From Antedon bifida (lineage: Eukaryota > Echinodermata > Crinoidea > Comatulida > Antedonidae): a DNA stretch of 64,000 nt. This document shows, one piece after another, positions 1 through 64,000 of this stretch. Position 1 is the stretch's first letter, and every line of letters begins with the position of its first letter. Both the position numbers and the translations under genes were made by a program. The notes under the pieces were generated by a model, which did not search any database, was not told the DNA's origin, and saw nothing but the letters and a program-made list of their open reading frames with translations. Location of the stretch: contig OY727093.1 of NCBI GenBank assembly GCA_963402885.1, forward strand, positions 27,217,409 through 27,281,408, written 5' to 3'.

Positions 1-322
1 GGATGCTACAACCCGATTTCAGAACCAGTGAGTTATTATATTTCGTTTTCTGATAAATTTAAATTTATTTATTTATTTCACTGTAGCTATTATGTAAAAC
101 AAATATTCATTCCAGTAATTGCATTGTGTTTTTTTCTTAAGGTGCTATTTATAGATATAGAAACTCCTCAAAACTATTATTATTAAAAAATGACAGTTCA
201 GAGTAGGAGGTTTTTTATCTAAATTTTTTGAAAATTCAAACAATGCTACACAGTGGAAAATCCAGAACTATTCAGACATTATGTATTAAAACTTACTAAA
301 AAAACTCAATATTTTTTTACAG
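1..322 (+). other. Intron/array sequence of copy A, left window edge
   Basis: This is non-coding sequence of the microexon array. From about 240 it matches the pre-exon block seen in copies B and C (aacaatgc, gaactattcagacatt, polypyrimidine tract, acag). A possible donor lies at 31 (accagtgagtt), so the first 30 bases could be the end of an exon; this is too little to call. Confidence 0.4.
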
Positions 323-343
323 GGAACAGGAAAGATGGCTAGA
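323..343 (+). CDS. Copy A microexon (21 nt, phase 2-2)
   Basis: The acceptor is atttttttacag and the donor gtaagta. Read in phase 2 it adds R/S-E-Q-E-R-W-L. It resembles the 20-nt microexon of copy B at 26921, but here the length is a multiple of three. Confidence 0.65.
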
Positions 344-3300
344 GTAAGTAATAACTTAAATCAAGTCTTAATGCCTCACTAAAGAACAAATCCGATGTAT
401 TATTATGTTATTGCTCTGTTATAATATTATACAAAGAGAGTTCTACTTGTAAACGCTAACTCACTTATTGAGGATAATGATTTTTCTTCAACATATAATT
501 TTATATATTAATTTTTTTTGGATCTAATCTTCTTTTGACAAATGCAAATGCTCTAAATTGTATTATGTGCAACAGTTTCGTTTTTGATTGATTTATCTGG
601 TCGTATCATTATTTTGGAATATTTGTATTGGTTCTCTGAAGTGCCTCTAAGGTACATAAAAGTGGTTTCACCTTGTGAGGTGCCTCTGTGCAAAATACAA
701 AATAAGAAATGTATTAAAAAATCTTCTATAACAAAAGATTTTAAAATATTGTCTTCGTATTAGAAAAAAATTAAAAAGGCAAATAAATAAGTATTTGATG
801 AGTAAACTAATACGTAGGATACTAATCGTTTTTGTTTTAAAAGTAATATATCTACCATTATTTACATATATAAACATACTAATGAAACTACTTTTTTACA
901 GAGAAAGAAGAAGATGGACAAAGTAAGTGTGAACTAATATTTAATAAGTGTAAAAAAATTCCAACCAAAATTTTCCAAAGCAAAATAAAAATACTCTGGT
1001 TTTTAATTTAAAAAATTATAATTTACTTTATTTTCCATTTATACATTTAAAATAAAACCATTATTTGAAGAAAAATATTTTTGACCCATCGAATAAACAA
1101 ATATAAAAAACATCTTTAAAAACATAAAGGAACTGTTAAAAAGAGCAAAAACAATTTCCAATTTGAAAACAATGCGAAATGAAAATCAACTGAATATTTT
1201 TTTTTATGGAAAAGTAAAATTAATGCACACATATTATTTTTTCATAAACAGTGCTGAATTTTGGTCAGTGATTGATGAGCTTTCAAGTGAAATTAAAGCG
1301 AATGATCTTCAGATCCTGAAGGTTGTCATCTATGACATCATCAACAACAAAAAAGAATTAGAAGCAGCGACAGCTAATAGTTTGTTCAGATTATTACATT
1401 CAGAGGGTTACATTGAAAATACGTTTTATGTTAACTGTGATTTGTTATTTGAAGTATTTAAAGTGACAGGACTCCAAAGACTACATGACATATTATCCAA
1501 GAACTACCGTAGACAGAAACTGACAAACAAAATCACAGGCTACAGATGGATGCTCGTTAGACTTGGCAAATCATTAAATATTGAACATGTAAAATTACTT
1601 GCAAAGATTTGCAATATTGACAAAAACGATTTAGAAAATGCTTGGAATTTAATTAAAATATTGAGTCAAGAAAAGCTTAAAAACAGTATAGAATCATTGA
1701 TGGAATTTGAAGCACTTTTGAAAGAGCACAAAGAACTGAATCATGTACTTAATATTGTAAGATCATGTGGTAAGTACATCATATTGTAATAACCACAATC
1801 AGATTATATTATTATTTGAAATGTTTAAATACATTGTTTGTTTCCATGTATTGTGAACGTTGTTAAAATCAAATTACCTAACAGTCACGAAAGCAATCTA
1901 AATGTACATTGTTAGCATGTGTAGCTTGGTTCTACTAAAATACAATTAATTTATGCGTTTTGAGCATGCACCTGTAATGTTAAAAAATGTTTTATTCTTT
2001 GATTTTTTTAGTGAAACAAAAGAAACTGAATGATGGTATGTAAAAAAGCTAAATAATAGTATCAAATGTTTACATAAATCCTAGCAAGTTCTTTAGAATC
2101 TAGTAGAAATGTGAATTGTCAAATTATTTTGTTTGTTTTGTTTTTATTCTGTTATTTTTAGTTTACTTCAACCTTTCCATCACATTGTCGATTGTCCTTG
2201 TAATGTGTTTTTTCCTTATTTTCAATACATTCTGTTATTGGTCTAATGTATATAATAATAAAACAAATCAGAAATTCTTGTTGATTCTGCTCCACAATTA
2301 TTTGCTGTTTCCAGTAAACTCCCTGCCTCCATGGGTAGGCATATATCTCAACATTTGAAATAGCACAAATCTAATTCTTAATAGTACTATTTGTTATGTG
2401 TATTTGTATTATGTACGTCTTTGAAATATACTATAGTTCCTCTTGAGGTGTTGGCAAGAGGTCAGGAGGCTAAGAATGCATTTCTTGATGCCATACAAGA
2501 AGGCAGCAAACCTATATACCAAACACGTCTAATGCTTGTAGGACAAGAGCGTGTTGGAAAAACTAGTCTAACCAAAGCACTTACTGGTCACCCGTAAGTG
2601 TAACAAATTAAAAATGTTGTTTTAAATGAATTGTCTTGCCTGAATTAATTTGTGTCATAAAATGTGATAATATCTACTGTAGTATTTTATTTATTTAGGT
2701 TCGATGCTAATGAGGAAGTCACTGATGGAATTGAATTGTCATGCACAATTAATGTTAAGCATACTACTAACTGGACACAAAATCAAAATAAAGGTATGGT
2801 ACATTTTTATTCAGAAACATAATATTTTCAATAAAAATTAATAAAGATACAAATAAAACTTGAAATGGATTGGTTATTAATAAATAGGAAATTATCGTAC
2901 TGTATTCTTTAACCAGATAGGCATTCACAGACCGTAAGATAAAAGTAAATATTTACCTTTACATCACTTTTACTATTCACAGAAACGAATAAAGCAAGGC
3001 AAGAATATAGAAGAACTTTAGCAGAAAAAATTGTAAATGGTATTTTGCAGAATAAAGAAGAAAAACAAACTCAGGTTATAACAATGCTTATCAGAATTTC
3101 TATGTTTTTTCTTAAAACAAATGACAATAAATAATACTTGACTTGACTTGACTTGATTACCACAACCTAAAACAAATTACTTGTATCATGTTATTTGTAT
3201 CCTTAAGCTAATTATTATCAATGTTTACCAATTATATACTGAAGTTAAGATTGAAGAAACAAGAAAATGGAGAAGTTTGCAGTGTTGCTGAGACAGAGGA

Positions 3301-6300
3301 AACAAATTTACCAACTGATTCAAATTCCACATGCAATGGTAGGACTTTTGTTAAGCATTCCATCAAAAAACCAATAATAACAAATATACAGGGATTTGTT
3401 TTTACATTTTTGATCAGGCCTCACACCCACCACACTTAAATTTAAACAAATTTACCCTTACTGTAATTTTAACATTAACACTGTCTTATCTTATTTTACT
3501 TAATATTAATAATATACCATGTTCCTATAGGTACTTAATATTAAAGATATACTATGTGTAATTATTACTCTACCATGTTCCTACAATTCTACATATCGTC
3601 GTCATGTTATATATTATTTCTCTTTTTTTTCTTGTTGATATGGAATAAAGGTGGAACATGGAGAGAAAGAAGTGCTATAAAAACATTGGCAATAGAGGAA
3701 GAGAAAAAAGAAAAAATTCAGGTTTGGAATACAAATCTAATTATCTAATATAATCTAATTAAATATAATCTAATACTGTATGATTGATAAAAAAATAAAG
3801 CTTTACAAGCAAGTGTTTTTACATATAGAATGTAAATACCTTAATTTGTAATCACAAAAACACAATATTATTATTGTATAGAGCATATATTGGTTTTATT
3901 CAGTTTGTGTGACCTCCACTGACTTTTCCCGTAAAAACAAACCATTATCATAAAACCATTAACGTAAAAAGACACTTTTGTTAAGCTTGCCATGTGGCAA
4001 CATATTATCTTTCATTTTAAAGTTAAAACAGAATTATTGACTATTCTGAATTGATTATATAGGATTCAAAGGAAATAGGAAGAAAGACACAGGAATATGA
4101 ACAATTTGGTAAAGGTGTTTAAGAAATTATTAATCTCTTTGAAAAAGTAGCTTTTACATGCTAATTAGCTTGCACATGTTTGAAAAATGAATAATAATGG
4201 CATGGATAGTAAAAAAATGTGAAAACGTTTTGGAAACACTTTTAAATGTACACATTTTTAATCAATTAATGATAATGTATAGCTTGTGTGAAAAGTTTGA
4301 ATACGATTTATAATAGTACAATCATATTGCTGAACCAACATTGTATTGAATTCTAAATAAATATTTGCCTCCTGAAGAAAATAGACGAACTCTTTTCCTG
4401 TGAAACTCAGACACCTGGTTGAAATAATCCATTTTATATATACTTTTGGGGGTTTTTTTTGTTCTTGGATAGGCCTAACAGAAGATACTCAAGAAGAGGT
4501 ATTTAAACTTGTTAAAAACATTCTTGAAGAAAAGAAAAGGAATGGAGAAAAAAAATTGTTTGAAGAAATTAAAGAAGTACATCAGACAATTGATGATCTG
4601 ACTTTCAGCATCTGGGATTTTGCTGGACAAGATCTTTATTACATTACTCATCAGGTAGTCACTGGCATTTAAACATTTAAGATTGTTGCTTCAACATCAT
4701 TTGTAACTTTTTTATTGATCAAAAAGAGACGTTTTCATGTGATTATATATTTTTCTTGAATACTGTAGATGTTTTTGGTATCCCGTGCTATTTACATCAT
4801 CTGTTTCAACCTCTGTCATGACCTAAATGCACCATCTAGAGTACAGGTATTTCATAGAGATAATGGCAAGGTAATAGTATTTGTTCGATTTGATAAGTGG
4901 TTATCTAGAGTTTATAGACATTGTATAATATAATATAAAGCTTTTTCAATCTCTAAAGAATTTTCTTCTAAAAAACTAGAATGTTATGATATTGAATCTG
5001 TGTTGTATCTTTCTTGAAAATAATTGATCCATGCAATTTTCTATACGTTATTTTTTAGCAAAAATGATTACGTTCATGTTTAATTCATTAATTAATTTCT
5101 ATAATAAGTAATTTTCAGATTACAGATGCTGACCATTACATGACCAACTTAGATCGTGTGGTTTTTTGGTCACAATCAATCTACTCGCATACCACTGAAA
5201 ATTCTGTGTCAAACCAGAAACAGTTTTCACCACCTATATTTATTGTTGGAACTCACAGAGAAAGTCTGCCAGGCAATGATGAAGAAAGACAAGCTCTTGT
5301 GAGTATGATACTAACACTATATACAGCCAAAAAAAGAATTCAAAATGTGTAAATGCTGTACTGTTAAATACTGTAATAAGTTGCAATTTACACATTATAA
5401 TAATACTTGATTTTAAATATAAAACCAAATATTTATAACAACAAAAAACATGCATTTTTATATCTTTGTAGACAGAAGAAAAGTTTTTACTGATAAAGAA
5501 GGCATTTAAGGAAAAACCATATGAAGATCATGTTGTGGTAAAGTATTATGCCATTGATAATAGCGTCAGATCACCATTGTTGGATAAATCCATTGTTGAG
5601 CTTAGAAATCATATAACAGATGTAGCTAAGAATGAACCATATATGGGAGAGAAGATGCCATTGAAGTGGTTGAATTTCTTGCATGAAATTGAACAATTAC
5701 GTGCACAGAATGAACACTCAATTAATTTCAAGCAGGCAAGTAATACGATGTATTTTTTTTTAATTTCATGGTTGGTTGTTTATATAATTATCTAGTTTTA
5801 ATCGGAAATGTTTATTTACTTTCCTTTTCAATCATATTTATGACAAGCAAATGTTTTTTTTATCTATTCAATTTGAAATACCAGGTAACCAAAATCTCAT
5901 TCAAGTGTCATATCAACACAAATATTCAATTATTTGCTATGTTACATTTTCATCACGACCTTGGTAACATCGTTTACTACGGGGAAAGAGACACACCAGA
6001 TAGCGCCCTCAATGACATCATCATTATAATACCGCAGTGGTTAATTTACATATTCAGGCTAGTTATCACAGTGAAGAATCCTTCAGATCAAGTATGAGTT
6101 TTATTTATTTTTTTATTTTAGTTTTATTCTACAGGTTTATTTTATTTACTTTTATTACTTTAAAACCATAGTAATGAAGATAATTAATAATAATTTGAAA
6201 CTGGGTAAGTCAACGATATGATTTTATTTCCAGATGTTGAACAATTTAATAGTGATAAGGACGGCTGGCACATACTAAACTAGTTGATGTCATACTTGTT

Positions 6301-8394
6301 TATGTTGTTTTTATAGTGGGCAGAGTTTAGAATCTCTTGGAAAAAACTTGATGAAGAAGGTCTCCTGGAGGAGAGACTACTTAGACGTATGTGGCAAAAA
6401 TTTCTTGAGAAATTTGAAGCATTGTTACAGCTAATGCAGAAATTTGACTTGTTATGTGTCAAGACTCGTTCTACTCTGTACAAACAGGTTTTTAACTTTT
6501 CGTTACTTAATCAAGTTGTTTTGTTTGTTGTTGTAATCTTATAACTGTTATATACTCTTAAACCTTAATTAAATCTTATAACAAACATTTATTTCAACTT
6601 CTTTTCAAAAGACAACAGGTACTAAAAGTGATCGTCTCTTTTATGTGCCATCACTTCTGAAGAAGAATGAAGGTGATGAGATGGTATCACTTGACAAACT
6701 GGCAAAGTCAAAGAATACTGCGGTATTCTACGTTGACTTTGATGGTTTCCTACCTGAAGGACTGTACTATCGACTCGTAGTAAGAATCGTGCATTGGTCA
6801 CAACAGAGGAAGCTTGATGAGGGATATGATCCTAGACTCTTTTACCAGCAGGTAAAAGTGTACATTGATCAGAATCACGATGCAATTATCAGGATCCTGC
6901 CTGAAAAAAGATCTTGTATCCAGGTAGGCTAGGAGTGTTTGGTCATTTTTCATTGTTCTTTATTCTTGTGATTAAAAAATTAAAATGCATTAAAAAAAAG
7001 AGTGTATTGGTATTTTAAACCAGTTAAATTTCTATTCGATACAAAACATTTTGTATTAGAATATAAACCCATGCATTAAAAAAGTAATTTAATTGATGTA
7101 CATGGTTATTTGCTAAAATAGCTTCTGCAAATTAAAAACAAAGACTAGCTCAATTTAAAAATGAGCCAAGCTCCAATAATTGATTTTATTTATATTATAT
7201 AGGTGGTAATCTACAGACTTAAAATTGGCGGTAAACAGCTTGAACCATCTCCAAGTGTGTGCAAAGAGGCAAGTACCTAGTTGAATTTTTGTTTATATAT
7301 TTACTAATAGTCTTCTTGAGTAATAAGTGTTGTCACACAGTGTTGAATTATTCAAAAGAGATTATAAATTTAAAATGTATCATAAGGGCCAATTTGAGAC
7401 ATTTTGCTGTGTGATGGTTAAAAATATCAGTTTGAAATTAAATCAAAAAAATCTTTTTACCTTATATTGCAGTTACTACAGCTTATTAAAGAAAACCTAC
7501 TGGACATTGGCCACAAATGGATGAAACGGGTTGATTTTAACGTCTGCGTCCTGTGCAACGTCTGTCCTGAGGAGAACCTTCACTTGCACAAACTTAAAGA
7601 GTGTTTAGTTTCAACGCCTCGGTGTGGACTAGATGATGGCATGGACACTTGCAAAGTCAGGCGTTTGTTTGGAAAGGACAATAGAAATCAAGGTACTACA
7701 ATAGCAATGATAAAGTATCATCTGAAATAGAGGTAACAACGGGTCGGGAACCTTGAATGACGTCATGTGGCAAACTCTTTCTTTCTTCTGGACATAATAA
7801 GCCAATTGCTACAGTTAAAATGTGCCCTTATCTGAGTCAGCCAATTCTTCATGTAGCCTATAACGTATCTACATTTCTTATTAATGCTGTCATGTGGAGA
7901 TGTACAGTACTGAGCATTTTAAAACATCTAAATCCTACAACCTTTTCCACTTTAACCAATAATAACCGTCAAAAACATGTCTGAAACAAGAAGCTTAGAA
8001 AACATTTGTATACTATTATCAACCATTTGTATTTGTATTTGTCTTTCCAGACACTGCTGTTCAAGGAAACTCTAATGTCCCTTGGTTTCTGCGACCTCTT
8101 ATTGGAGTCTATAAAGACATTCCTTCCCCGATCCTGCCATTTCATATCATGACAGAGGTCTGCGTTCTTCTGGACCCTCCACAACCACGTGCTAATGACT
8201 GGCGTAGTGTAGCTTGTAAGGTTGGCTATGATTGTTACATTAGCTACATTATGAACATGATGAAAAGTCCTACTATGTGTGTAATGCATGGATGGTCTGA
8301 GAAGGGGTTGTCGATGGACGATTTTAAGGACTGTATGATTGAAATGAATCGGCATGACGTTGTAGGTTTAATTGAGGAACATCTTAAGCTATAA
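323..8394 (+). CDS. Copy A: DED-DED-Roc-COR-death domain protein, 5' end outside window
   Basis: Spliced gene model. Two microexons (323-343, 902-922) are followed by 18 exons from 1252 to the TAA at 8392-8394. Splice phases match at every junction and the core adds up to 1,048 residues with no internal stop. Counting from the codon split at the DED exon: DED-like repeats at about 3-85 and 98-172, Roc P-loop GQERVGKT at 217-224, switch I TDGIE near 241, switch II DFAGQ at 415-419, G4-like THRE at 506-509, COR about 520-860, a Cys-rich segment about 880-920, and a death domain about 960-1045. The family (Roco proteins) binds and hydrolyses GTP; DED and DD recruit partners with the same folds. 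The role as a cytoplasmic adaptor of cell-death or immune signalling is inferred. The true start lies upstream of the window. Confidence 0.85.
902..922 (+). CDS. Copy A microexon (21 nt, phase 2-2), last before the DED exon
   Basis: It lies between cttttttacag and gtaagtg, preceded by a branch-site-like atactaatga. In phase 2 it codes for a basic stretch RERRRWT. It is similar to the copy B microexon at 30271-30291. Confidence 0.7.
1252..1769 (+). CDS. Copy A core exon 1: tandem death effector domains
   Basis: Acceptor aacag at 1251, donor gtaagt at 1770; 518 nt, phase 2 in and 1 out; residues 1-173. The first half (FWSVIDELSSEI..., NSLFRLLHSEGYI, GLQRLHDIL) has the six-helix spacing and hydrophobic pattern of a DED. 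The second half (YRWMLVRLGKSLN..., LMEFEALLKEH) looks like a more divergent second DED. Tandem DEDs are known in caspase-8 and c-FLIP, where they assemble filaments. The Met codons upstream at 1163 lie in the intron, so they are not taken as the start. Confidence 0.8.
2012..2035 (+). CDS. Copy A core exon 2 (24-nt linker exon)
   Basis: A short exon between tttttttag and gtatgta, phase 1 at both ends, encoding VKQKKLND. The same exon occurs in copy B at 33079 as VQQKKLND. This conservation between paralogues supports it. Confidence 0.75.
2437..2593 (+). CDS. Copy A core exon 3: Roc P-loop
   Basis: Residues 182-233. It contains the motif GQERVGKTSL, a GxxxxGK(T/S) phosphate-binding loop, preceded by the hydrophobic strand TRLMLV. 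It is 157 nt, phase 1 in and 2 out, with donor cccgtaagt. Nearly identical to 33548-33704. Confidence 0.9.
2699..2793 (+). CDS. Copy A core exon 4: Roc switch I
   Basis: Residues 234-265. The segment EEVTDGIELSCTINVKH fits the TDGI-type switch I of Roco GTPases, followed by a conserved Trp (TTNW). Phase 2 in, 1 out. Confidence 0.85.
2983..3074 (+). CDS. Copy A core exon 5: charged insert of Roc domain
   Basis: Residues 266-296, a Lys/Glu-rich helix (KARQEYRRTLAEKIV). It pairs with 36236-36327 of copy B. Confidence 0.75.
3245..3338 (+). CDS. Copy A core exon 6: charged insert of Roc domain
   Basis: Residues 297-327, beginning LRLKKQENGE and ending in an acidic Ser/Thr-rich stretch. The acceptor (atactgaag) is weak in pyrimidines. 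The exon is placed by comparison with 36430-36526, with phase 0 in and 1 out in both copies. Confidence 0.65.
3651..3721 (+). CDS. Copy A core exon 7: charged insert of Roc domain
   Basis: Residues 328-351, GGTWRERSAIKTLAIEEEKK. It is 71 nt, 27 nt shorter than the copy B exon at 36928, the difference being in frame. Acceptor tggaataaag is preceded by a pyrimidine-rich stretch. Confidence 0.65.
4063..4108 (+). CDS. Copy A core exon 8 (46 nt)
   Basis: Residues 352-366, DSKEIGRKTQEYEQF. Phase 0 in, 1 out, the same length as the copy B exon at 37579. Confidence 0.7.
4473..4654 (+). CDS. Copy A core exon 9: Roc switch II
   Basis: Residues 367-427. It ends with SIWDFAGQDLYYITHQ, the DxxG/switch II motif characteristic of Roc GTPases. 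The first part is a charged helix. It is 39 nt shorter than copy B (37881-38101) at its variable N-terminal end. Confidence 0.85.
4769..4870 (+). CDS. Copy A core exon 10: Roc core
   Basis: Residues 428-461, MFLVSRAIYIICFNLCHDL..., the beta strand after switch II. Phase 0 at both ends; 102 nt, as in copy B. Confidence 0.85.
5119..5298 (+). CDS. Copy A core exon 11: Roc G4 region
   Basis: Residues 462-521. It contains MTNLDRVVFW and PPIFIVGTHRESLPGND. In Roco proteins this strand usually ends in THxD for guanine recognition; here it reads THRE. Confidence 0.85.
5472..5735 (+). CDS. Copy A core exon 12: end of Roc and start of COR
   Basis: Residues 522-609, with VVVKYYAIDNSV (end of the GTPase fold) and MGEKMPLKWLNFLHEIEQL (start of COR). 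The donor is GC (caggcaagta), and the same GC donor is present in copy B. Confidence 0.85.
5885..6091 (+). CDS. Copy A core exon 13: COR
   Basis: Residues 610-678. It contains LFAMLHFHHDLGNIVYYGE and IIIIPQWLI, the winged-helix core of COR-A. Phase 0 at both ends. Confidence 0.88.
6317..6487 (+). CDS. Copy A core exon 14: COR
   Basis: Residues 679-735, WKKLDEEGLLEERLLRRMW..., typical COR helices ending at KFDLLC. It is 9 nt longer at the 3' end than copy B. Confidence 0.85.
6612..6923 (+). CDS. Copy A core exon 15: COR-B
   Basis: Residues 736-839. RLFYVPSLL opens the domain, followed by VFYVDFDGFLPEGLYYRLV, the COR-B start ('FLPxGLFxRL' type). 312 nt, phase 0 at both ends. Confidence 0.88.
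7203..7268 (+). CDS. Copy A core exon 16 (66 nt)
   Basis: Residues 840-861, VVIYRLKIGGKQLEPSPSVC. The donor is GC (gaggcaagta), whereas copy B has GT (gaggtgtgt) at the same place. Confidence 0.8.
7473..7692 (+). CDS. Copy A core exon 17: Cys-rich segment after COR
   Basis: Residues 862-934. It contains VCVLCNVCPEENLHLHKL followed by two more Cys (ECL, PRCG). The Cys/His spacing suggests a small metal-binding fold, as found after COR in other invertebrate Roco-death proteins; metal binding is inference. Confidence 0.8.
8051..8394 (+). CDS. Copy A terminal exon: death domain and stop
   Basis: Residues 935-1048 and the TAA stop. From about residue 965 it reads as a death domain: LLDPP, NDWRSVACKVGYD, KSPTMCVMHGWSEK, LSMDDFKDCMIEMNRHDVV. 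These are the six-helix spacing and PT...L..W signature of UNC5/ankyrin-like DDs. Confidence 0.88.
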
Positions 8395-8690
8395 AGAGGA
8401 ATTATGAAGTAGAATGATGAACAAACCATAACAATCAATTTAGTACTGTATGTGTCTTGCACTTTGAATTCTAAAATAAATTATAAAATCAACTATTTTG
8501 AAAGTCATCCTTTTTTTATACAGAGGCTTAAATTGAGAGACCTAGTAATCCAAATATTGAATATCGAATGATAAATATTATTATAATACAAATCATAACT
8601 TTGATTATGATATATCTTTCAAAAAAAATGTTTGATAATACTGATAGTTTGTTTTTAATGCAAAGAGGATTTCTGAGCCAACGTCATATA
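8395..8690. other. 3' flank of copy A
   Basis: 3' UTR and spacer. No gene or repeat is evident. From about 8690 the sequence becomes alignable to 48010 onward. Confidence 0.5.
8475..8480 (+). terminator. Possible polyadenylation signal of copy A
   Basis: AATAAA lies 81 bp after the stop codon. In such AT-rich DNA the hexamer is common, so the position is the main support. Confidence 0.35.
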
Positions 8691-8982
8691 AGATACAGAA
8701 TTTATTCCATAATAGGCTCGGTTATCTCGCCCCTCCCACTCCCTGCTTTTAGTGGATCTATTTAAGCTGATGTAATGAACAATCGTGATCACCAAACGTT
8801 AGAGGGATACACTTACTTAGCGAGGAATGTGTGTTACGGTGTAAAGGTTTGCTCATTTGCATGTAAACAATACGTAGTCAGATTCAAGATATTTCAGCGA
8901 GGCTGATCCTAGATAAAACATTTCATTTCCTCTAAGTATAAATAAATCGTTTCTATGCTTACATTCTTAAATCAGTGTATAC

Positions 8983-9327
8983 ATGAAAAGAAACAAAAAA
9001 CAAGGTACAAGAAAGTATATGAATAGACCTAGGCCTATACGTTTTGTATACGACATAAGCTTAGGCCCTGCAGTACATTTGATTTCCATTTCATACAATT
9101 ACTCTATAAACTTACTAAAGGAAAATATCGAAAATCAGCCATTTTTGCGGGCAAAACACAACATAATGCCACCGACTCGAATAAAGTTTACAATGAACAA
9201 TTGTATGAACGAAATGAACCAAAACGGTTGTTTTATCATTTGTCGATGCTATATCAATCGATGCAATAAGGGAACTACTACTGCATTCATTGGTTTTGTC
9301 TTGTTGCTTCTCTCATACGCTCTCTGA
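8983..9327 (+). CDS. Small duplicated ORF, unknown (114 residues)
   Basis: Unrecognised. It starts MKRNKKQG and is basic at the N-terminus. It has a Cys cluster (NGCFIICRCYINRCNKG) and ends in a hydrophobic run (FIGFVLLLLSYAL). The copy at 48487 keeps the frame despite two indels of 12 and 9 nt, which is compatible with coding. It could equally be part of an untranslated upstream exon. No signal peptide is visible. Confidence 0.3.
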   Translation: MKRNKKQGTRKYMNRPRPIRFVYDISLGPAVHLISISYNYSINLLKENIENQPFLRAKHNIMPPTRIKFTMNNCMNEMNQNGCFIICRCYINRCNKGTTTAFIGFVLLLLSYAL

Positions 9328-9979
9328 TTAACTACTCATAGAGTTTTGATAAAGGTAGATACATGTACAATTTGTTTGATTTGATGACTTAAGCTTGGTT
9401 TATTTATGTTGTTGCATGTCTTTCAGTCAGCCAATTGTCTTCTCAAGGATTAACGTGTTTCTTGTACATAGATTTACTGCCTTCTGAGTGATCAACAAAT
9501 ACATAATGGTGTTTTCCTGTTGAATAAGATTCCCTGGTAAGTAGATTAGTATTATCATACCAAAGTATAATCAATTATCTTGTTACTTTGTTTATTTTAT
9601 TTCAAATTGTACAAATATGTTGTAACTGTGATCATGATTATTACTCAAAGCAAAAAATGACAAGAATGAATGGCAAGAAATCATTTCCATACAATCACGC
9701 ACTAAGAGAAGAATAGCAAAAGTCAGACATTTTATACTCTGACTCGAGACGATTGAAACGATCATGTGGATAATATGCTTAAAAATAAACCACCGTGGTA
9801 GTACGTAATTGTCAATGCTAGATCAACCATATCATTGAATACAATATATCAATAATCAACTTAGTCTAATTCGTTTTTTCGTGCATACTTCAAGTGAAAT
9901 ACACGCATCAAGTTTAACAAAACTAGATTGGATTTGATTGATTTGAAATAGTAAAAGTAAATATTATGTTGGACATACA

Positions 9980-10132
9980 TGTCACTGTTACAACTTATAA
10001 TGTAGAAAACGTCAGCTAATGTCGAAACAACCGTTAATGTGGAAACATCAACAGCTTATGTTCTGTAGTAAGCGGTGTTCTACATAAACGGTTATTTGAA
10101 AATGGCGTTTTCTACGTTGTAACAGTCACCAT
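9980..10132. mobile_element. Short fold-back element
   Basis: The ends are inverted: gtcactgttacaac...tgtagaaaacg on the left and cgttttctacgttgtaacag on the right, with imperfect pairing inside. It is present in both duplicons (second copy 49484-49637), so it predates the duplication. Family not assigned. Confidence 0.5.
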
Positions 10133-10568
10133 ATAACATTCTGAGAAGCCTATAAAATCCGTACGTACTATTTAGTACAACGACTAAAGTACACCAGTTG
10201 CAATTCTAATTATGTTAAATATATATATTTCCTTTCTTAGTATGACCTTAAAGTTTCTTGACATTTCTTAATTATTTGGCATTTAATAAACGTTAATTAT
10301 TATAACATATTTTTGTTACTAATCCACTTGTATTATAATTCTAACCCAATAAAGATCCATTCAATATATTCACCGTTTTGACTTTGGTTTACATTTGTTG
10401 TATTCTAATACTTTATATGTTTTTAGCATAACATGAATGCTTATTTTATCATTGTCGTTATATCTACCAGAAGTCATTTTACAAAATAAATGTTTACAAT
10501 GGTTGTGGTGGCACTGATTAAACATCTCTATGCCTACAAGCAATATTAGGAAATAAATGTATTTTAAT

Positions 10569-11575
10569 GGGTGTGTAGAAAGCGACGACCTCGAATTGGA
10601 CGACCCCAACGACCCGGGCGACCTCGAATTGAACGACCTAGAATTGGACGACCCATAACACGAAACCGACGACCCCTATAGCCATAGCCTAGCCTAGGCC
10701 TAAGCGTGGTATAACATCCCGAAGCCGAAAATAGCCAAAGATCTTTAAACCATACCTTATTTAATACTCGCAAGCAAGCAATTGATTGAAAAAATACAGA
10801 AATATCGCCATTTGACACTGAATGTGTCGACACGAACAAACGAACAGATATGGAACGCCAAGAGTGCATCATTAAAACTGCATTCGACTCGATTAGCACA
10901 CGAAATATCATAAACATGGCAACCCAGGTCAAAACGGCTCCCTTTTCAGCGGCGGGTAAGGTTTGACCGTATACAATGCATATGTGAAATGTAAAGCTTT
11001 CTTATGGCCCTCCCCATGCACATGTTCGCAACACGCTGCTTGGTAGGCCTATAGTGTTCGTTATATGAAGAAGATGTAATTATACGTCCATGGTTTAACC
11101 ATGTAATGTATAATATTTATTTCCTTAGAATTCCTTTTTAATATGTTTGTCGAAATACCAATGACCAATCCACTGAGCAAACCTTACCCGCCGCTGAAAA
11201 AGGGGCCGTTTTGACCTGGTTTGCCATGTTTATGATATTTCGTGTGCTAATCGAGTCGAATGCAGTTTTAATGATGCACTCTTGGCGTTCCATATCTGTT
11301 CGTTTGTTCGTTTCGACACATTCAGTATCAAATGGCGATATTTCTGTATTTTTTCAATCAATTGCTTGCTTGCGAGTATTATATAAGGCATAGTTTAAAG
11401 ATCTTTAGCTATGTTCGGCTTCGGGATGTTATACCACACTTAGGCCTAACGCCTAGGCTAGGCTATAGGGGTCGTCGGTTTCGTGTTATGGGTCGTCCAA
11501 TTCTAGGTCGTCCAATTCGAGGTCGCCCGGGTCGTTGGGGTCGTCCAATTCGAGGTCGTCGCTTTCTACACACCC
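10569..11575. mobile_element. Mutator-like non-autonomous element with ~397 bp terminal inverted repeats
   Basis: Left arm 10569-10965 and right arm 11178-11575 are near-perfect inverted copies, starting GGGTGTGTAGAAAGC and ending GCTTTCTACACACCC. The 10-bp sequence GTATTTTAAT flanks both sides (10559-10568, 11576-11585), and the other duplicon has a single copy at the empty site near 50070. Long arms with a 9-11 bp duplication are typical of Mutator-like elements. The inner ~212 bp has no transposase. Similar ORFs on opposite strands of the two arms are a by-product of the inverted repeat. Confidence 0.85.
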
Positions 11576-11789
11576 GTATTTTAATCACATTTTGTGTAAA
11601 AATAAGAAAAGATTATCTTAATAATGCAAATAGATAAAGGTATACTTGATGTGTTTACAACAAGTTGGGATAGGTGCTCGTGATCATTCACAAAAAGGCA
11701 CCCCGATTATATTATGTTGGTACGACCATATCATAGAACGACAAGCCATACATACCGCGTTGGTCTCCCATATGGTTAAAACCCCCTTA

Positions 11790-11987
11790 AGCCTGTTTTC
11801 CTGTCGACGTTATTAGACGCTATCGTCGTTGATCGTTAACAGTTCAACGACGATCGTTTGAAAACGATCAAGTTGAAATGATAACGATAGCGAGTACCTT
11901 TTCCTGTAAATCATTTCAATGTTTACGTAGAAGATCGCCGATTATTGTTAACGATAGCGTCGACTGACGTCGACAGGAAAACAGGCT
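11790..11987. mobile_element. PIF/Harbinger-like MITE (198 bp)
   Basis: Inverted ends AGCCTGTTTTCCTGTCGACG and ...ACGTCGACAGGAAAACAGGCT are flanked by TTA on each side (11787-11789, 11988-11990). A 3-bp TWA target site is the hallmark of PIF/Harbinger. A second copy is at 50279-50474. Confidence 0.65.
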
Positions 11988-12493
11988 TTAGAACGCAATC
12001 GTTCTAAAATCGTACCGTCGGCCTAGCCGTCCTCAACCCTAACGACATAATCTTTATCCTACATAATCTTTATCCTACATTTTGTTAATCTATGTTAAGA
12101 AGGAGGTGTGTATATTTGTGCCGATATAAACTGAGATATACTTCTCTTTGTAAACGGCAACTCATGTTCTGTAAGGCTATCTCTTTATTAAAGACAACCC
12201 GTAGGTTTTTATTGCCAACAGAAATATGGTTTTTATGTGATTGATTTGTTGTTCCAATTGTGACTCAGTAACTTCATATGAACAGTATCTGAATAGAATA
12301 GACTTTGCTACATATCTTGTTTCTATTGTCTTTCAATATTCGATCTACCGTAGCGTTAAAAAACACAGGTTCATCACTGATTATTTCGCGATTACATACA
12401 TAACTGTTTATATTCCAGGGCAATCCAGGGATACACCATAAAGAAGTCTCTTCATGAATTTTATTATTCTTTGGCGACATTTTTGCTTTGAGT

Positions 12494-12504
12494 ATGGAAA
12501 CCAG
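12494..12504 (+). CDS. Candidate alternative first coding exon of copy B (M-E-T)
   Basis: ATG GAA ACC AG followed by gtaagtag. The donor phase (2) is the same as the MASN exon and all symmetric microexons, so it could join the array in frame. A at -3 and G at +4 give a fair start context. The same exon and donor are conserved in duplicon 2 at 50973. Transcript evidence is needed. Confidence 0.4.
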
Positions 12505-12949
12505 GTAAGTAGTTTTATTTTTGAGATATTTAGATGGTACATAACATGTAGCCTAATATTCTATCTCTAGTACAAAACACAAGTTTACTATGAATAGTAC
12601 CTGTTCATTATATAATAAGCTTAAATCTATTTATCTTTGACAGCATAATTTCTGCAATGATGCTGCACTTTTAACAGTTTTGTTATTGGTTGCTATTGTG
12701 TGCAATAGTTTTTTTTTTATTTTACAGTTGCACAATGTTTTAAACATACTTTGTCGTACGTATAACACATGCTATCAACTTTAAACACAAAAAAGCAGGT
12801 TTGTCTTTAAATACCTAAAATGTTTTAAAAGTCTAAATTAAATATTTGCCGTTTAGTAGCATTACGTATGTAAAATAGTAATACCAGATATTGATTGGTT
12901 GTGCTATAATTATTATAAAATACTTATATGTTGAGTCATATTATATTAT

Positions 12950-15036
12950 CAGGGCCGTAACCAGGTTTGACGGCGGGGTGGATCGTTAAGTTCTTTAGTG
13001 GAACTCAGGGGCGGATCCAGGATATTGAAATAGGGGTGGCGTAGCTTTGCGAGCGAAGCGAGCAAACATTGGCTGGGGGCCAGGGGGCCGCCAAGGGCCC
13101 CCGGTCGGGGTCCAGGGGCCGACGGTCCCTGGAAATTTTGGCGTTCTAGCGCATTGTAAGTCGTTTAAAACGGTTTACAAACATCTCATAATGTCATTTA
13201 CCAAACACTCTAAAGCTCGCAAATTACGACATGTGGAACATGCAGCTGATACTTACCTAGGGTACCAAATGCAAGCTAACAACTTGCCTGTACTTTACAT
13301 CTAAATTTTTACAACGCGACGATGTTTTTCAGCTTTTATAAACTTGTCCTAGTCTTTCTTATACACGCGCGACGGGTCGATCGCGGTCACTACTTCTTCG
13401 CACATGCAGCAGTAACATGACGTCACGTTAAAGCGGGCCGTCACAGAGTCTCATGCATATATATTAATGAAGCAAACTTGCTGAGAGTGTTTTCACCACG
13501 CAACACATGCGACGCGAGATTTATCGAAACTCCGAGCCATCTACTGACGGTCATGTTTTTGACAATTAAAATCACGGCATATTCAACGACCTGGTTTAAA
13601 CGATCGTTTAAAAATTAGCGGTCCGGCTCGATTACATTATATTTAGTGATTTGAAAAAAACAAAACACCTCTTTTGTCATGATGTCATCGCGATGTGTTT
13701 ATGAGAATCATCGACGGGAAAGCAAATAAAACAACAAGGGTCATGAAATGCTGCAGCATTGTTAATATTTTAATAGTAATACGTTTTAATAAAATGTAGC
13801 CCTAACGGGATAATTTTCATAGGCACTATACAGTCCTAGCCTTTGTTTTTATTGTACTTAATAAATGGGCGCGTAGTATAGTAGCACTGACCATGTTATT
13901 GTTATCTATTTTTAATCTATTTTAAAATAACCGGTTAAATTGCGTTATGCAGCAGAAACAGACCCCATGTGGCTTCATCAACTCTATTGATCGTCTGAGG
14001 TACCGCTATTCTACAATACGGGAGTGACGATCACAAAGGATGCCGACCTGCTTAGTGGAACGCGACCAAGCTCACCACATGGCTTTTATCAACTTGCTCC
14101 TTTTACACTAAAACTGTGACGCTAGAGATTGATAGTACACAAAGGATGTCGACGTATGCTTGGTGGAATGCGATCAAGCTGACGATGTGCTCCGACGTAC
14201 TATTTTCAATATGAAAATGTGCAAACCATCGGTGATTGATGACCGTCGAAACGATACGTGTTTTTAAAATCTATTTAATTTAAAAAAAAAAAAAAAAAAT
14301 CTTTAAAAAATAGGGGGGGGGGGGGCGGACGCCCCATACACCCCCGCTAGATCCGCCACTGGAACCATACAATCGAATTTTTTTTCTCTATAGGCCTATG
14401 GCCGCAAATCGCATTTCCGGCTATTCTCTTTTGTTTATGAACTATAAGTTGGTGTAATTTCCAGCCCACACATTTCTTATATTGTCAGAGATCCCTCCTC
14501 CTTTCAAGCCTCCTAGCAACAACATGGTACATTAGGGATCGTATCATTGAGACTTTAACAGGCATATTCACCATCATGTGGTGTTTAGGTAAAAAACCAT
14601 GGAATTAAGATGATCTCTGAATTCACTCAACCGTTGCATCTTGCACTTGCGTGTGAGCTGCATGCTTTCTCTATCAAGCAGCTGGCTGGGCACGTCACAC
14701 GCACGCGGAGACCTGTGTAGGGGAATACCCTGCATGTTATGTCAAGCAAACAACTATGCTCTGTGTACAGCTCGCTAGAGCTCCAGAACCACGATGTTCA
14801 GCAGTTATCAAATAGAACTTATCTTGTAAATTTTAGTGTTAGGTTTTTATATTTTAGTTAAAATATATATATATATATATTAATTAAATTTATTAAGGCT
14901 TGACTAGGCCTGTAGTGAACAATCGTCGTGTTGTGTTAGTATGCCCAGCAAAAAAAAAGTGGGAGGCCAAGCGGAACTCGCTGTTCAGCGGGGGGGATCG
15001 TACGATCCCCCCGATCCCCCCCTGGTTACGGGCCTG
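12950..15036. mobile_element. DNA-transposon-like insertion present only in duplicon 1 (outer element)
   Basis: It is bounded by CAGGGCCGTAACCAGG and its inverted form CCTGGTTACGGGCCTG. ATTAT flanks both ends (12945-12949, 15037-15041), and duplicon 2 has an uninterrupted site near 51415. No transposase ORF is found. A GC-rich inner segment is itself bounded by another inverted pair (13006-14361), so the structure is nested. The superfamily is not assigned. Confidence 0.7.
13006..14361. mobile_element. Nested element inside the 2.1 kb insertion
   Basis: It starts CAGGGGCGGATCCAGG and ends CTAGATCCGCCACTG, an imperfect inverted pair seen in many non-autonomous hAT-type repeats. The flanks are similar (tggaact / tggaacc). 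The left side is GC-rich with 'gagcgaagcgagc'; the right side has a poly-A run then a poly-G run (14281-14325). The 13047-13304 ORF inside is not credible. Confidence 0.55.
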
Positions 15037-15216
15037 ATTATATACACATGGTTTCTAATAAACATTTTTCTAGTGTGTCTGCTTGTAATTTATAAATAAA
15101 TGCGGCTAGATAAAGAGCATGTAGCCTGTCGGAAACTCATGGCTTTTAAGGATATTAACAGTGTTTTCCCTTTTATCTGTACCGTAGCTCTTTCGTGAGC
15201 CGTATGAAGTGGAACC
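15037..15216 (+). promoter_or_regulatory. Immediate upstream region of copy B first exon
   Basis: About 160 bp directly before the ATG is conserved with copy C (about 51430-51595), including the stretch around 'ctttcgtgagccgtatgaag'. It is the best candidate for 5' UTR and promoter. No TATA box stands out. Confidence 0.3.
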
Positions 15217-15248
15217 ATGGCATCTAATTTTGAAAACCCGGAAGAAAG
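15217..15248 (+). CDS. Copy B first coding exon
   Basis: ATG in a strong context (aaccATGg), encoding MASNFENPEE plus two bases (AG), then gtaata. The two leftover bases fit the phase of every symmetric microexon and of the DED exon at 32279. It is conserved in copy C as MASNYRKPSR. Confidence 0.7.
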
Positions 15249-18200
15249 GTAATACTATTTGTATCTTATAATAATAGTAGAAATAAATAATAAGTCTTCA
15301 CAAGCTGTATCTCAATTATTGCTTCAAAATGTCATTTTTCCACTATAATGAATCAAAAGTAAAATTACTATACATGTAGTAGCCTAGGTGACAACAAATA
15401 ATTAAAACAAATTTAACAAACAGTAGCCCTTCTATTCAATAAAGGTACGGCTTACTACTGAATACCAATTTTACAAGTAGCTATTCTGAACATAATTTTA
15501 TTAATTTACTTCATTAATTATATGTATGACGTACAATACGCTACTGTAATACATATTTATTTCAATACTATTTATTAGGATGGTCCTTCCAGCCGAAACA
15601 TTTTAATCATATTACTACTATTGCACATTTTCAAACGTTCATTATAATAGTAAATTACTAGATTTATCTTTATGACATGACTAGTGTTATTATTTATTGC
15701 AAGGTCTGATATTTTGTGTAACAAAGCATCCAAAATAAAAATGCATATAACCCTCACTATTACGTCTATGTCACACTTTGCTTAACTCATCCCTTGTATA
15801 TTATAATACTTCTTTTTAAACGATTTAAATTTTGTTTAAATTAAAATAACTTGCCACACATATTTTGTAGTCACACTGCTTATAGGTCAGGAAATGTCTA
15901 TTCAATTGTATACATACTGCATTAATTTAGATTGTGATATTTATATACCACTAGCAGTTATCAGTCCACTGGACGGGCACCATCTTATAATTATTTTAAG
16001 ATTCGGGAATCAAAGATAGTACAGTAATATTATAGTAATACAGTATACACAGTAAATGGATGTATAGCGCACAGCATTATACTGTATTCGTCTTTATATT
16101 TCAGTGTCTATTTTCATTTAATTCTAAAATCCAGCAATTTTAAATGGACATTTGCAGAGTCATCGAAAATAATAATAATGCTCACTGTAAAATAAATGTT
16201 TGAAAAAAAATGCAGTCACAAAAAAACAGAATCTCGTTAATATTAATGTTTAATATACATCTGTATCTTTGTTCTTGTTTTTTTTTTTTTTTTTTGTGTA
16301 AATATATTAAAATAATAGACGTTTATTACCGTAATTAATATTATTATGTCAGTTATTATTATTATTATTATTATAAGTTTGGTATAGGACATAGTGCTGC
16401 ATTTCATAGTCATATGGTAAATGTTAATGTTTTGTAAAAGCTTACAAAGTATGTTTTGCCATTTCCGACTGGCGAATTATATGTACTGCGTTAATTTAGA
16501 TTGTGTTATTTATATACCATAATATACCATAAAATAATAATGAAACTTATATATTTTTTACAGTGCCTCCTCAGACGATTCAAGGTAAGTATAAAACTTA
16601 AATCAGTAAAATTAATAATCAAATCATAATGTGTCAGTAGCATGTACTAAATAGTAAATGTGCTACTGTAAATTAGTATACAGTGTATGTTATGACCAAG
16701 GCAAAGCATCCAAAATCAAAATGCATTTAAACATTAATCCCTCACTATTATTTTGTTTAACTCATCCCTTGTATGTAATATTTCTTTTAAACGAATTAAA
16801 TTTTATTTAAATTAAAATTACTTGACACACACATTTTGTAAACACACTGTTTATAGGTCAGGAATGTCTATTGAATTATATGGACTGCGTTAATTTAGAT
16901 TGTGATATTTAGCCTATAATATCAAAAAAAGAAAACTATTTAGAGAATAATTGAGACTCTTTTTGTGACAAGTTTCTCTTTCGGATGTATTTTCCAGGGT
17001 GCTAATCCTGTATATATAATATTTCTTTTAAACAGTTTAAATTTTGTTTAAATTAAAATGACTTGACACACACATTGTAGACACACTGCTTATATATTAC
17101 ATTATATCTGCGTTAATTTAGATTTTGCTATTTAGCCTAGGCCTATATACCATAATACCATAACATAATGATGAAACTTTAAATACGAAAACCCGGAAAA
17201 AATGTAATTATATCTGTATCTTATAATAATAGAAATAAACAATAAGTTGGCACAAATTGTATCTCAATATTGCTTAAAAACGTTATTTGTTTTAATTCAT
17301 TTTTCTACTAATGAATCAAAAATAAAATGGCAATACATGTAGTAGGTGACAACAAAATAATTAAAATTGAATTTAAATAAACAAATTTAACAAACTGTAG
17401 TAGCCCTTCTATTCAATAAAGGTACGGCTTACTACGAATACCAATTTAACAAACAGTAGCCCTTCTATTCAATAAAGGTACGGCTTACTACGAATACCAA
17501 TTTAACAAACAGTAGCCCTTCTATTCAATAAAGGTACGGCTTACTACTGAATACTAATTTCACATACAGCAGTAGCTATTCTGAACATTGTATTAATTCA
17601 CTTCATTAATGACGTACGTACGGTACGCTACTGTAATACATTTATTTCAATACTATTTTATTAGGATGGTCCATCCAACCAAAACATTTTAAGCATATAT
17701 TGCTATACTATTGCACATTTTCAAACGTTCATTATAATAGTAAATGACTAGATTTATCTTGATGACATGACTAATATTATTATTTATTGCAAGGTCTGAT
17801 ATTTTGTTTAACTAATAGAAAACAATTTATATACAAATAAATAGCATCAAACATTATGATGAATTCTAACGACATTTAGAGACAATGAACTGATTTTCAA
17901 TAAATAATAGAGCAAGAAATGTAAATAATTAATACAGCACTATTCATAACATTTATGTAAACATAATGAAACTTATATATTCTTTTTTTTTACAGTGAAT
18001 TATACAGTCGTGTGTAAGTATAAACTTAAATCAGTAAAATTAATAATAAAATCATGTGTCAGTATCATGTACTATTAGTATGGTACTGTAAAGTAGTACA
18101 GTACAATGAAATATAAGATGATGAATAAACTTGCATGTTATGACCAAGACAAAGCATCCAAAATCAAAATGCATATGAACCTTAATCCCTCACTATTGTC

Positions 18201-21200
18201 ACACATTTCTGAACTCATCCCTTGTATATTATATAATATTTCTTTTAAACGATTTAAATTGTGTTTAAATTAAAATGAATTGACACACACATTTTGTAGA
18301 CACACTGTTTATAGGTCAGGAATGTCTATTGAATTATATGTACTGCGTTAATTTAGATTGTGATATTTATAAAAAAAAAATATTTTTAATAATTAAGAAT
18401 TATTTTGTGACAAGTTTCTCTTTCGGATGTATTTTCCAGGGTGCTATTCTATTTGACTACATCAATCACCGTGTTTGTATGTACTCATATATCCTTTAAA
18501 AATTGTGAACTTTATCATTTAACAATTGAAAGTAAATACAAGTAGTAGACCTGTAATGAAATATAAATTCATGAATGGATTTGTATTATTATTATAGTCA
18601 ACACGAAGAAAAACAAAATTCCATGTACTTTCAAATAATTGTAATTGTGAAATAAAAACAAAACATACTATTAAATGTTACTGTCTGTACTATTTTAGAA
18701 AAATCTCCAAATTGTGAATTAATTTAATATAAAAAGGCTAAATAGAACGAACGATGGGCATCAGCCATATTCTGCAAATTTTGCTTATGAATCGATCGTT
18801 AAACCCGTTTCTTGGAATATAGCATGCACTCCTTCATTTAATGATAACTGTGTACATAGCATTATTGTTAAACATTCGTAACAGCTTCCATAATTTCGAA
18901 TCGACTTGAATTATTTTGTTCATGCCATTATTCAACACTCACAAGACAAAAGCCGTTCAAAACAATGTGATTATTGACGATATAGTTTTCACTTTTTAAA
19001 AATTAAAAAGGTGTTTAATCAAATCGGTATTCCGACACTGTCAAAAGACACGTTTAGTGAAGCTTCAGCAGTTAACCCCACCACCACCTAAATTGTCCTC
19101 ATCATCAAAAAAAAATTTAAAAAAAGAAACAGACTTTTGTTTTCAAGCATTGCCCGTGATGGTGAATACAAAGAGAGATACAGTACTCTCCTTTATTAAG
19201 TGATGGTAAATTTGTATCGGGCCTAACCTTCTATCTCCCAGGCTTGTGATGAGACGACTATTCAAGTCTCCCAATTTTCAACAGATTATCGATCGACGTC
19301 CCACTTCTAAATAAATCACTTTTCAGTCTGGAGTACGCCCTCTGGCCTTCGGCTTATACAAACTCTCTCTGCTTTCATTCGACTACTACACTATCTTTGA
19401 TTCGACCACAGAAGAACTTATAACAACTGTTATATTATATTAAGTTCTTTGATTCGATCATTCGACACATACCCCCTATACTATACTCTCCGTAGGAACC
19501 AAATATACTATAGCGCCATGTGGGGCTATACAGTACGATCGATCTTTGGTAGGAACGTTTCCCTGCTGGTGGAGGTAGGAGGACCTAGGCCTAGCATTTT
19601 TGGCCGGTTGGAATTTGATGTTTATTTTAATGTTTTAATTACATCTGAGCAATATAAATAATCGCGGATTGTAAATGTTTCAAAGAATACACAATTAAAA
19701 GTTTATCGAAACTAGGCCTATTTTATATTCATTTTGTCTATCTATTAGGCTAGCTTATAGATACAGTAGGCCTAAATAGCCTAAGGGCCTCCTAGCCTAC
19801 CCTGGGCCTAGAGGCTAGGTAGGCCTTCCTTAGGCCCTAGAACTAGCCTAGTCAGTAATAATAGGTCTTTAAGCCCTAGTACCCTTGATATCTAGAAACT
19901 AAGCCTAGGCCTAGACTAGGCATCATCCCAATTGTAAAATAAATTCATAAATTATTTAATATTATCTGTTTAAATCATAAAAATCAAGGATACAACAAGT
20001 AGTATTATAAATGAAATATAATTACAGTATGTAAAACATACTAAGATTCTTATAAGAGTGAGTATAAACTTTGTTGCTTACTAAAAATATAATATTTATT
20101 TGAAAGAAATTAAAAGTACAAGTAGTATTATAATAAAATATAAATTCTTTAATGGACTTAATATTATTATTATTATGTCAAAGCATAACCAAATCAAATT
20201 TAGACTTCCTACACTTCAAGAATTGTGTATTGAATTTCATGTACGTTATTAATAATTTAAATCTCTCAAATAATTATGATAATTTTAAAATACATTCACA
20301 TAGATTGTTTTTCATATTATGTAAACACAAAATATTTATAAAAGAAATGATTGAATGTACAGCATTTAGGAATAAAGAATGGTTACAACAAAGCATAACA
20401 AACATCAACATTGCATTTACACATACTTCCTACACATTATTTGAATAGAAAATCAATCTTACAACTTGTGAATGTCTTTTTGAATATTTTAGATAATTGT
20501 CCAATTTGTAAAATAAGTTAATACAGTACTATAGTAGCATGTACCTATAACATGTATAGGTCCATGATAGTAATACAAAACAGGTACAGGTACTGTAACT
20601 TGTTAAAACATAAGATAATCAAAATGCTTTTGAACTTTAACTTGCTATTGCAAATGTAATAACAAAATCAAGTTTAAACTAACTATAATATAATATGTTA
20701 AAACAATGACAGTAAATAGCAATCTGGTTGTCAATAAATAACAGAGCTGGTAATTTAAACAATGCATTTTAATATTCAGACATTATTTATGTAAATTTAC
20801 TAATGAATCTTAATACTTTACAGTGAACTGTTAGATAAAGTATAAATTGTCTAATTGTTTAATAAAATGTGAAACAAAATATAAAATACAACTATTATAA
20901 TGAATTGTAAATTTAAAAAATATTATTATGGTCAGGACAAAGCATAACAAATCAGGATTGCATTTAGACACTACTTTACACTACACTAAGGAAATGTGTA
21001 TTGAATTAATCTACTGTATCAGTTTGAATATTTTTTTAAATTAAAAAATAAAGTTATTTTAATAGATTTATGCTTTGAAAATTATTGTTTGAATGGTACT
21101 GAAACTTATTAAATCAAAGGAAAATCAAATGGTTTTCAGTCTATCTGACTCACTATTGTCAAAATAAATTGTGTATTTAAGTTTATGTGAACTGTATTAA

Positions 21201-24200
21201 TTTGAGTCTTTCAAATGTCATAATTGAAAAAATAAATGAATCATTATTTTAACAAAAGATATTTAAAAAAATGATACTACAACTTTTTCTCTGTTAATTT
21301 ATGTATTTGAAATAATTGTATAAATTACAAATTGAGTTAAAGAATAGATTTTGTCCAAACAAACACAATATTTTGTTTAATATTGTTACTATAAAACTTG
21401 TTAAATACCCCTTTTTCAGCTTATGATGACACACTATTGCCAAAATAATAAAAAGATTGAACTTATTATGATACGTTGTGGTTAAAGATATGGTATCTGT
21501 AGAGTTCGTAATTTCTAAAAACTATAGAGCGCCACCAACGGAATCAATCGCAAATATGATACAAACAAACAGGACAAACTTGGTTGAGAAAAACAAAATA
21601 TAACTTTAATCCTAATAGTGCTCACTGTAAAATGAATGTTTGAAAAAACATGCAGTCACAAAAAAACAGAATCTCGTTAATATTAATGTTTAATATACAT
21701 CTGTATCTTTGTTGTTGTTTTGTTTGTGTAAATATATTAAAATAATAGACGTTTAATAATTAATATTATTATGTCAGTTATTATTATTATAAGTTTAATA
21801 AGTTACATAATACTGCATTTCATAGTCGTCTGGTAAATTGTCATGTTTTGTAAAAGCTTCCAAAGTATGTTTTGCCATTTCCGACTTGCGAAATATATGT
21901 ACTGCGTTAATTTAGATTGTGTTATTTATATACCATAATATACTATAAAATAATAATGAAACTTATATATTTTTTACAGTGCCTCCTCAGACAATTTAAG
22001 GTAAGTATAAAACTTAAATCAGTAAAATTAATAATCAAATCATAATGTGTCAGTAGCATGTACTAAATAGTAAATGTGCTACTGTAAATTAGTATACAGT
22101 GTATGTTATGACCAAGGCAAAGCATCCAAAATCAAAATGCATTTAAACATTAATCCCTCACTATTATTTTGTTTAACTCATCCCTTGTATATAATATTTC
22201 TTTTAAACGAATTAAATTTTATTTAAATTAAAATTACTTTACACACATTTTGTAGACACACTGTTTATAAGGTCAGGAAATGTCTATTGAATTATATGTA
22301 CTGCGTTAATCTAGATTGTGATATGTGATGTGATAAACCAAATAGGAAAAAAAGATCCTCATATATTTGAGGAACTAAATCAAAAGGGTTTTATATTTGC
22401 ACATTTAAATATACGTAGCCTAGACTTACATTTTGATGAATTGCAACGTATTCTAAATAACAACAATTTCAATGTTTTTGGCTTAAGCGAAACATTTCTA
22501 GATAATACATTTATTGATGAAGATTTTCATGTTGACAATTATATATTACACAGACTAGATAGACGTAAAACTAAAAAAGGTGGAGGTGTAGCACTCTATT
22601 CTATTTGACTACATCAATCACCGTGTTTGTATTTACCCGTTCCGTGTGGTTCATATATCCTTTAAAAATTGTGAAATTTATCATTTAACAATTGAAAGTA
22701 AATACAAGTAGTAGACCTGTAATGAAATATAAATTCATGAATGGATTTGTATTATTATTATAGTCAACAAGAAGAAAAACAAAATTCCATGTACTTTCAA
22801 ATAATTGTAATTGTGAAATAAGTTCTTCATGCATTATTATTTTAACAAACAAAACATACTATTAAATGTTACTGTCTGTACTATTTTAGAAAATTCTCCA
22901 AATTGTGAATTAATTTAATATAAAAAGGCTAAATAGAACGAACGATGGGCATCAGCCATATTCTGCAAATTTTGCTTATAAATCGATCGTTAATCCATTT
23001 CTTAGGATATAGCATCTGCCTAATTTAATGATAACTGTGTGCATAGCATTATTGTTAAACATTCGTAGCAGCTTCCATAATTCCGAATCAACTTGAATTA
23101 TTTTGTTCATGCCATTATTCAACATGTAAATTTACTAATGAATCTTAATATTTTTTTTACAGCAAATGGGTTAAGTAAGTATAAACTTTAATTGTCTAAT
23201 TATAATAATAAATGATAAATGAAGACTTATATAGCGCCGGTATCCTCCACCCATGTGGCGCTCATGGCGCTTTGTGCATTAACAACGTGCGAGAACATCA
23301 GCGAATAGCGACGTCTTTAGGTTGGTCTTGAAACTGTTTAGACTAGTTGAGCATTTAACTGTTGCTGGTAAGCTGTTCCATACACTTGCGGCCGCGACGT
23401 AAAAAGATCTCTGACCCCACTGATTTTTCGCTCTACGCTCTTGAAGAAGGTTTTGTGACAATGATCGTAGGCCTATGCGGGATGATTCGTAACGATCCAC
23501 AAGGTCGGATAAATAAGCAGGAGCACTGTCATTTAGGATCTTGAATACAAACAACGCAAATTTGTACTTAATACGTTGTTGAACAGGCAACCAATGCAAA
23601 TCCATCAGGACAGGAGTTATGTGAGCGTTTGATTTTGTATAAGTTACAATTCTAGCTGCCATATTTTGCAAGCGCTGCAAACGTTGTATTTGAGATTTTG
23701 GTATGCCAAACAACAAGGCATTACCAATGTCAATTTTAGAAGTGACAAATGAGTGTACAATCAATTCAGCTGTTTTCTTGTTAAGATTACCGCGAATACG
23801 ACCAAGGTTCCTAATCGATATGCATGCTGCTTTGGATACAGTTGTTATTTGTGCTTCCATAGTGAGATTACTATCCAGCATGATTCCCAGATTCCGGACC
23901 ACCGATGAGGGAGCGATGTTAGAGTTTCCGATTCTGATATGTGTGATGTTGATTTTGGAGATGTTACATTTAGACCCGACGATAATAAACTCTGTCTTTC
24001 CATCATTCAACTTTAGGTAATTTGTTGTCATCCAATTGCGAACATCTTCTATACAGGCTTCCATCTTACTGATTGCTGCAGCAACATCCCTTTGCACTGG
24101 ATTTACTGACACATAAATCTGTGTATCATCTGCATAGAAATGGAAATGTAGACTGTGTTTGCGAATAATGTCACCAAGGGGAAGCGTATAAATGGAAAAC

Positions 24201-27200
24201 TGGCCAGGCCCAATTACTGACCCCTGTGGTACACCATATTCCAGGCAAGCTTCATCTGAGAATGCATCATTGATACAGACTAGCTGACGTCTTCCTGTAA
24301 GATATGACTGGAACCAGTTAAGAGCAACACCATTTATGCCAATGCGATTTCTCAGACGGGTTATCAGTCTTTGGTGATCAACTGTATCAAACGCTGCTGA
24401 CAAATCCAACAACACCAATAGCGTTATTTTCCCATCATTCATTCCTTGTAACAAATCATTCTGTACCTTTAAAAGGGAACTCTCCGTGCTATGACATGCA
24501 CGATATGCCGACTGGTAATTCTCATTTAAATTATGCTTTTGAAGATATGGAGTAATGCGTGATGTCACTACACGCTCCAGAGTCTTTCCAAGAAAAGAAA
24601 GATTCGACACCGGGCGGTAATTTTTCAGCGTGTTATGATCCAAGTTTTGCTTTTTTTATTAAAGGACGAACGTGAGCAATTTTCAGTTCATCTGGCACTA
24701 TGCCGGTATTAAGAGAATGGTTAATGATTTCCGTTATTATTGGAACGACTGCATCTATACACTTCTTCAGTATAGAAGTAGGAACTGGATCTAACCTGCA
24801 TGATTTTGTTGGTGATTTCATCAGAATGTTGCGGATCTCATCTTGAGATGCTGGTGTAAATGTTGTGAGATGCTGATGAACAGCTGTCACAGGCTCATTA
24901 AATGACATGTCATCAATCTTGAAGTCGTCTCTGATGATCTTGATCTTGTCTGTGAAAAACTGACAGAACCTGTTCGCAAGATCTAAGTCAGAATGACTAT
25001 CTGGGAGAGGTGATACCTGGCGATGATGAAGGAGTTGGTTAACAACTTTAAAAAGTCCTTTCTGATCTGCTGCATGTTCTTCACACAAGCCAATGTAGTA
25101 GTTGGCCTTTGCCTTTCTTACCATGGAATTTACATTCCTCTTCTGTGCAATGTAAGCTTGACGATCTATTTCCAGATGAGAGATTCTCCATTTCTTTTCA
25201 AGCTTACGCTTTGTTCTTTTCTCAGCATAGATGTCACTGTTATAGCGCATGGGCGCTGCAACATTCATTATACTAATTATTTACTAAATTAAAAATGCAA
25301 AATGCATTACAAGCAATTGAAAGTAAAAGTAGTATAATGAAATAAATGAATGAATCGACTTGCAAATTATAGTTAAAACAAAGCATTTAATAAAAATAAA
25401 ATTTCATTTAGACACTTTCTATAACTCAGGAAGTGTGTATTGAATTGCATGTACTGTATTAATCTTTCAAATAATTATAATTGTAAAAATAAATTCATAA
25501 TTCATAATTTAAAAAAAAAATATACAAAAACAAAAGTTATACTACAACTTTTTACTGTTTTATTTTGGGTATTTGGAATAATTGACTGTATACATTACAA
25601 AGTGAATTAATATATAGATTTTTGTCTCAATAAAAAAATTTTTTTTTTTAAATTGCTATTATACATTTTTAAATTATAAGAGAATCAAATGATTTTAGCA
25701 TAGTGAAAGAAAAAAAGACAATAAATAGCAGTCTAGTTGTCAATAAATAATAGAGCAGGTAATTAAACAATGCAAAGCTATTCATACATTATTTATGTAA
25801 ACAACCTAATGAGTATTATTACTTCTAACAGAGAATACAGCTACAGTAAGTATTACCTTAATATTTAATTGTTAGTTAGATAAAGTGTTAAAAGTGACAA
25901 AGCATTTACAAATCAAAATTCTTGAAAATTATTGTTAACAGAGTGAAATTAAATTGTATTTTCACTGTTCCCTTTGGTTAAATTAAAACAAAGCATACCA
26001 AAATCAAAATTGCATTTAGACATTTCCTACACCTCAGGAATTGTGTATTGAATTTCATCATTCAAATAATTTTAATAATTGTAACACTAAATTCATAATT
26101 ATTATTTCAACAAAAAAATGTTTACAAATTATAGTACAACTTTTTGACTGTGTTATTTTGGGTATTTAAATTACTGTAGTTGTGTAAATTACAAAATGAG
26201 GTTAGACAAAGCATAACAAAACGAACAATTTAATTTAGACACTTCCTACCTACACATCGGTAAAAAAAATATTGTACATCATTTTACTGTATTAATTACG
26301 ATATTTTAAACAATTGTCTAGATTACAAAAATAGTTAATATAGGCCTATTGTAAAATCACAATTAAACTTGCTTGGTTAAAATAAATGAGTAAAATTTAA
26401 ATTATAGATTGTTATAAAACTAACTCCAAATAACGAGAGGCAAGCCATGATTCAACATTTCAATCTTTATTTGATAATCATCAGATATCATCGTGATGAT
26501 GATCAAATAAATATAGAAACATTGAATCATGATGATTATTATTATTTAAACAACAAATATGTACAAGGAAATGATTTTACAAAATTTTACTGTGTTAACA
26601 TATTTTAAACAATTTTCTAGATTATAAAAAAGTTAAAATAGACCTAATATTTTCAAGAACAAACAAAATAGTTTATAGATTTATTGCTAAAACTTTTTTA
26701 AATTGTAAGAGAATATCAAATGTTAAACCTATATTATGACTCACTATTGAAAAAATAAGAAATCAAGATTAAACTTGCTATTACAAAAATTTAGTAAAAT
26801 AAAACAAATGCAATACATAGCAGTCTGATTGTCAATGGATAATAGAGCAGGTAATGAAAACAATGCAAAACTATTCATACATTATTTATGTAAACATACT
26901 AATGAATATTAATACTTCAGGAAAAGGAAAGACTGGCAGAGTAAGTATCAGCTTAATATCTAATTGTTAGATAAAGCATGGAGTAATTATTACTCCATGA
27001 TAAAGTGTGAAATGTATTACATAACACTTAGCACAATGAATGGCCAATTATGATTAGCACAAAGCATGAACAAAATTTCATTTATACAGTTTTAATAATT
27101 TAAATCTATCAAATAACTATAATTGTAAAATACCTTCATAGATTGTTATTATTTAAGCGAAATATATTTACAAAGAAATGATTTTACAGCATTTTACTGT

Positions 27201-30200
27201 GTTATGATATTTTAGGCCTAATATTTGTCTAAACAAACGAAATATTTGTAAAGATTTATACTAAAACTCTTTTAACTTTTTTTTATTCTCTTTATTAAAC
27301 TTGCTATTACAAAAATTTAGTAAAATAAAACAAATGCAATACACAGCAGTCTGATTCTGTCAATAGATAATAAGAGCAGGTAATGAAAACAATGCAAAAC
27401 TATTCATACATTATTTATGTAAGCATACTAATGAATATAAATACTACTTTACAGACAGAGAGAGTATAACCTTAATATAATTATGATTAGATAAAGTGTG
27501 AAATTTATTATGTGTAACACTAACACTTAAAATTGCAAGTAATAATTAAAGGCCTTATGGTTACCACAAAGCATAACAAAATCAAAATTGCATTTACACA
27601 TACTTTATGCACCCCAGGAATTGTGGGTGAAATTTCATGTTCTGTATTATATTAAATCTTTCAAACAATTATACTAATTGTAAAATAAGTTCATAGATTA
27701 ATAATTAAACAATAACAAAATTATTTAAAATATTTATTTACAAAAAAAATAAATCTTACAACTTTTGACTGTATTTTTGGATCTTTTAGCTAATTGTCCA
27801 AATTGTAAAATAAGTTTACTATATTATATGTATTATTTAAAAGTTCAATGTAAAGCAGTATGATGAAATATAAATTGAATGATGAATAACTTCAATATTA
27901 TTACTATTACTGTTTCCTTTAGACACTTCCTACACCTGTGAAATTTATTACAACAAGATTGAAATCTATTATAATTAAAGTAAACTGAATGGACTTTATC
28001 CACTTATTAAAGCAAAACAGAATCAAAATTGCATTTAGACACATTCTACACCCCAGAAGGTGTGTATTGAATGTCATGTACTGTATTAATTTGAATCTTT
28101 CAAATAGTTATAAAAAAAATTCATAAGTTATTATTTAAACAAAAATATTTATTTACCCCAAAAAAGGATACAACTTTTTACTCTATTTATTTGGTTATTT
28201 TAAATTATTGTCTAAATTACAAAATAAGTTAATATAATAGATCTTTGTTTATATATATATTGTTATTATATTCAGAATCAAAATAAATATTATTACTGTT
28301 AATTATAACTTTTTAAATGATAAGAATATCAAGATATTTTAGACTAAATGACCTGCTATTGCAAAATAGTAACAAAAATAAAGATTAAACTTACTATAAT
28401 TAGCAGTATGGTTGTTAATTATATAGAGCAAGTAATTGAAACAATGCATAACTATTCAATCAGACATTATTCATGTAAACATACTAAAGAATTAATACTT
28501 TTTGTAAAGAAAAAACATAAACTTTATCTAATTATTTACTAAAATGTGAAATATATTCCAAAATACAATTGAGAGTACAAGTAACATTATGAAATATAAA
28601 CTCATGAGTGTACTAGCATATTACTGTATGGTCAAAGTGGCAAATACTTCCTACTTTCATAGGCAATTTTTTTTAAAATTTGGATATTTTATTAGATATT
28701 TCTTCAAAATATAAAATAATTTGTATTGTATATTTTAAATTTCTTTAAATTTAAATAAGTTTATACATTATCATTTAAGCCACAAATAATATGTATACTA
28801 CAAAAATGGTAGTCCTAGTCTACTACAACTTTTCTTATATTTCAAATACAGTAATTGTCCAAATTGTAAAATCAATTAATATTATAGATTTGTCTTTAAA
28901 CACATTTTCCTAAAACTTGTTTTAAATACAATTTTCAGCCTTAATATTTTAGTTTTTGGAAATAATTACAAAATGTATATTGTATGCAGTGTCAGAAAAT
29001 ATTTTATTATATATCACTTCAAAGTACAGTAGTGTAATGTAATGTGCATAATGAATGAACTAATACAAACCAAAGCATACATAAAGTAAACAATTATTAA
29101 AAATAACCAAGAACAATATTTATATTTTAAATATAATATAAAATAATTAACTGACGGTGGCCATCATAGATTTGTTTGAAATCAGGTGAACACCGACAGC
29201 CGAATGGAGTTGTTGAGTTGCTGGCAGGTTTGAACATGTTGCACGGTATCCTCAGATGTACCACTGGGACCCGAGATGCATTTATCACAAATATCGTTGT
29301 GAGAACGTTTGCTTCAAAATCCTTCCCACCATGCTTTGCGCACACTATTTGAGATAAATCTTATTGGCCCATGTTGCAAGACGTTAAAATGCCTTGCTGA
29401 ATGTCATTGTGTGGTGTTTGTTGATGTTTTAAACTAAATACTGTATTTATTATACCAAGCCTACCACATTTATTTGAATAAACATTTTAAATCTGCACCT
29501 TCTAATATACACCCCACCACATATATTTATACACACAATATTGTATAATAACACAAACACAATTCTATTTGTATAAGAATTCAGTGACTGCTATATCTTC
29601 AATTTACCAAGCATTTTGATAAAATTGTTTACAGAATTTATCACTTTTTGATTAATTATAGTCTTGTATTTCTTCATATCTAGGGGAATTTATTTTACTA
29701 TGAAATTTTACCATATTACAAACAAACGCCTCCCTCAAACTCCCCACCCCCGAACAATAAACATGGTACTTTAAAATGATGTATTCTTCATCTTATTTAG
29801 TCTAGAAAAGACACTGACAAACAGATTATGTTTATTTTTACGAATAGCAATTAGCATTTCAATAATTATATGGTATAACCAGGGTTTTTAACCGAGTCAT
29901 TATTTAACATACCGAGATCCATCGTCTACACACTTACTAGAGAGTGAGTGAGCAAAGGGAGCTCACCCTCTAGTCTTTCAAATAATTTTAATAATAAATT
30001 CATAATTATTATTTCAACAAACATAAAAATGTTGAAAAAATATTATACTATACTACATTTTACTGTGCTATTTTGGGTATTTGAAATAATTTTATGAACT
30101 ACAAAATGAATTAATATAATAGATTTTTGTCAGACAAACAAAATATTTATTTTAAAATAAAATGACAATACATAGCAATCTGGTTGTCATTAAATAATAG

Positions 30201-33200
30201 GGCAGGTCATGTAAACAATGCAGGCATTCTTTATGTAAACATACTAATGAATCTTAATACTTTTTTACAGAGAAAGGAGAAGAGAAAGAGAGTAAGTATA
30301 AACTTGAACTATCTATTGTTAACTAAAGTGTGACATTTATTACAAAACAATTGATTTCGCGAGAAAATTTGCTTCCAAATACTTCCCACAATGCTTCGCG
30401 CACACTATTTGCGATAAACCTTACAAGATTTAAACTAAAACTTTATTTATTATACCAATTAAGCCTACCGCATTTATTTGAATAAACATTATTTTAAATC
30501 TGCACTTTCTAATACATACATACTAATGAAGCTTATATCTTGTTTACAGAGACACCTCAGACAAGTAAATATAAACAATTAAAAGGTTAATAATTAAAAT
30601 AAGATGATGAATAAACTTGCATGTTATGACCAAGACAAATCATTAACAAAATGCATTTAGACCTTAGTGCCTCACTATTACGTCTCTGTCACCGTTTGTC
30701 ACAACTCATCCCTTGCATATGTAGAATTTTTGTAATACGAATTTGCTTAAATGAAAATTACTTTAAAGATGCAACACATAACTTTTGTATACAGTAATAA
30801 TAATTATATAATGAGTAAGAGAAGAAAATAACAATACACAAACCATCTGGTTATCAATAAATAATAGAGCAGATAATTTAAACAATGCAGAATTATTAAT
30901 TACGTACTAATGAATCTATAATACTTTTTATTTTACAGAAAACGGCTAAAAATGTAATATATTTCAAAGCAATTAAAAGAACAAGTAGTATAATGAAATA
31001 TAAATTCATGAGTAGACTTATATATTATTATTGTGAAGACAAAACAAAACCAAATAAAAATTGCATTTAGACACTGTCTTACACCTCAAGAATGTATGTA
31101 TTAAAATTCATTGATATTGGTATTCCCCGCCATATCGTTAAGAAGAACTAATAATTAAAAACTGCGTGTACTGTATTAATTTGAATCATTGTATAATATT
31201 AATAATAAATACATAAATTATCATTTATACAAAAAATATTTGCAAAAAAAATTATACTATAACTGTGTTAATTTGGTTAAAATTGTAGGCCTATAAATTA
31301 AAACAATAAGTTAATATAATAGATTTTTGTCACATTTTTTTAAAGATTCATACTATACGTTTTTAAATCATAATAAAATCAAGAGCGTTCAGCATAAATA
31401 ACTCACTATTGCCAACATAACAAGAACAAATATTAAACGTTAATAATATAATATAATAATGTTTCCTTTAGACACTTTCTACATCTGTGAATTTTATTAC
31501 AACAAACTATTATATAACAGAATCAAAATTGCATTTCCTACTCCTCAGGAATTATGTATTGAATCTTTCAAATACTTATGAAATATATTCATAAGCTATT
31601 ATTTAAACAAAAATATTCATTTACCCCAAAAAGTGATAAAACTTTTTACTCTATTTACTTATTTTAAATTACAAAATAGAGTTAATATAATAGATCTTTT
31701 TTTATATATTTTGTTATAATTATTACTATAACTGTTTAAATCGAGAGATTTTAGCCTGAATGACTCACTATTGCAAAAATATTAACAAAATAAAAGATTA
31801 AACTTACTATAATGCGAGTGAAAAAAGTAACAATAAATAACATTCTGGTCGTCAATAAATAGAGAAGATAGTTTAACAATGCAGAACTATTCAGACATCA
31901 TTTATGTAAATATACTATTTTTAACAATATTTGAAAAATGATACTATAACTGTGTGCTGATTTGGTTATTTGAAATAATTGTATAAATTTCAAAAATATA
32001 ATAGATTATTGTCCAAACATATTTTTTTTAGATTGTTGCTATAGTGCTTAAATCATATCATATAATGTAATGTGCATAATGAATGTGCAAATTAATACAT
32101 TTAAGACCAAACCATAACATAAAGTAAACAATTTTGTTAAAAATACGCATTAAGAACAATATTTATATTTCAAATATATAAAATAATTTAAAACTGAAAG
32201 CAATAGTATTTTTAATATTGTTTTTAGTTGAAAATAAAATTGAATATTTACACATTACCTTATCTCTTTTATGAGCAGGGATGAGTTTTTGCAAGTGATA
32301 GATGAACTTTCAAGTGGAATTGAAGTGAATGATCTGCAGATGCTGAAGGTCGCCCTCTATGACATAATCAGCAATAAACAGGCATTAGAAGCAGCATCAG
32401 CTAATAGTTTGTTTAGACTATTACATTCAGAAGGTCACATTGAAATTAGTTGGCTGTTGGTTAATTGTGATCTGTTATTTGAATTATTTGAAATAACAGG
32501 ACTTCAAAGACTACCTCAAATATTATCCAAGAACTATCGTAGATGGAATCAGCTAAACAAAATCACAGGTTACAGACGAATGCTAGTTAAACTTGGCAAA
32601 TCATTAAATACTCAACAAGTTGAAATCCTTGCGAAGCTTTGTAATATTGAAAAGAGTGATTCTGAAAATGTGTGGAATTTTATTAGCAGATTGACTCAAG
32701 GCAACATTGAAGACACTATAGAATCTTTGACGACATTTGAAGCGCTTCTGAAGGACCAACAAGATTTGAATCATGTACTTACTATTGTGAGATCATTTGG
32801 TAAGTACGGGTAGTACAGTATGTCATTTGTACCATCATTGTTTGTTTTGAGCAGAATCACATGTCTTATTGTGTGACCGGTTTCAGTCAAAATATTATCT
32901 TTATTTTGTTTATTGAATATTTAAAAAATATAAAGTAATTACCATGAGCCATAAGAGTATACAATGTATACAATTGCATATAGCTAATTGGCTCTACACT
33001 ACAAGTTCAATGCTGGTGATATTTAATTGTTATAGTAGACCATCAAATATAATATTTTTTATTTTTTTTATTTTTCAGTGCAACAGAAGAAACTGAATGA
33101 TGGTGAGTGAACAATTGGTTATGAAATAGTAGTAAATGTTTATATTGAATAAGAAATGGAAAGAAATAGGTCCTAAGTGGGGTTTAATGTTTATAATTGT

Positions 33201-36200
33201 TTTAATTGTTTTTAATTATCGATTTGATTGCTATTTAGTATAATATTTTTTTTGTTTGGCCAATAATATTACTAAGCGAAACATGTTCTCTTTCTCTCAA
33301 AATAGCCAGGTAAGATATTTTTGTTATAATGAACAATAAGTAATTTATCATCACGGACAGATAATGCAGTACTTAATTAAACTATATTTGTGTATTCTGA
33401 CTGTATTTTATGTTCTGCTTTACTAACAGTGATCGCATTACATCAAACTCTCTGCCTTAGACTTTTACCTCTCAAAATCTAAAACAAAAAATCTCATACC
33501 TATAATTCGGTAATAAATGTGTGTTTTCATTATTTGTGTCTTTAAAGTTCCTCTTGAGGTGTTGGCAAGAGGTCAGGAGGCTAATGATGCATTTCTTGAT
33601 GCCATACAAGAAGGCAGCAAACCTATATACCAAACACGTCTAATGCTTGTAGGACAAGAACGTGTTGGGAAAACAAGTCTAACCAAAGCATTCACTGGAC
33701 AACCGTAAGTAGGCTAATCATTCTGTGCTTTTATGAGTTCGAGGCAATTAAAACGTCAATTTTATAAAATCCAATACAAATACAACTGATACATTATTGC
33801 GCAGTACAATTTAAAATAACACTGTATACTTAATATTTGTGTACAGACAGAAAATTATAAATGTATGTAATCTATATATATACATTTACGTAAGGGCAAA
33901 ATTTGATAAATCGCGCGTTACTTCTAGAATGTTTACTCGATGGTATATACTGTAAAGTTGGTTCGTACTTTCGGTACTGATTTTAACCACCTGATGTAAC
34001 CCGGTTTACTAATTAAATTGAGTTAGATAATTAATTATTGACAATTAAAACGAATTTAGATTCAACGATTTGCCACAAATTCTGATTGTGGTATACACTG
34101 TCTAATGGATGTCCATCTTGAAAAATACGAGGATTCTTCGCATTTACCTTATCTACGATAATTGTTTTTAATAGCTGAAAACCGGTTGAACAGCTCGAGT
34201 ACAGCATCTGAATTTTGAAGATTTTCTTTAAAAAATACTATTTTGATAGATTTAATATATGTTTATACATATGTATTGATTTGCGATGAATGGAACATTC
34301 TCTCAGTCTCAGTATAATTATTTGGTTTAACTCAAGTAGGTAAATTTATGGGCCCTTGCAGATAAATTGAAACCTTCAGATATAGTATTGCAATACTTTG
34401 ACAATACTGTAAATACATATTAACCATTTTTGGTCGCCATTTGAATCGCAAATTTCTTACTGTGAGTGTGGGTAGGCCCTACTGTTAGATATATAAACAC
34501 ATATACAAATAAACTTTATTACTGACAGTTGCTTCTCAACGTTTTCATTAATTAATAATTACAAAAAATATAAACGTTACATGACAATTTTAAAAAAAGT
34601 ATTAAATCACAAATGTTTTTCTGTATTTAGTGGTATATTATTTATAGGCCCATAAAACATGGAAACATATTTCATTACTGAGTGGATGAAGAATATATTT
34701 GAAAATTGTTCCTCTTTGCATCCCTCTTCTTCCCCATCTCTCAACCCTAATGTTATATGAGTTCAAATCAAAAATTTGGACTCATTTTGTGACAAGTTTC
34801 TCTTTTGGAAGTAATTTCCCGGGTGCTAATTTTAGTTTACTACATAAATCATCATGTCTATTTATTCATTTCTGTAAACTACAATGTATTATAGCCCTGC
34901 AGTACGTACATTTAAAAAAACTGTTTCTTTACACTGAAGTTACTGTGTAACCATCTGTGGGCACGACCTAGATGGTACTCGAGCGAAGCGAGTCTACTAT
35001 AATTTACTAAAACCTGTATAATATAAAATATTATTCTTTGAGTGATTTTCATTGTTACATATTGTTGATTGTTGTATAACATTTGTTTAAGGTGTGATAA
35101 CATACAGTACTTCCAACATTTATTTAGATTCAATGTTACTGAGGAAGTGACTGATGGAATTGAAGCATCATTGTCATGTACAATTAGTGTTAAGCATACT
35201 ACTAACTGGAAACCAAATCAAAATAAAGGTATATTATACTGTACTTTTATATTTTTCATAAACATTAAATTACAAAATACAATTTGAAGATTCAAAAATT
35301 TAAATGTACCGGTAATAATTAAGTGAAACAATTTTTTATTTTTTAATTGTTTATTTTAAACATATATTTACAGGATAATAATTAAGGTGCAATACTAGGC
35401 ATCTTGTTATAATATAAAAAAAATAATCTTTAAAAAAAAATCAAAGAGAGAGACTAAACTACAGCAAAATAAATTTAAATATAAAAATTGAAAAAAATGC
35501 TTCTTTTATAATATTTTAGAAATGTGCTGTTAAATTTGTACAGCTATTGTATTTTTGAAGTCTGTATAATAGAAGAACTAGAGCATAATCTCTGCGTTTG
35601 TCAAAATAAATTCAAAATTGTTAATTCTTAAAGCAAATGTTGTTCAAAGCTTTAACAAATATTAAAACAAAATCCAAAATGGATGCTTTGGATGTCAGAT
35701 CGCCTGGTAGGCCTTTATTATGCAATTTTCCACTCAACAACCCAAAAAGCAATTTTTTAAATACATGCCAGATATGAACAAATCTGCTGTTTGAATCCTT
35801 AAATGTCATCAGTTTGGTAATTTGTTAATTTATCACATACGGATACCATTTTATAGACTACATGACAAATCAGTGTTTTACGTCAATTTATGGGTGCCAG
35901 ATTTAGGGTAAAAGAATGCCAGATATTAGTAAATTATGCCAGATTTGTTAGCATCACATGGCAGGTGCCAGAAGGGTCACAGCTATGTGAGAAAACATAA
36001 TTACGACAGATTTGGTCACATTGCTTGCTGCACGCTTTTGTAATCGACTTTATAGAACAAATGAACTTTCCAGCTATGGTTATCATCACTTAGGTTACTG
36101 ATGTTTATTATTTCTAAAGATTCATTTCCCACCTGAATATTAGAGATTGGAAAGGTGTGTATACGTAAATAGCTAAATTCATGGTGACAAATGTATGCAA

Positions 36201-39200
36201 AGATTAAACCTTGCATTACTTTGTACTATTTACAGAAATGAATAAAGCAAGACAAGAATATGTAAATGCTCTTGCAGAAAACATTGTAACAGATATTTTG
36301 CAGGATAAAAAAGAGAAACAAAATGAGGTTAGAACAATATGATTAAGATGATCACAACTATACATTTAAACAATACTTTTGAATCAATATGTTATTGTCA
36401 TTTATTATGTCATTGTTTGCAATATACAGAGGTTAAGAGAAGATGACAAGAAAAAACAAGAAAATAAAGTGAGTGGCACTATTGCTGAACCAGAAGAAGC
36501 AAGTCCAATAAATTCCTCACACAAAGGTATGCAATCTCTTTTATGGGCCTTACCATGTTTTAAGGTACATCTCTTATTCAGTAGTGTGAGTTGATTGATA
36601 TCACCACACATTCACTGTGGTAGGTAGAATTGCAATACAGATTTTGTCAATTTGTTTTAATGTTTATAATATAATGTGCATAATCTTCATCATATCTCAA
36701 GTATGTCTATTGTGTTTAATGTCCTGCAAAATAGGGGTTTGGCTGTAGTGTTAAAGCATTATTTTCACTCCTTTCTTTAATGGGAAAAGTGTCCCCTTAA
36801 TAGGGATGTTCCCTGATTATGTGTGTCCAAAATAAGTTTACCTGTAGTTAAAAATAATGAGTGCCCACATTCAACAACTTATTTATAAACATTTAAATGT
36901 CTCCATTTCTGTTTTTCTGTTCGATAGAGAAAAAAGGTGAAACATTGATTGAAAGAGTCATAAGAGCTGTTCGGGAAAAATTCATGACGGTTTTGCCGAT
37001 GGAAAGAAAAAAAGAAAAACATCAGGTTCAAAATTCTGAATAATATATAATTTTTACAAACCTTTAACAAAAGAAGAAAAAAGGATACCAGGTGGTGGAA
37101 ATCTAAAATGTACCTAATACAGTTACAAACATTTGACCATTGCCTCCTCCACCATTTGCTTTGGTTTATTTAGTGTGTACATAATAAATGACTTCCATAA
37201 TTTTTAAAGTTTCAGTTTAAATCGTTTATGTTGTGTTTTTAGAGAGAACAATTAATATTAAATCTGTGGTATCAGTATTACAATTATGTGGCAACTTTCT
37301 TTAAACAAAATTGTTTGCAGCAACATGTTAATCACTTTAGAACATAGGCCTACATCATGCTTTGCAACACTTTATATTATACAATGTATTAAATAAATGT
37401 ATTTTTGATTTGATTTTTATTACATATTAAATGAAGAACCCTAGTGCTTAACTATCCTTGATCTGTCACTTAATCTAATATTTCAATCAATTTCATTTTG
37501 TAATTATTTATTTTTCTTATTGAATTCCCATTTGCTTTTTTACTGTATCTTTACTGTATTTTGATTTTGATTATACAGAAATCAAGAGAAGTTGGAAGAA
37601 ATATAGAGGAACATGAAGAATTTGGTAAAGTTGAATGGAATTTTACATCTATTTTAATAGAGTAGTTACACAATAATTATATCAAGGTTAAGTCATTTAA
37701 TGTATGTAAGTACACATGAATAGGATATAGGTATAGTGTATGTATATTTTAATTTAGCATATGCATGCCATTCATTATCCACAAGCTGAAAAGTTTTATG
37801 GTGTGTATAAAATATAATTATTAGGAAAGACATTACATTACAAGTATTCCATTATGAATATTGTTTAATTACAAATTTAGCATCTTCACATGTCAACCAT
37901 GCTACACCGATGACACCGGATGTTCAAGATGCGGTTCAAGACGAGGTTATGGAACGCCTTATAAACATCCTTAAAGAAAAGGAAAAGCATGAACAGAATA
38001 CAATGTTAGAAAAGAGTGAAGAGTTACAAGAGACAATTGATGATCTGACTCTCAGCATCTGGGATTTTGCTGGACAAGATCTTTATTACATTACTCACCA
38101 GGTAGTCGCGGTCATATAGGCTGTATATGTATTTCTTCAAATTATTAGCCCTCATTTATTTATTCATTTTTTTAATTTCAGAGATTCAACTGACAGGAAT
38201 TCAAAATTAGGACAACTTTATTCATTCATTGTGCAAAATAAATTTAAAATGCCAGTGCAGGCCTAGTTATTCCTAATGCTGATTTTATATAGTGCATGTG
38301 ATATATTGCCATCCATTAAAACTCAGTAGTTCCTTAAAATTTGAAATATTGAATTGAATATATATAAATCCAAAGGCAAATTACTGAAAAAAATGACAAT
38401 GCTGTGGGTATCAGTGGCTGGATCTCAATGGAGATACAAAAAAAAAAAGCGAAAAGCTAAATCAAAACGATAAAGTAAACAGCCAGAAAAGTTAGCAGAG
38501 CTTTCGGGCAACACTAGCCCTTCATCAGTGCAAGTGATGAGTTAATCTTGCTATATAAACTTTATTTAGACACGAGACTGATGTGCAGTACAACTTGTTC
38601 AATCAATATTGATTGTTTTTACACAAGTTCGTGATATTACAAAAAAACCAACACCATATAAATATGACAAAAAAGATAGAAAAAATTGCAATTGAACACA
38701 ATGAATATTAAGGCAGGCTAAATTCCTATTTATACAAAAATAAAATTTATATAAAATATCCATGTCTATAAACTGAACTGGTTCAAATATCTGATCAGAA
38801 AAAGCTAATTCACTTATGTTTTTTTTCATGTAATTGTTTAAATTTTTTTTTTCTTAATCAAGTTAAGAATATGTGAAAGTATTGCTTATTTAGTAATTAT
38901 ATTAAGTTGATTTTTTTTTTTATAGATGTTCTTGGTATCCCGTGCTATTTACATCATCTGTTTCAACCTCTGTCATGACCTCAATGCACCATCTAGAGTA
39001 GAGATTTTTCATAGAGATAATGGGAAGGTAGGTACAGATATTTCAAACAATAATTTGAAGTAATAGTTTATTTCAAACAATAATTTGAAGTAATAGTTTG
39101 ATTTTATATACAGTGGTGGCGCCAGCGGGGGGCCGGGGGGGGGGCCCCCCGTCGGGGAAAGTTGTCGGGGAGAAAAATATGATCATTTCTTTTCTGGTAA

Positions 39201-42200
39201 AAAATAAAACCATATTAAGTGTACTACTATATATTTTAAGTAACTGCGGCATTCCATTTTTAACGTACGTACGATACACTGACAGCGAAGTACACAGTAT
39301 GTGGTACGCATTTGTCTGGCGGTGTCTCTTTGTACGAATCTTTCATGGCCCGGCCGGCTCACTGCGGTATACGCGTCGACATATCTGGGCTGTATCATAT
39401 TACATCCAGGGACCAAAATGTGTATTTTTCAGATTCCAGACGAAAATCGGAAATTCATTTGCAACTACGCATCGACGTACGTTCATACAGGGATAAAGGT
39501 ACGAGTTATGTTCTCACGGTTGAGTTTACGAATTGTTTCAATTTACTAATTGGGTTCGATTGGGAAAAAGGAAGCGGTTGGCCCTAACCATAAAACAGGG
39601 TCTGGTCACGTTTCTTTTCGCGCATAAATCTTGATCTAGGGGGGGTGAATAGGGTGGCTAGCCACCCCCCTTAATTCTAAAGGGAAAAAAAAGATGCACC
39701 AAACCCGCGACCGTCGCTAGACGCGGATTCGACGCACTTGACTCTTTTAATTAAGAAGAGTAGGCTAGAGCTATAGTTGTGTAAATAGGCCTACATAGTG
39801 AAAGAGCTAAGATAAGAGTTTAATTATTATTTATGAATTCAAGAGTTTAAAAAGAAAACGAGATTTAAAATCTTCGGAAAATACCCACAACTGAGTTATT
39901 TTCAAAACACATGCACTCCCACTACCAGCATCACGTTGTCTTAGCTCGCTCCTTGTGTGAATGCTGACGTCATCACTCTCCAAAAATACACCATTTTCCG
40001 ACTGGTCGGTGTGCAAGCGTTAGCGTGGACCTGTATATTTACACCCCTGTACAGAGTAGAGTGTAATATCGTGAACTTTTTTCTCGCGTATGAAGGTTTT
40101 TTATATAATGGTATGCAGTATAAACGATAAAAAAACGAGAAACATGATGTTCTTTTATTATTATTTCATAGGCATAACATAAACATGAAATGTCTTGTTC
40201 TATGTACGCGGCCGAAAAAATAAAACGTGTGTGGTGTATTTGACATTTTATTGATTTGTGTTATAGACACGACGATTACGGCAATCATTGTATACTAAAT
40301 TACATTGAGTTATTCACCCGGCTATAGGGTATATATCTGAGGTTAACAGACCACCAAAGCACAGTCGTACACTAAACACATGCACTATCGAGGCATTTTC
40401 GGAGTGCCGCATTACCAAATGTTCATTTCGTTTGTGTTTTTCGATCAAAGTTTATTATTAGTTCGTCGAAAAAGATCCGTATTAGAGTATTTAGGAAGGA
40501 TTTATTTAAATTTACATTATGTGACATTGTTATTAAATGTAATGGAAACAGTTGCTCTAGCCTATTAAACAGTGTGTAAGCATCTATTTTTTCAAAATTT
40601 TCTGAGGCCAAACCCACCCCCTCTTTCGCGCGTACGGCCCCCCCTGTCGGAGGAATTCGGCCCCCTCGTCGGGGAAATCCTGGAGCCATGACTGTTTATA
40701 TATGTGAACTTTCTGTATGCAAACTAAATTTGATTTAATTGAACATAAAGTTATTTGACTTTGAGATTATATTGTTAATAAGTGCATTTACTATTCGAGT
40801 AAGATTAACTAGTTTTAGTAATTTAACTAACATGAATTGTAGTCATTATGTTTAATAAGATAAACAGTAAAAGTGATACTTCTGTTTTTATTTTGAATTG
40901 GCTTAAACCATATTTACTGCATCTTGCATAAGTTTATGGGGAAGTTTAGTATTTGTTATAACTTTATACAATTATGTAACTATTGTTTAACAATAGATTT
41001 CAGATGCTGACCATTATATGACCAACTTGGATCGTGTGCTTTTCTGGTCACATTCAATCTACTCAAATACCAGTACAACAGACAATCCAGTGTCAAACCT
41101 GAAACAACTTTCACCACCTATATTTATTGTGGGCACTCATAGAGAAAGTCTGCCAGGCAATGATGAAGAGAGACGGGTTCTTGTGAGTATGATATTTAAG
41201 CTTCTATCATTAGGAACCAGCATGGGCAAACTTTATTTACATTATTTCCATTAAACATATAATATTTTTTACATCCATATTGATATTTTGTAGACTGATG
41301 AAACGTTTTCACTATTAAGGAAAGCATTTAAGGGAAAACCATATGAAGGTCACATTGTGTTCAAGTACTATGCCATTGATAACAGTATCAGGTCACCATT
41401 GGATAAATCCATTGTTGAACTTAGAGATCATATCACAGAGGTAGCTAAGAATGAACCATATATGGGGGAGAAGATGCCATTAAAATGGTTGAATTTCTTG
41501 CATGAAATTGAACAATTACGTGAAATTAAACACTCAATTACCTTCAAGCAGGCAAGTATAATTTATGTATGTACACCACAAGGGATATGGATATACTACC
41601 CTGTGCAGGAAAAATAATTTTGGGAGTTTTGATTAAGTATTGCTTTTGACATGAATGGAAAAAAAAAGAGATACAAGAATGGTTTACAATGTTTTAATCA
41701 AGTTCTTCACCTTATGTAACAAAATCCAGGTCAATGAGCTGTTTCCAGTTCACAGTTCATTTAGCAGCATGCAGTACATTTACCTCTGTAAGTTGGAACA
41801 GAGGCAAGGAATAAAAAGAGCGTTTTTTTGAAAACACAATTGTAATCAAGCATGTTTGTTTCCATGTGTGATGATGTATTTTGTTCACTTCCTTTTCGTA
41901 GTTACTTATCTTTTTTTAGTCGACATTTTTCTTTTTGTTGGTGGTGGTGCCAATTCTCCAAATGTTTATGTATTTGATTTTATATGTTGTTTATATTTGA
42001 ATTGTGTATTGTAATTTCAGGTAACCAAACTAGCTTCCAAGTGCCATATCACTAAACGGGATCAATTGTTTGCTGTGTTGCATTTTCATCATGACCTTGG
42101 TAACATCATTTACTACGGAGAACTAGATACACCAGATAGCGCCCTCAATGATATCATCATAATAATACCGCAATGGTTGATTTTCATTTTCAAGCTAGTT

Positions 42201-45119
42201 ATCACAGTTAAAGATCCTTCAGATCAAGTATGAGATTTTTATTTAATTCTATTTTACTGTATTTGTGTTGTAATAAAGATGTTTTATTTCTGCGAAATAT
42301 ACATTTAAAAAGTGCTTAACTCATAGGTCCACTTAATATATTTTGGCTGATTGTATATAATTTGGTAATTATCAGTCAACATTGTAAAAACATAATTTCC
42401 AGCAGCCTAATAATACCATCGTGAGGTAATTTCCCGATTGATCGTAATCAAAACGGTACTGGGTTTGGTCTACTAGCGTTCCTGCTCCCAACCAGTACAT
42501 CCATTCATAGAAGCCTTAATGAAGTAAGTCTACCTGGTGGTGGCCATAGAACGGTCCCGAGATAACGACTATACCATTTATTTATTGTTTATTAATATAT
42601 CATTTGGTAATTATCAGTCAACATTGTAAAAACATAATTTCCAGCAGCCTAATAATACCATTTATTGTTTCAATATTGTCTTCTTGCATAAGTTAGTTGT
42701 ATACTACTTAAAATCTATTTTAGGTTATATTTAATCCTGTTTTTGTAGTGGGCAGAGTTTAGAAGCTCTTGGAAAAAACTAGATGAAGAGGGTCTCCTGG
42801 AGGTGAGACTACTTAAACGCATGTGGCAAGACTTTCTTGAGAAATTTGAATCACTATTAGAGCTGATACAGAAGTTTGACTTACTGTGTGTCAAGACTCA
42901 AGCAATTAAGGTATAGTTAGGGTAGCGGTGAAGAAAACTTCCTGCTTGATTTTGAATCATTTGGTTTCACAGAATTATGTAAATATTTAGCACCCAATAC
43001 AACCAAAAAGATTCAATAGTATGTTTAAAATAATTAATAAAAATTATAATTATTCAAAAAGGCAACAGGTACTGAAGACGATCGCCTCTTCTATGTGCCA
43101 TCACTACTAAAGAAAGATGAAGGTGATGAAATGGTGTCACTTGAAAAACTGACAAAGTCAAAAACTGCTGCAGTTCTTTACGTTGACTTTGATGGTTTCC
43201 TACCTGAAGGACTGTACTATCGACTCGTAGTAAGAATTGTGCATTGGTCACAAAAGAGGAAGCTTGATAAAGGATATAATCCTAGGCTCTTTTACCAGCA
43301 GGTGAAAGTATACATTGATCAGAATCACGATGCAATCATCAGAATCCTACCTGAAAGAAGATCGTGTATCCAGGTAGGCTAGGAGTGCTTGCAACAAGTG
43401 TAGATGTATGTTTTTAAATCCTAAACACGAAGTATAGAACATCCAAAGTTATTTTCTTTAAATTCGAAACATTTAATAGAATTAACAATTTTAATACTAT
43501 GATTTTGTTATATAATTCTCTATTTTATATTTGCTACATATTATAATATATAATATTTTAATCAGAATATGACCTATTTTATAATGAATTATAATTTCCA
43601 TAACAGGTAATATAACATTGCTGTAGCCTACATGGTTATTAGTAGTATGATTAGAAGCTTCCGCAAAAAAAACCCTACTTTCGAAATTTTCGCAATAATT
43701 AAGTAATTGACTTCAGTATCTAATACAAACTTCCTGACATTTTTTTCTATATAGGTGGTTATTTACAGACTTAAAGTTGGTGGTGAACAGCTTGAACCAT
43801 CCCCACGTGTCTGCAAAGAGGTGTGTGTTGGGTTACAGCTCTTTTTATTTGAATGTTCTAGAGCATTAATTTGAAAGTATTTTAACAATAAAAAAGTAGA
43901 CTGCAAGTAAAGGCATTTTGTGTGTATGTTAGCTTAAACCAAACAGTAATATATCACTGCATTTTCTTGTATTTCTGATTTACAGGTACATGAACTCATT
44001 GAAACAAACCTACAGGACATTGGTCACAAATGGATGAAACGTGTTGTTTTTACATTCTGTGTTTTGTGCAACGTTTGTCCAATGGAAAAAATCCACTTGC
44101 ACAAACTTGAAGAATGCCTAGAGTCAACGCCTCGCTGTGGACCAGATGGTGGAATGGATACTAGCAGAATCAGATGTTTGTTTGGAAAGGAGGAAGAAAA
44201 TCCAGGTACAAAAAAAAAAGAAATAATTACCTAGTATCAAAGGAGAAAGTAGCTGGAAAATATAATTTATTGCAACACTTATTCCTTTCCCTTTTTGGAT
44301 ATAAGTCAAAATGTATATATCCAAAATAATAATAAAAAAACAAACTAATAGTTATGTTGTATGATTCCGTTAATAAAAAGAAATGAGAATCTGAGAAAGA
44401 CTATTCTATACTGTATTTAAATGATATGATACAGTGTCTCATACGTCTTTCAAATTTGAAATCTACATTACAAATCCTTGGTTTAGTTTAGTTTATTCGG
44501 TTCACTCAAAACATAACTTAGAAAAAGCACAAGACAATAATATTAATAGAATGAACCGAGGAATAACCCAAGAAAGTTTAAAAGAAAACTTATTTCCATT
44601 GGGGTCCTCTATCTTTCCATGATACAGGCAACACGTGTGACACTGAACTAAATTTATTTGTAATACTAGACACATAATGCTATATATGTGCAGATACAGT
44701 ACTGATAAGTCAAAAACTACTTCATGAATAAAACAAAAAGTATTTGTATTATTTCAGCATGCGAAGACACGGCACAAGTAAACTCAAATGTTCCACCATT
44801 TCTGCGATTTCTTATTGGAGCGTACAAAGACATCCATTCACCTATCCTACCATTTGATATCATGATGCAGATTTGTGTTCGCCTGGACCCTCTACGCTCA
44901 GATGAATTTAACGATTGGCGTGGTGTAGCCTCTAAGGTTGGCTATGATTGTTATATCGACTACATGAAGGATATGATGAAAAGTCCTACTATGTGTGTAA
45001 TGCATGGATGGTCTGAGAAAGGTTTGTCATTGGATGATTTTAAGAAATGTATGATTGAGATGAATCGTCATGATGTTGTACGTTTAATTGAGGAACATCT
45101 TTCAGGTAAAGAAGAATGA
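15217..45119 (+). CDS. Copy B: complete DED-DED-Roc-COR-death domain gene with microexon array
   Basis: Spliced gene model: first coding exon 15217-15248, about ten usable microexons between 16564 and 30953, then 18 core exons from 32279 to the TGA at 45117-45119. The core alone reads as 1,077 residues without a break. Domain order is as in copy A: two DED-like repeats, P-loop GQERVGKT, a charged insert, DFAGQ at about 441, THRE, COR, a Cys-rich segment and a death domain ending in the typical NRHDVV helix. Introns are mostly larger than in copy A because of insertions. Every core exon pairs with one in A, with clear amino-acid divergence, so A and B are true paralogues. Which microexons are used, and whether the alternative start at 12494 is used, cannot be settled from the sequence. 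No recognised symbol. Confidence 0.85.
16564..16584 (+). CDS. Copy B microexon 1 (21 nt)
   Basis: Acceptor ttttttacag, donor gtaagta. Phase 2-2; adds S-A-S-S-D-D-S. A near-identical microexon recurs at 21980 within the array. Confidence 0.65.
17401..17568 (+). repeat. Three tandem copies of a 56-bp unit
   Basis: The unit beginning tagcccttctattcaata repeats at 17401, 17457 and 17513. Copy C has single copies at corresponding sites. It is a local slippage expansion in an intron. Confidence 0.8.
17996..18013 (+). CDS. Copy B microexon 2 (18 nt)
   Basis: Acceptor tttttttttacag, donor gtaagta. Phase 2-2; adds S-E-L-Y-S-R. Confidence 0.6.
18014..20823 (+). other. Long intron of the copy B array
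   Basis: No gene is recognised. It contains decayed array units and a less AT-rich island (about 19050-19660). An 'aggcct'-rich tract (19735-19925) follows. The matching region in copy C is 54411-57865. Confidence 0.5.
19449..19661 (+). other. Conserved duplicated island with a 70-codon ORF, unknown
   Basis: The ORF (MIRSFDTYPLYYTLRR...) is preserved in copy C at 55915-56118, with only in-frame indels. The surrounding 500 bp is also conserved and less AT-rich than its neighbours. It may be an internal promoter or alternative exon, or just young duplication. No domain recognised. Confidence 0.25.
20824..20839 (+). pseudogene. Copy B chimeric or decayed microexon (16 nt)
   Basis: Acceptor tactttacag is intact, but the donor is gtataa and the length (16) breaks the frame. 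The exon matches the 15-nt copy C exon at 59298, while the upstream intron matches the unit of 57866. A deletion of a few bases removed the better donor. Confidence 0.5.
21980..22000 (+). CDS. Copy B microexon (21 nt), duplicate of microexon 1
   Basis: Acceptor atttttttacag, donor gtaagta. Phase 2-2; adds S-A-S-S-D-N-L. The flanks match those of 16564 for more than a kilobase, so this is an intra-array duplication. Confidence 0.6.
22318..22608 (+). pseudogene. LINE endonuclease fragment
   Basis: An open fragment with APE-type endonuclease motifs of non-LTR retrotransposons: FAHLNIRSL near the start and VFGLSETFLDNTF with the catalytic SET, then KKGGGVALY. It covers only the N-terminal third of such a domain and lies opposite in strand to the RT at 23279-25268, so it is a separate 3'- and 5'-truncated remnant. 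It is absent from the similar units at 18350 and 54750. Confidence 0.7.
23163..23174 (+). CDS. Copy B microexon (12 nt)
   Basis: Acceptor ttttttttacag, donor gtaagta. Phase 2-2; adds S-K-W-V. Matches copy C 57866-57877. Confidence 0.6.
   Translation, partial: QMG
23279..24643 (-). pseudogene. LINE reverse transcriptase fragment (454 codons)
   Basis: YRPVSNLSFLGKTLERVV, LDLSAAFDTVDH, GVPQGSVIGP and the catalytic FYADDTQIY are all visible. They are followed by the C-terminal LHWLPVQQRIKYKFALF block typical of CR1/L2-group elements. It is open from the frameshift to its stop, but lacks the endonuclease and upstream RT in frame, so it is a dead copy. Confidence 0.88.
24633..25268 (-). pseudogene. 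LINE ORF2 fragment, N-terminal part of RT
   Basis: Linker and first RT blocks: a basic stretch, then RLDPVPTSILKKC and IAHVRPLIKKA. It is separated from the downstream RT reading frame by a frameshift in the A-rich stretch near 24640. No intact copy is implied. Confidence 0.8.
25832..25845 (+). CDS. Copy B microexon, 14 or 12 nt
   Basis: The acceptor is cttctaacagag, donor gtaagta. Using the first AG gives 14 nt (frame-breaking); using the second AG (after 25833) gives 12 nt, phase 2-2, adding R-I-Q-L. The choice cannot be made from sequence. Confidence 0.4.
26447..26532. repeat. Inverted repeat / hairpin in copy B intron
   Basis: catgattcaa...ctttatttgat pairs with atcaaataaat...ttgaatcatg around a short loop. 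It is absent from the corresponding place in copy C (near 61350). Confidence 0.6.
26921..26940 (+). CDS. Copy B microexon of 20 nt (frame-breaking)
   Basis: Acceptor aatacttcag and donor gtaagta are intact. The exon is homologous to the 21-nt exon of copy A at 323 but is one base shorter, so inclusion would shift the frame. Either it is skipped or it acts as a poison exon. Confidence 0.45.
27455..27463 (+). CDS. Copy B microexon (9 nt)
   Basis: Acceptor ctactttacag, donor gtataa. Phase 2-2; adds R-Q-R. At 9 nt it is among the shortest in the array, and the donor is weaker than in most units. Confidence 0.4.
27464..30270 (+). other. Intron of copy B array with decayed units
   Basis: A decayed unit lies near 28420-28520, where the pre-exon block is present but no usable exon-donor follows. 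A repeat shared with copy C occupies about 29120-29560. No gene recognised. Confidence 0.5.
29120..29560 (-). repeat. Dispersed repeat with ORF-like segment, unknown
   Basis: On the minus strand it reads VINASRVPVVHLRIPC...FGCRCSPDFKQIYDGHRQ. The same segment is at 61680-62060, and part of it at 30350-30500. The peptide is not recognised. It may be an old exon fragment or transposon piece carried with the array units. Confidence 0.4.
30271..30291 (+). CDS. Copy B microexon (21 nt)
   Basis: Acceptor cttttttacag, donor gtaagta. Phase 2-2; adds R-E-R-R-R-E-R. Similar to the copy A exon at 902. Confidence 0.68.
30550..30564 (+). CDS. Copy B microexon (15 nt)
   Basis: Acceptor cttgtttacag, donor gtaaat. 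Phase 2-2; adds R-D-T-S-D. Matches copy C 62846-62860. Confidence 0.6.
30939..30953 (+). CDS. Copy B microexon (15 nt), last before DED exon
   Basis: Acceptor ttattttacag, donor gtaata. Phase 2-2; adds R-K-R-L-K. Joined to the DED exon the shared codon would be ATG. Matches copy C 63304-63318. Confidence 0.6.
30954..32278 (+). other. Intron before the DED exon of copy B
   Basis: A decayed array unit at about 31810-31930 keeps the pre-exon block but has lost the microexon. Nothing else recognised. Confidence 0.5.
32279..32799 (+). CDS. Copy B core exon 1: tandem death effector domains
   Basis: Acceptor atgagcag at 32278, donor gtaagt. 521 nt, phase 2 in and 1 out, residues 1-174. DED1: DEFLQVIDELSSGI, NSLFRLLHSEGHI, GLQRLPQIL. 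DED2-like: YRRMLVKLGKSLN and TTFEALLKDQQ. It is one codon longer than copy A. The Met at 32271 is intronic. Confidence 0.82.
33079..33102 (+). CDS. Copy B core exon 2 (24-nt linker exon)
   Basis: Encodes VQQKKLND between ttttcag and gtgagt. Same length and phase as copy A 2012-2035. Confidence 0.78.
33548..33704 (+). CDS. Copy B core exon 3: Roc P-loop
   Basis: Residues 183-234, with GQERVGKTSLTKAF. The acceptor is tctttaaag, donor gtaagt. It is nearly identical at the protein level to copy A, the strongest conservation in the gene. Confidence 0.9.
33705..35127 (+). other. Intron with insertion, copy B
   Basis: 1,423 bp, against 105 bp in copy A. It holds a stretch (about 34776-34850) resembling the array-intron repeat 'cattttgtgacaagtttctc', and a small palindrome actcgagcgaagcgagt near 34976. 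No gene seen. Confidence 0.5.
35128..35228 (+). CDS. Copy B core exon 4: Roc switch I
   Basis: Residues 235-268, with TEEVTDGIEASLSCTISV. Two codons longer than copy A. Phase 2 in, 1 out. Confidence 0.85.
35229..36235 (+). other. Intron, copy B
   Basis: About 1 kb, AT-rich. Nothing recognised. Several short antisense ORFs are chance. Confidence 0.4.
36236..36327 (+). CDS. Copy B core exon 5: charged insert of Roc domain
   Basis: Residues 269-299, EMNKARQEYVNALAENIV and a Lys/Glu-rich tail. 92 nt, as in copy A. Confidence 0.8.
36430..36526 (+). CDS. Copy B core exon 6: charged insert of Roc domain
   Basis: Residues 300-331, RLREDDKKKQENKV then an acidic Ser-rich stretch. Acceptor atatacag, donor gtatgc. 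Confidence 0.75.
36928..37025 (+). CDS. Copy B core exon 7: charged insert of Roc domain
   Basis: Residues 332-364, GETLIERVIRAVREKFMTV and a basic tail. 27 nt longer than the copy A exon, in frame. Confidence 0.75.
37579..37624 (+). CDS. Copy B core exon 8 (46 nt)
   Basis: Residues 365-379, KSREVGRNIEEHEEF. Acceptor gattatacag, donor gtaaag. Confidence 0.75.
37881..38101 (+). CDS. Copy B core exon 9: Roc switch II
   Basis: Residues 380-453. It begins with a variable SSHVNHATPMTPD segment, then a charged helix, then SIWDFAGQDLYYITHQ. 39 nt longer than in copy A at the variable end. Confidence 0.85.
38102..38925 (+). other. Intron with short repeat, copy B
   Basis: A segment at about 38400-38560 (gctttcgggcaacactagcc...) following an A-rich run looks like a small dispersed repeat, absent from the copy A intron. 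Nothing else recognised. Confidence 0.4.
38926..39027 (+). CDS. Copy B core exon 10: Roc core
   Basis: Residues 454-487, MFLVSRAIYIICFNLCHDL. 102 nt, almost identical to copy A. Confidence 0.88.
39111..40694. mobile_element. hAT-like non-autonomous transposon in copy B intron
   Basis: Left end CAGTGGTGGCGCCAG, right end inverted as CTGGAGCCATGACTG. An exact 8-bp duplication TTTATATA flanks it (39103-39110, 40695-40702), which is the hAT signature. It is GC-rich at both ends with runs of G and C. No transposase ORF is convincing; the overlapping short ORFs at 39098-39587 are chance. Copy A lacks it. Confidence 0.75.
40997..41182 (+). CDS. Copy B core exon 11: Roc G4 region
   Basis: Residues 488-549, with MTNLDRVLFW and PPIFIVGTHRESLPGND. 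It shares the THRE variant with copy A. Two codons longer in a Ser/Thr loop. Confidence 0.88.
41294..41551 (+). CDS. Copy B core exon 12: end of Roc and start of COR
   Basis: Residues 550-635, with YYAIDNSIRSPLDKS and MGEKMPLKWLNFLHEIEQL. GC donor (caggcaagta), as in copy A. Confidence 0.87.
41552..42020 (+). other. Intron, copy B
   Basis: 469 bp, GC-AG type. Nothing recognised. Confidence 0.4.
42021..42227 (+). CDS. Copy B core exon 13: COR
   Basis: Residues 636-704, with LFAVLHFHHDLGNIIYYGE and IIIIPQWLIF. 207 nt, phase 0 at both ends. Confidence 0.88.
42361..42661 (+). repeat. 59-bp direct repeat flanking ~183 bp
   Basis: The segment tttggtaattatcagtcaac... at 42361-42419 recurs exactly at 42603-42661. 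The spacer holds unrelated, less AT-rich sequence. This suggests a recent local duplication or an insertion with a long target repeat. It lies in the intron before core exon 14. Confidence 0.8.
42749..42910 (+). CDS. Copy B core exon 14: COR
   Basis: Residues 705-758, WKKLDEEGLLEVRLLKRMW. Ends KTQAIK before gtatag; 9 nt shorter than copy A. Confidence 0.85.
43062..43373 (+). CDS. Copy B core exon 15: COR-B
   Basis: Residues 759-862, with RLFYVPSLL and VLYVDFDGFLPEGLYYRLV. 312 nt, as in copy A. Confidence 0.88.
43374..43754 (+). other. Intron, copy B
   Basis: 381 bp, AT-rich. Nothing recognised. Confidence 0.4.
43755..43820 (+). CDS. Copy B core exon 16 (66 nt)
   Basis: Residues 863-884, VVIYRLKVGGEQLEPSPRVC. 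It has a normal GT donor where copy A has GC. Confidence 0.8.
43986..44205 (+). CDS. Copy B core exon 17: Cys-rich segment
   Basis: Residues 885-957, with FCVLCNVCPMEKIHLHKL, ECL and PRCG. All Cys and His of the copy A pattern are kept; an extra Cys is at RIRC. Confidence 0.82.
44206..44757 (+). other. Last intron, copy B
   Basis: 552 bp. A part (44450-44610) lacks similarity to copy A. Nothing recognised. Confidence 0.4.
44758..45119 (+). CDS. Copy B terminal exon: death domain and stop
   Basis: Residues 958-1077 and the TGA stop. The death domain covers about 987-1070: RLDPLRSDEFNDWRGVASKV, KSPTMCVMHGWSEK, LSLDDFKKCMIEMNRHDVV. It ends SGKEE, slightly longer than copy A. Confidence 0.88.
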
Positions 45120-48009
45120 GCAAAGTAGAATCAAGGACAAACAATTACAATGTATTTAGGGAGTTATGTAGAATCAACATGCCTTAAACTTAAATCAAAG
45201 ACACGGTTTTTCGAAAATTACTTAGATCTTGTTTAAAATAGATGCTTGAATCGAGAGACATGACATACTTTTAAAGAATCTTGATATTGAATGATACATA
45301 TTATATACACAGCTTTAATATTTAAATGTATTGTTCAATTAATTATATCATACTGAAATAAAACATGAAACTAAGCAAATACTGTAAAAATATTATAATT
45401 TTAATGATAATAATAAAACAAGGTACTGTAAGGCAATATACTGTGAACAATTCAACAAAAACTCATTTTTTTGTAGACGAAACGGTCTTGATTAAGTGAA
45501 CTGAACTTACTTCTTCAGATACCGACACTCATTTGCATAAAATAATTTGATTATGATAACTATTATGATTACGTCGTCAGAAGATTTCTTACCCAACATC
45601 GTGTATATTATTTAAAATGCATTATACGCAAATAGTAAACATTGTATTTTTTCCCAAGGATATTATCACTAATTACTATACAGTATTGGTAAGTAATTTA
45701 ACCAGTTTTTGTATCTGTAATCTTTCATAACCATTTTCATGTTCTATATGTTTTAATGTGTTCATTCCATTACTTAATTACTGTTCTTAAACTGTAAGGT
45801 CAGTTGCACTTTCCTCTTTTGTTTCACGAGTAGTTTTTGTACGTCAAAAACTTGTTTTTGTATTTGTTAAAGTAAGCAATAGAGGACTCATAACATTTAG
45901 TCATATTGCTATTACTAAGTACAAGTTCAGTAACCAATATCTTTATAATCAATAGCTTTAGGACATTCTGAAACTTGTTGAAAAAGGTTTAATGTAATAT
46001 TTACCTTTGAACAATACACATTTTCTTAATCTGCACTTTTTACAGATTTTGTCATTTTTGTAAATATTTTGCGTGAATGTTTGTAGTTAGGTTGCACGAA
46101 CAATTTGTCTTTCAGTTTACATACCATACGTGTATAATAACCATGCAATTTTCAAATCAATGTTAAGTGTTATTTTGTGTATGAATGAAGGTTAAAAGTA
46201 AATACTCAGTTGGCAGCTGAGTTTGTTTTGCTGTTTTTAAAATTAATAATTAGTTAGTATCTATAACAATTATTATTAATTATTTTGTAAGATATTTCTC
46301 TACTAATCCAATAAAGATTAATTCTATAAATCTTCAATTACTTGTGATTTGTTACATTGTTTGTATTATTATTATGTGTGTTTTTTTTACATGGTTATTT
46401 TGCCCCGATCCTATGCCTGAAGTACATTTTCTAAGGGCGTAGATTGGATAAGTATGTGAACTAATATAAAGATTAGATTAAATTATTTTTTAATACCCCC
46501 CATGTGAACTGGGTGAACGTTCACGTCCTCTCTCTCCCTCTATCCTACAAACTGTATAACTCTAAAAAGTTTTTAAAAAAATAAACGGTTTATACTTACC
46601 AAATCCCTGTAGCCTATCATCCAGGAAAATCTTGCACATGGTAATTGTTCTGATTTTGTAAAAAAAATTAGCCTACGTCTTTGTTTTCAAAACAATTGTT
46701 AATATTTATTAATAAAGCACGATTTAATGTTTAAGGTAATTAAGATGTTATGATAAATGTGAGTTGAATCATAATTAGTAGATCTATATGATAAATGCAT
46801 CTAATGGAATTCTAACATAAATTATTATATGTTACCAGCAATTATACCCGGTCCAGGGCGGGTTTTAAATTTTTAATTTTACCTCCATCCTTCTTCAATC
46901 AAGGACAGTCTGAAAGCCCGTAACATATGATTTCACCCCATTTCACCCAAAATGTTTGACCCCTTAATGTTAATACTATCAAAGACATTCCAAAAAAGTT
47001 TGTCAGCCTGACCCCGGGGGTCGGGTCTAGTCTCCTGCAGACCCTCTTGAAAACCCCCAAAACCGGTTTATTTCACCACATCTGACCTAAGTTTGTAGGT
47101 AAGTTGCACTAATGGTTTGTCTTCCGTTTTACATACATTTGATATGTTTCCTTTCTTAATACTACCTTAGCATTTCTTAACACTGAGTTTTATTTCATCA
47201 AATGTTTTCCTAATATGTATATGGTATTTAACAAGTATAATTAATTGTATATATTTATACTACTAATCCAATGTTTGTAATGTATTACCCAATAATGTTT
47301 CAGTCAATAAATACTTGTTTTACGCTGTTTTTATGTGCTTTAATATAGCATGAATGTTTATTTTAGCCATTTTTTCCAATATGTGAACTGGTTGAATGCA
47401 CATCCTCTCTCTCCATGGAGCTACTGTATATAATTGTATCATTCTGACGATCTATCAGCTTAGACTAGATACAAAATCACAAGCTTTATATTTTCTGAAA
47501 AATACAAAAACACACAAACACTGTATCATCAAGAAAATGCTTATGTGTGGTAACGCTTCCGATTTTGCTTCCAAAAGAATTGATTTGTAAAGTACGATTT
47601 AACTTTTAGCGTAATTAACATTAACGTGTTATGATAAATGTGAACTTAAGAATCATAATTCTGATATGCATCATGCATCTAATGGACACATTTCATGATA
47701 AAAATTTGTTTAAATGTATACATAAACTGTATCCGTTAGATGCATGCCTGATCTACTAATTACGATTCAACCTTTTTTTATATAATCTCAAAAACAGATG
47801 TTAAATATACACATGCCCCTAGAACAACTATAAAACTAACCACGAACATCAAAAGTTGTTTACATATTAGGCTTTAGTCTTGGGAAACAGAATAAATTAA
47901 AAGTCAACAATATAAAAAAAAATCATTCAAACGACAATAAAGGTAAAAACATAAAATACCTATACAATACAATACATTATATAATGAGTTACTCTCATCT
48001 TGCGTCAGT
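45120..48009. other. Intergenic region between copies B and C
   Basis: No gene recognised. 46500-46640 and 47380-47540 are diverged copies of each other (gtgaactggg/ttgaa..., cctctctctcc), pointing to an old local tandem duplication of about 0.9 kb. A less AT-rich stretch at 46850-47095 may be a transposon remnant. Confidence 0.5.
45357..45362 (+). terminator. Possible polyadenylation signal of copy B
   Basis: AATAAA about 240 bp after the stop codon. Only weak support in this AT-rich region. Confidence 0.3.
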
Positions 48010-48486
48010 GAAGATACAGAATTTATTCCAATAATAGGCTCGGTTATCTCGCCCCTCTCACACCCTGCTTTTAGTGGATCTATTTAAGCTGATGGTCGTC
48101 GATACCAAAGAGAACCCGCTCCCGTTTTTATAATTTTTTTTTAATTAAAAGGCTTCCAATCAGTTTTGATATATGTAATACTGAGGCAGGCCCCTCTTTA
48201 TTTCCATATGTACACATTGTTTTGACAATGAAATTAATCTATATTTGTTTACATGAGCGGGTAGACGGGGATTATTTAATGAAAAATTTTTTGTCACCAA
48301 ACGTTAGAGGGATACACTTACTTAGCGAGGAATGTTTGTTACGTTGTAAAGGTTTGCTCATTTGCATGTAAAAAATACGTAGTCAGATTCATGATATTTC
48401 AGCGAGGCTGATCCTAGATAAAACATTTCATTTCCTCTAAGTATAAATAAATCGTTTATATGCTTACATTTTAAATCAGTGTATAC

Positions 48487-48810
48487 ATGAAAAGAAACAA
48501 AAAACAAGATACAAGAAATTATATGAATATACATTTTGTATACGACATAAGCTTACAACATTTGATTTCCATTTCATACAATTACTCTATAAACTTACTA
48601 AGGGAAAATATCGAAAATCAGCCATTTTTGCGAGCAAAACACAACATAATGCCACCAACTCGAAAAAAGTTTACAATGGACAATTGTATGAACGAAATGA
48701 ACCAAAACGGTTGTTTTATCATTTGTCGATGCTATATCAATCGATGCAATAAGGGAACTACTACTTCATTCATTGGTTTTGTCTTGTTACTTCTCTCATA
48801 CGCTCTCTGA
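48487..48810 (+). CDS. Small duplicated ORF, unknown (107 residues)
   Basis: Counterpart of 8983-9327, with the same start, Cys cluster and hydrophobic C-terminus. Two in-frame deletions and a handful of substitutions separate the two. Function unknown; coding status uncertain. Confidence 0.3.
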   Translation: MKRNKKQDTRNYMNIHFVYDISLQHLISISYNYSINLLRENIENQPFLRAKHNIMPPTRKKFTMDNCMNEMNQNGCFIICRCYINRCNKGTTTSFIGFVLLLLSYAL

Positions 48811-49483
48811 TTAACTCAGTCTACTCATAGAGTTTTGATAAAGGTAGATACATGTACAATTTGTTTGATTTGATGACTTAAGCCTGGTTTATTTATGTTG
48901 TTGCATGTCAGCCAATTGTCTTCTGAAGGATTAACGTGTTTCTTGTACATAGATTTACTGCCTTCTGAGTGATCAACAAATACATAATGGTGTTTTCCTA
49001 TTGAATAAGATTCCCTGGTAAGTAGATTAGTATTATCATACCAAAGTATAATCAATTATTATTATATAAATTATTATTATTACTTTGTTTATTTTATTTC
49101 AAATTGTACAAATATGTTGTATTAACTGTGATCATGATTATTACTAAAAGCAAAAAATGACAAGAATGAATGGCAAGAAATCATTTCCATACAATCACGC
49201 ACTAAGAGAAGAATAGCAAAAGTCAGACATTTTATACTCTGACTCGAGACGATTGAAACGATCATGTGGATAATATGCTTAAAAATAAACCACAGTGGTA
49301 GTACGTAATTGTCAATGCTAGATCAACCATATCATTGAATACAATATATCAATAATCAACTTAGTCTAGTTCGTTTTTTTCGTGCATACTTCAAGTGAAA
49401 ATACACGCATCAAGTTTAACAAAACTAGATTGGATTTGATTGATTTGAAATAGTAAAAGTAAATATTATGTTGGACATACATG

Positions 49484-49637
49484 TCACTGTTACAACTTAT
49501 AATGTAGAAAACGTCAGCTAATGTCGAAACAACCGTTAATGTAGAAACATCAACAGCTTATGTTCTGTAGTAAGCGGTGTTCTACATAAACGGTTATTTG
49601 AAAATGGCGTTTTCTACGTTGTAACAGTCACCATATA
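49484..49637. mobile_element. Short fold-back element, second copy
   Basis: Same inverted-repeat element as 9980-10132, at the corresponding site of the other duplicon. Confidence 0.5.
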
Positions 49638-50278
49638 ACATTTATCTGAGAAGCCTATAAAATCCTTACGTACTATTTAGTACAAACGACTAAAGTACAC
49701 CAGTTGCAATTCTAATTATGTTAAATATATATATTTCCTTTCTTAGTATGACCTTTAAATTTCTTGACATTTCTTAATTATTTGGCATTTAATAAACGTT
49801 AATTATTATAACATATTTTTGTTACTAATCCACTTGTATTATAATTCTAACCCAATAAAGATCCATTCAATATATTCACCGTTTTGACTTTGGTTTACAT
49901 TTGTTGTATTCTAATACTTTATATGTTTTTAGCATAACATGAATGCTTATTTTATCATTGTCGTTATATCTACCAGAAGTCATTTTACAAAATAAATGTT
50001 TACAATGGTTGTGGTGGCACTGATTAAACATCTCTATGCCTACAAGCAATATTAGGAAATAAATGTATTTTAATCACATTTTGTGTAAAAATAAGAAAAG
50101 ATTATCTTAATAATGCAAATAGATAAAGGTATACTTGACGTGTTTACAACAAGTTGGGATAGGTGCTCGTGATCATTCACAAAAAGGCACCCCGATTATA
50201 TTATGTTGGTACGACCATATCATAGAACGACAAGCCATACATACCGCGTTGGTCTCCCATATGGTTAAAACCCCCTTA

Positions 50279-50474
50279 AGCCTGTTTTCCTGTCGACGTT
50301 ATTCGACGCTATCGTCTCGTTGATCGTTAACAGTTCAACGACGATCGTTTGAAAACGATCAAGTTGAAATGATAACGATAGCGAGTTTTCCTGTAAATCA
50401 TTTCAATGTTTACGTAGAAGATCGCCGATTATTGTTAACGATAGCGTCGACTGACGTCAACAGGAAAACAGGCT
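50279..50474. mobile_element. PIF/Harbinger-like MITE, second copy
   Basis: Same element and same site as 11790-11987, with one base changed in the right end (gacgtcaacagg). It was inherited through the segmental duplication. Confidence 0.65.
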
Positions 50475-50972
50475 TTAGAACGCAATCGTTCTAAAATTGT
50501 ACCGTCGGCCTAGCCGTTCTCAACCCTAATGACATACTCTTTATCCTACATTTTGTTAATCTATGTTAAGAAGGAGGTGTGTATGTTTACTTGCCGATAT
50601 AAACTGAGATATACTTCTCTTTGTAAACGGCAACTCATGTTCTGTAGGGCTATCTCTTTATTAAAGACAACCCGTAGGTTTTTATTGCCAACAGAAATAT
50701 GGTTTTTAAGTGATTGATTTGTTGTTCCAATTGTGACTCAGTAACTTCATATGAACAGTATCTGAATAAAATAGACTTTGCTACATAGGCCTATCTTGTT
50801 TTTATTGTCTTTCAATATTCGATCTACCGTAGCGTTAAAAAACACAGGTTCATCACTGATTATTTCGCGATTACATACATAACTGTTTATATTCCAGGGC
50901 AATCTAGGGATACACCATAAAGAAGTCTCTTCATGAATTTTATTATTCTATGGCGACATTTTTGCTTTGAGT

Positions 50973-50983
50973 ATGGAAACCAG
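50973..50983 (+). CDS. Candidate alternative first coding exon of copy C (M-E-T)
   Basis: Identical in sequence and donor to 12494-12504. It lies about 620 bp upstream of the MASN exon of copy C. Confidence 0.4.
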
Positions 50984-51595
50984 GTAAGTAGTTTTATTTT
51001 TGAGATATTTAGATGGTACATAACATGTAGCTAATATTCTATCTCTAGTACCAAACACAAGTTTACTATGAATAGACCTGTTCATTATATAATAAGCTTA
51101 AATCTATTTATCTTTGACAGCATACTTTCTGCAATGATGCTGCACTTTTAACAGTTTTGTTATTGGTTGCTATTGTGTGCAATAGTTTTTTTTTTATTTT
51201 ACAGTTGCACAATGTTTTAAACATACTTTGTCGTACGTATAACACATACTATCATCTTTAAACACGAAAAAGCAGGTTTGTCTTTAAATACATAAAATGT
51301 TTTAAAAGTCTAAATTAAATATTTGCAGTTTAGTAGCATTACGTATGTAAAATAGTAATACCAGATATTAATTGGTTGTGCTATTATTATAAAAGACATA
51401 TATATTGAGTACTATATTATATACACAGGGTTTCTAATAAACATTTTTTCTAGTGTGTTTGATTGTAATTTAGAAATAAATGTGGGCCAGATAAAAAGCA
51501 TATAGCGTCGGAAATTCATGGCTTTTAACGATATCAACAGTGTTTTCCCTTTTATCTGTACCGTAGCTCTTTCGCGAGTCGTATGAAGTGCAACC

Positions 51596-51627
51596 ATGGC
51601 ATCTAACTATAGAAAACCGAGCAGAAG
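51596..51627 (+). CDS. Copy C first coding exon
   Basis: ATG in a strong context (aaccATGg), MASNYRKPSR plus AG, then gtaata. Same length and phase as copy B. Four of the ten residues match exactly at the start (MASN). Confidence 0.68.
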
Positions 51628-51645
51628 GTAATACTATTTGTATCT

Positions 51646-51685
<40 letters not shown>

Positions 51686-54600
51686 TTAATAATAATAGAA
51701 ATAAACAATAAGTTTGCACAAGTTGTATCTCTCAATATTGCTTAAAATGTTTTTTTATTCATTTTTCCACTATAATGAATCAATAGTAAAATTGCAATAC
51801 ATGTGGTAGCCTAGGTGACAACAAATAATTAAAATTGAATTTAAATAAACAAATTTCACAAACAGTAGCCCTTCTATTCAATAGAGGTACGGCTTACTAC
51901 TGAATACCAATTTCACAAACAGTAGCTTTTCTGAACATTGTATTAATTCACTTCATTAATGACGTACGTACGGTACGCTACTGTAATACATTTATTTATT
52001 TCAATACTATTTATTAGGATGGTCCATCAAGCCGAAACATTTTAAGCATATTGCTACACTATTGCACATTTTCAAACGTTCATTATAATAGTAACTTACT
52101 AGATTTATCTTGATGACATGACTAGTGTTATTATTTATTGCAAGGTCTGATATTTTGTTTAACTAACAGAAAACAATTTATATACAAATAAATAGCATCA
52201 AACATTATGATGAATTCTACCGACATTTAGAGACAATGAACTGATTTTCAATAAATAATAGAGCAAGAAAATGTAAATAATTAATACAGCACTATTCATA
52301 AATTATATACATAAACATAATGATGAAACTTATATATTCTTTTTTTACAGTTTAACAGACAAAGAAATGTAAGTATAAACTTAAATCAGTAAAATTATTA
52401 ATATAATCATAATGTGTCAGTATCATGTACTATTATGGTACTGTAAAGTAGTACAGTACAATTAAGTACTTTTAATTTAGTTTTAGCAATATATACGTAC
52501 GGTACGCTACTGTAATATATATTTATTTCAATACTACTTTATTAGGATGGTCCATCCAGCCGAAACATTTTAAGCATATTGCTACACTATTGCACATTTT
52601 CAAACGTTCATTATAATTGTAAATTACTAGATTTATCTTTATGACATGACTAGTGTTATTATTTACTACAATGTCTGATATGTCGTTTAACTAACAGAAA
52701 ACAATTTATATACAAATAAATAGCATCAAACATATAGGCCTATGATGAATTCTACCGACATTTAGAGACAATGAACTGATTTTCAATAAATAATAGAGCA
52801 AGAAAATGTAATTAATTAATACAGCACTATTCATAACATTTATGTAAACATAATGAAACTTATATATTCTTTTTTACAGTTACGAATACAAGATTCCGTA
52901 AGTATAAACTTAAATCAGTAAAATTATTAATATAATCATAATGTGTCAGTATCATGTACTATTAGTATGGTGCTGTAAAGTAGTACAGTACAATGAAATA
53001 TAAGATGATGAATAAACTTGCATGTTATGACCAAGACAAAGCATCCAAAATCAAAATGCATTTAAACCTTAATCCCTCACTATTACGTCTATGTCACACT
53101 TTGCTTAACTCATCCCTTGTATATATAATAATAATCATAATGTGTCAGTAGCATGTACTAAATAGTAAATGTGCTACTGTAAATTAGTATACAGTGTATG
53201 TTATGACCAAGGCAAAGCATCCAAAATCAAAATGCATTTAAACATTAATCCCTCACTATTATTTTGTTTAACTCATCCCTTGTATATAATATTTCTTTTA
53301 AACGAATTAAATTTTATTTAAATTAAAATTACTTGACACACACATTTTGTAAACACACTGTTTATAGGTCAGGAATGTCGTTAATTTAGATTGTCATATT
53401 TAGCCTATAATATCAAAAAAAGAAAACTATTTAGAGAATAATTGAGACTCATTTTGTGACAAGTTTTTCTTTCGGATGTATTTTCCAGGGTGCTAATCCT
53501 GTATATATAATATTTCTTTTAAACAATTTAAATTTTGTTTAAATTAAAATGACTTGACACACACATTTTGTAGACACACTGCTTATATGTCATGACTTGT
53601 CTATTACATTATATCTGCGTTAATTTAGATTTTGCTATTTAGCCTAGGCCTATATACCATAATACCATAACATAATAATGAAACTTTAAATACGAAAACC
53701 CGGAAAAAATGTAATTATATCTGTATCTTATAATAATAGATATAAACAATAAGTTGGCACAAATTGTATCTCAATATTGCTTAAAAACGTTATTTTTTAA
53801 AATTCATTTTTTTAACTAATGAATCAAAAATAAAATGGCAATACATGTAGTAGCCTAGGTGACAACAAAATAATTAAAATTGAATTTAAATAAACAAATT
53901 TAACAAACAGTAGCCCTTCTATTCAATAAAGGTACGGCTTACTACTGAATACCAATTTCACAAACAGTAGCTTTTCTGAACATTGTATTAATTCACTTCA
54001 TTAATGACGTACGTACGGTACGCTACTGTAATACATTTATTTATTTCAATACTATTTATTAGGATGGTCCATCCAGCCGAAACATTTTAAGCATATTGCT
54101 ACACTATTGCACATTTTTCAAACGTTCATTATAATAGTAAATTACTAGATTTATCTTGATGACATGACTAGTGTTATTATTTATTACAAGGTATTTTGTT
54201 TAGGACTACTTAACAGAAAACAATTTATATAAAAATAAATAGCATCAAACATTATGATGAATTCTACCGACATTTAGAGACAATGAACTGATTTTCAATA
54301 AATAATAGAGCAAGAAATGTAAATAATTAATACAGCACTATTCATACATTATTTATGTAAACATAATGAAACTTATATATTCTTTTTTACAGTGTCTCAA
54401 GGGAAGCAATGTAAGTATAAACTTAAATCAGTAAAATTATTAATATAATCATAATGTGTCAGTATCATGTACTATTAGTATGGTACTGTAAAGTAGTACA
54501 GTACAATGAAATATAAGATGATGAATAAACTTGCATGTTATGACTAAGGCATAGCATCCAAAATCAAAATGCATATGAACCTTAATCCCTTACTATTGTC

Positions 54601-57600
54601 ACACTTTTCTGAACTCATCCCTTGTATATTATATAATATTTCTTTTAAACGATTTAAATTGTGTTTAAATTAAAATGACTTGACACACACATTTTGTAAA
54701 CACACTGTTTATAGGAATGTCTATTCAATTATATGTACTGCGTTAATTTAGATTGTGATATGTATAGAAAAAAAAAATTTTAATAATTAAGACTCATTTT
54801 GTGACAAGTTTTTCTTTCGGCTGTACTTTCCAGGTGCTATTCTATTTGACTACATCAATCACCGTGTACGTGTTTGTATTTACTCGTTCCGTGTGAACGA
54901 CAGGTATTAGTCCTACATTGTCCTGTGGTTCATATATCCTTTAAAAATTTATCATTTAACAATTGAAAGTAAATACAAGTAGTAAACCTGTAATGAAATA
55001 TAAATTCATGAATGGATTTGTATTATTATTATAGTCAACACGAAGAAAAACAAAATTCCATGTACTTTCAAATAATTGTAATTGTGAAATAAGTTCTTCA
55101 TGCATTATTATTTTAACAAACAAAACATACTATTAAATGTTACTGTCTGTACTATTTAAAAAATTCTCCAAATTGTGAATTAATTTAATACAAAAAGGCT
55201 AAATAGAACCGTGAACGATGGGCATCAGCCATATTCTGCAAATTTTGCTTATAAATCGATCATTAACCCGTTTCTTGGAATATAGCATCTCCTTCATTTA
55301 ATGATAACTGTGTGCATATCATTATTGTTAAACATTCGTAACAGCTTCCATAATTTCGAATCGACTTGAATTATTTTGTTCATGCAAGACAAAAGCCGTT
55401 CAAAACAATGTGATTATTGACGATATAGAGTTTCACGTTTTCAAAATTAAAAAGGTGTTTTTAAAATCAAATCGGTATTCCGACACTGTCAAAAGACAGG
55501 TTTAGTGAAGCCCCAGTTAACCCCACCACCTAAATTGTCCTCATCATCAAAAACAAATTAAAAAAAAAGAAACAGACTTCTGTTTTCAAGCATTGCCCGT
55601 GATGGTGAATACAAAGAGAGATACACAACTCTCCTTTATTAAGTGATGGTGAATTTGTATCGGGCCTAACCTTCTATCTCCCAGGCTTGTGATGAGACGA
55701 CTATTCAACAGTCTCCCAATTTTCAACAGATTATCGACGTCCCACTTCTTCTAAATAAATCACGTTTCAGTCTGGAGTACGCCCTCTGGCCTTCGGCTTA
55801 TACAAACTCTCTCTCACTTTCATTCGACCAAAGATAGTGTAGTAGTAGTAGTAGTAGTACACGTACACTATCTTTGATTCGACCACAGAACTTATAACAA
55901 CTGTTATAAGTTCTTTGATTCGATCATTCGACACATACCCCCTATACTATACTCTCCGTAGGAACCAAATATACTATAGCGCCACGTGGGGCTATACCGT
56001 ACGATCGATCTTTGGTAGGAACGTCTCCCTGCTGGAGGTAGGAGGACCTAGCATTTTTGGCCGGTTGGAATTTGATGTTTATTTTAATGTTTTAATTACA
56101 TCTGAGCAATATAAATAATCGCGGATTGTAAATGTTTCAAAGAATACACAATTAAAAGTTTATCGAAACCATTTTATATTCATTTTGTCTATCTATAGAC
56201 TAGCTTATAGATACAGTAGGCCTAATTAGCCTACTACTATAACTAAAGGGCCTCATATCCGCCTAGCCTACCCTGGGCCTAGCTAGAGGCTAGGTAGGCC
56301 TTCCTTATTAGGCCCTAGAACTAGCCTAGTCAGTAATAATAGGCCTATAAGCCCTAGTACCTTGATATCTAAAAACTAAGCCTAGACTAGGCCTAGGCAT
56401 CATCCCAATTGTAAAATAAATTCATAAATTATTTAATATTATCTTTTTAAATCATAAAAATCAAAGGGTACAACAAGTAGGCCTAGTGTTATAATGAAAT
56501 ATAATTACAGTATGTAAAACATACTAAGAAAGAGTCTTATAAGAGTGAGTATAAACTTTGTTGCTTACTAAAAATATAATATTTATTTGAAAGAAATTAA
56601 AAGTACAAGTAGTATTATAATAAAATATAAATTCATGAATGGACTTAATGCTATTATTACTGTCAAAGCATAACCAAATACAAATTTAGACTTCCTACAC
56701 TTCAAGAATTGTGTATTGAATTTCATGTACGTTATTAATAATTGAAATCTCTGAAATAATTATGATAATTTTAAAATACATTCACATAGATTGTTATTAA
56801 AGATGTATTGTCCCTTTGACTAATTCCAAAAAAATAAAAAATAACAGATTTCGAAAAAAGGTAGGTCATTTTGAAGTATCATAATAGTTATTAACTATCA
56901 CCAAAAATTTGTCGAAAAAAAAATCATTTAACTGAAATACAGACGTTTTTTTGTTAAAAAAATAACTCTGACTTCCAGTCAAAGTTTTCGATCAAAACAT
57001 ACCACATAATGAAATGCGCTTGTTTGGCTACTCTGTATGCATAATCATAAAACTTCCTCACGATCTGTGTGAAAATACCTTCTCAACCCGTGACGAGTTG
57101 TAAACAATCCTAATTAGCATATGCATAATGCGTACTCGTGGTTTGAAATCTTTGTTTACTTTCGCTCGCGACGATTTTCCAGACGAAATGTAATCAAACT
57201 AATTTACCTGTTAATTACGTAAATTTGTTGCTTTTGGCTCGAATTTTCGACTTAAAGTGAATAACTTTAACATTACTTTGATATGGCCAATTTAAATTTA
57301 GAATATTTTGACCTTCATTTTTTTGTGTTTCAAGGGACAATACATCTTTAATATTATGTAAACAAAAAATATTTTTCAAAAGAAATGATTGTAGGCCTAC
57401 AGCATTTAGTGTGAATAAAGAATGGTTACCACAAAGCATAACAAACATCAACATTGCATTTACACATACTGTACTTCCTACACATTATTTAAATCAATCT
57501 TACAATTTTTGATTGTCTTTTTGAATATTTTAGATAATTGTCCAATTTGTAAAATAAGTTAATACAGTACTTATAGTAGCATGTACCTATAACATGTATA

Positions 57601-60600
57601 GGTCCATGATAGTAATACAAAACAGGTACAGGTACTGTAACTTGTTAAAACATAAGATAATTAAAATGCTTTTGACCTTTAACTTGCTATTGCAAATGTA
57701 ATAACAAAATCGTTAAGCTAACTATAATATAATATGTTAAAACAATGACAGTAAATAGCAATCTGGTTGTCAATAAATAACAGAGCTGGTAATTTAAACA
57801 ATGCATTAATATTCAACATTATTTATGTAAATTTACTAATGAATCTTAATACTTTTTTTTTACAGCAAACGGTTTGAGTAAGTATAAACTTTAATTGTCT
57901 AATTGTTTACTAAATTAAAAATGCAAAATTCATTACAAGCAATTGAAAGTAAAAGTAGTATAATGAAATAAATGAATGAATTAATTTGCAAATTATAGAA
58001 AAAACAAAGCATAATAAAAACAAAATTTCATTTAGACACTTCCTATAACTCAGGAAGTGTGTATTGAATTGCATGTACTGTATTAATCTTTCAAATAATT
58101 ATAATTGTAAAAACAAAATCATAATTCATAATTAAAAAAAAAATATCTAGGTACAAAAGTTATAATACAACAACTTTTTACTGTTTTATTTTGGGTATTT
58201 GGAATAATTGACTGTATACATTACAAAATGAATTAATATATAGATTTTTGTCTAAATAAAAACAATTTTTTTTTTTAAATTGCTATTATACATTTTTAAA
58301 TTATAAGAGAATCAAATGATTTTAACATAGTGAAAGAAAAAAAGACAATAAATAGCAGTCTAGTTGTCAATAATAAGGCAGGTAGTTAAACAATGCAGAA
58401 CTATTCAGACATTATTTATGTAAACATACTAATGAATCTAAAGAGAAAGAGAGTAAGTATAAACTTGAACTATCTATTGTTAACTAAAGTGTGAAATTTA
58501 TTACAAACAAATTGAAAATACAAGTAGTATAATGAAATTCATGAATGGACTTGCATATTTTGGTCAAGACGAAACATATCAAGATCAAAATTTCATTTAG
58601 ACACTTCCTACACCTCAAGAATTGTGTATTGAATTTCATGTAACTGTTTTATTTCTAATTTTATAATGAAATGCAAAATTATGGACTTGCGTAATTATTA
58701 ATGGTCAAGACAAATAATAACAAAATCAAAATTGATTTTAGACATTATACCTCAAGAATTGTGTATTGATTTTCATGTAACTTTATTAATGTTAATGTTT
58801 TAAATAGTTGTAATAAATTTTAAATAAATTCATAAATTAATATGTATGATTATCTTTTTAAATCATAAAAAATCAAGGGTTTAACTTTCAGCCTATATGA
58901 CTATTTAATTATTAAAGTGTCAAATTTATTACCGAACACTTAAATTGCAAGTAGTCTAAATAATGAATGGCCTTGCAATTATGGTTACAACAAAGCAATA
59001 ACAAAATCAAAATTTAATCTTTTAAATAATTGTAAAATAAATATATTATTATTTATTTATTCTATTTTTAAATCATAAAAAATCAAGGGTTTTAGCCTAT
59101 ATGACTCACTATTGCAAAAACATGAAATAAAGATTAAATTTACTAAAATATAATTAGTGAAACAAAAAAATTGACAATACATAAGCAGTCTGGTTGTCAA
59201 TAAATAACAGATCAGGTAGTTTAAACAATGCAGAGCTATTCACAGGCATTATTTATTTAAACATACTAATGAATCTTAAAATACTTTTATTTTACAGTGA
59301 ACTGTTATTAGAGTAAAGTATAAACTTAAAATGTGAAACAAAATAGAAAATACAACTATTATAATAGTATATTTTATAAACTATTATTATGGTCAGGACA
59401 AAGCATAACAAATCAGGATTGCATTTAGACACTACTTTACACTACACTAAGGAAATGTGTATTGAATCAATCTACTGTTTATCAGTTTGAATATTTTTTT
59501 AAATTAAAAAATAAGTTATTTTAATAGATTTATGCTTGAAAATTATTTAAAATTGAATGGTACTGAAACTTATTAAATCAAAGAAAAATCAAAGGGTTTT
59601 CAGTCTATCTGGCTCACTATTGTCAAAATAAATTGTGTATTTAAGTTTATGTGAACTGTATTAATTTGAGTCTTTCAAATGTAATATTTGAATACTAATG
59701 AATAAATCATTATTTTAACAAAAAATATTTTTAAAAATGATACTACAACTTTTTTCTCTGTTAATTTATGTATTTGAAATAATTGTATAAATTAAGAATT
59801 GAGTTAATGAATAGATTTTGTCCAAACAAACACAATATTTTGTTTAATATTGTTACTATAAAACTTGTTAAATACCCCTTTTTCAGCCTATGACACACTA
59901 TTGCCAAAATAATAAAAAGATTGAACTTATTATGATACGTTGTGGTTAAAGATACGGTATCCTAACTTCTGTTTGCTAAAAGTACGGTAAAATTGCATTT
60001 AGTCAAAATCAGACAATGGGATGCTGGTATGTGTGTGATGTCATCATAAGGACTTTTTTTTTCATATTGCGAACAGTAATAATTATATAATGAGTAAGAG
60101 AAGAAAATAACAATACACAAACCGTCTGATTGACAATAAATAATAGAGCAGATATCTAAACAATGCAGAAACTATTCAGACATTATTTATGTAAACAAAC
60201 TAATGAATCTTTAATACTTTTTTTACCGAAAAATGAAAGTACAAGTAGTAATGAATAAATTGATGAATTGAATTGCATATTATGATAAACACAAGCATAT
60301 CAAAATTGATTTTAGACACTTACTATACCTCAAGAATTGTGTATTGAATTTCATATAACTTTATTAATTTGAATCTTTAAATAATTGTAAAATAAATTCA
60401 ATAATTTATTATTTAATATTTTCTTTTTAAATCATAAAAAATCAAGAGTTTTTGACTAATGACACTATTGCAAAAATAATAAGAACCAATGTTAATATTT
60501 ATCACAATGTATAATACATTTTAGAAATTAACAGAACATAATTCATCTAAGAAAATAATATTAAACATTTAAATAGTAAGATGATAATTTAGAGACAATG

Positions 60601-63600
60601 CCTAATTGTCAATAAACAAAACTAGCAAGAAATTTTTAAAAAAACACTAATAGCAATATAGACTATTCTGGCAGAAATTATTTGTGTTATACTAATGAAG
60701 CTTATATCTTTTTTATAGAGGCACCTCTGACAATGTCAAAGGTTAATAAGTGAAATAATAATATACCAGTACCATTTAATAGTAAATATGGTACTGTATA
60801 TAGTATAATAAGATTATTAATAAACTTGCATACCAAGACAAAGCATTTACAAATCAAAATTCTTGAAAATTATTGTTAAAAGAGTGAAATTAAATTGTAT
60901 TTTCACTGTTCCCTGGTTCAATTAAAACAAAGCACACCAAAATCAAAATTGCATTTAGACAATTCCTACACCTCAGGAATTGTGTATTGAATTTCATGTA
61001 CTGCATTAATCATTCAAATAATTTTAATAATTGTAACACTAAATTCATAATTATTATTTCAACAAAAAAATGTTTACAAATTATAGAACTTTGTTACTGT
61101 GTTATTTTGGGTATTTAAATTACTGTAGTTGTGTAAATTACAAAATGAGGCTAGACAAAGCATAACAAAATGAAAAATTTAATTTAGACACTTCCTACCT
61201 ACACATCGGTAAACAAAAAAAATTGATTACAAAAATAGTTAATATAGGCCTATTGTAAAATCAAGATTAAACTTGCTTGGTTAAAATAATGAGTAAAATT
61301 TAAATTGTAAAATAAATTCATAGATTTTTTTATAAAACTAACTCCAAATAACGAGAGTCTACTACAACTTTTCTTATATTTCAGTAATTGTCCAAATTAT
61401 AAAATAAATCAATATTATAGATTTGTCTTTAAACACATTTTCCTAAAACTTGTTTTTAATACAATGTTCAGCCTTAATACCTTAGTTTTTGGAAATAATT
61501 ACAAAATGTATATTGTATGCAGTGTCCGAAAAGATTTTATTACATGTCACTTCAAAGTACAGTAGTATAATGTAATAATGAATGAACTAATACAAACCAA
61601 AGCATAACATAAAGTAAACAATTGTTAAAAATAAGCAAGAACAATATTTATATTTTAAATATAATATAAAATAATTAACTGACGGTGGCCATCATAGATT
61701 TGTTTGAAATCAGATGAACACCGACAGCCGAATGGAGTTGTTGAGTTGCTGGCAGGTTTTAACAGGTTGCACGGTATCCGCAAGTGTGCCGCCGGGACCC
61801 GGGATGCATTTATCACAAATAGCTTGATTTCGCGAGAAAATTTGCTTCCAAATACTTCCCACGATGCTTCGCGCACACTATTTGAGATAAACCTTATTGG
61901 CCCATGTTGCAAGACTTTAAAATGTCTTGCTGAATGTCATTGTGTGGTGTTTGCTGAAGTTTTACAAGATTTAAACTAAATACTGTATTTATTATACCAA
62001 TTAAGCCTACCGCATTTATTTGAATAATCATTATTTGAAATCTGCACCTTCTAATACACCCCACCACATATATTTATACACACAATATTGCATAATAACA
62101 CAAACACAATTCTATTTGTATTAGAATTCATTGACTGCTATATCTACAATTTACCAAGCATTTTGATACAATTGTTTACAGTATTTATCAGTTGATTATA
62201 TTAATTACAGTGTTGTATTTGTTCATATCTAGGGGAATTTATTTTATTATGAAATCTTACCATATTACAAAACAAACGCCTCCCTTGAATTAACTCCCCA
62301 CCCTCTAACATCCCCCTGGTTTTTATCCTAGGTACCAACATCTGACCATGTGAGTGTGTAGGTGGTTACCTGAAGTCAAAAAATATAAGTGTGACATTTA
62401 TTACAAAGCAATTGAAAGTACAAGTAGTATTAATGAAATAGAAATTCATGAATATGGACATATTTTGGTCAAGTTGAAGCATATCAAAATCAAAATTTCA
62501 TTGAATCTTTTAAATAATTGTAAAATAAATTCATATTATCTTTTTAAATCATAAAAAAATCAAGGATTTTTGACTAAAAGATTCACTACTGCAAAAATAA
62601 TAAGAATCAATGCTAATTTATTACAATGTTTAATACATTGTGTAAATAAACAGAACTTAAATAATCTAAGAAATAAATAAAATAAAACATATCACATAAT
62701 TATAATAGTATGATGATAATTCACAGACAATGCCTAATTTTCAATAAATAATAGAATAAGAAATTTACGTTAAAAAATCACTAATTTAAACTATTCAGAA
62801 TTATTTGTGTTAAACATACCAATAAAGCTTATGTCTTGTTTACAGAGACACTTCAGAAAAGTAAATACAAACTGTTTAAAGGTTGATAATTGAAATCATA
62901 ATATACCAGTACCATGTACTATATTAGTAAATATGGTATGTAGTATAATAAGATTATGAATAAACTTGTATGTTATGACTAAGACAAAGCATTAACAAAA
63001 TGCATTTAGACCTTAGTGCCTCACTATTACGTCTCTGTAACAGTTTGTCACCATTTGTCACAACTCATCCCTTGCATATGTATTTTTGTAATACAAGTTT
63101 GCTTAAATGAAAATGACTTTAAAGATGCAACACATAACTTTTGTATACAGTAATAATAATGGTATGATGAGGAAGAGAATAACAATACACAAACCATCTG
63201 ATTATCAATAAATAATAGAGCAGATAATTTAAACAATGCAGAAACTATTCAAACATTAATTATGTAAACATACTAATGAATCTTTAATACTTTTTTTTTA
63301 CAGAAAACAGCTAAAAAAGTAATATTTATTTAAAAGTAATTAAAAGTGCAAGTAGTATAATGAAATATAAATTCATGAATAGACTTATATATTATTATTG
63401 TGAAGACAAAACAAAACCAAATAAAAATTGCATTTAGACACCTCAAGAATGTTTGTATTGAAATTCATTAATAATTCAAATCTATCAAATAATTATGATC
63501 ATTTATTACATTCATAGATTGTTATTATTTAAACCAAAAATATTTACAAAAGTAATTATTGTACAGCATTTTACTGTGTTACGCTATTTTAAATAATGGT

Positions 63601-64000
63601 TTAAATTTATTTATAATGGTTTAATTTAAATACAAAAAAAGTTAATATATCATGTCCATAAGGAATTACGAATTTGTAAGTTACATCCTCCAAAAATTAA
63701 ATAAGCTCGCCGCGCCATGTTATGTTTGTTGGTTACACTTCAATGCACATCATTCTTTGTCATCGATGAATGTATTCCCCACCATATCGTTAAGAAGAAC
63801 TAATAATTTAAAACTGCATGAAATTGTATGTACTGTATTAATTTGAATCATTGTATTAATATTAATAATAAATACATAAATTATCATTTATACAAAAAAT
63901 ATTTGCAAAAAAAATTATACTATAACTGTGTTAATTTGGTTATAACTGTAGGCCTATAAATTAAAACAATAAGTTAATATAATAGATTTTTGTCCAAACA
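51596..64000 (+). CDS. Copy C: 5' part of a third paralogue (first exon and microexon array)
   Basis: The first coding exon 51596-51627 and at least eight microexons (52351 to 63318) repeat the organisation of copy B. The window ends before a DED exon is reached, so the core of this gene is not visible. The upstream region (48010-51595) is nearly the same as that of B, apart from transposon insertions present only in B. That a DED-Roc-COR-DD core follows beyond 64000 is inferred from the tandem arrangement. Confidence 0.65.
51645..51690 (+). repeat. (AAT)n microsatellite
   Basis: A run of about 14 AAT triplets directly after the first exon of copy C; short in copy B. Confidence 0.9.
52351..52368 (+). 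CDS. Copy C microexon (18 nt)
   Basis: Acceptor ttttttttacag, donor gtaagta. Phase 2-2; adds S-L-T-D-K-E. Confidence 0.65.
52880..52897 (+). CDS. Copy C microexon (18 nt)
   Basis: Acceptor cttttttacag, donor gtaagta. Phase 2-2; adds S-Y-E-Y-K-I. The flanking introns match those of 52351 and 54393 closely, while the exon itself differs. Confidence 0.65.
54393..54410 (+). CDS. Copy C microexon (18 nt)
   Basis: Acceptor cttttttacag, donor gtaagta. Phase 2-2; adds S-V-S-R-E-A. Confidence 0.65.
55915..56118 (+). other. Conserved duplicated island, second copy
   Basis: Counterpart of 19449-19661 (67 codons). Just upstream (55829-55880) an AGT microsatellite separates two inverted copies of caaagatagtgta, which are single in copy B. 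Confidence 0.25.
56200..56410. repeat. 'aggcct'-rich tract
   Basis: Many copies of tagg/cctag palindromic words; the tract also occurs at 19735-19925. This kind of low-complexity sequence recurs elsewhere in the window as single 'aggcctat' words. Confidence 0.5.
56797..57352. mobile_element. MITE-like insertion present only in copy C
   Basis: The ends are inverted: TTAAAGATGTATTGTCCCTT and AAGGGACAATACATCTTTAA. The uninterrupted site is in copy B near 20310. About 555 bp, without transposase. The target duplication is unclear (TA or TTA). Confidence 0.7.
57866..57877 (+). CDS. Copy C microexon (12 nt)
   Basis: Acceptor tttttttttacag, donor gtaagta. Phase 2-2; adds S-K-R-F. Matches copy B 23163. 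Confidence 0.6.
   Translation, partial: QTV
58444..58452 (+). pseudogene. Copy C decayed microexon (9 nt)
   Basis: The exon end and donor (agagagtaagta) resemble the copy B unit at 30271, but a deletion has removed the polypyrimidine tract and half of the exon. The remaining acceptor is aatctaaag. Confidence 0.4.
59298..59312 (+). CDS. Copy C microexon (15 nt)
   Basis: Acceptor ttattttacag, donor gtaaag. Phase 2-2; adds S-E-L-L-L. Homologous to the broken copy B exon at 20824. Confidence 0.55.
60130..60245 (+). pseudogene. Copy C array unit with destroyed acceptor
   Basis: The pre-exon block is present (taatagagcaga...ctattcagacatt...actaatgaatc), but the acceptor reads tttttaccg instead of tttttacag. 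No donor follows. Confidence 0.5.
60719..60734 (+). pseudogene. Copy C microexon with damaged donor
   Basis: Acceptor ttttttatag is followed by AGGCACCTCTGACAAT, similar to copy B 30550, but the donor is gtcaaa instead of gtaa. Probably not used. Confidence 0.4.
61680..62060 (-). repeat. Dispersed repeat with ORF-like segment, copy C
   Basis: Counterpart of 29120-29560, reading VINASRVPAAHLRIPC on the minus strand with an open frame of 85 codons. Function unknown. Confidence 0.4.
62846..62860 (+). CDS. Copy C microexon (15 nt)
   Basis: Acceptor cttgtttacag, donor gtaaat. Phase 2-2; adds R-D-T-S-E. Matches copy B 30550. Confidence 0.58.
63304..63318 (+). CDS. Copy C microexon (15 nt)
   Basis: Acceptor ttttttttacag, donor gtaata. 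Phase 2-2; adds R-K-Q-L-K. Matches copy B 30939, the last microexon before the DED exon, so the DED exon of copy C should follow roughly 1.3 kb downstream, beyond the window. Confidence 0.58.

Follow-up and report, generated by a model that had tools for sequence, protein, structure and literature searches.

A probable germline-diversified microexon array with class-specific hypervariability ahead of the DED exon of clustered Roc GTPase genes in Antedon bifida

Publications on schistosome micro-exon genes (MEGs) describe runs of very short symmetric exons lying between longer introns and giving highly variable products, for which alternative splicing is proposed (PMC5825161; PMC10526429), and the products of these fluke genes are presented as proteins that are secreted or anchored in the membrane and for the most part encoded by microexons (PMC5825161). 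ROCO genes of brown algae are reported to carry tandem phase-2 exons with diversifying selection and alternative splicing (PMC11378527). For arthropod Dscam-hv, arrays of variant exons with mutually exclusive choice for an extracellular region are described, and a role in immunity is discussed (PMC3364881). Radical change of short exon segments, named ASSET, is reported from snake venom genes (PMC2711939), and the N-terminal linker of the inflammasome protein NLRP1 is reported to be under positive selection (PMC5142783).

Here we present the analysis of a 64,000-nt stretch of Antedon bifida DNA (the window), which holds copies of a gene with an array of microexons ahead of its DED exon. Schistosome MEGs and the brown-algal ROCO exons encoding leucine-rich repeats (LRRs) appear to be closer analogues of this locus than Dscam, with which the initial annotation had compared it. 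Like MEGs, the locus has runs of tiny symmetric exons separated by longer introns and is predicted to give variable products, whereas its array would contribute to the N-terminal linker alone, in a Roc/Death protein of probably intracellular location. In a micro-exon gene symmetric exons of 6-36 bp constitute about 80% of the coding region; in gene copy B of the window the intact microexons total 132 nt, compared to 521 nt in the DED exon alone. Brown-algal genes resemble the locus in being ROCO genes with tandem phase-2 exons and diversifying selection, but their exons are of 72 bp and encode one LRR each, while those described here are of 9-24 nt and would encode a linker before the DED, with no LRR among the Pfam matches of the proteins scanned. 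Dscam-hv resembles the locus loosely, in that a single gene carries several variant exons in arrays, and mutual exclusion is a Dscam feature; Dscam-hv exons are of ordinary size. In ASSET it is segments within exons of venom proteins that change; at the present locus the changing units are entire microexons, and the protein is a signalling one. NLRP1 offers an analogy of position only, and we know of no microexon array in that gene. No comparable microexon array was found among the best matches of the literature searches.

All features listed below are located on the plus strand. Copy B starts with exon 1 at 15217..15248 (32 nt, ATG at 15217, encoding MASNFENPEE plus 2 nt), which ends in phase 2, and its DED exon (32279..32799, 521 nt) begins in phase 2, just as the initial annotation had stated. 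The sequence ATGGCATCTAA and a donor after 32 nt are common to exon 1 of seven copies found in the cluster sequence, copies B and C included, and likewise to that of a relative on contig C16. The array of at least nine microexons noted earlier in the intervening intron is real: there are 11 candidates, each with acceptor AG and donor GT, of 21, 18, 16, 21, 12, 14, 20, 9, 21, 15 and 15 nt in order, and one decayed unit. The statement that nearly all of them are multiples of three holds for eight of the 11, all with phase 2-2: B1 (16564..16584, class T1b, SASSDDS), B2 (17996..18013, hypervariable class T1, SELYSR), B4 (21980..22000, T1b, SASSDNL), B5 (23163..23174, hypervariable class T2, SKWV), B8 (27455..27463, with a weaker donor GTATAA), B9 (30271..30291, T3, RERRRER), B10 (30550..30564, T4, RDTSD) and B11 (30939..30953, T5, RKRLK). 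It fails for three frame-breaking units, namely B3 (20824..20839, 16 nt when read to its displaced GTATAA donor, probably decayed), B6 (25832..25845, 14 nt, acceptor AACAG, donor GTAAGT) and B7 (26921..26940, 20 nt), a relative of class T3 with a shortened pyrimidine tract, the exon of which is identical across three copies. Relatives of unit B3 in other copies are 15 or 16 nt long. The twelfth unit, near 28498 (approximately 28498..28512), is without a recognisable exon and is one of four near-identical copies in the cluster.

The same array design is present in two further gene copies within the window. Copy A is represented by two 21-nt microexons of class T3 (323..343 and 902..922) and by its DED exon (1252..1769). 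In copy C, exon 1 (51596..51627, MASNYRKPSR) is followed by three 18-nt microexons of class T1, C1 (52351..52368, SLTDKE), C2 (52880..52897, SYEYKI) and C3 (54393..54410, SVSREA), then by the 12-nt T2 microexon C4 (57866..57877, SKRF), the 15-nt C5 with donor GTAAAG (59298..59312), the decayed T4 unit C6, which has lost its donor (60719..60733), and two 15-nt microexons, C7 of class T4 (62846..62860) and C8 of class T5 (63304..63318).

Downstream of its DED exon copy B has a 24-nt exon (33079..33102, TGCAACAGAAGAAACTGAATGATG; homologue at position 27316357 of contig C1), a P-loop frame for the first part of Roc (GQERVGKTS, 33547..33705, exon ends estimated) and open frames for a further stretch of the Roc GTPase domain (WDFAGQ, 37811..38116), for a weak COR-B match (43050..43379) and for a Death domain (44709..45116), the last two by Pfam. 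In the joined frame translations of copy B the Pfam Roc domain is present at E 2.6e-12 (47.5 bits, cut-off 27). The Death domain matched at E 5.4e-5 (23.7 bits, above the cut-off of 22.6) and COR-B at E 0.011 (16 bits, below the cut-off of 27). The tandem DEDs proposed for this protein are only half supported. The first DED matched at E 3.1e-6 in Pfam, though with 27.8 bits it lies below the curated cut-off of 35.9, and the second half, taken alone, gave a partial DED match in copy B (E 0.045), none being listed for copy A. In a PDB profile search for the DED, the DED protein PEA-15 scored no better than E 0.39 and ranked behind annexin and polymerase matches (E 0.024-0.33). For DED exons of eight copies dN/dS was 0.40-0.73 in 25 of 28 pairs (full range 0.24-1.15). 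The description of the host protein as a death-fold Roc GTPase with the microexon array ahead of its putative DED exon is supported.

The mitochondrial code of the host genome suggests an echinoderm: COX1 contains four AAA codons, each of them opposite Asn in the best mammalian chain, a pattern in agreement with the echinoderm and flatworm code; its AGA and AGG codons are not decisive. A strict splice signature (TTTTTACAG, any 9-18 nt, GTAAGTATAA) was searched genome-wide in 315.6 Mb and gave 28 matches. Of these, 27 lie within 27.13-27.63 Mb of contig C1, a 0.5-Mb stretch holding the clustered DED gene copies, and one at the related gene on contig C16; the exons inside all 28 are of 12, 15 or 18 nt. 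The reversed signature had 0 matches genome-wide and the backwards control also 0. A separate genome-wide pattern search returned 13 cluster matches on the plus strand and one elsewhere on the minus strand, with one match in its backwards control. Within the copy B intron the strict scan found five pairs on the plus and none on the minus strand (300 dinucleotide shuffles: mean 0.13, maximum 2), and to that extent the signals exceed those of shuffled intron, a comparison that the initial annotation had proposed. Looser scoring gave 31 on the plus and 24 on the minus strand (100 shuffles: mean 12.1, maximum 29). As the looser scan fails to separate signal from noise and the plus strand hardly surpasses the minus strand in it, our conclusions draw on the strict scan together with homology. 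Over 340 kb of sequence, which is part of the cluster (the window plus 27120001-27410000, 27440001-27460000, 27490001-27500000 and 27560001-27580000 on contig C1), the strict scan identified 52 pairs on the plus and three on the minus strand; 48 of the 52 are multiples of three, and a few of the 52 fall outside the arrays that separate exon 1 from the DED exon. A search for one exon 1-microexon junction of a spliced retrocopy, with up to three mismatches allowed, found none. Splice signals, phase and cluster specificity are thus read directly from the DNA, as are the class-specific hypervariability and codon signature described below.

Exons varying more than their introns, another feature of the initial description, are found in classes T1 and T2, in which the exons differ by 44-51% and the flanks by 3-9%; decayed units and several other exon classes are at or near the intron rate. 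Diversity of T1 exons (11 of 12 copies, the 21-nt relative at 27496377 being left aside) was 0.44, compared to a flank mean that depends on the method, 0.086 by MAFFT and 0.033 by gapped pairwise alignment, and to a flank maximum of 0.257 in 633 flank windows. For the T2 close set the respective values were 0.51, 0.048 and 0.326 (675 flank windows; the six of 10 copies whose flanks are close), and in this sliding-window test the diversity of both classes follows the splice-site boundaries. One pairwise comparison was made on equal-length pairs only, with at most 40 pairs listed per class; a second was restricted to pairs with flank divergence up to 12%, a limit within which all 55 possible T1 pairs and all 28 pairs of the eight-copy T2 close set fell. 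The 22 distinct T1 and T2 exons contain no stop codon in the predicted frame, whereas the alternative frames hold 3 and 16. By Nei-Gojobori counts, which are crude on exons of 12-18 nt and were made on related copies, pN/pS in frame was 1.91 for T1 and 1.75 for T2 (1.51 with eight rather than 12 distinct exons), and out of frame 0.63, 1.29, 0.34 and 0.96. Third codon positions were the slowest, with 51 of 20,000 permutations as extreme (40 of 20,000 without end columns). As far as DNA can show it, the array is coding and frame-neutral, and its hypervariability is class-specific. The exon to flank divergence ratio was 1.9 for T1b, 2.7 for T5 and 0 for C5, and about 1 for T4 (flanks 6.3%, exon differences 4/60, from the four of 10 pairs within the 12% flank limit). 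T3 had a pN/pS of 0.76, and decayed C6 units showed 6/315 exon differences with flanks at 3.4%. B7 and C5 are weak controls, their flanks being almost identical (0.3% and 0.8%, respectively).

We consider it probable that the locus represents a germline-diversified microexon array with class-specific hypervariability, feeding the linker before the DED of clustered Roc GTPases. In the interval from exon 1 to the DED exon, tandem duplication would have increased the number of symmetric phase-2 microexons of 9-24 nt, and splicing would join these into a short linker, for the most part charged, immediately ahead of the DED. Diversifying selection would act on the protein sequence encoded by classes T1 and T2, with recent duplication or gene conversion keeping the introns alike; T1b, T4, T5 and C5 would change near the intron rate, T3 would be under net constraint, decayed units would drift, and the linker would differ from one gene copy to another. 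Some cassettes at least are likely to be skipped, given that units decay while the array persists and that full inclusion breaks the copy B frame. The most likely role of the linker would be that of a rapidly evolving segment for contact, modification or cleavage within a switch of innate immunity or cell death.

Chance splice-like sites in a dispersed or satellite-like repeat, which would not be exons at all, could be imagined in view of the units being tandem duplicates in AT-rich sequence that loose scoring does not set apart from noise. The strict signature, however, is found at these genes only, on one strand and always with a multiple of three, and is accompanied by coding periodicity, absence of stops and synonymous-only change on contig C16, so we regard this explanation as highly improbable. 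Chance or a dispersed repeat was rejected on the genome-wide pattern searches (28 strict matches, 0 in controls). A mutational origin, with some local process exchanging entire exon segments in the manner suggested for ASSET in snake venom genes, would account for T1 exons with 3 to 11 differences over 18 sites at a flank divergence of 2.6-4.1%, and for pS in T1 and T2 (0.22-0.26), which too exceeds the flank rate. It is less easily reconciled with diversity that tracks splice sites, with third codon positions being the slowest, and with decayed C6 units and other intact classes that are not hypervariable. We find it unlikely. A higher rate of mutation or of segment replacement may nonetheless play a part in T1 and T2.

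Combinatorial use of the cassettes, in which independent or regulated skipping would yield many linker variants per gene copy, has in our estimate close to an even chance. It is suggested by symmetric exons sharing one phase, by the frame-breaking units of copy B and by precedents described for schistosome MEGs (PMC5825161) and brown-algal ROCO exons (PMC11378527), but the splice sites look strong, not weak, which suits constitutive inclusion as well. Frame neutrality alone is no argument for combinatorial choice, since tandem exon duplications that survive must be frame-neutral; the same is expected automatically if intact microexons are always included and the charged linker grows by exon duplication with no combinatorial splicing. 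We hold this constitutive inclusion to be plausible, at somewhat less than even confidence. The gene at 27182087 has eight of eight filtered-scan microexons in multiples of three, making full inclusion possible, and the copy on contig C16 has four near-identical, repeat-like 12-nt exons. On the other hand, several units have decayed inside arrays, and the 16-, 14- and 20-nt units of copy B retain AG and GT and destroy its frame if all three are included, or the last two without the first. These units give a weak hint of skipping, though some look decayed. Rather doubtful, and offered tentatively, is a combinatorial microexon-scale system of about 14 clustered copies, many with frame-neutral cassettes and two classes germline-hypervariable, shuffled by splicing into a receptor- or bait-like linker that would set the trigger or binding of each DED-Roc-Death switch.

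If the germline-diversified array is real, animals can focus diversifying selection on cassettes of 4-6 codons standing as separate exons, and an internal signalling protein gains variable segments with its folded domains undisturbed. Microexons that share a related origin, some intact, some conserved and some decayed, are found next to one another, a natural experiment in which selection, mutation and splicing are separable. Gene finders easily miss exons this small, and such arrays may therefore be overlooked in other invertebrate immune clusters.

The order of classes (acidic/Ser T1, four-codon T2, charged T3, T4 and T5) is roughly kept in three of four spans compared, the fourth being a 74-kb span that probably includes more than one array. 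The relative on contig C16 keeps exon 1, four 12-nt microexons and one 21-nt microexon; its 12-nt exons differ at two synonymous sites only, with a pairwise flank identity of 75-89%. The array in this relative is nearly uniform.

Copy B of the clustered DED-Roc-Death gene has a 32-nt exon 1 (15217-15248) with a phase 2 end, matched by the phase 2 start of its DED exon at 32279. Within the 17 kb separating them we located 11 candidate microexons, each between an AG acceptor and a GT donor and measuring in order 21, 18, 16, 21, 12, 14, 20, 9, 21, 15 and 15 nt, which bears out the array placed ahead of the DED exon by the initial annotation; that nearly all are multiples of three in length (3n) holds for 8 of the 11, but not for the 16-, 14- and 20-nt units. 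The frame is kept when the 16-nt unit is joined by either the 14- or the 20-nt unit, and lost if all three, or the 14- and 20-nt pair alone, are included; in the 27182087 gene, another cluster copy named by its position on contig C1, all eight microexons listed could be included in frame. Copies A (left edge of the window) and C (51596 onward) match this design.

The splice signals were expected to exceed shuffled intron, which proved true of a strict scan (at least 8/10 pyrimidines, [CT]AG, 6-33 nt, GTAAGT) that returned 5 pairs in the copy B intron, none on the other strand, where 300 dinucleotide shuffles averaged 0.13, but not of a loose splice-site scan of the same intron, whose signal did not rise above noise. 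Over 340 kb, the strict scan gave 52 pairs on the gene strand, a few of them outside arrays and 48 of 3n length, versus 3 on the opposite strand. The TTTTTACAG-N9-18-GTAAGTATAA signature has 28 matches in the 315.6 Mb host genome, 27 in the C1 cluster and one at the related gene on contig C16, all enclosing exons of 12, 15 or 18 nt; reversed, it has none genome-wide, as has the backwards control. A donor-side motif (up to 2 mismatches) has 13 matches, every one in the cluster; a single match elsewhere lies on the opposite strand, and the backwards control of this motif matches once.

Pairwise exon diversity reaches 0.44 in class T1 (18 nt, 11 copies) and 0.51 in T2 (12 nt, 6 close copies), compared with flanking-intron means of 0.086 (maximum 0.257, 633 windows of exon length) and 0.048 (maximum 0.326, 675 windows). 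The 12 columns 3' of the exon do not vary in either class, and the variable columns among the 12 on the 5' side (2 in T1, 3 in T2) are put down to T-tract alignment. The closest pairs, with flank divergence of 2.6%, 2.8% and 2.8%, differ at 9, 11 and 3 of 18 exon positions; hypervariability is not uniform, since one pair has identical exons at 5.9% flank divergence.

This change is coding. Read in the frame that exon 1 predicts, 10 T1 and 12 T2 exons, all distinct, contain no stops; the remaining two frames contain 3 and 16. Simple Nei-Gojobori counting, applied to sequences that are short and related, gives a pN/pS of 1.91 for T1 and 1.75 for T2 (1.51 in an earlier run with 8 distinct exons) in the predicted frame, versus 0.63 and 1.29 (T1) and 0.34 and 0.96 (T2) in the others. 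Third codon positions are the least variable in the predicted frame, with 51 of 20000 stratified permutations equally extreme (40 of 20000 without end columns). Because of this coding signature, the microexons are very likely spliced into the transcript. As pS in T1/T2 exceeds the flank rate, mutation may also contribute to the change.

The remaining classes restrict the initial statement that exons vary more than introns: it stands for T1 and T2, but fails for the decayed units of the C6 type, so called after one in copy C (6/315 sites changed, flanks 3.4%) and for T4 (4/60, flanks 6.3%, 4/10 pairs kept). Intact T1b shows 6/126 differences (flanks 2.6%), T5 4/45 (flanks 3.3%), and T3 (21 nt) a pN/pS of 0.76; with flank divergence as low as 0.3% and 0.8%, decayed B7 (0/60) and intact C5 (0/45) are uninformative alone. 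In the C16 gene, four 12-nt exons are separated by two synonymous changes only, at pairwise flank identity of 75-89%. Class controls and C16 therefore show one architecture with purifying selection here and diversification there, both bound to exon boundaries.

Judged from sequence, symmetric microexons have probably multiplied through tandem duplication, with introns held alike by duplication or conversion, T1 and T2 diversified by selection and the remaining units conserved, drifting or decaying, the predicted product being a short, mostly charged linker before the DED. The microexons may be combined in alternative ways, but symmetric phase is itself the expected outcome of any tandem exon duplication that survives. 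Decayed exon 1 ends with intron starts, spotted by eye at ~17185-17205 and 53690-53710, suggest that exon 1 was formerly part of the duplicated units. Between units B5 and B6 within the copy B intron lie non-LTR retrotransposon-like open frames (23279-25280, minus strand; Pfam RVT_1, reverse transcriptase, E 1.6e-29).

Schistosome micro-exon genes have similarly short symmetric exons (PMC5825161; PMC10526429). In brown-algal ROCO genes, which likewise combine a ROCO frame with phase-2 exons in tandem and diversifying selection, the exons are 72 bp long and encode LRRs; they are also reported to be alternatively spliced, as the microexons here may be (PMC11378527). Dscam-hv also has exon arrays, based on mutually exclusive choice (PMC3364881). 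ASSET denotes radical exon-segment change in venom genes (PMC2711939), and the N-terminal linker of NLRP1 is under positive selection (PMC5142783). No microexon array in a death-fold GTPase was reported among the literature matches listed.

The name death-fold GTPase is supported for copy B, whose downstream frames match a Roc GTPase domain (E 2.6e-12, joined frames), a Death domain and, weakly, COR. From the predicted DED, the Roc and Death domains, gene cluster and diversification we infer an immune role of the family. Across 8 copies, DED exon dN/dS is 0.40-0.73 in 25/28 pairs (range 0.24-1.15); a first-DED loop (residues ~54-62, window ~32436-32462) varies strongly in length and sequence among eight gene copies within conserved surroundings. 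After the DED exon, a 24-nt symmetric exon (phase 1-1, 33079-33102) is conserved in copies A and B and at C1:27316357.

A genome search with the DED exon (E up to 0.001; 150 of 322 candidates scored) gave at least 88 matches. At least 14 near-full copies lie in C1:27.15-27.66 Mb, around the window (C1:27217409-27281408), on one strand throughout at 68-100% identity; the other matches scored include one on C16 at 70%, one on C8 at 45% and two partial ones. At least 70 more matches resemble the DED exon at 21-34% identity; they lie on contigs C15, C7, C8, C16, C10 and C12, many of them in clusters, and amount to a large expansion of DED-like genes in the host genome. Host contig C27 (15844 bases) is mitochondrial; in the COX1 stretch read on it, AAA codons face Asn in 4/4 cases, in line with the mitochondrial code of echinoderms and flatworms. 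About 3 kb past the DED exon of copy C, on its downstream side, lie LTR-retroelement-like open frames (L015 5948-9786, minus strand).
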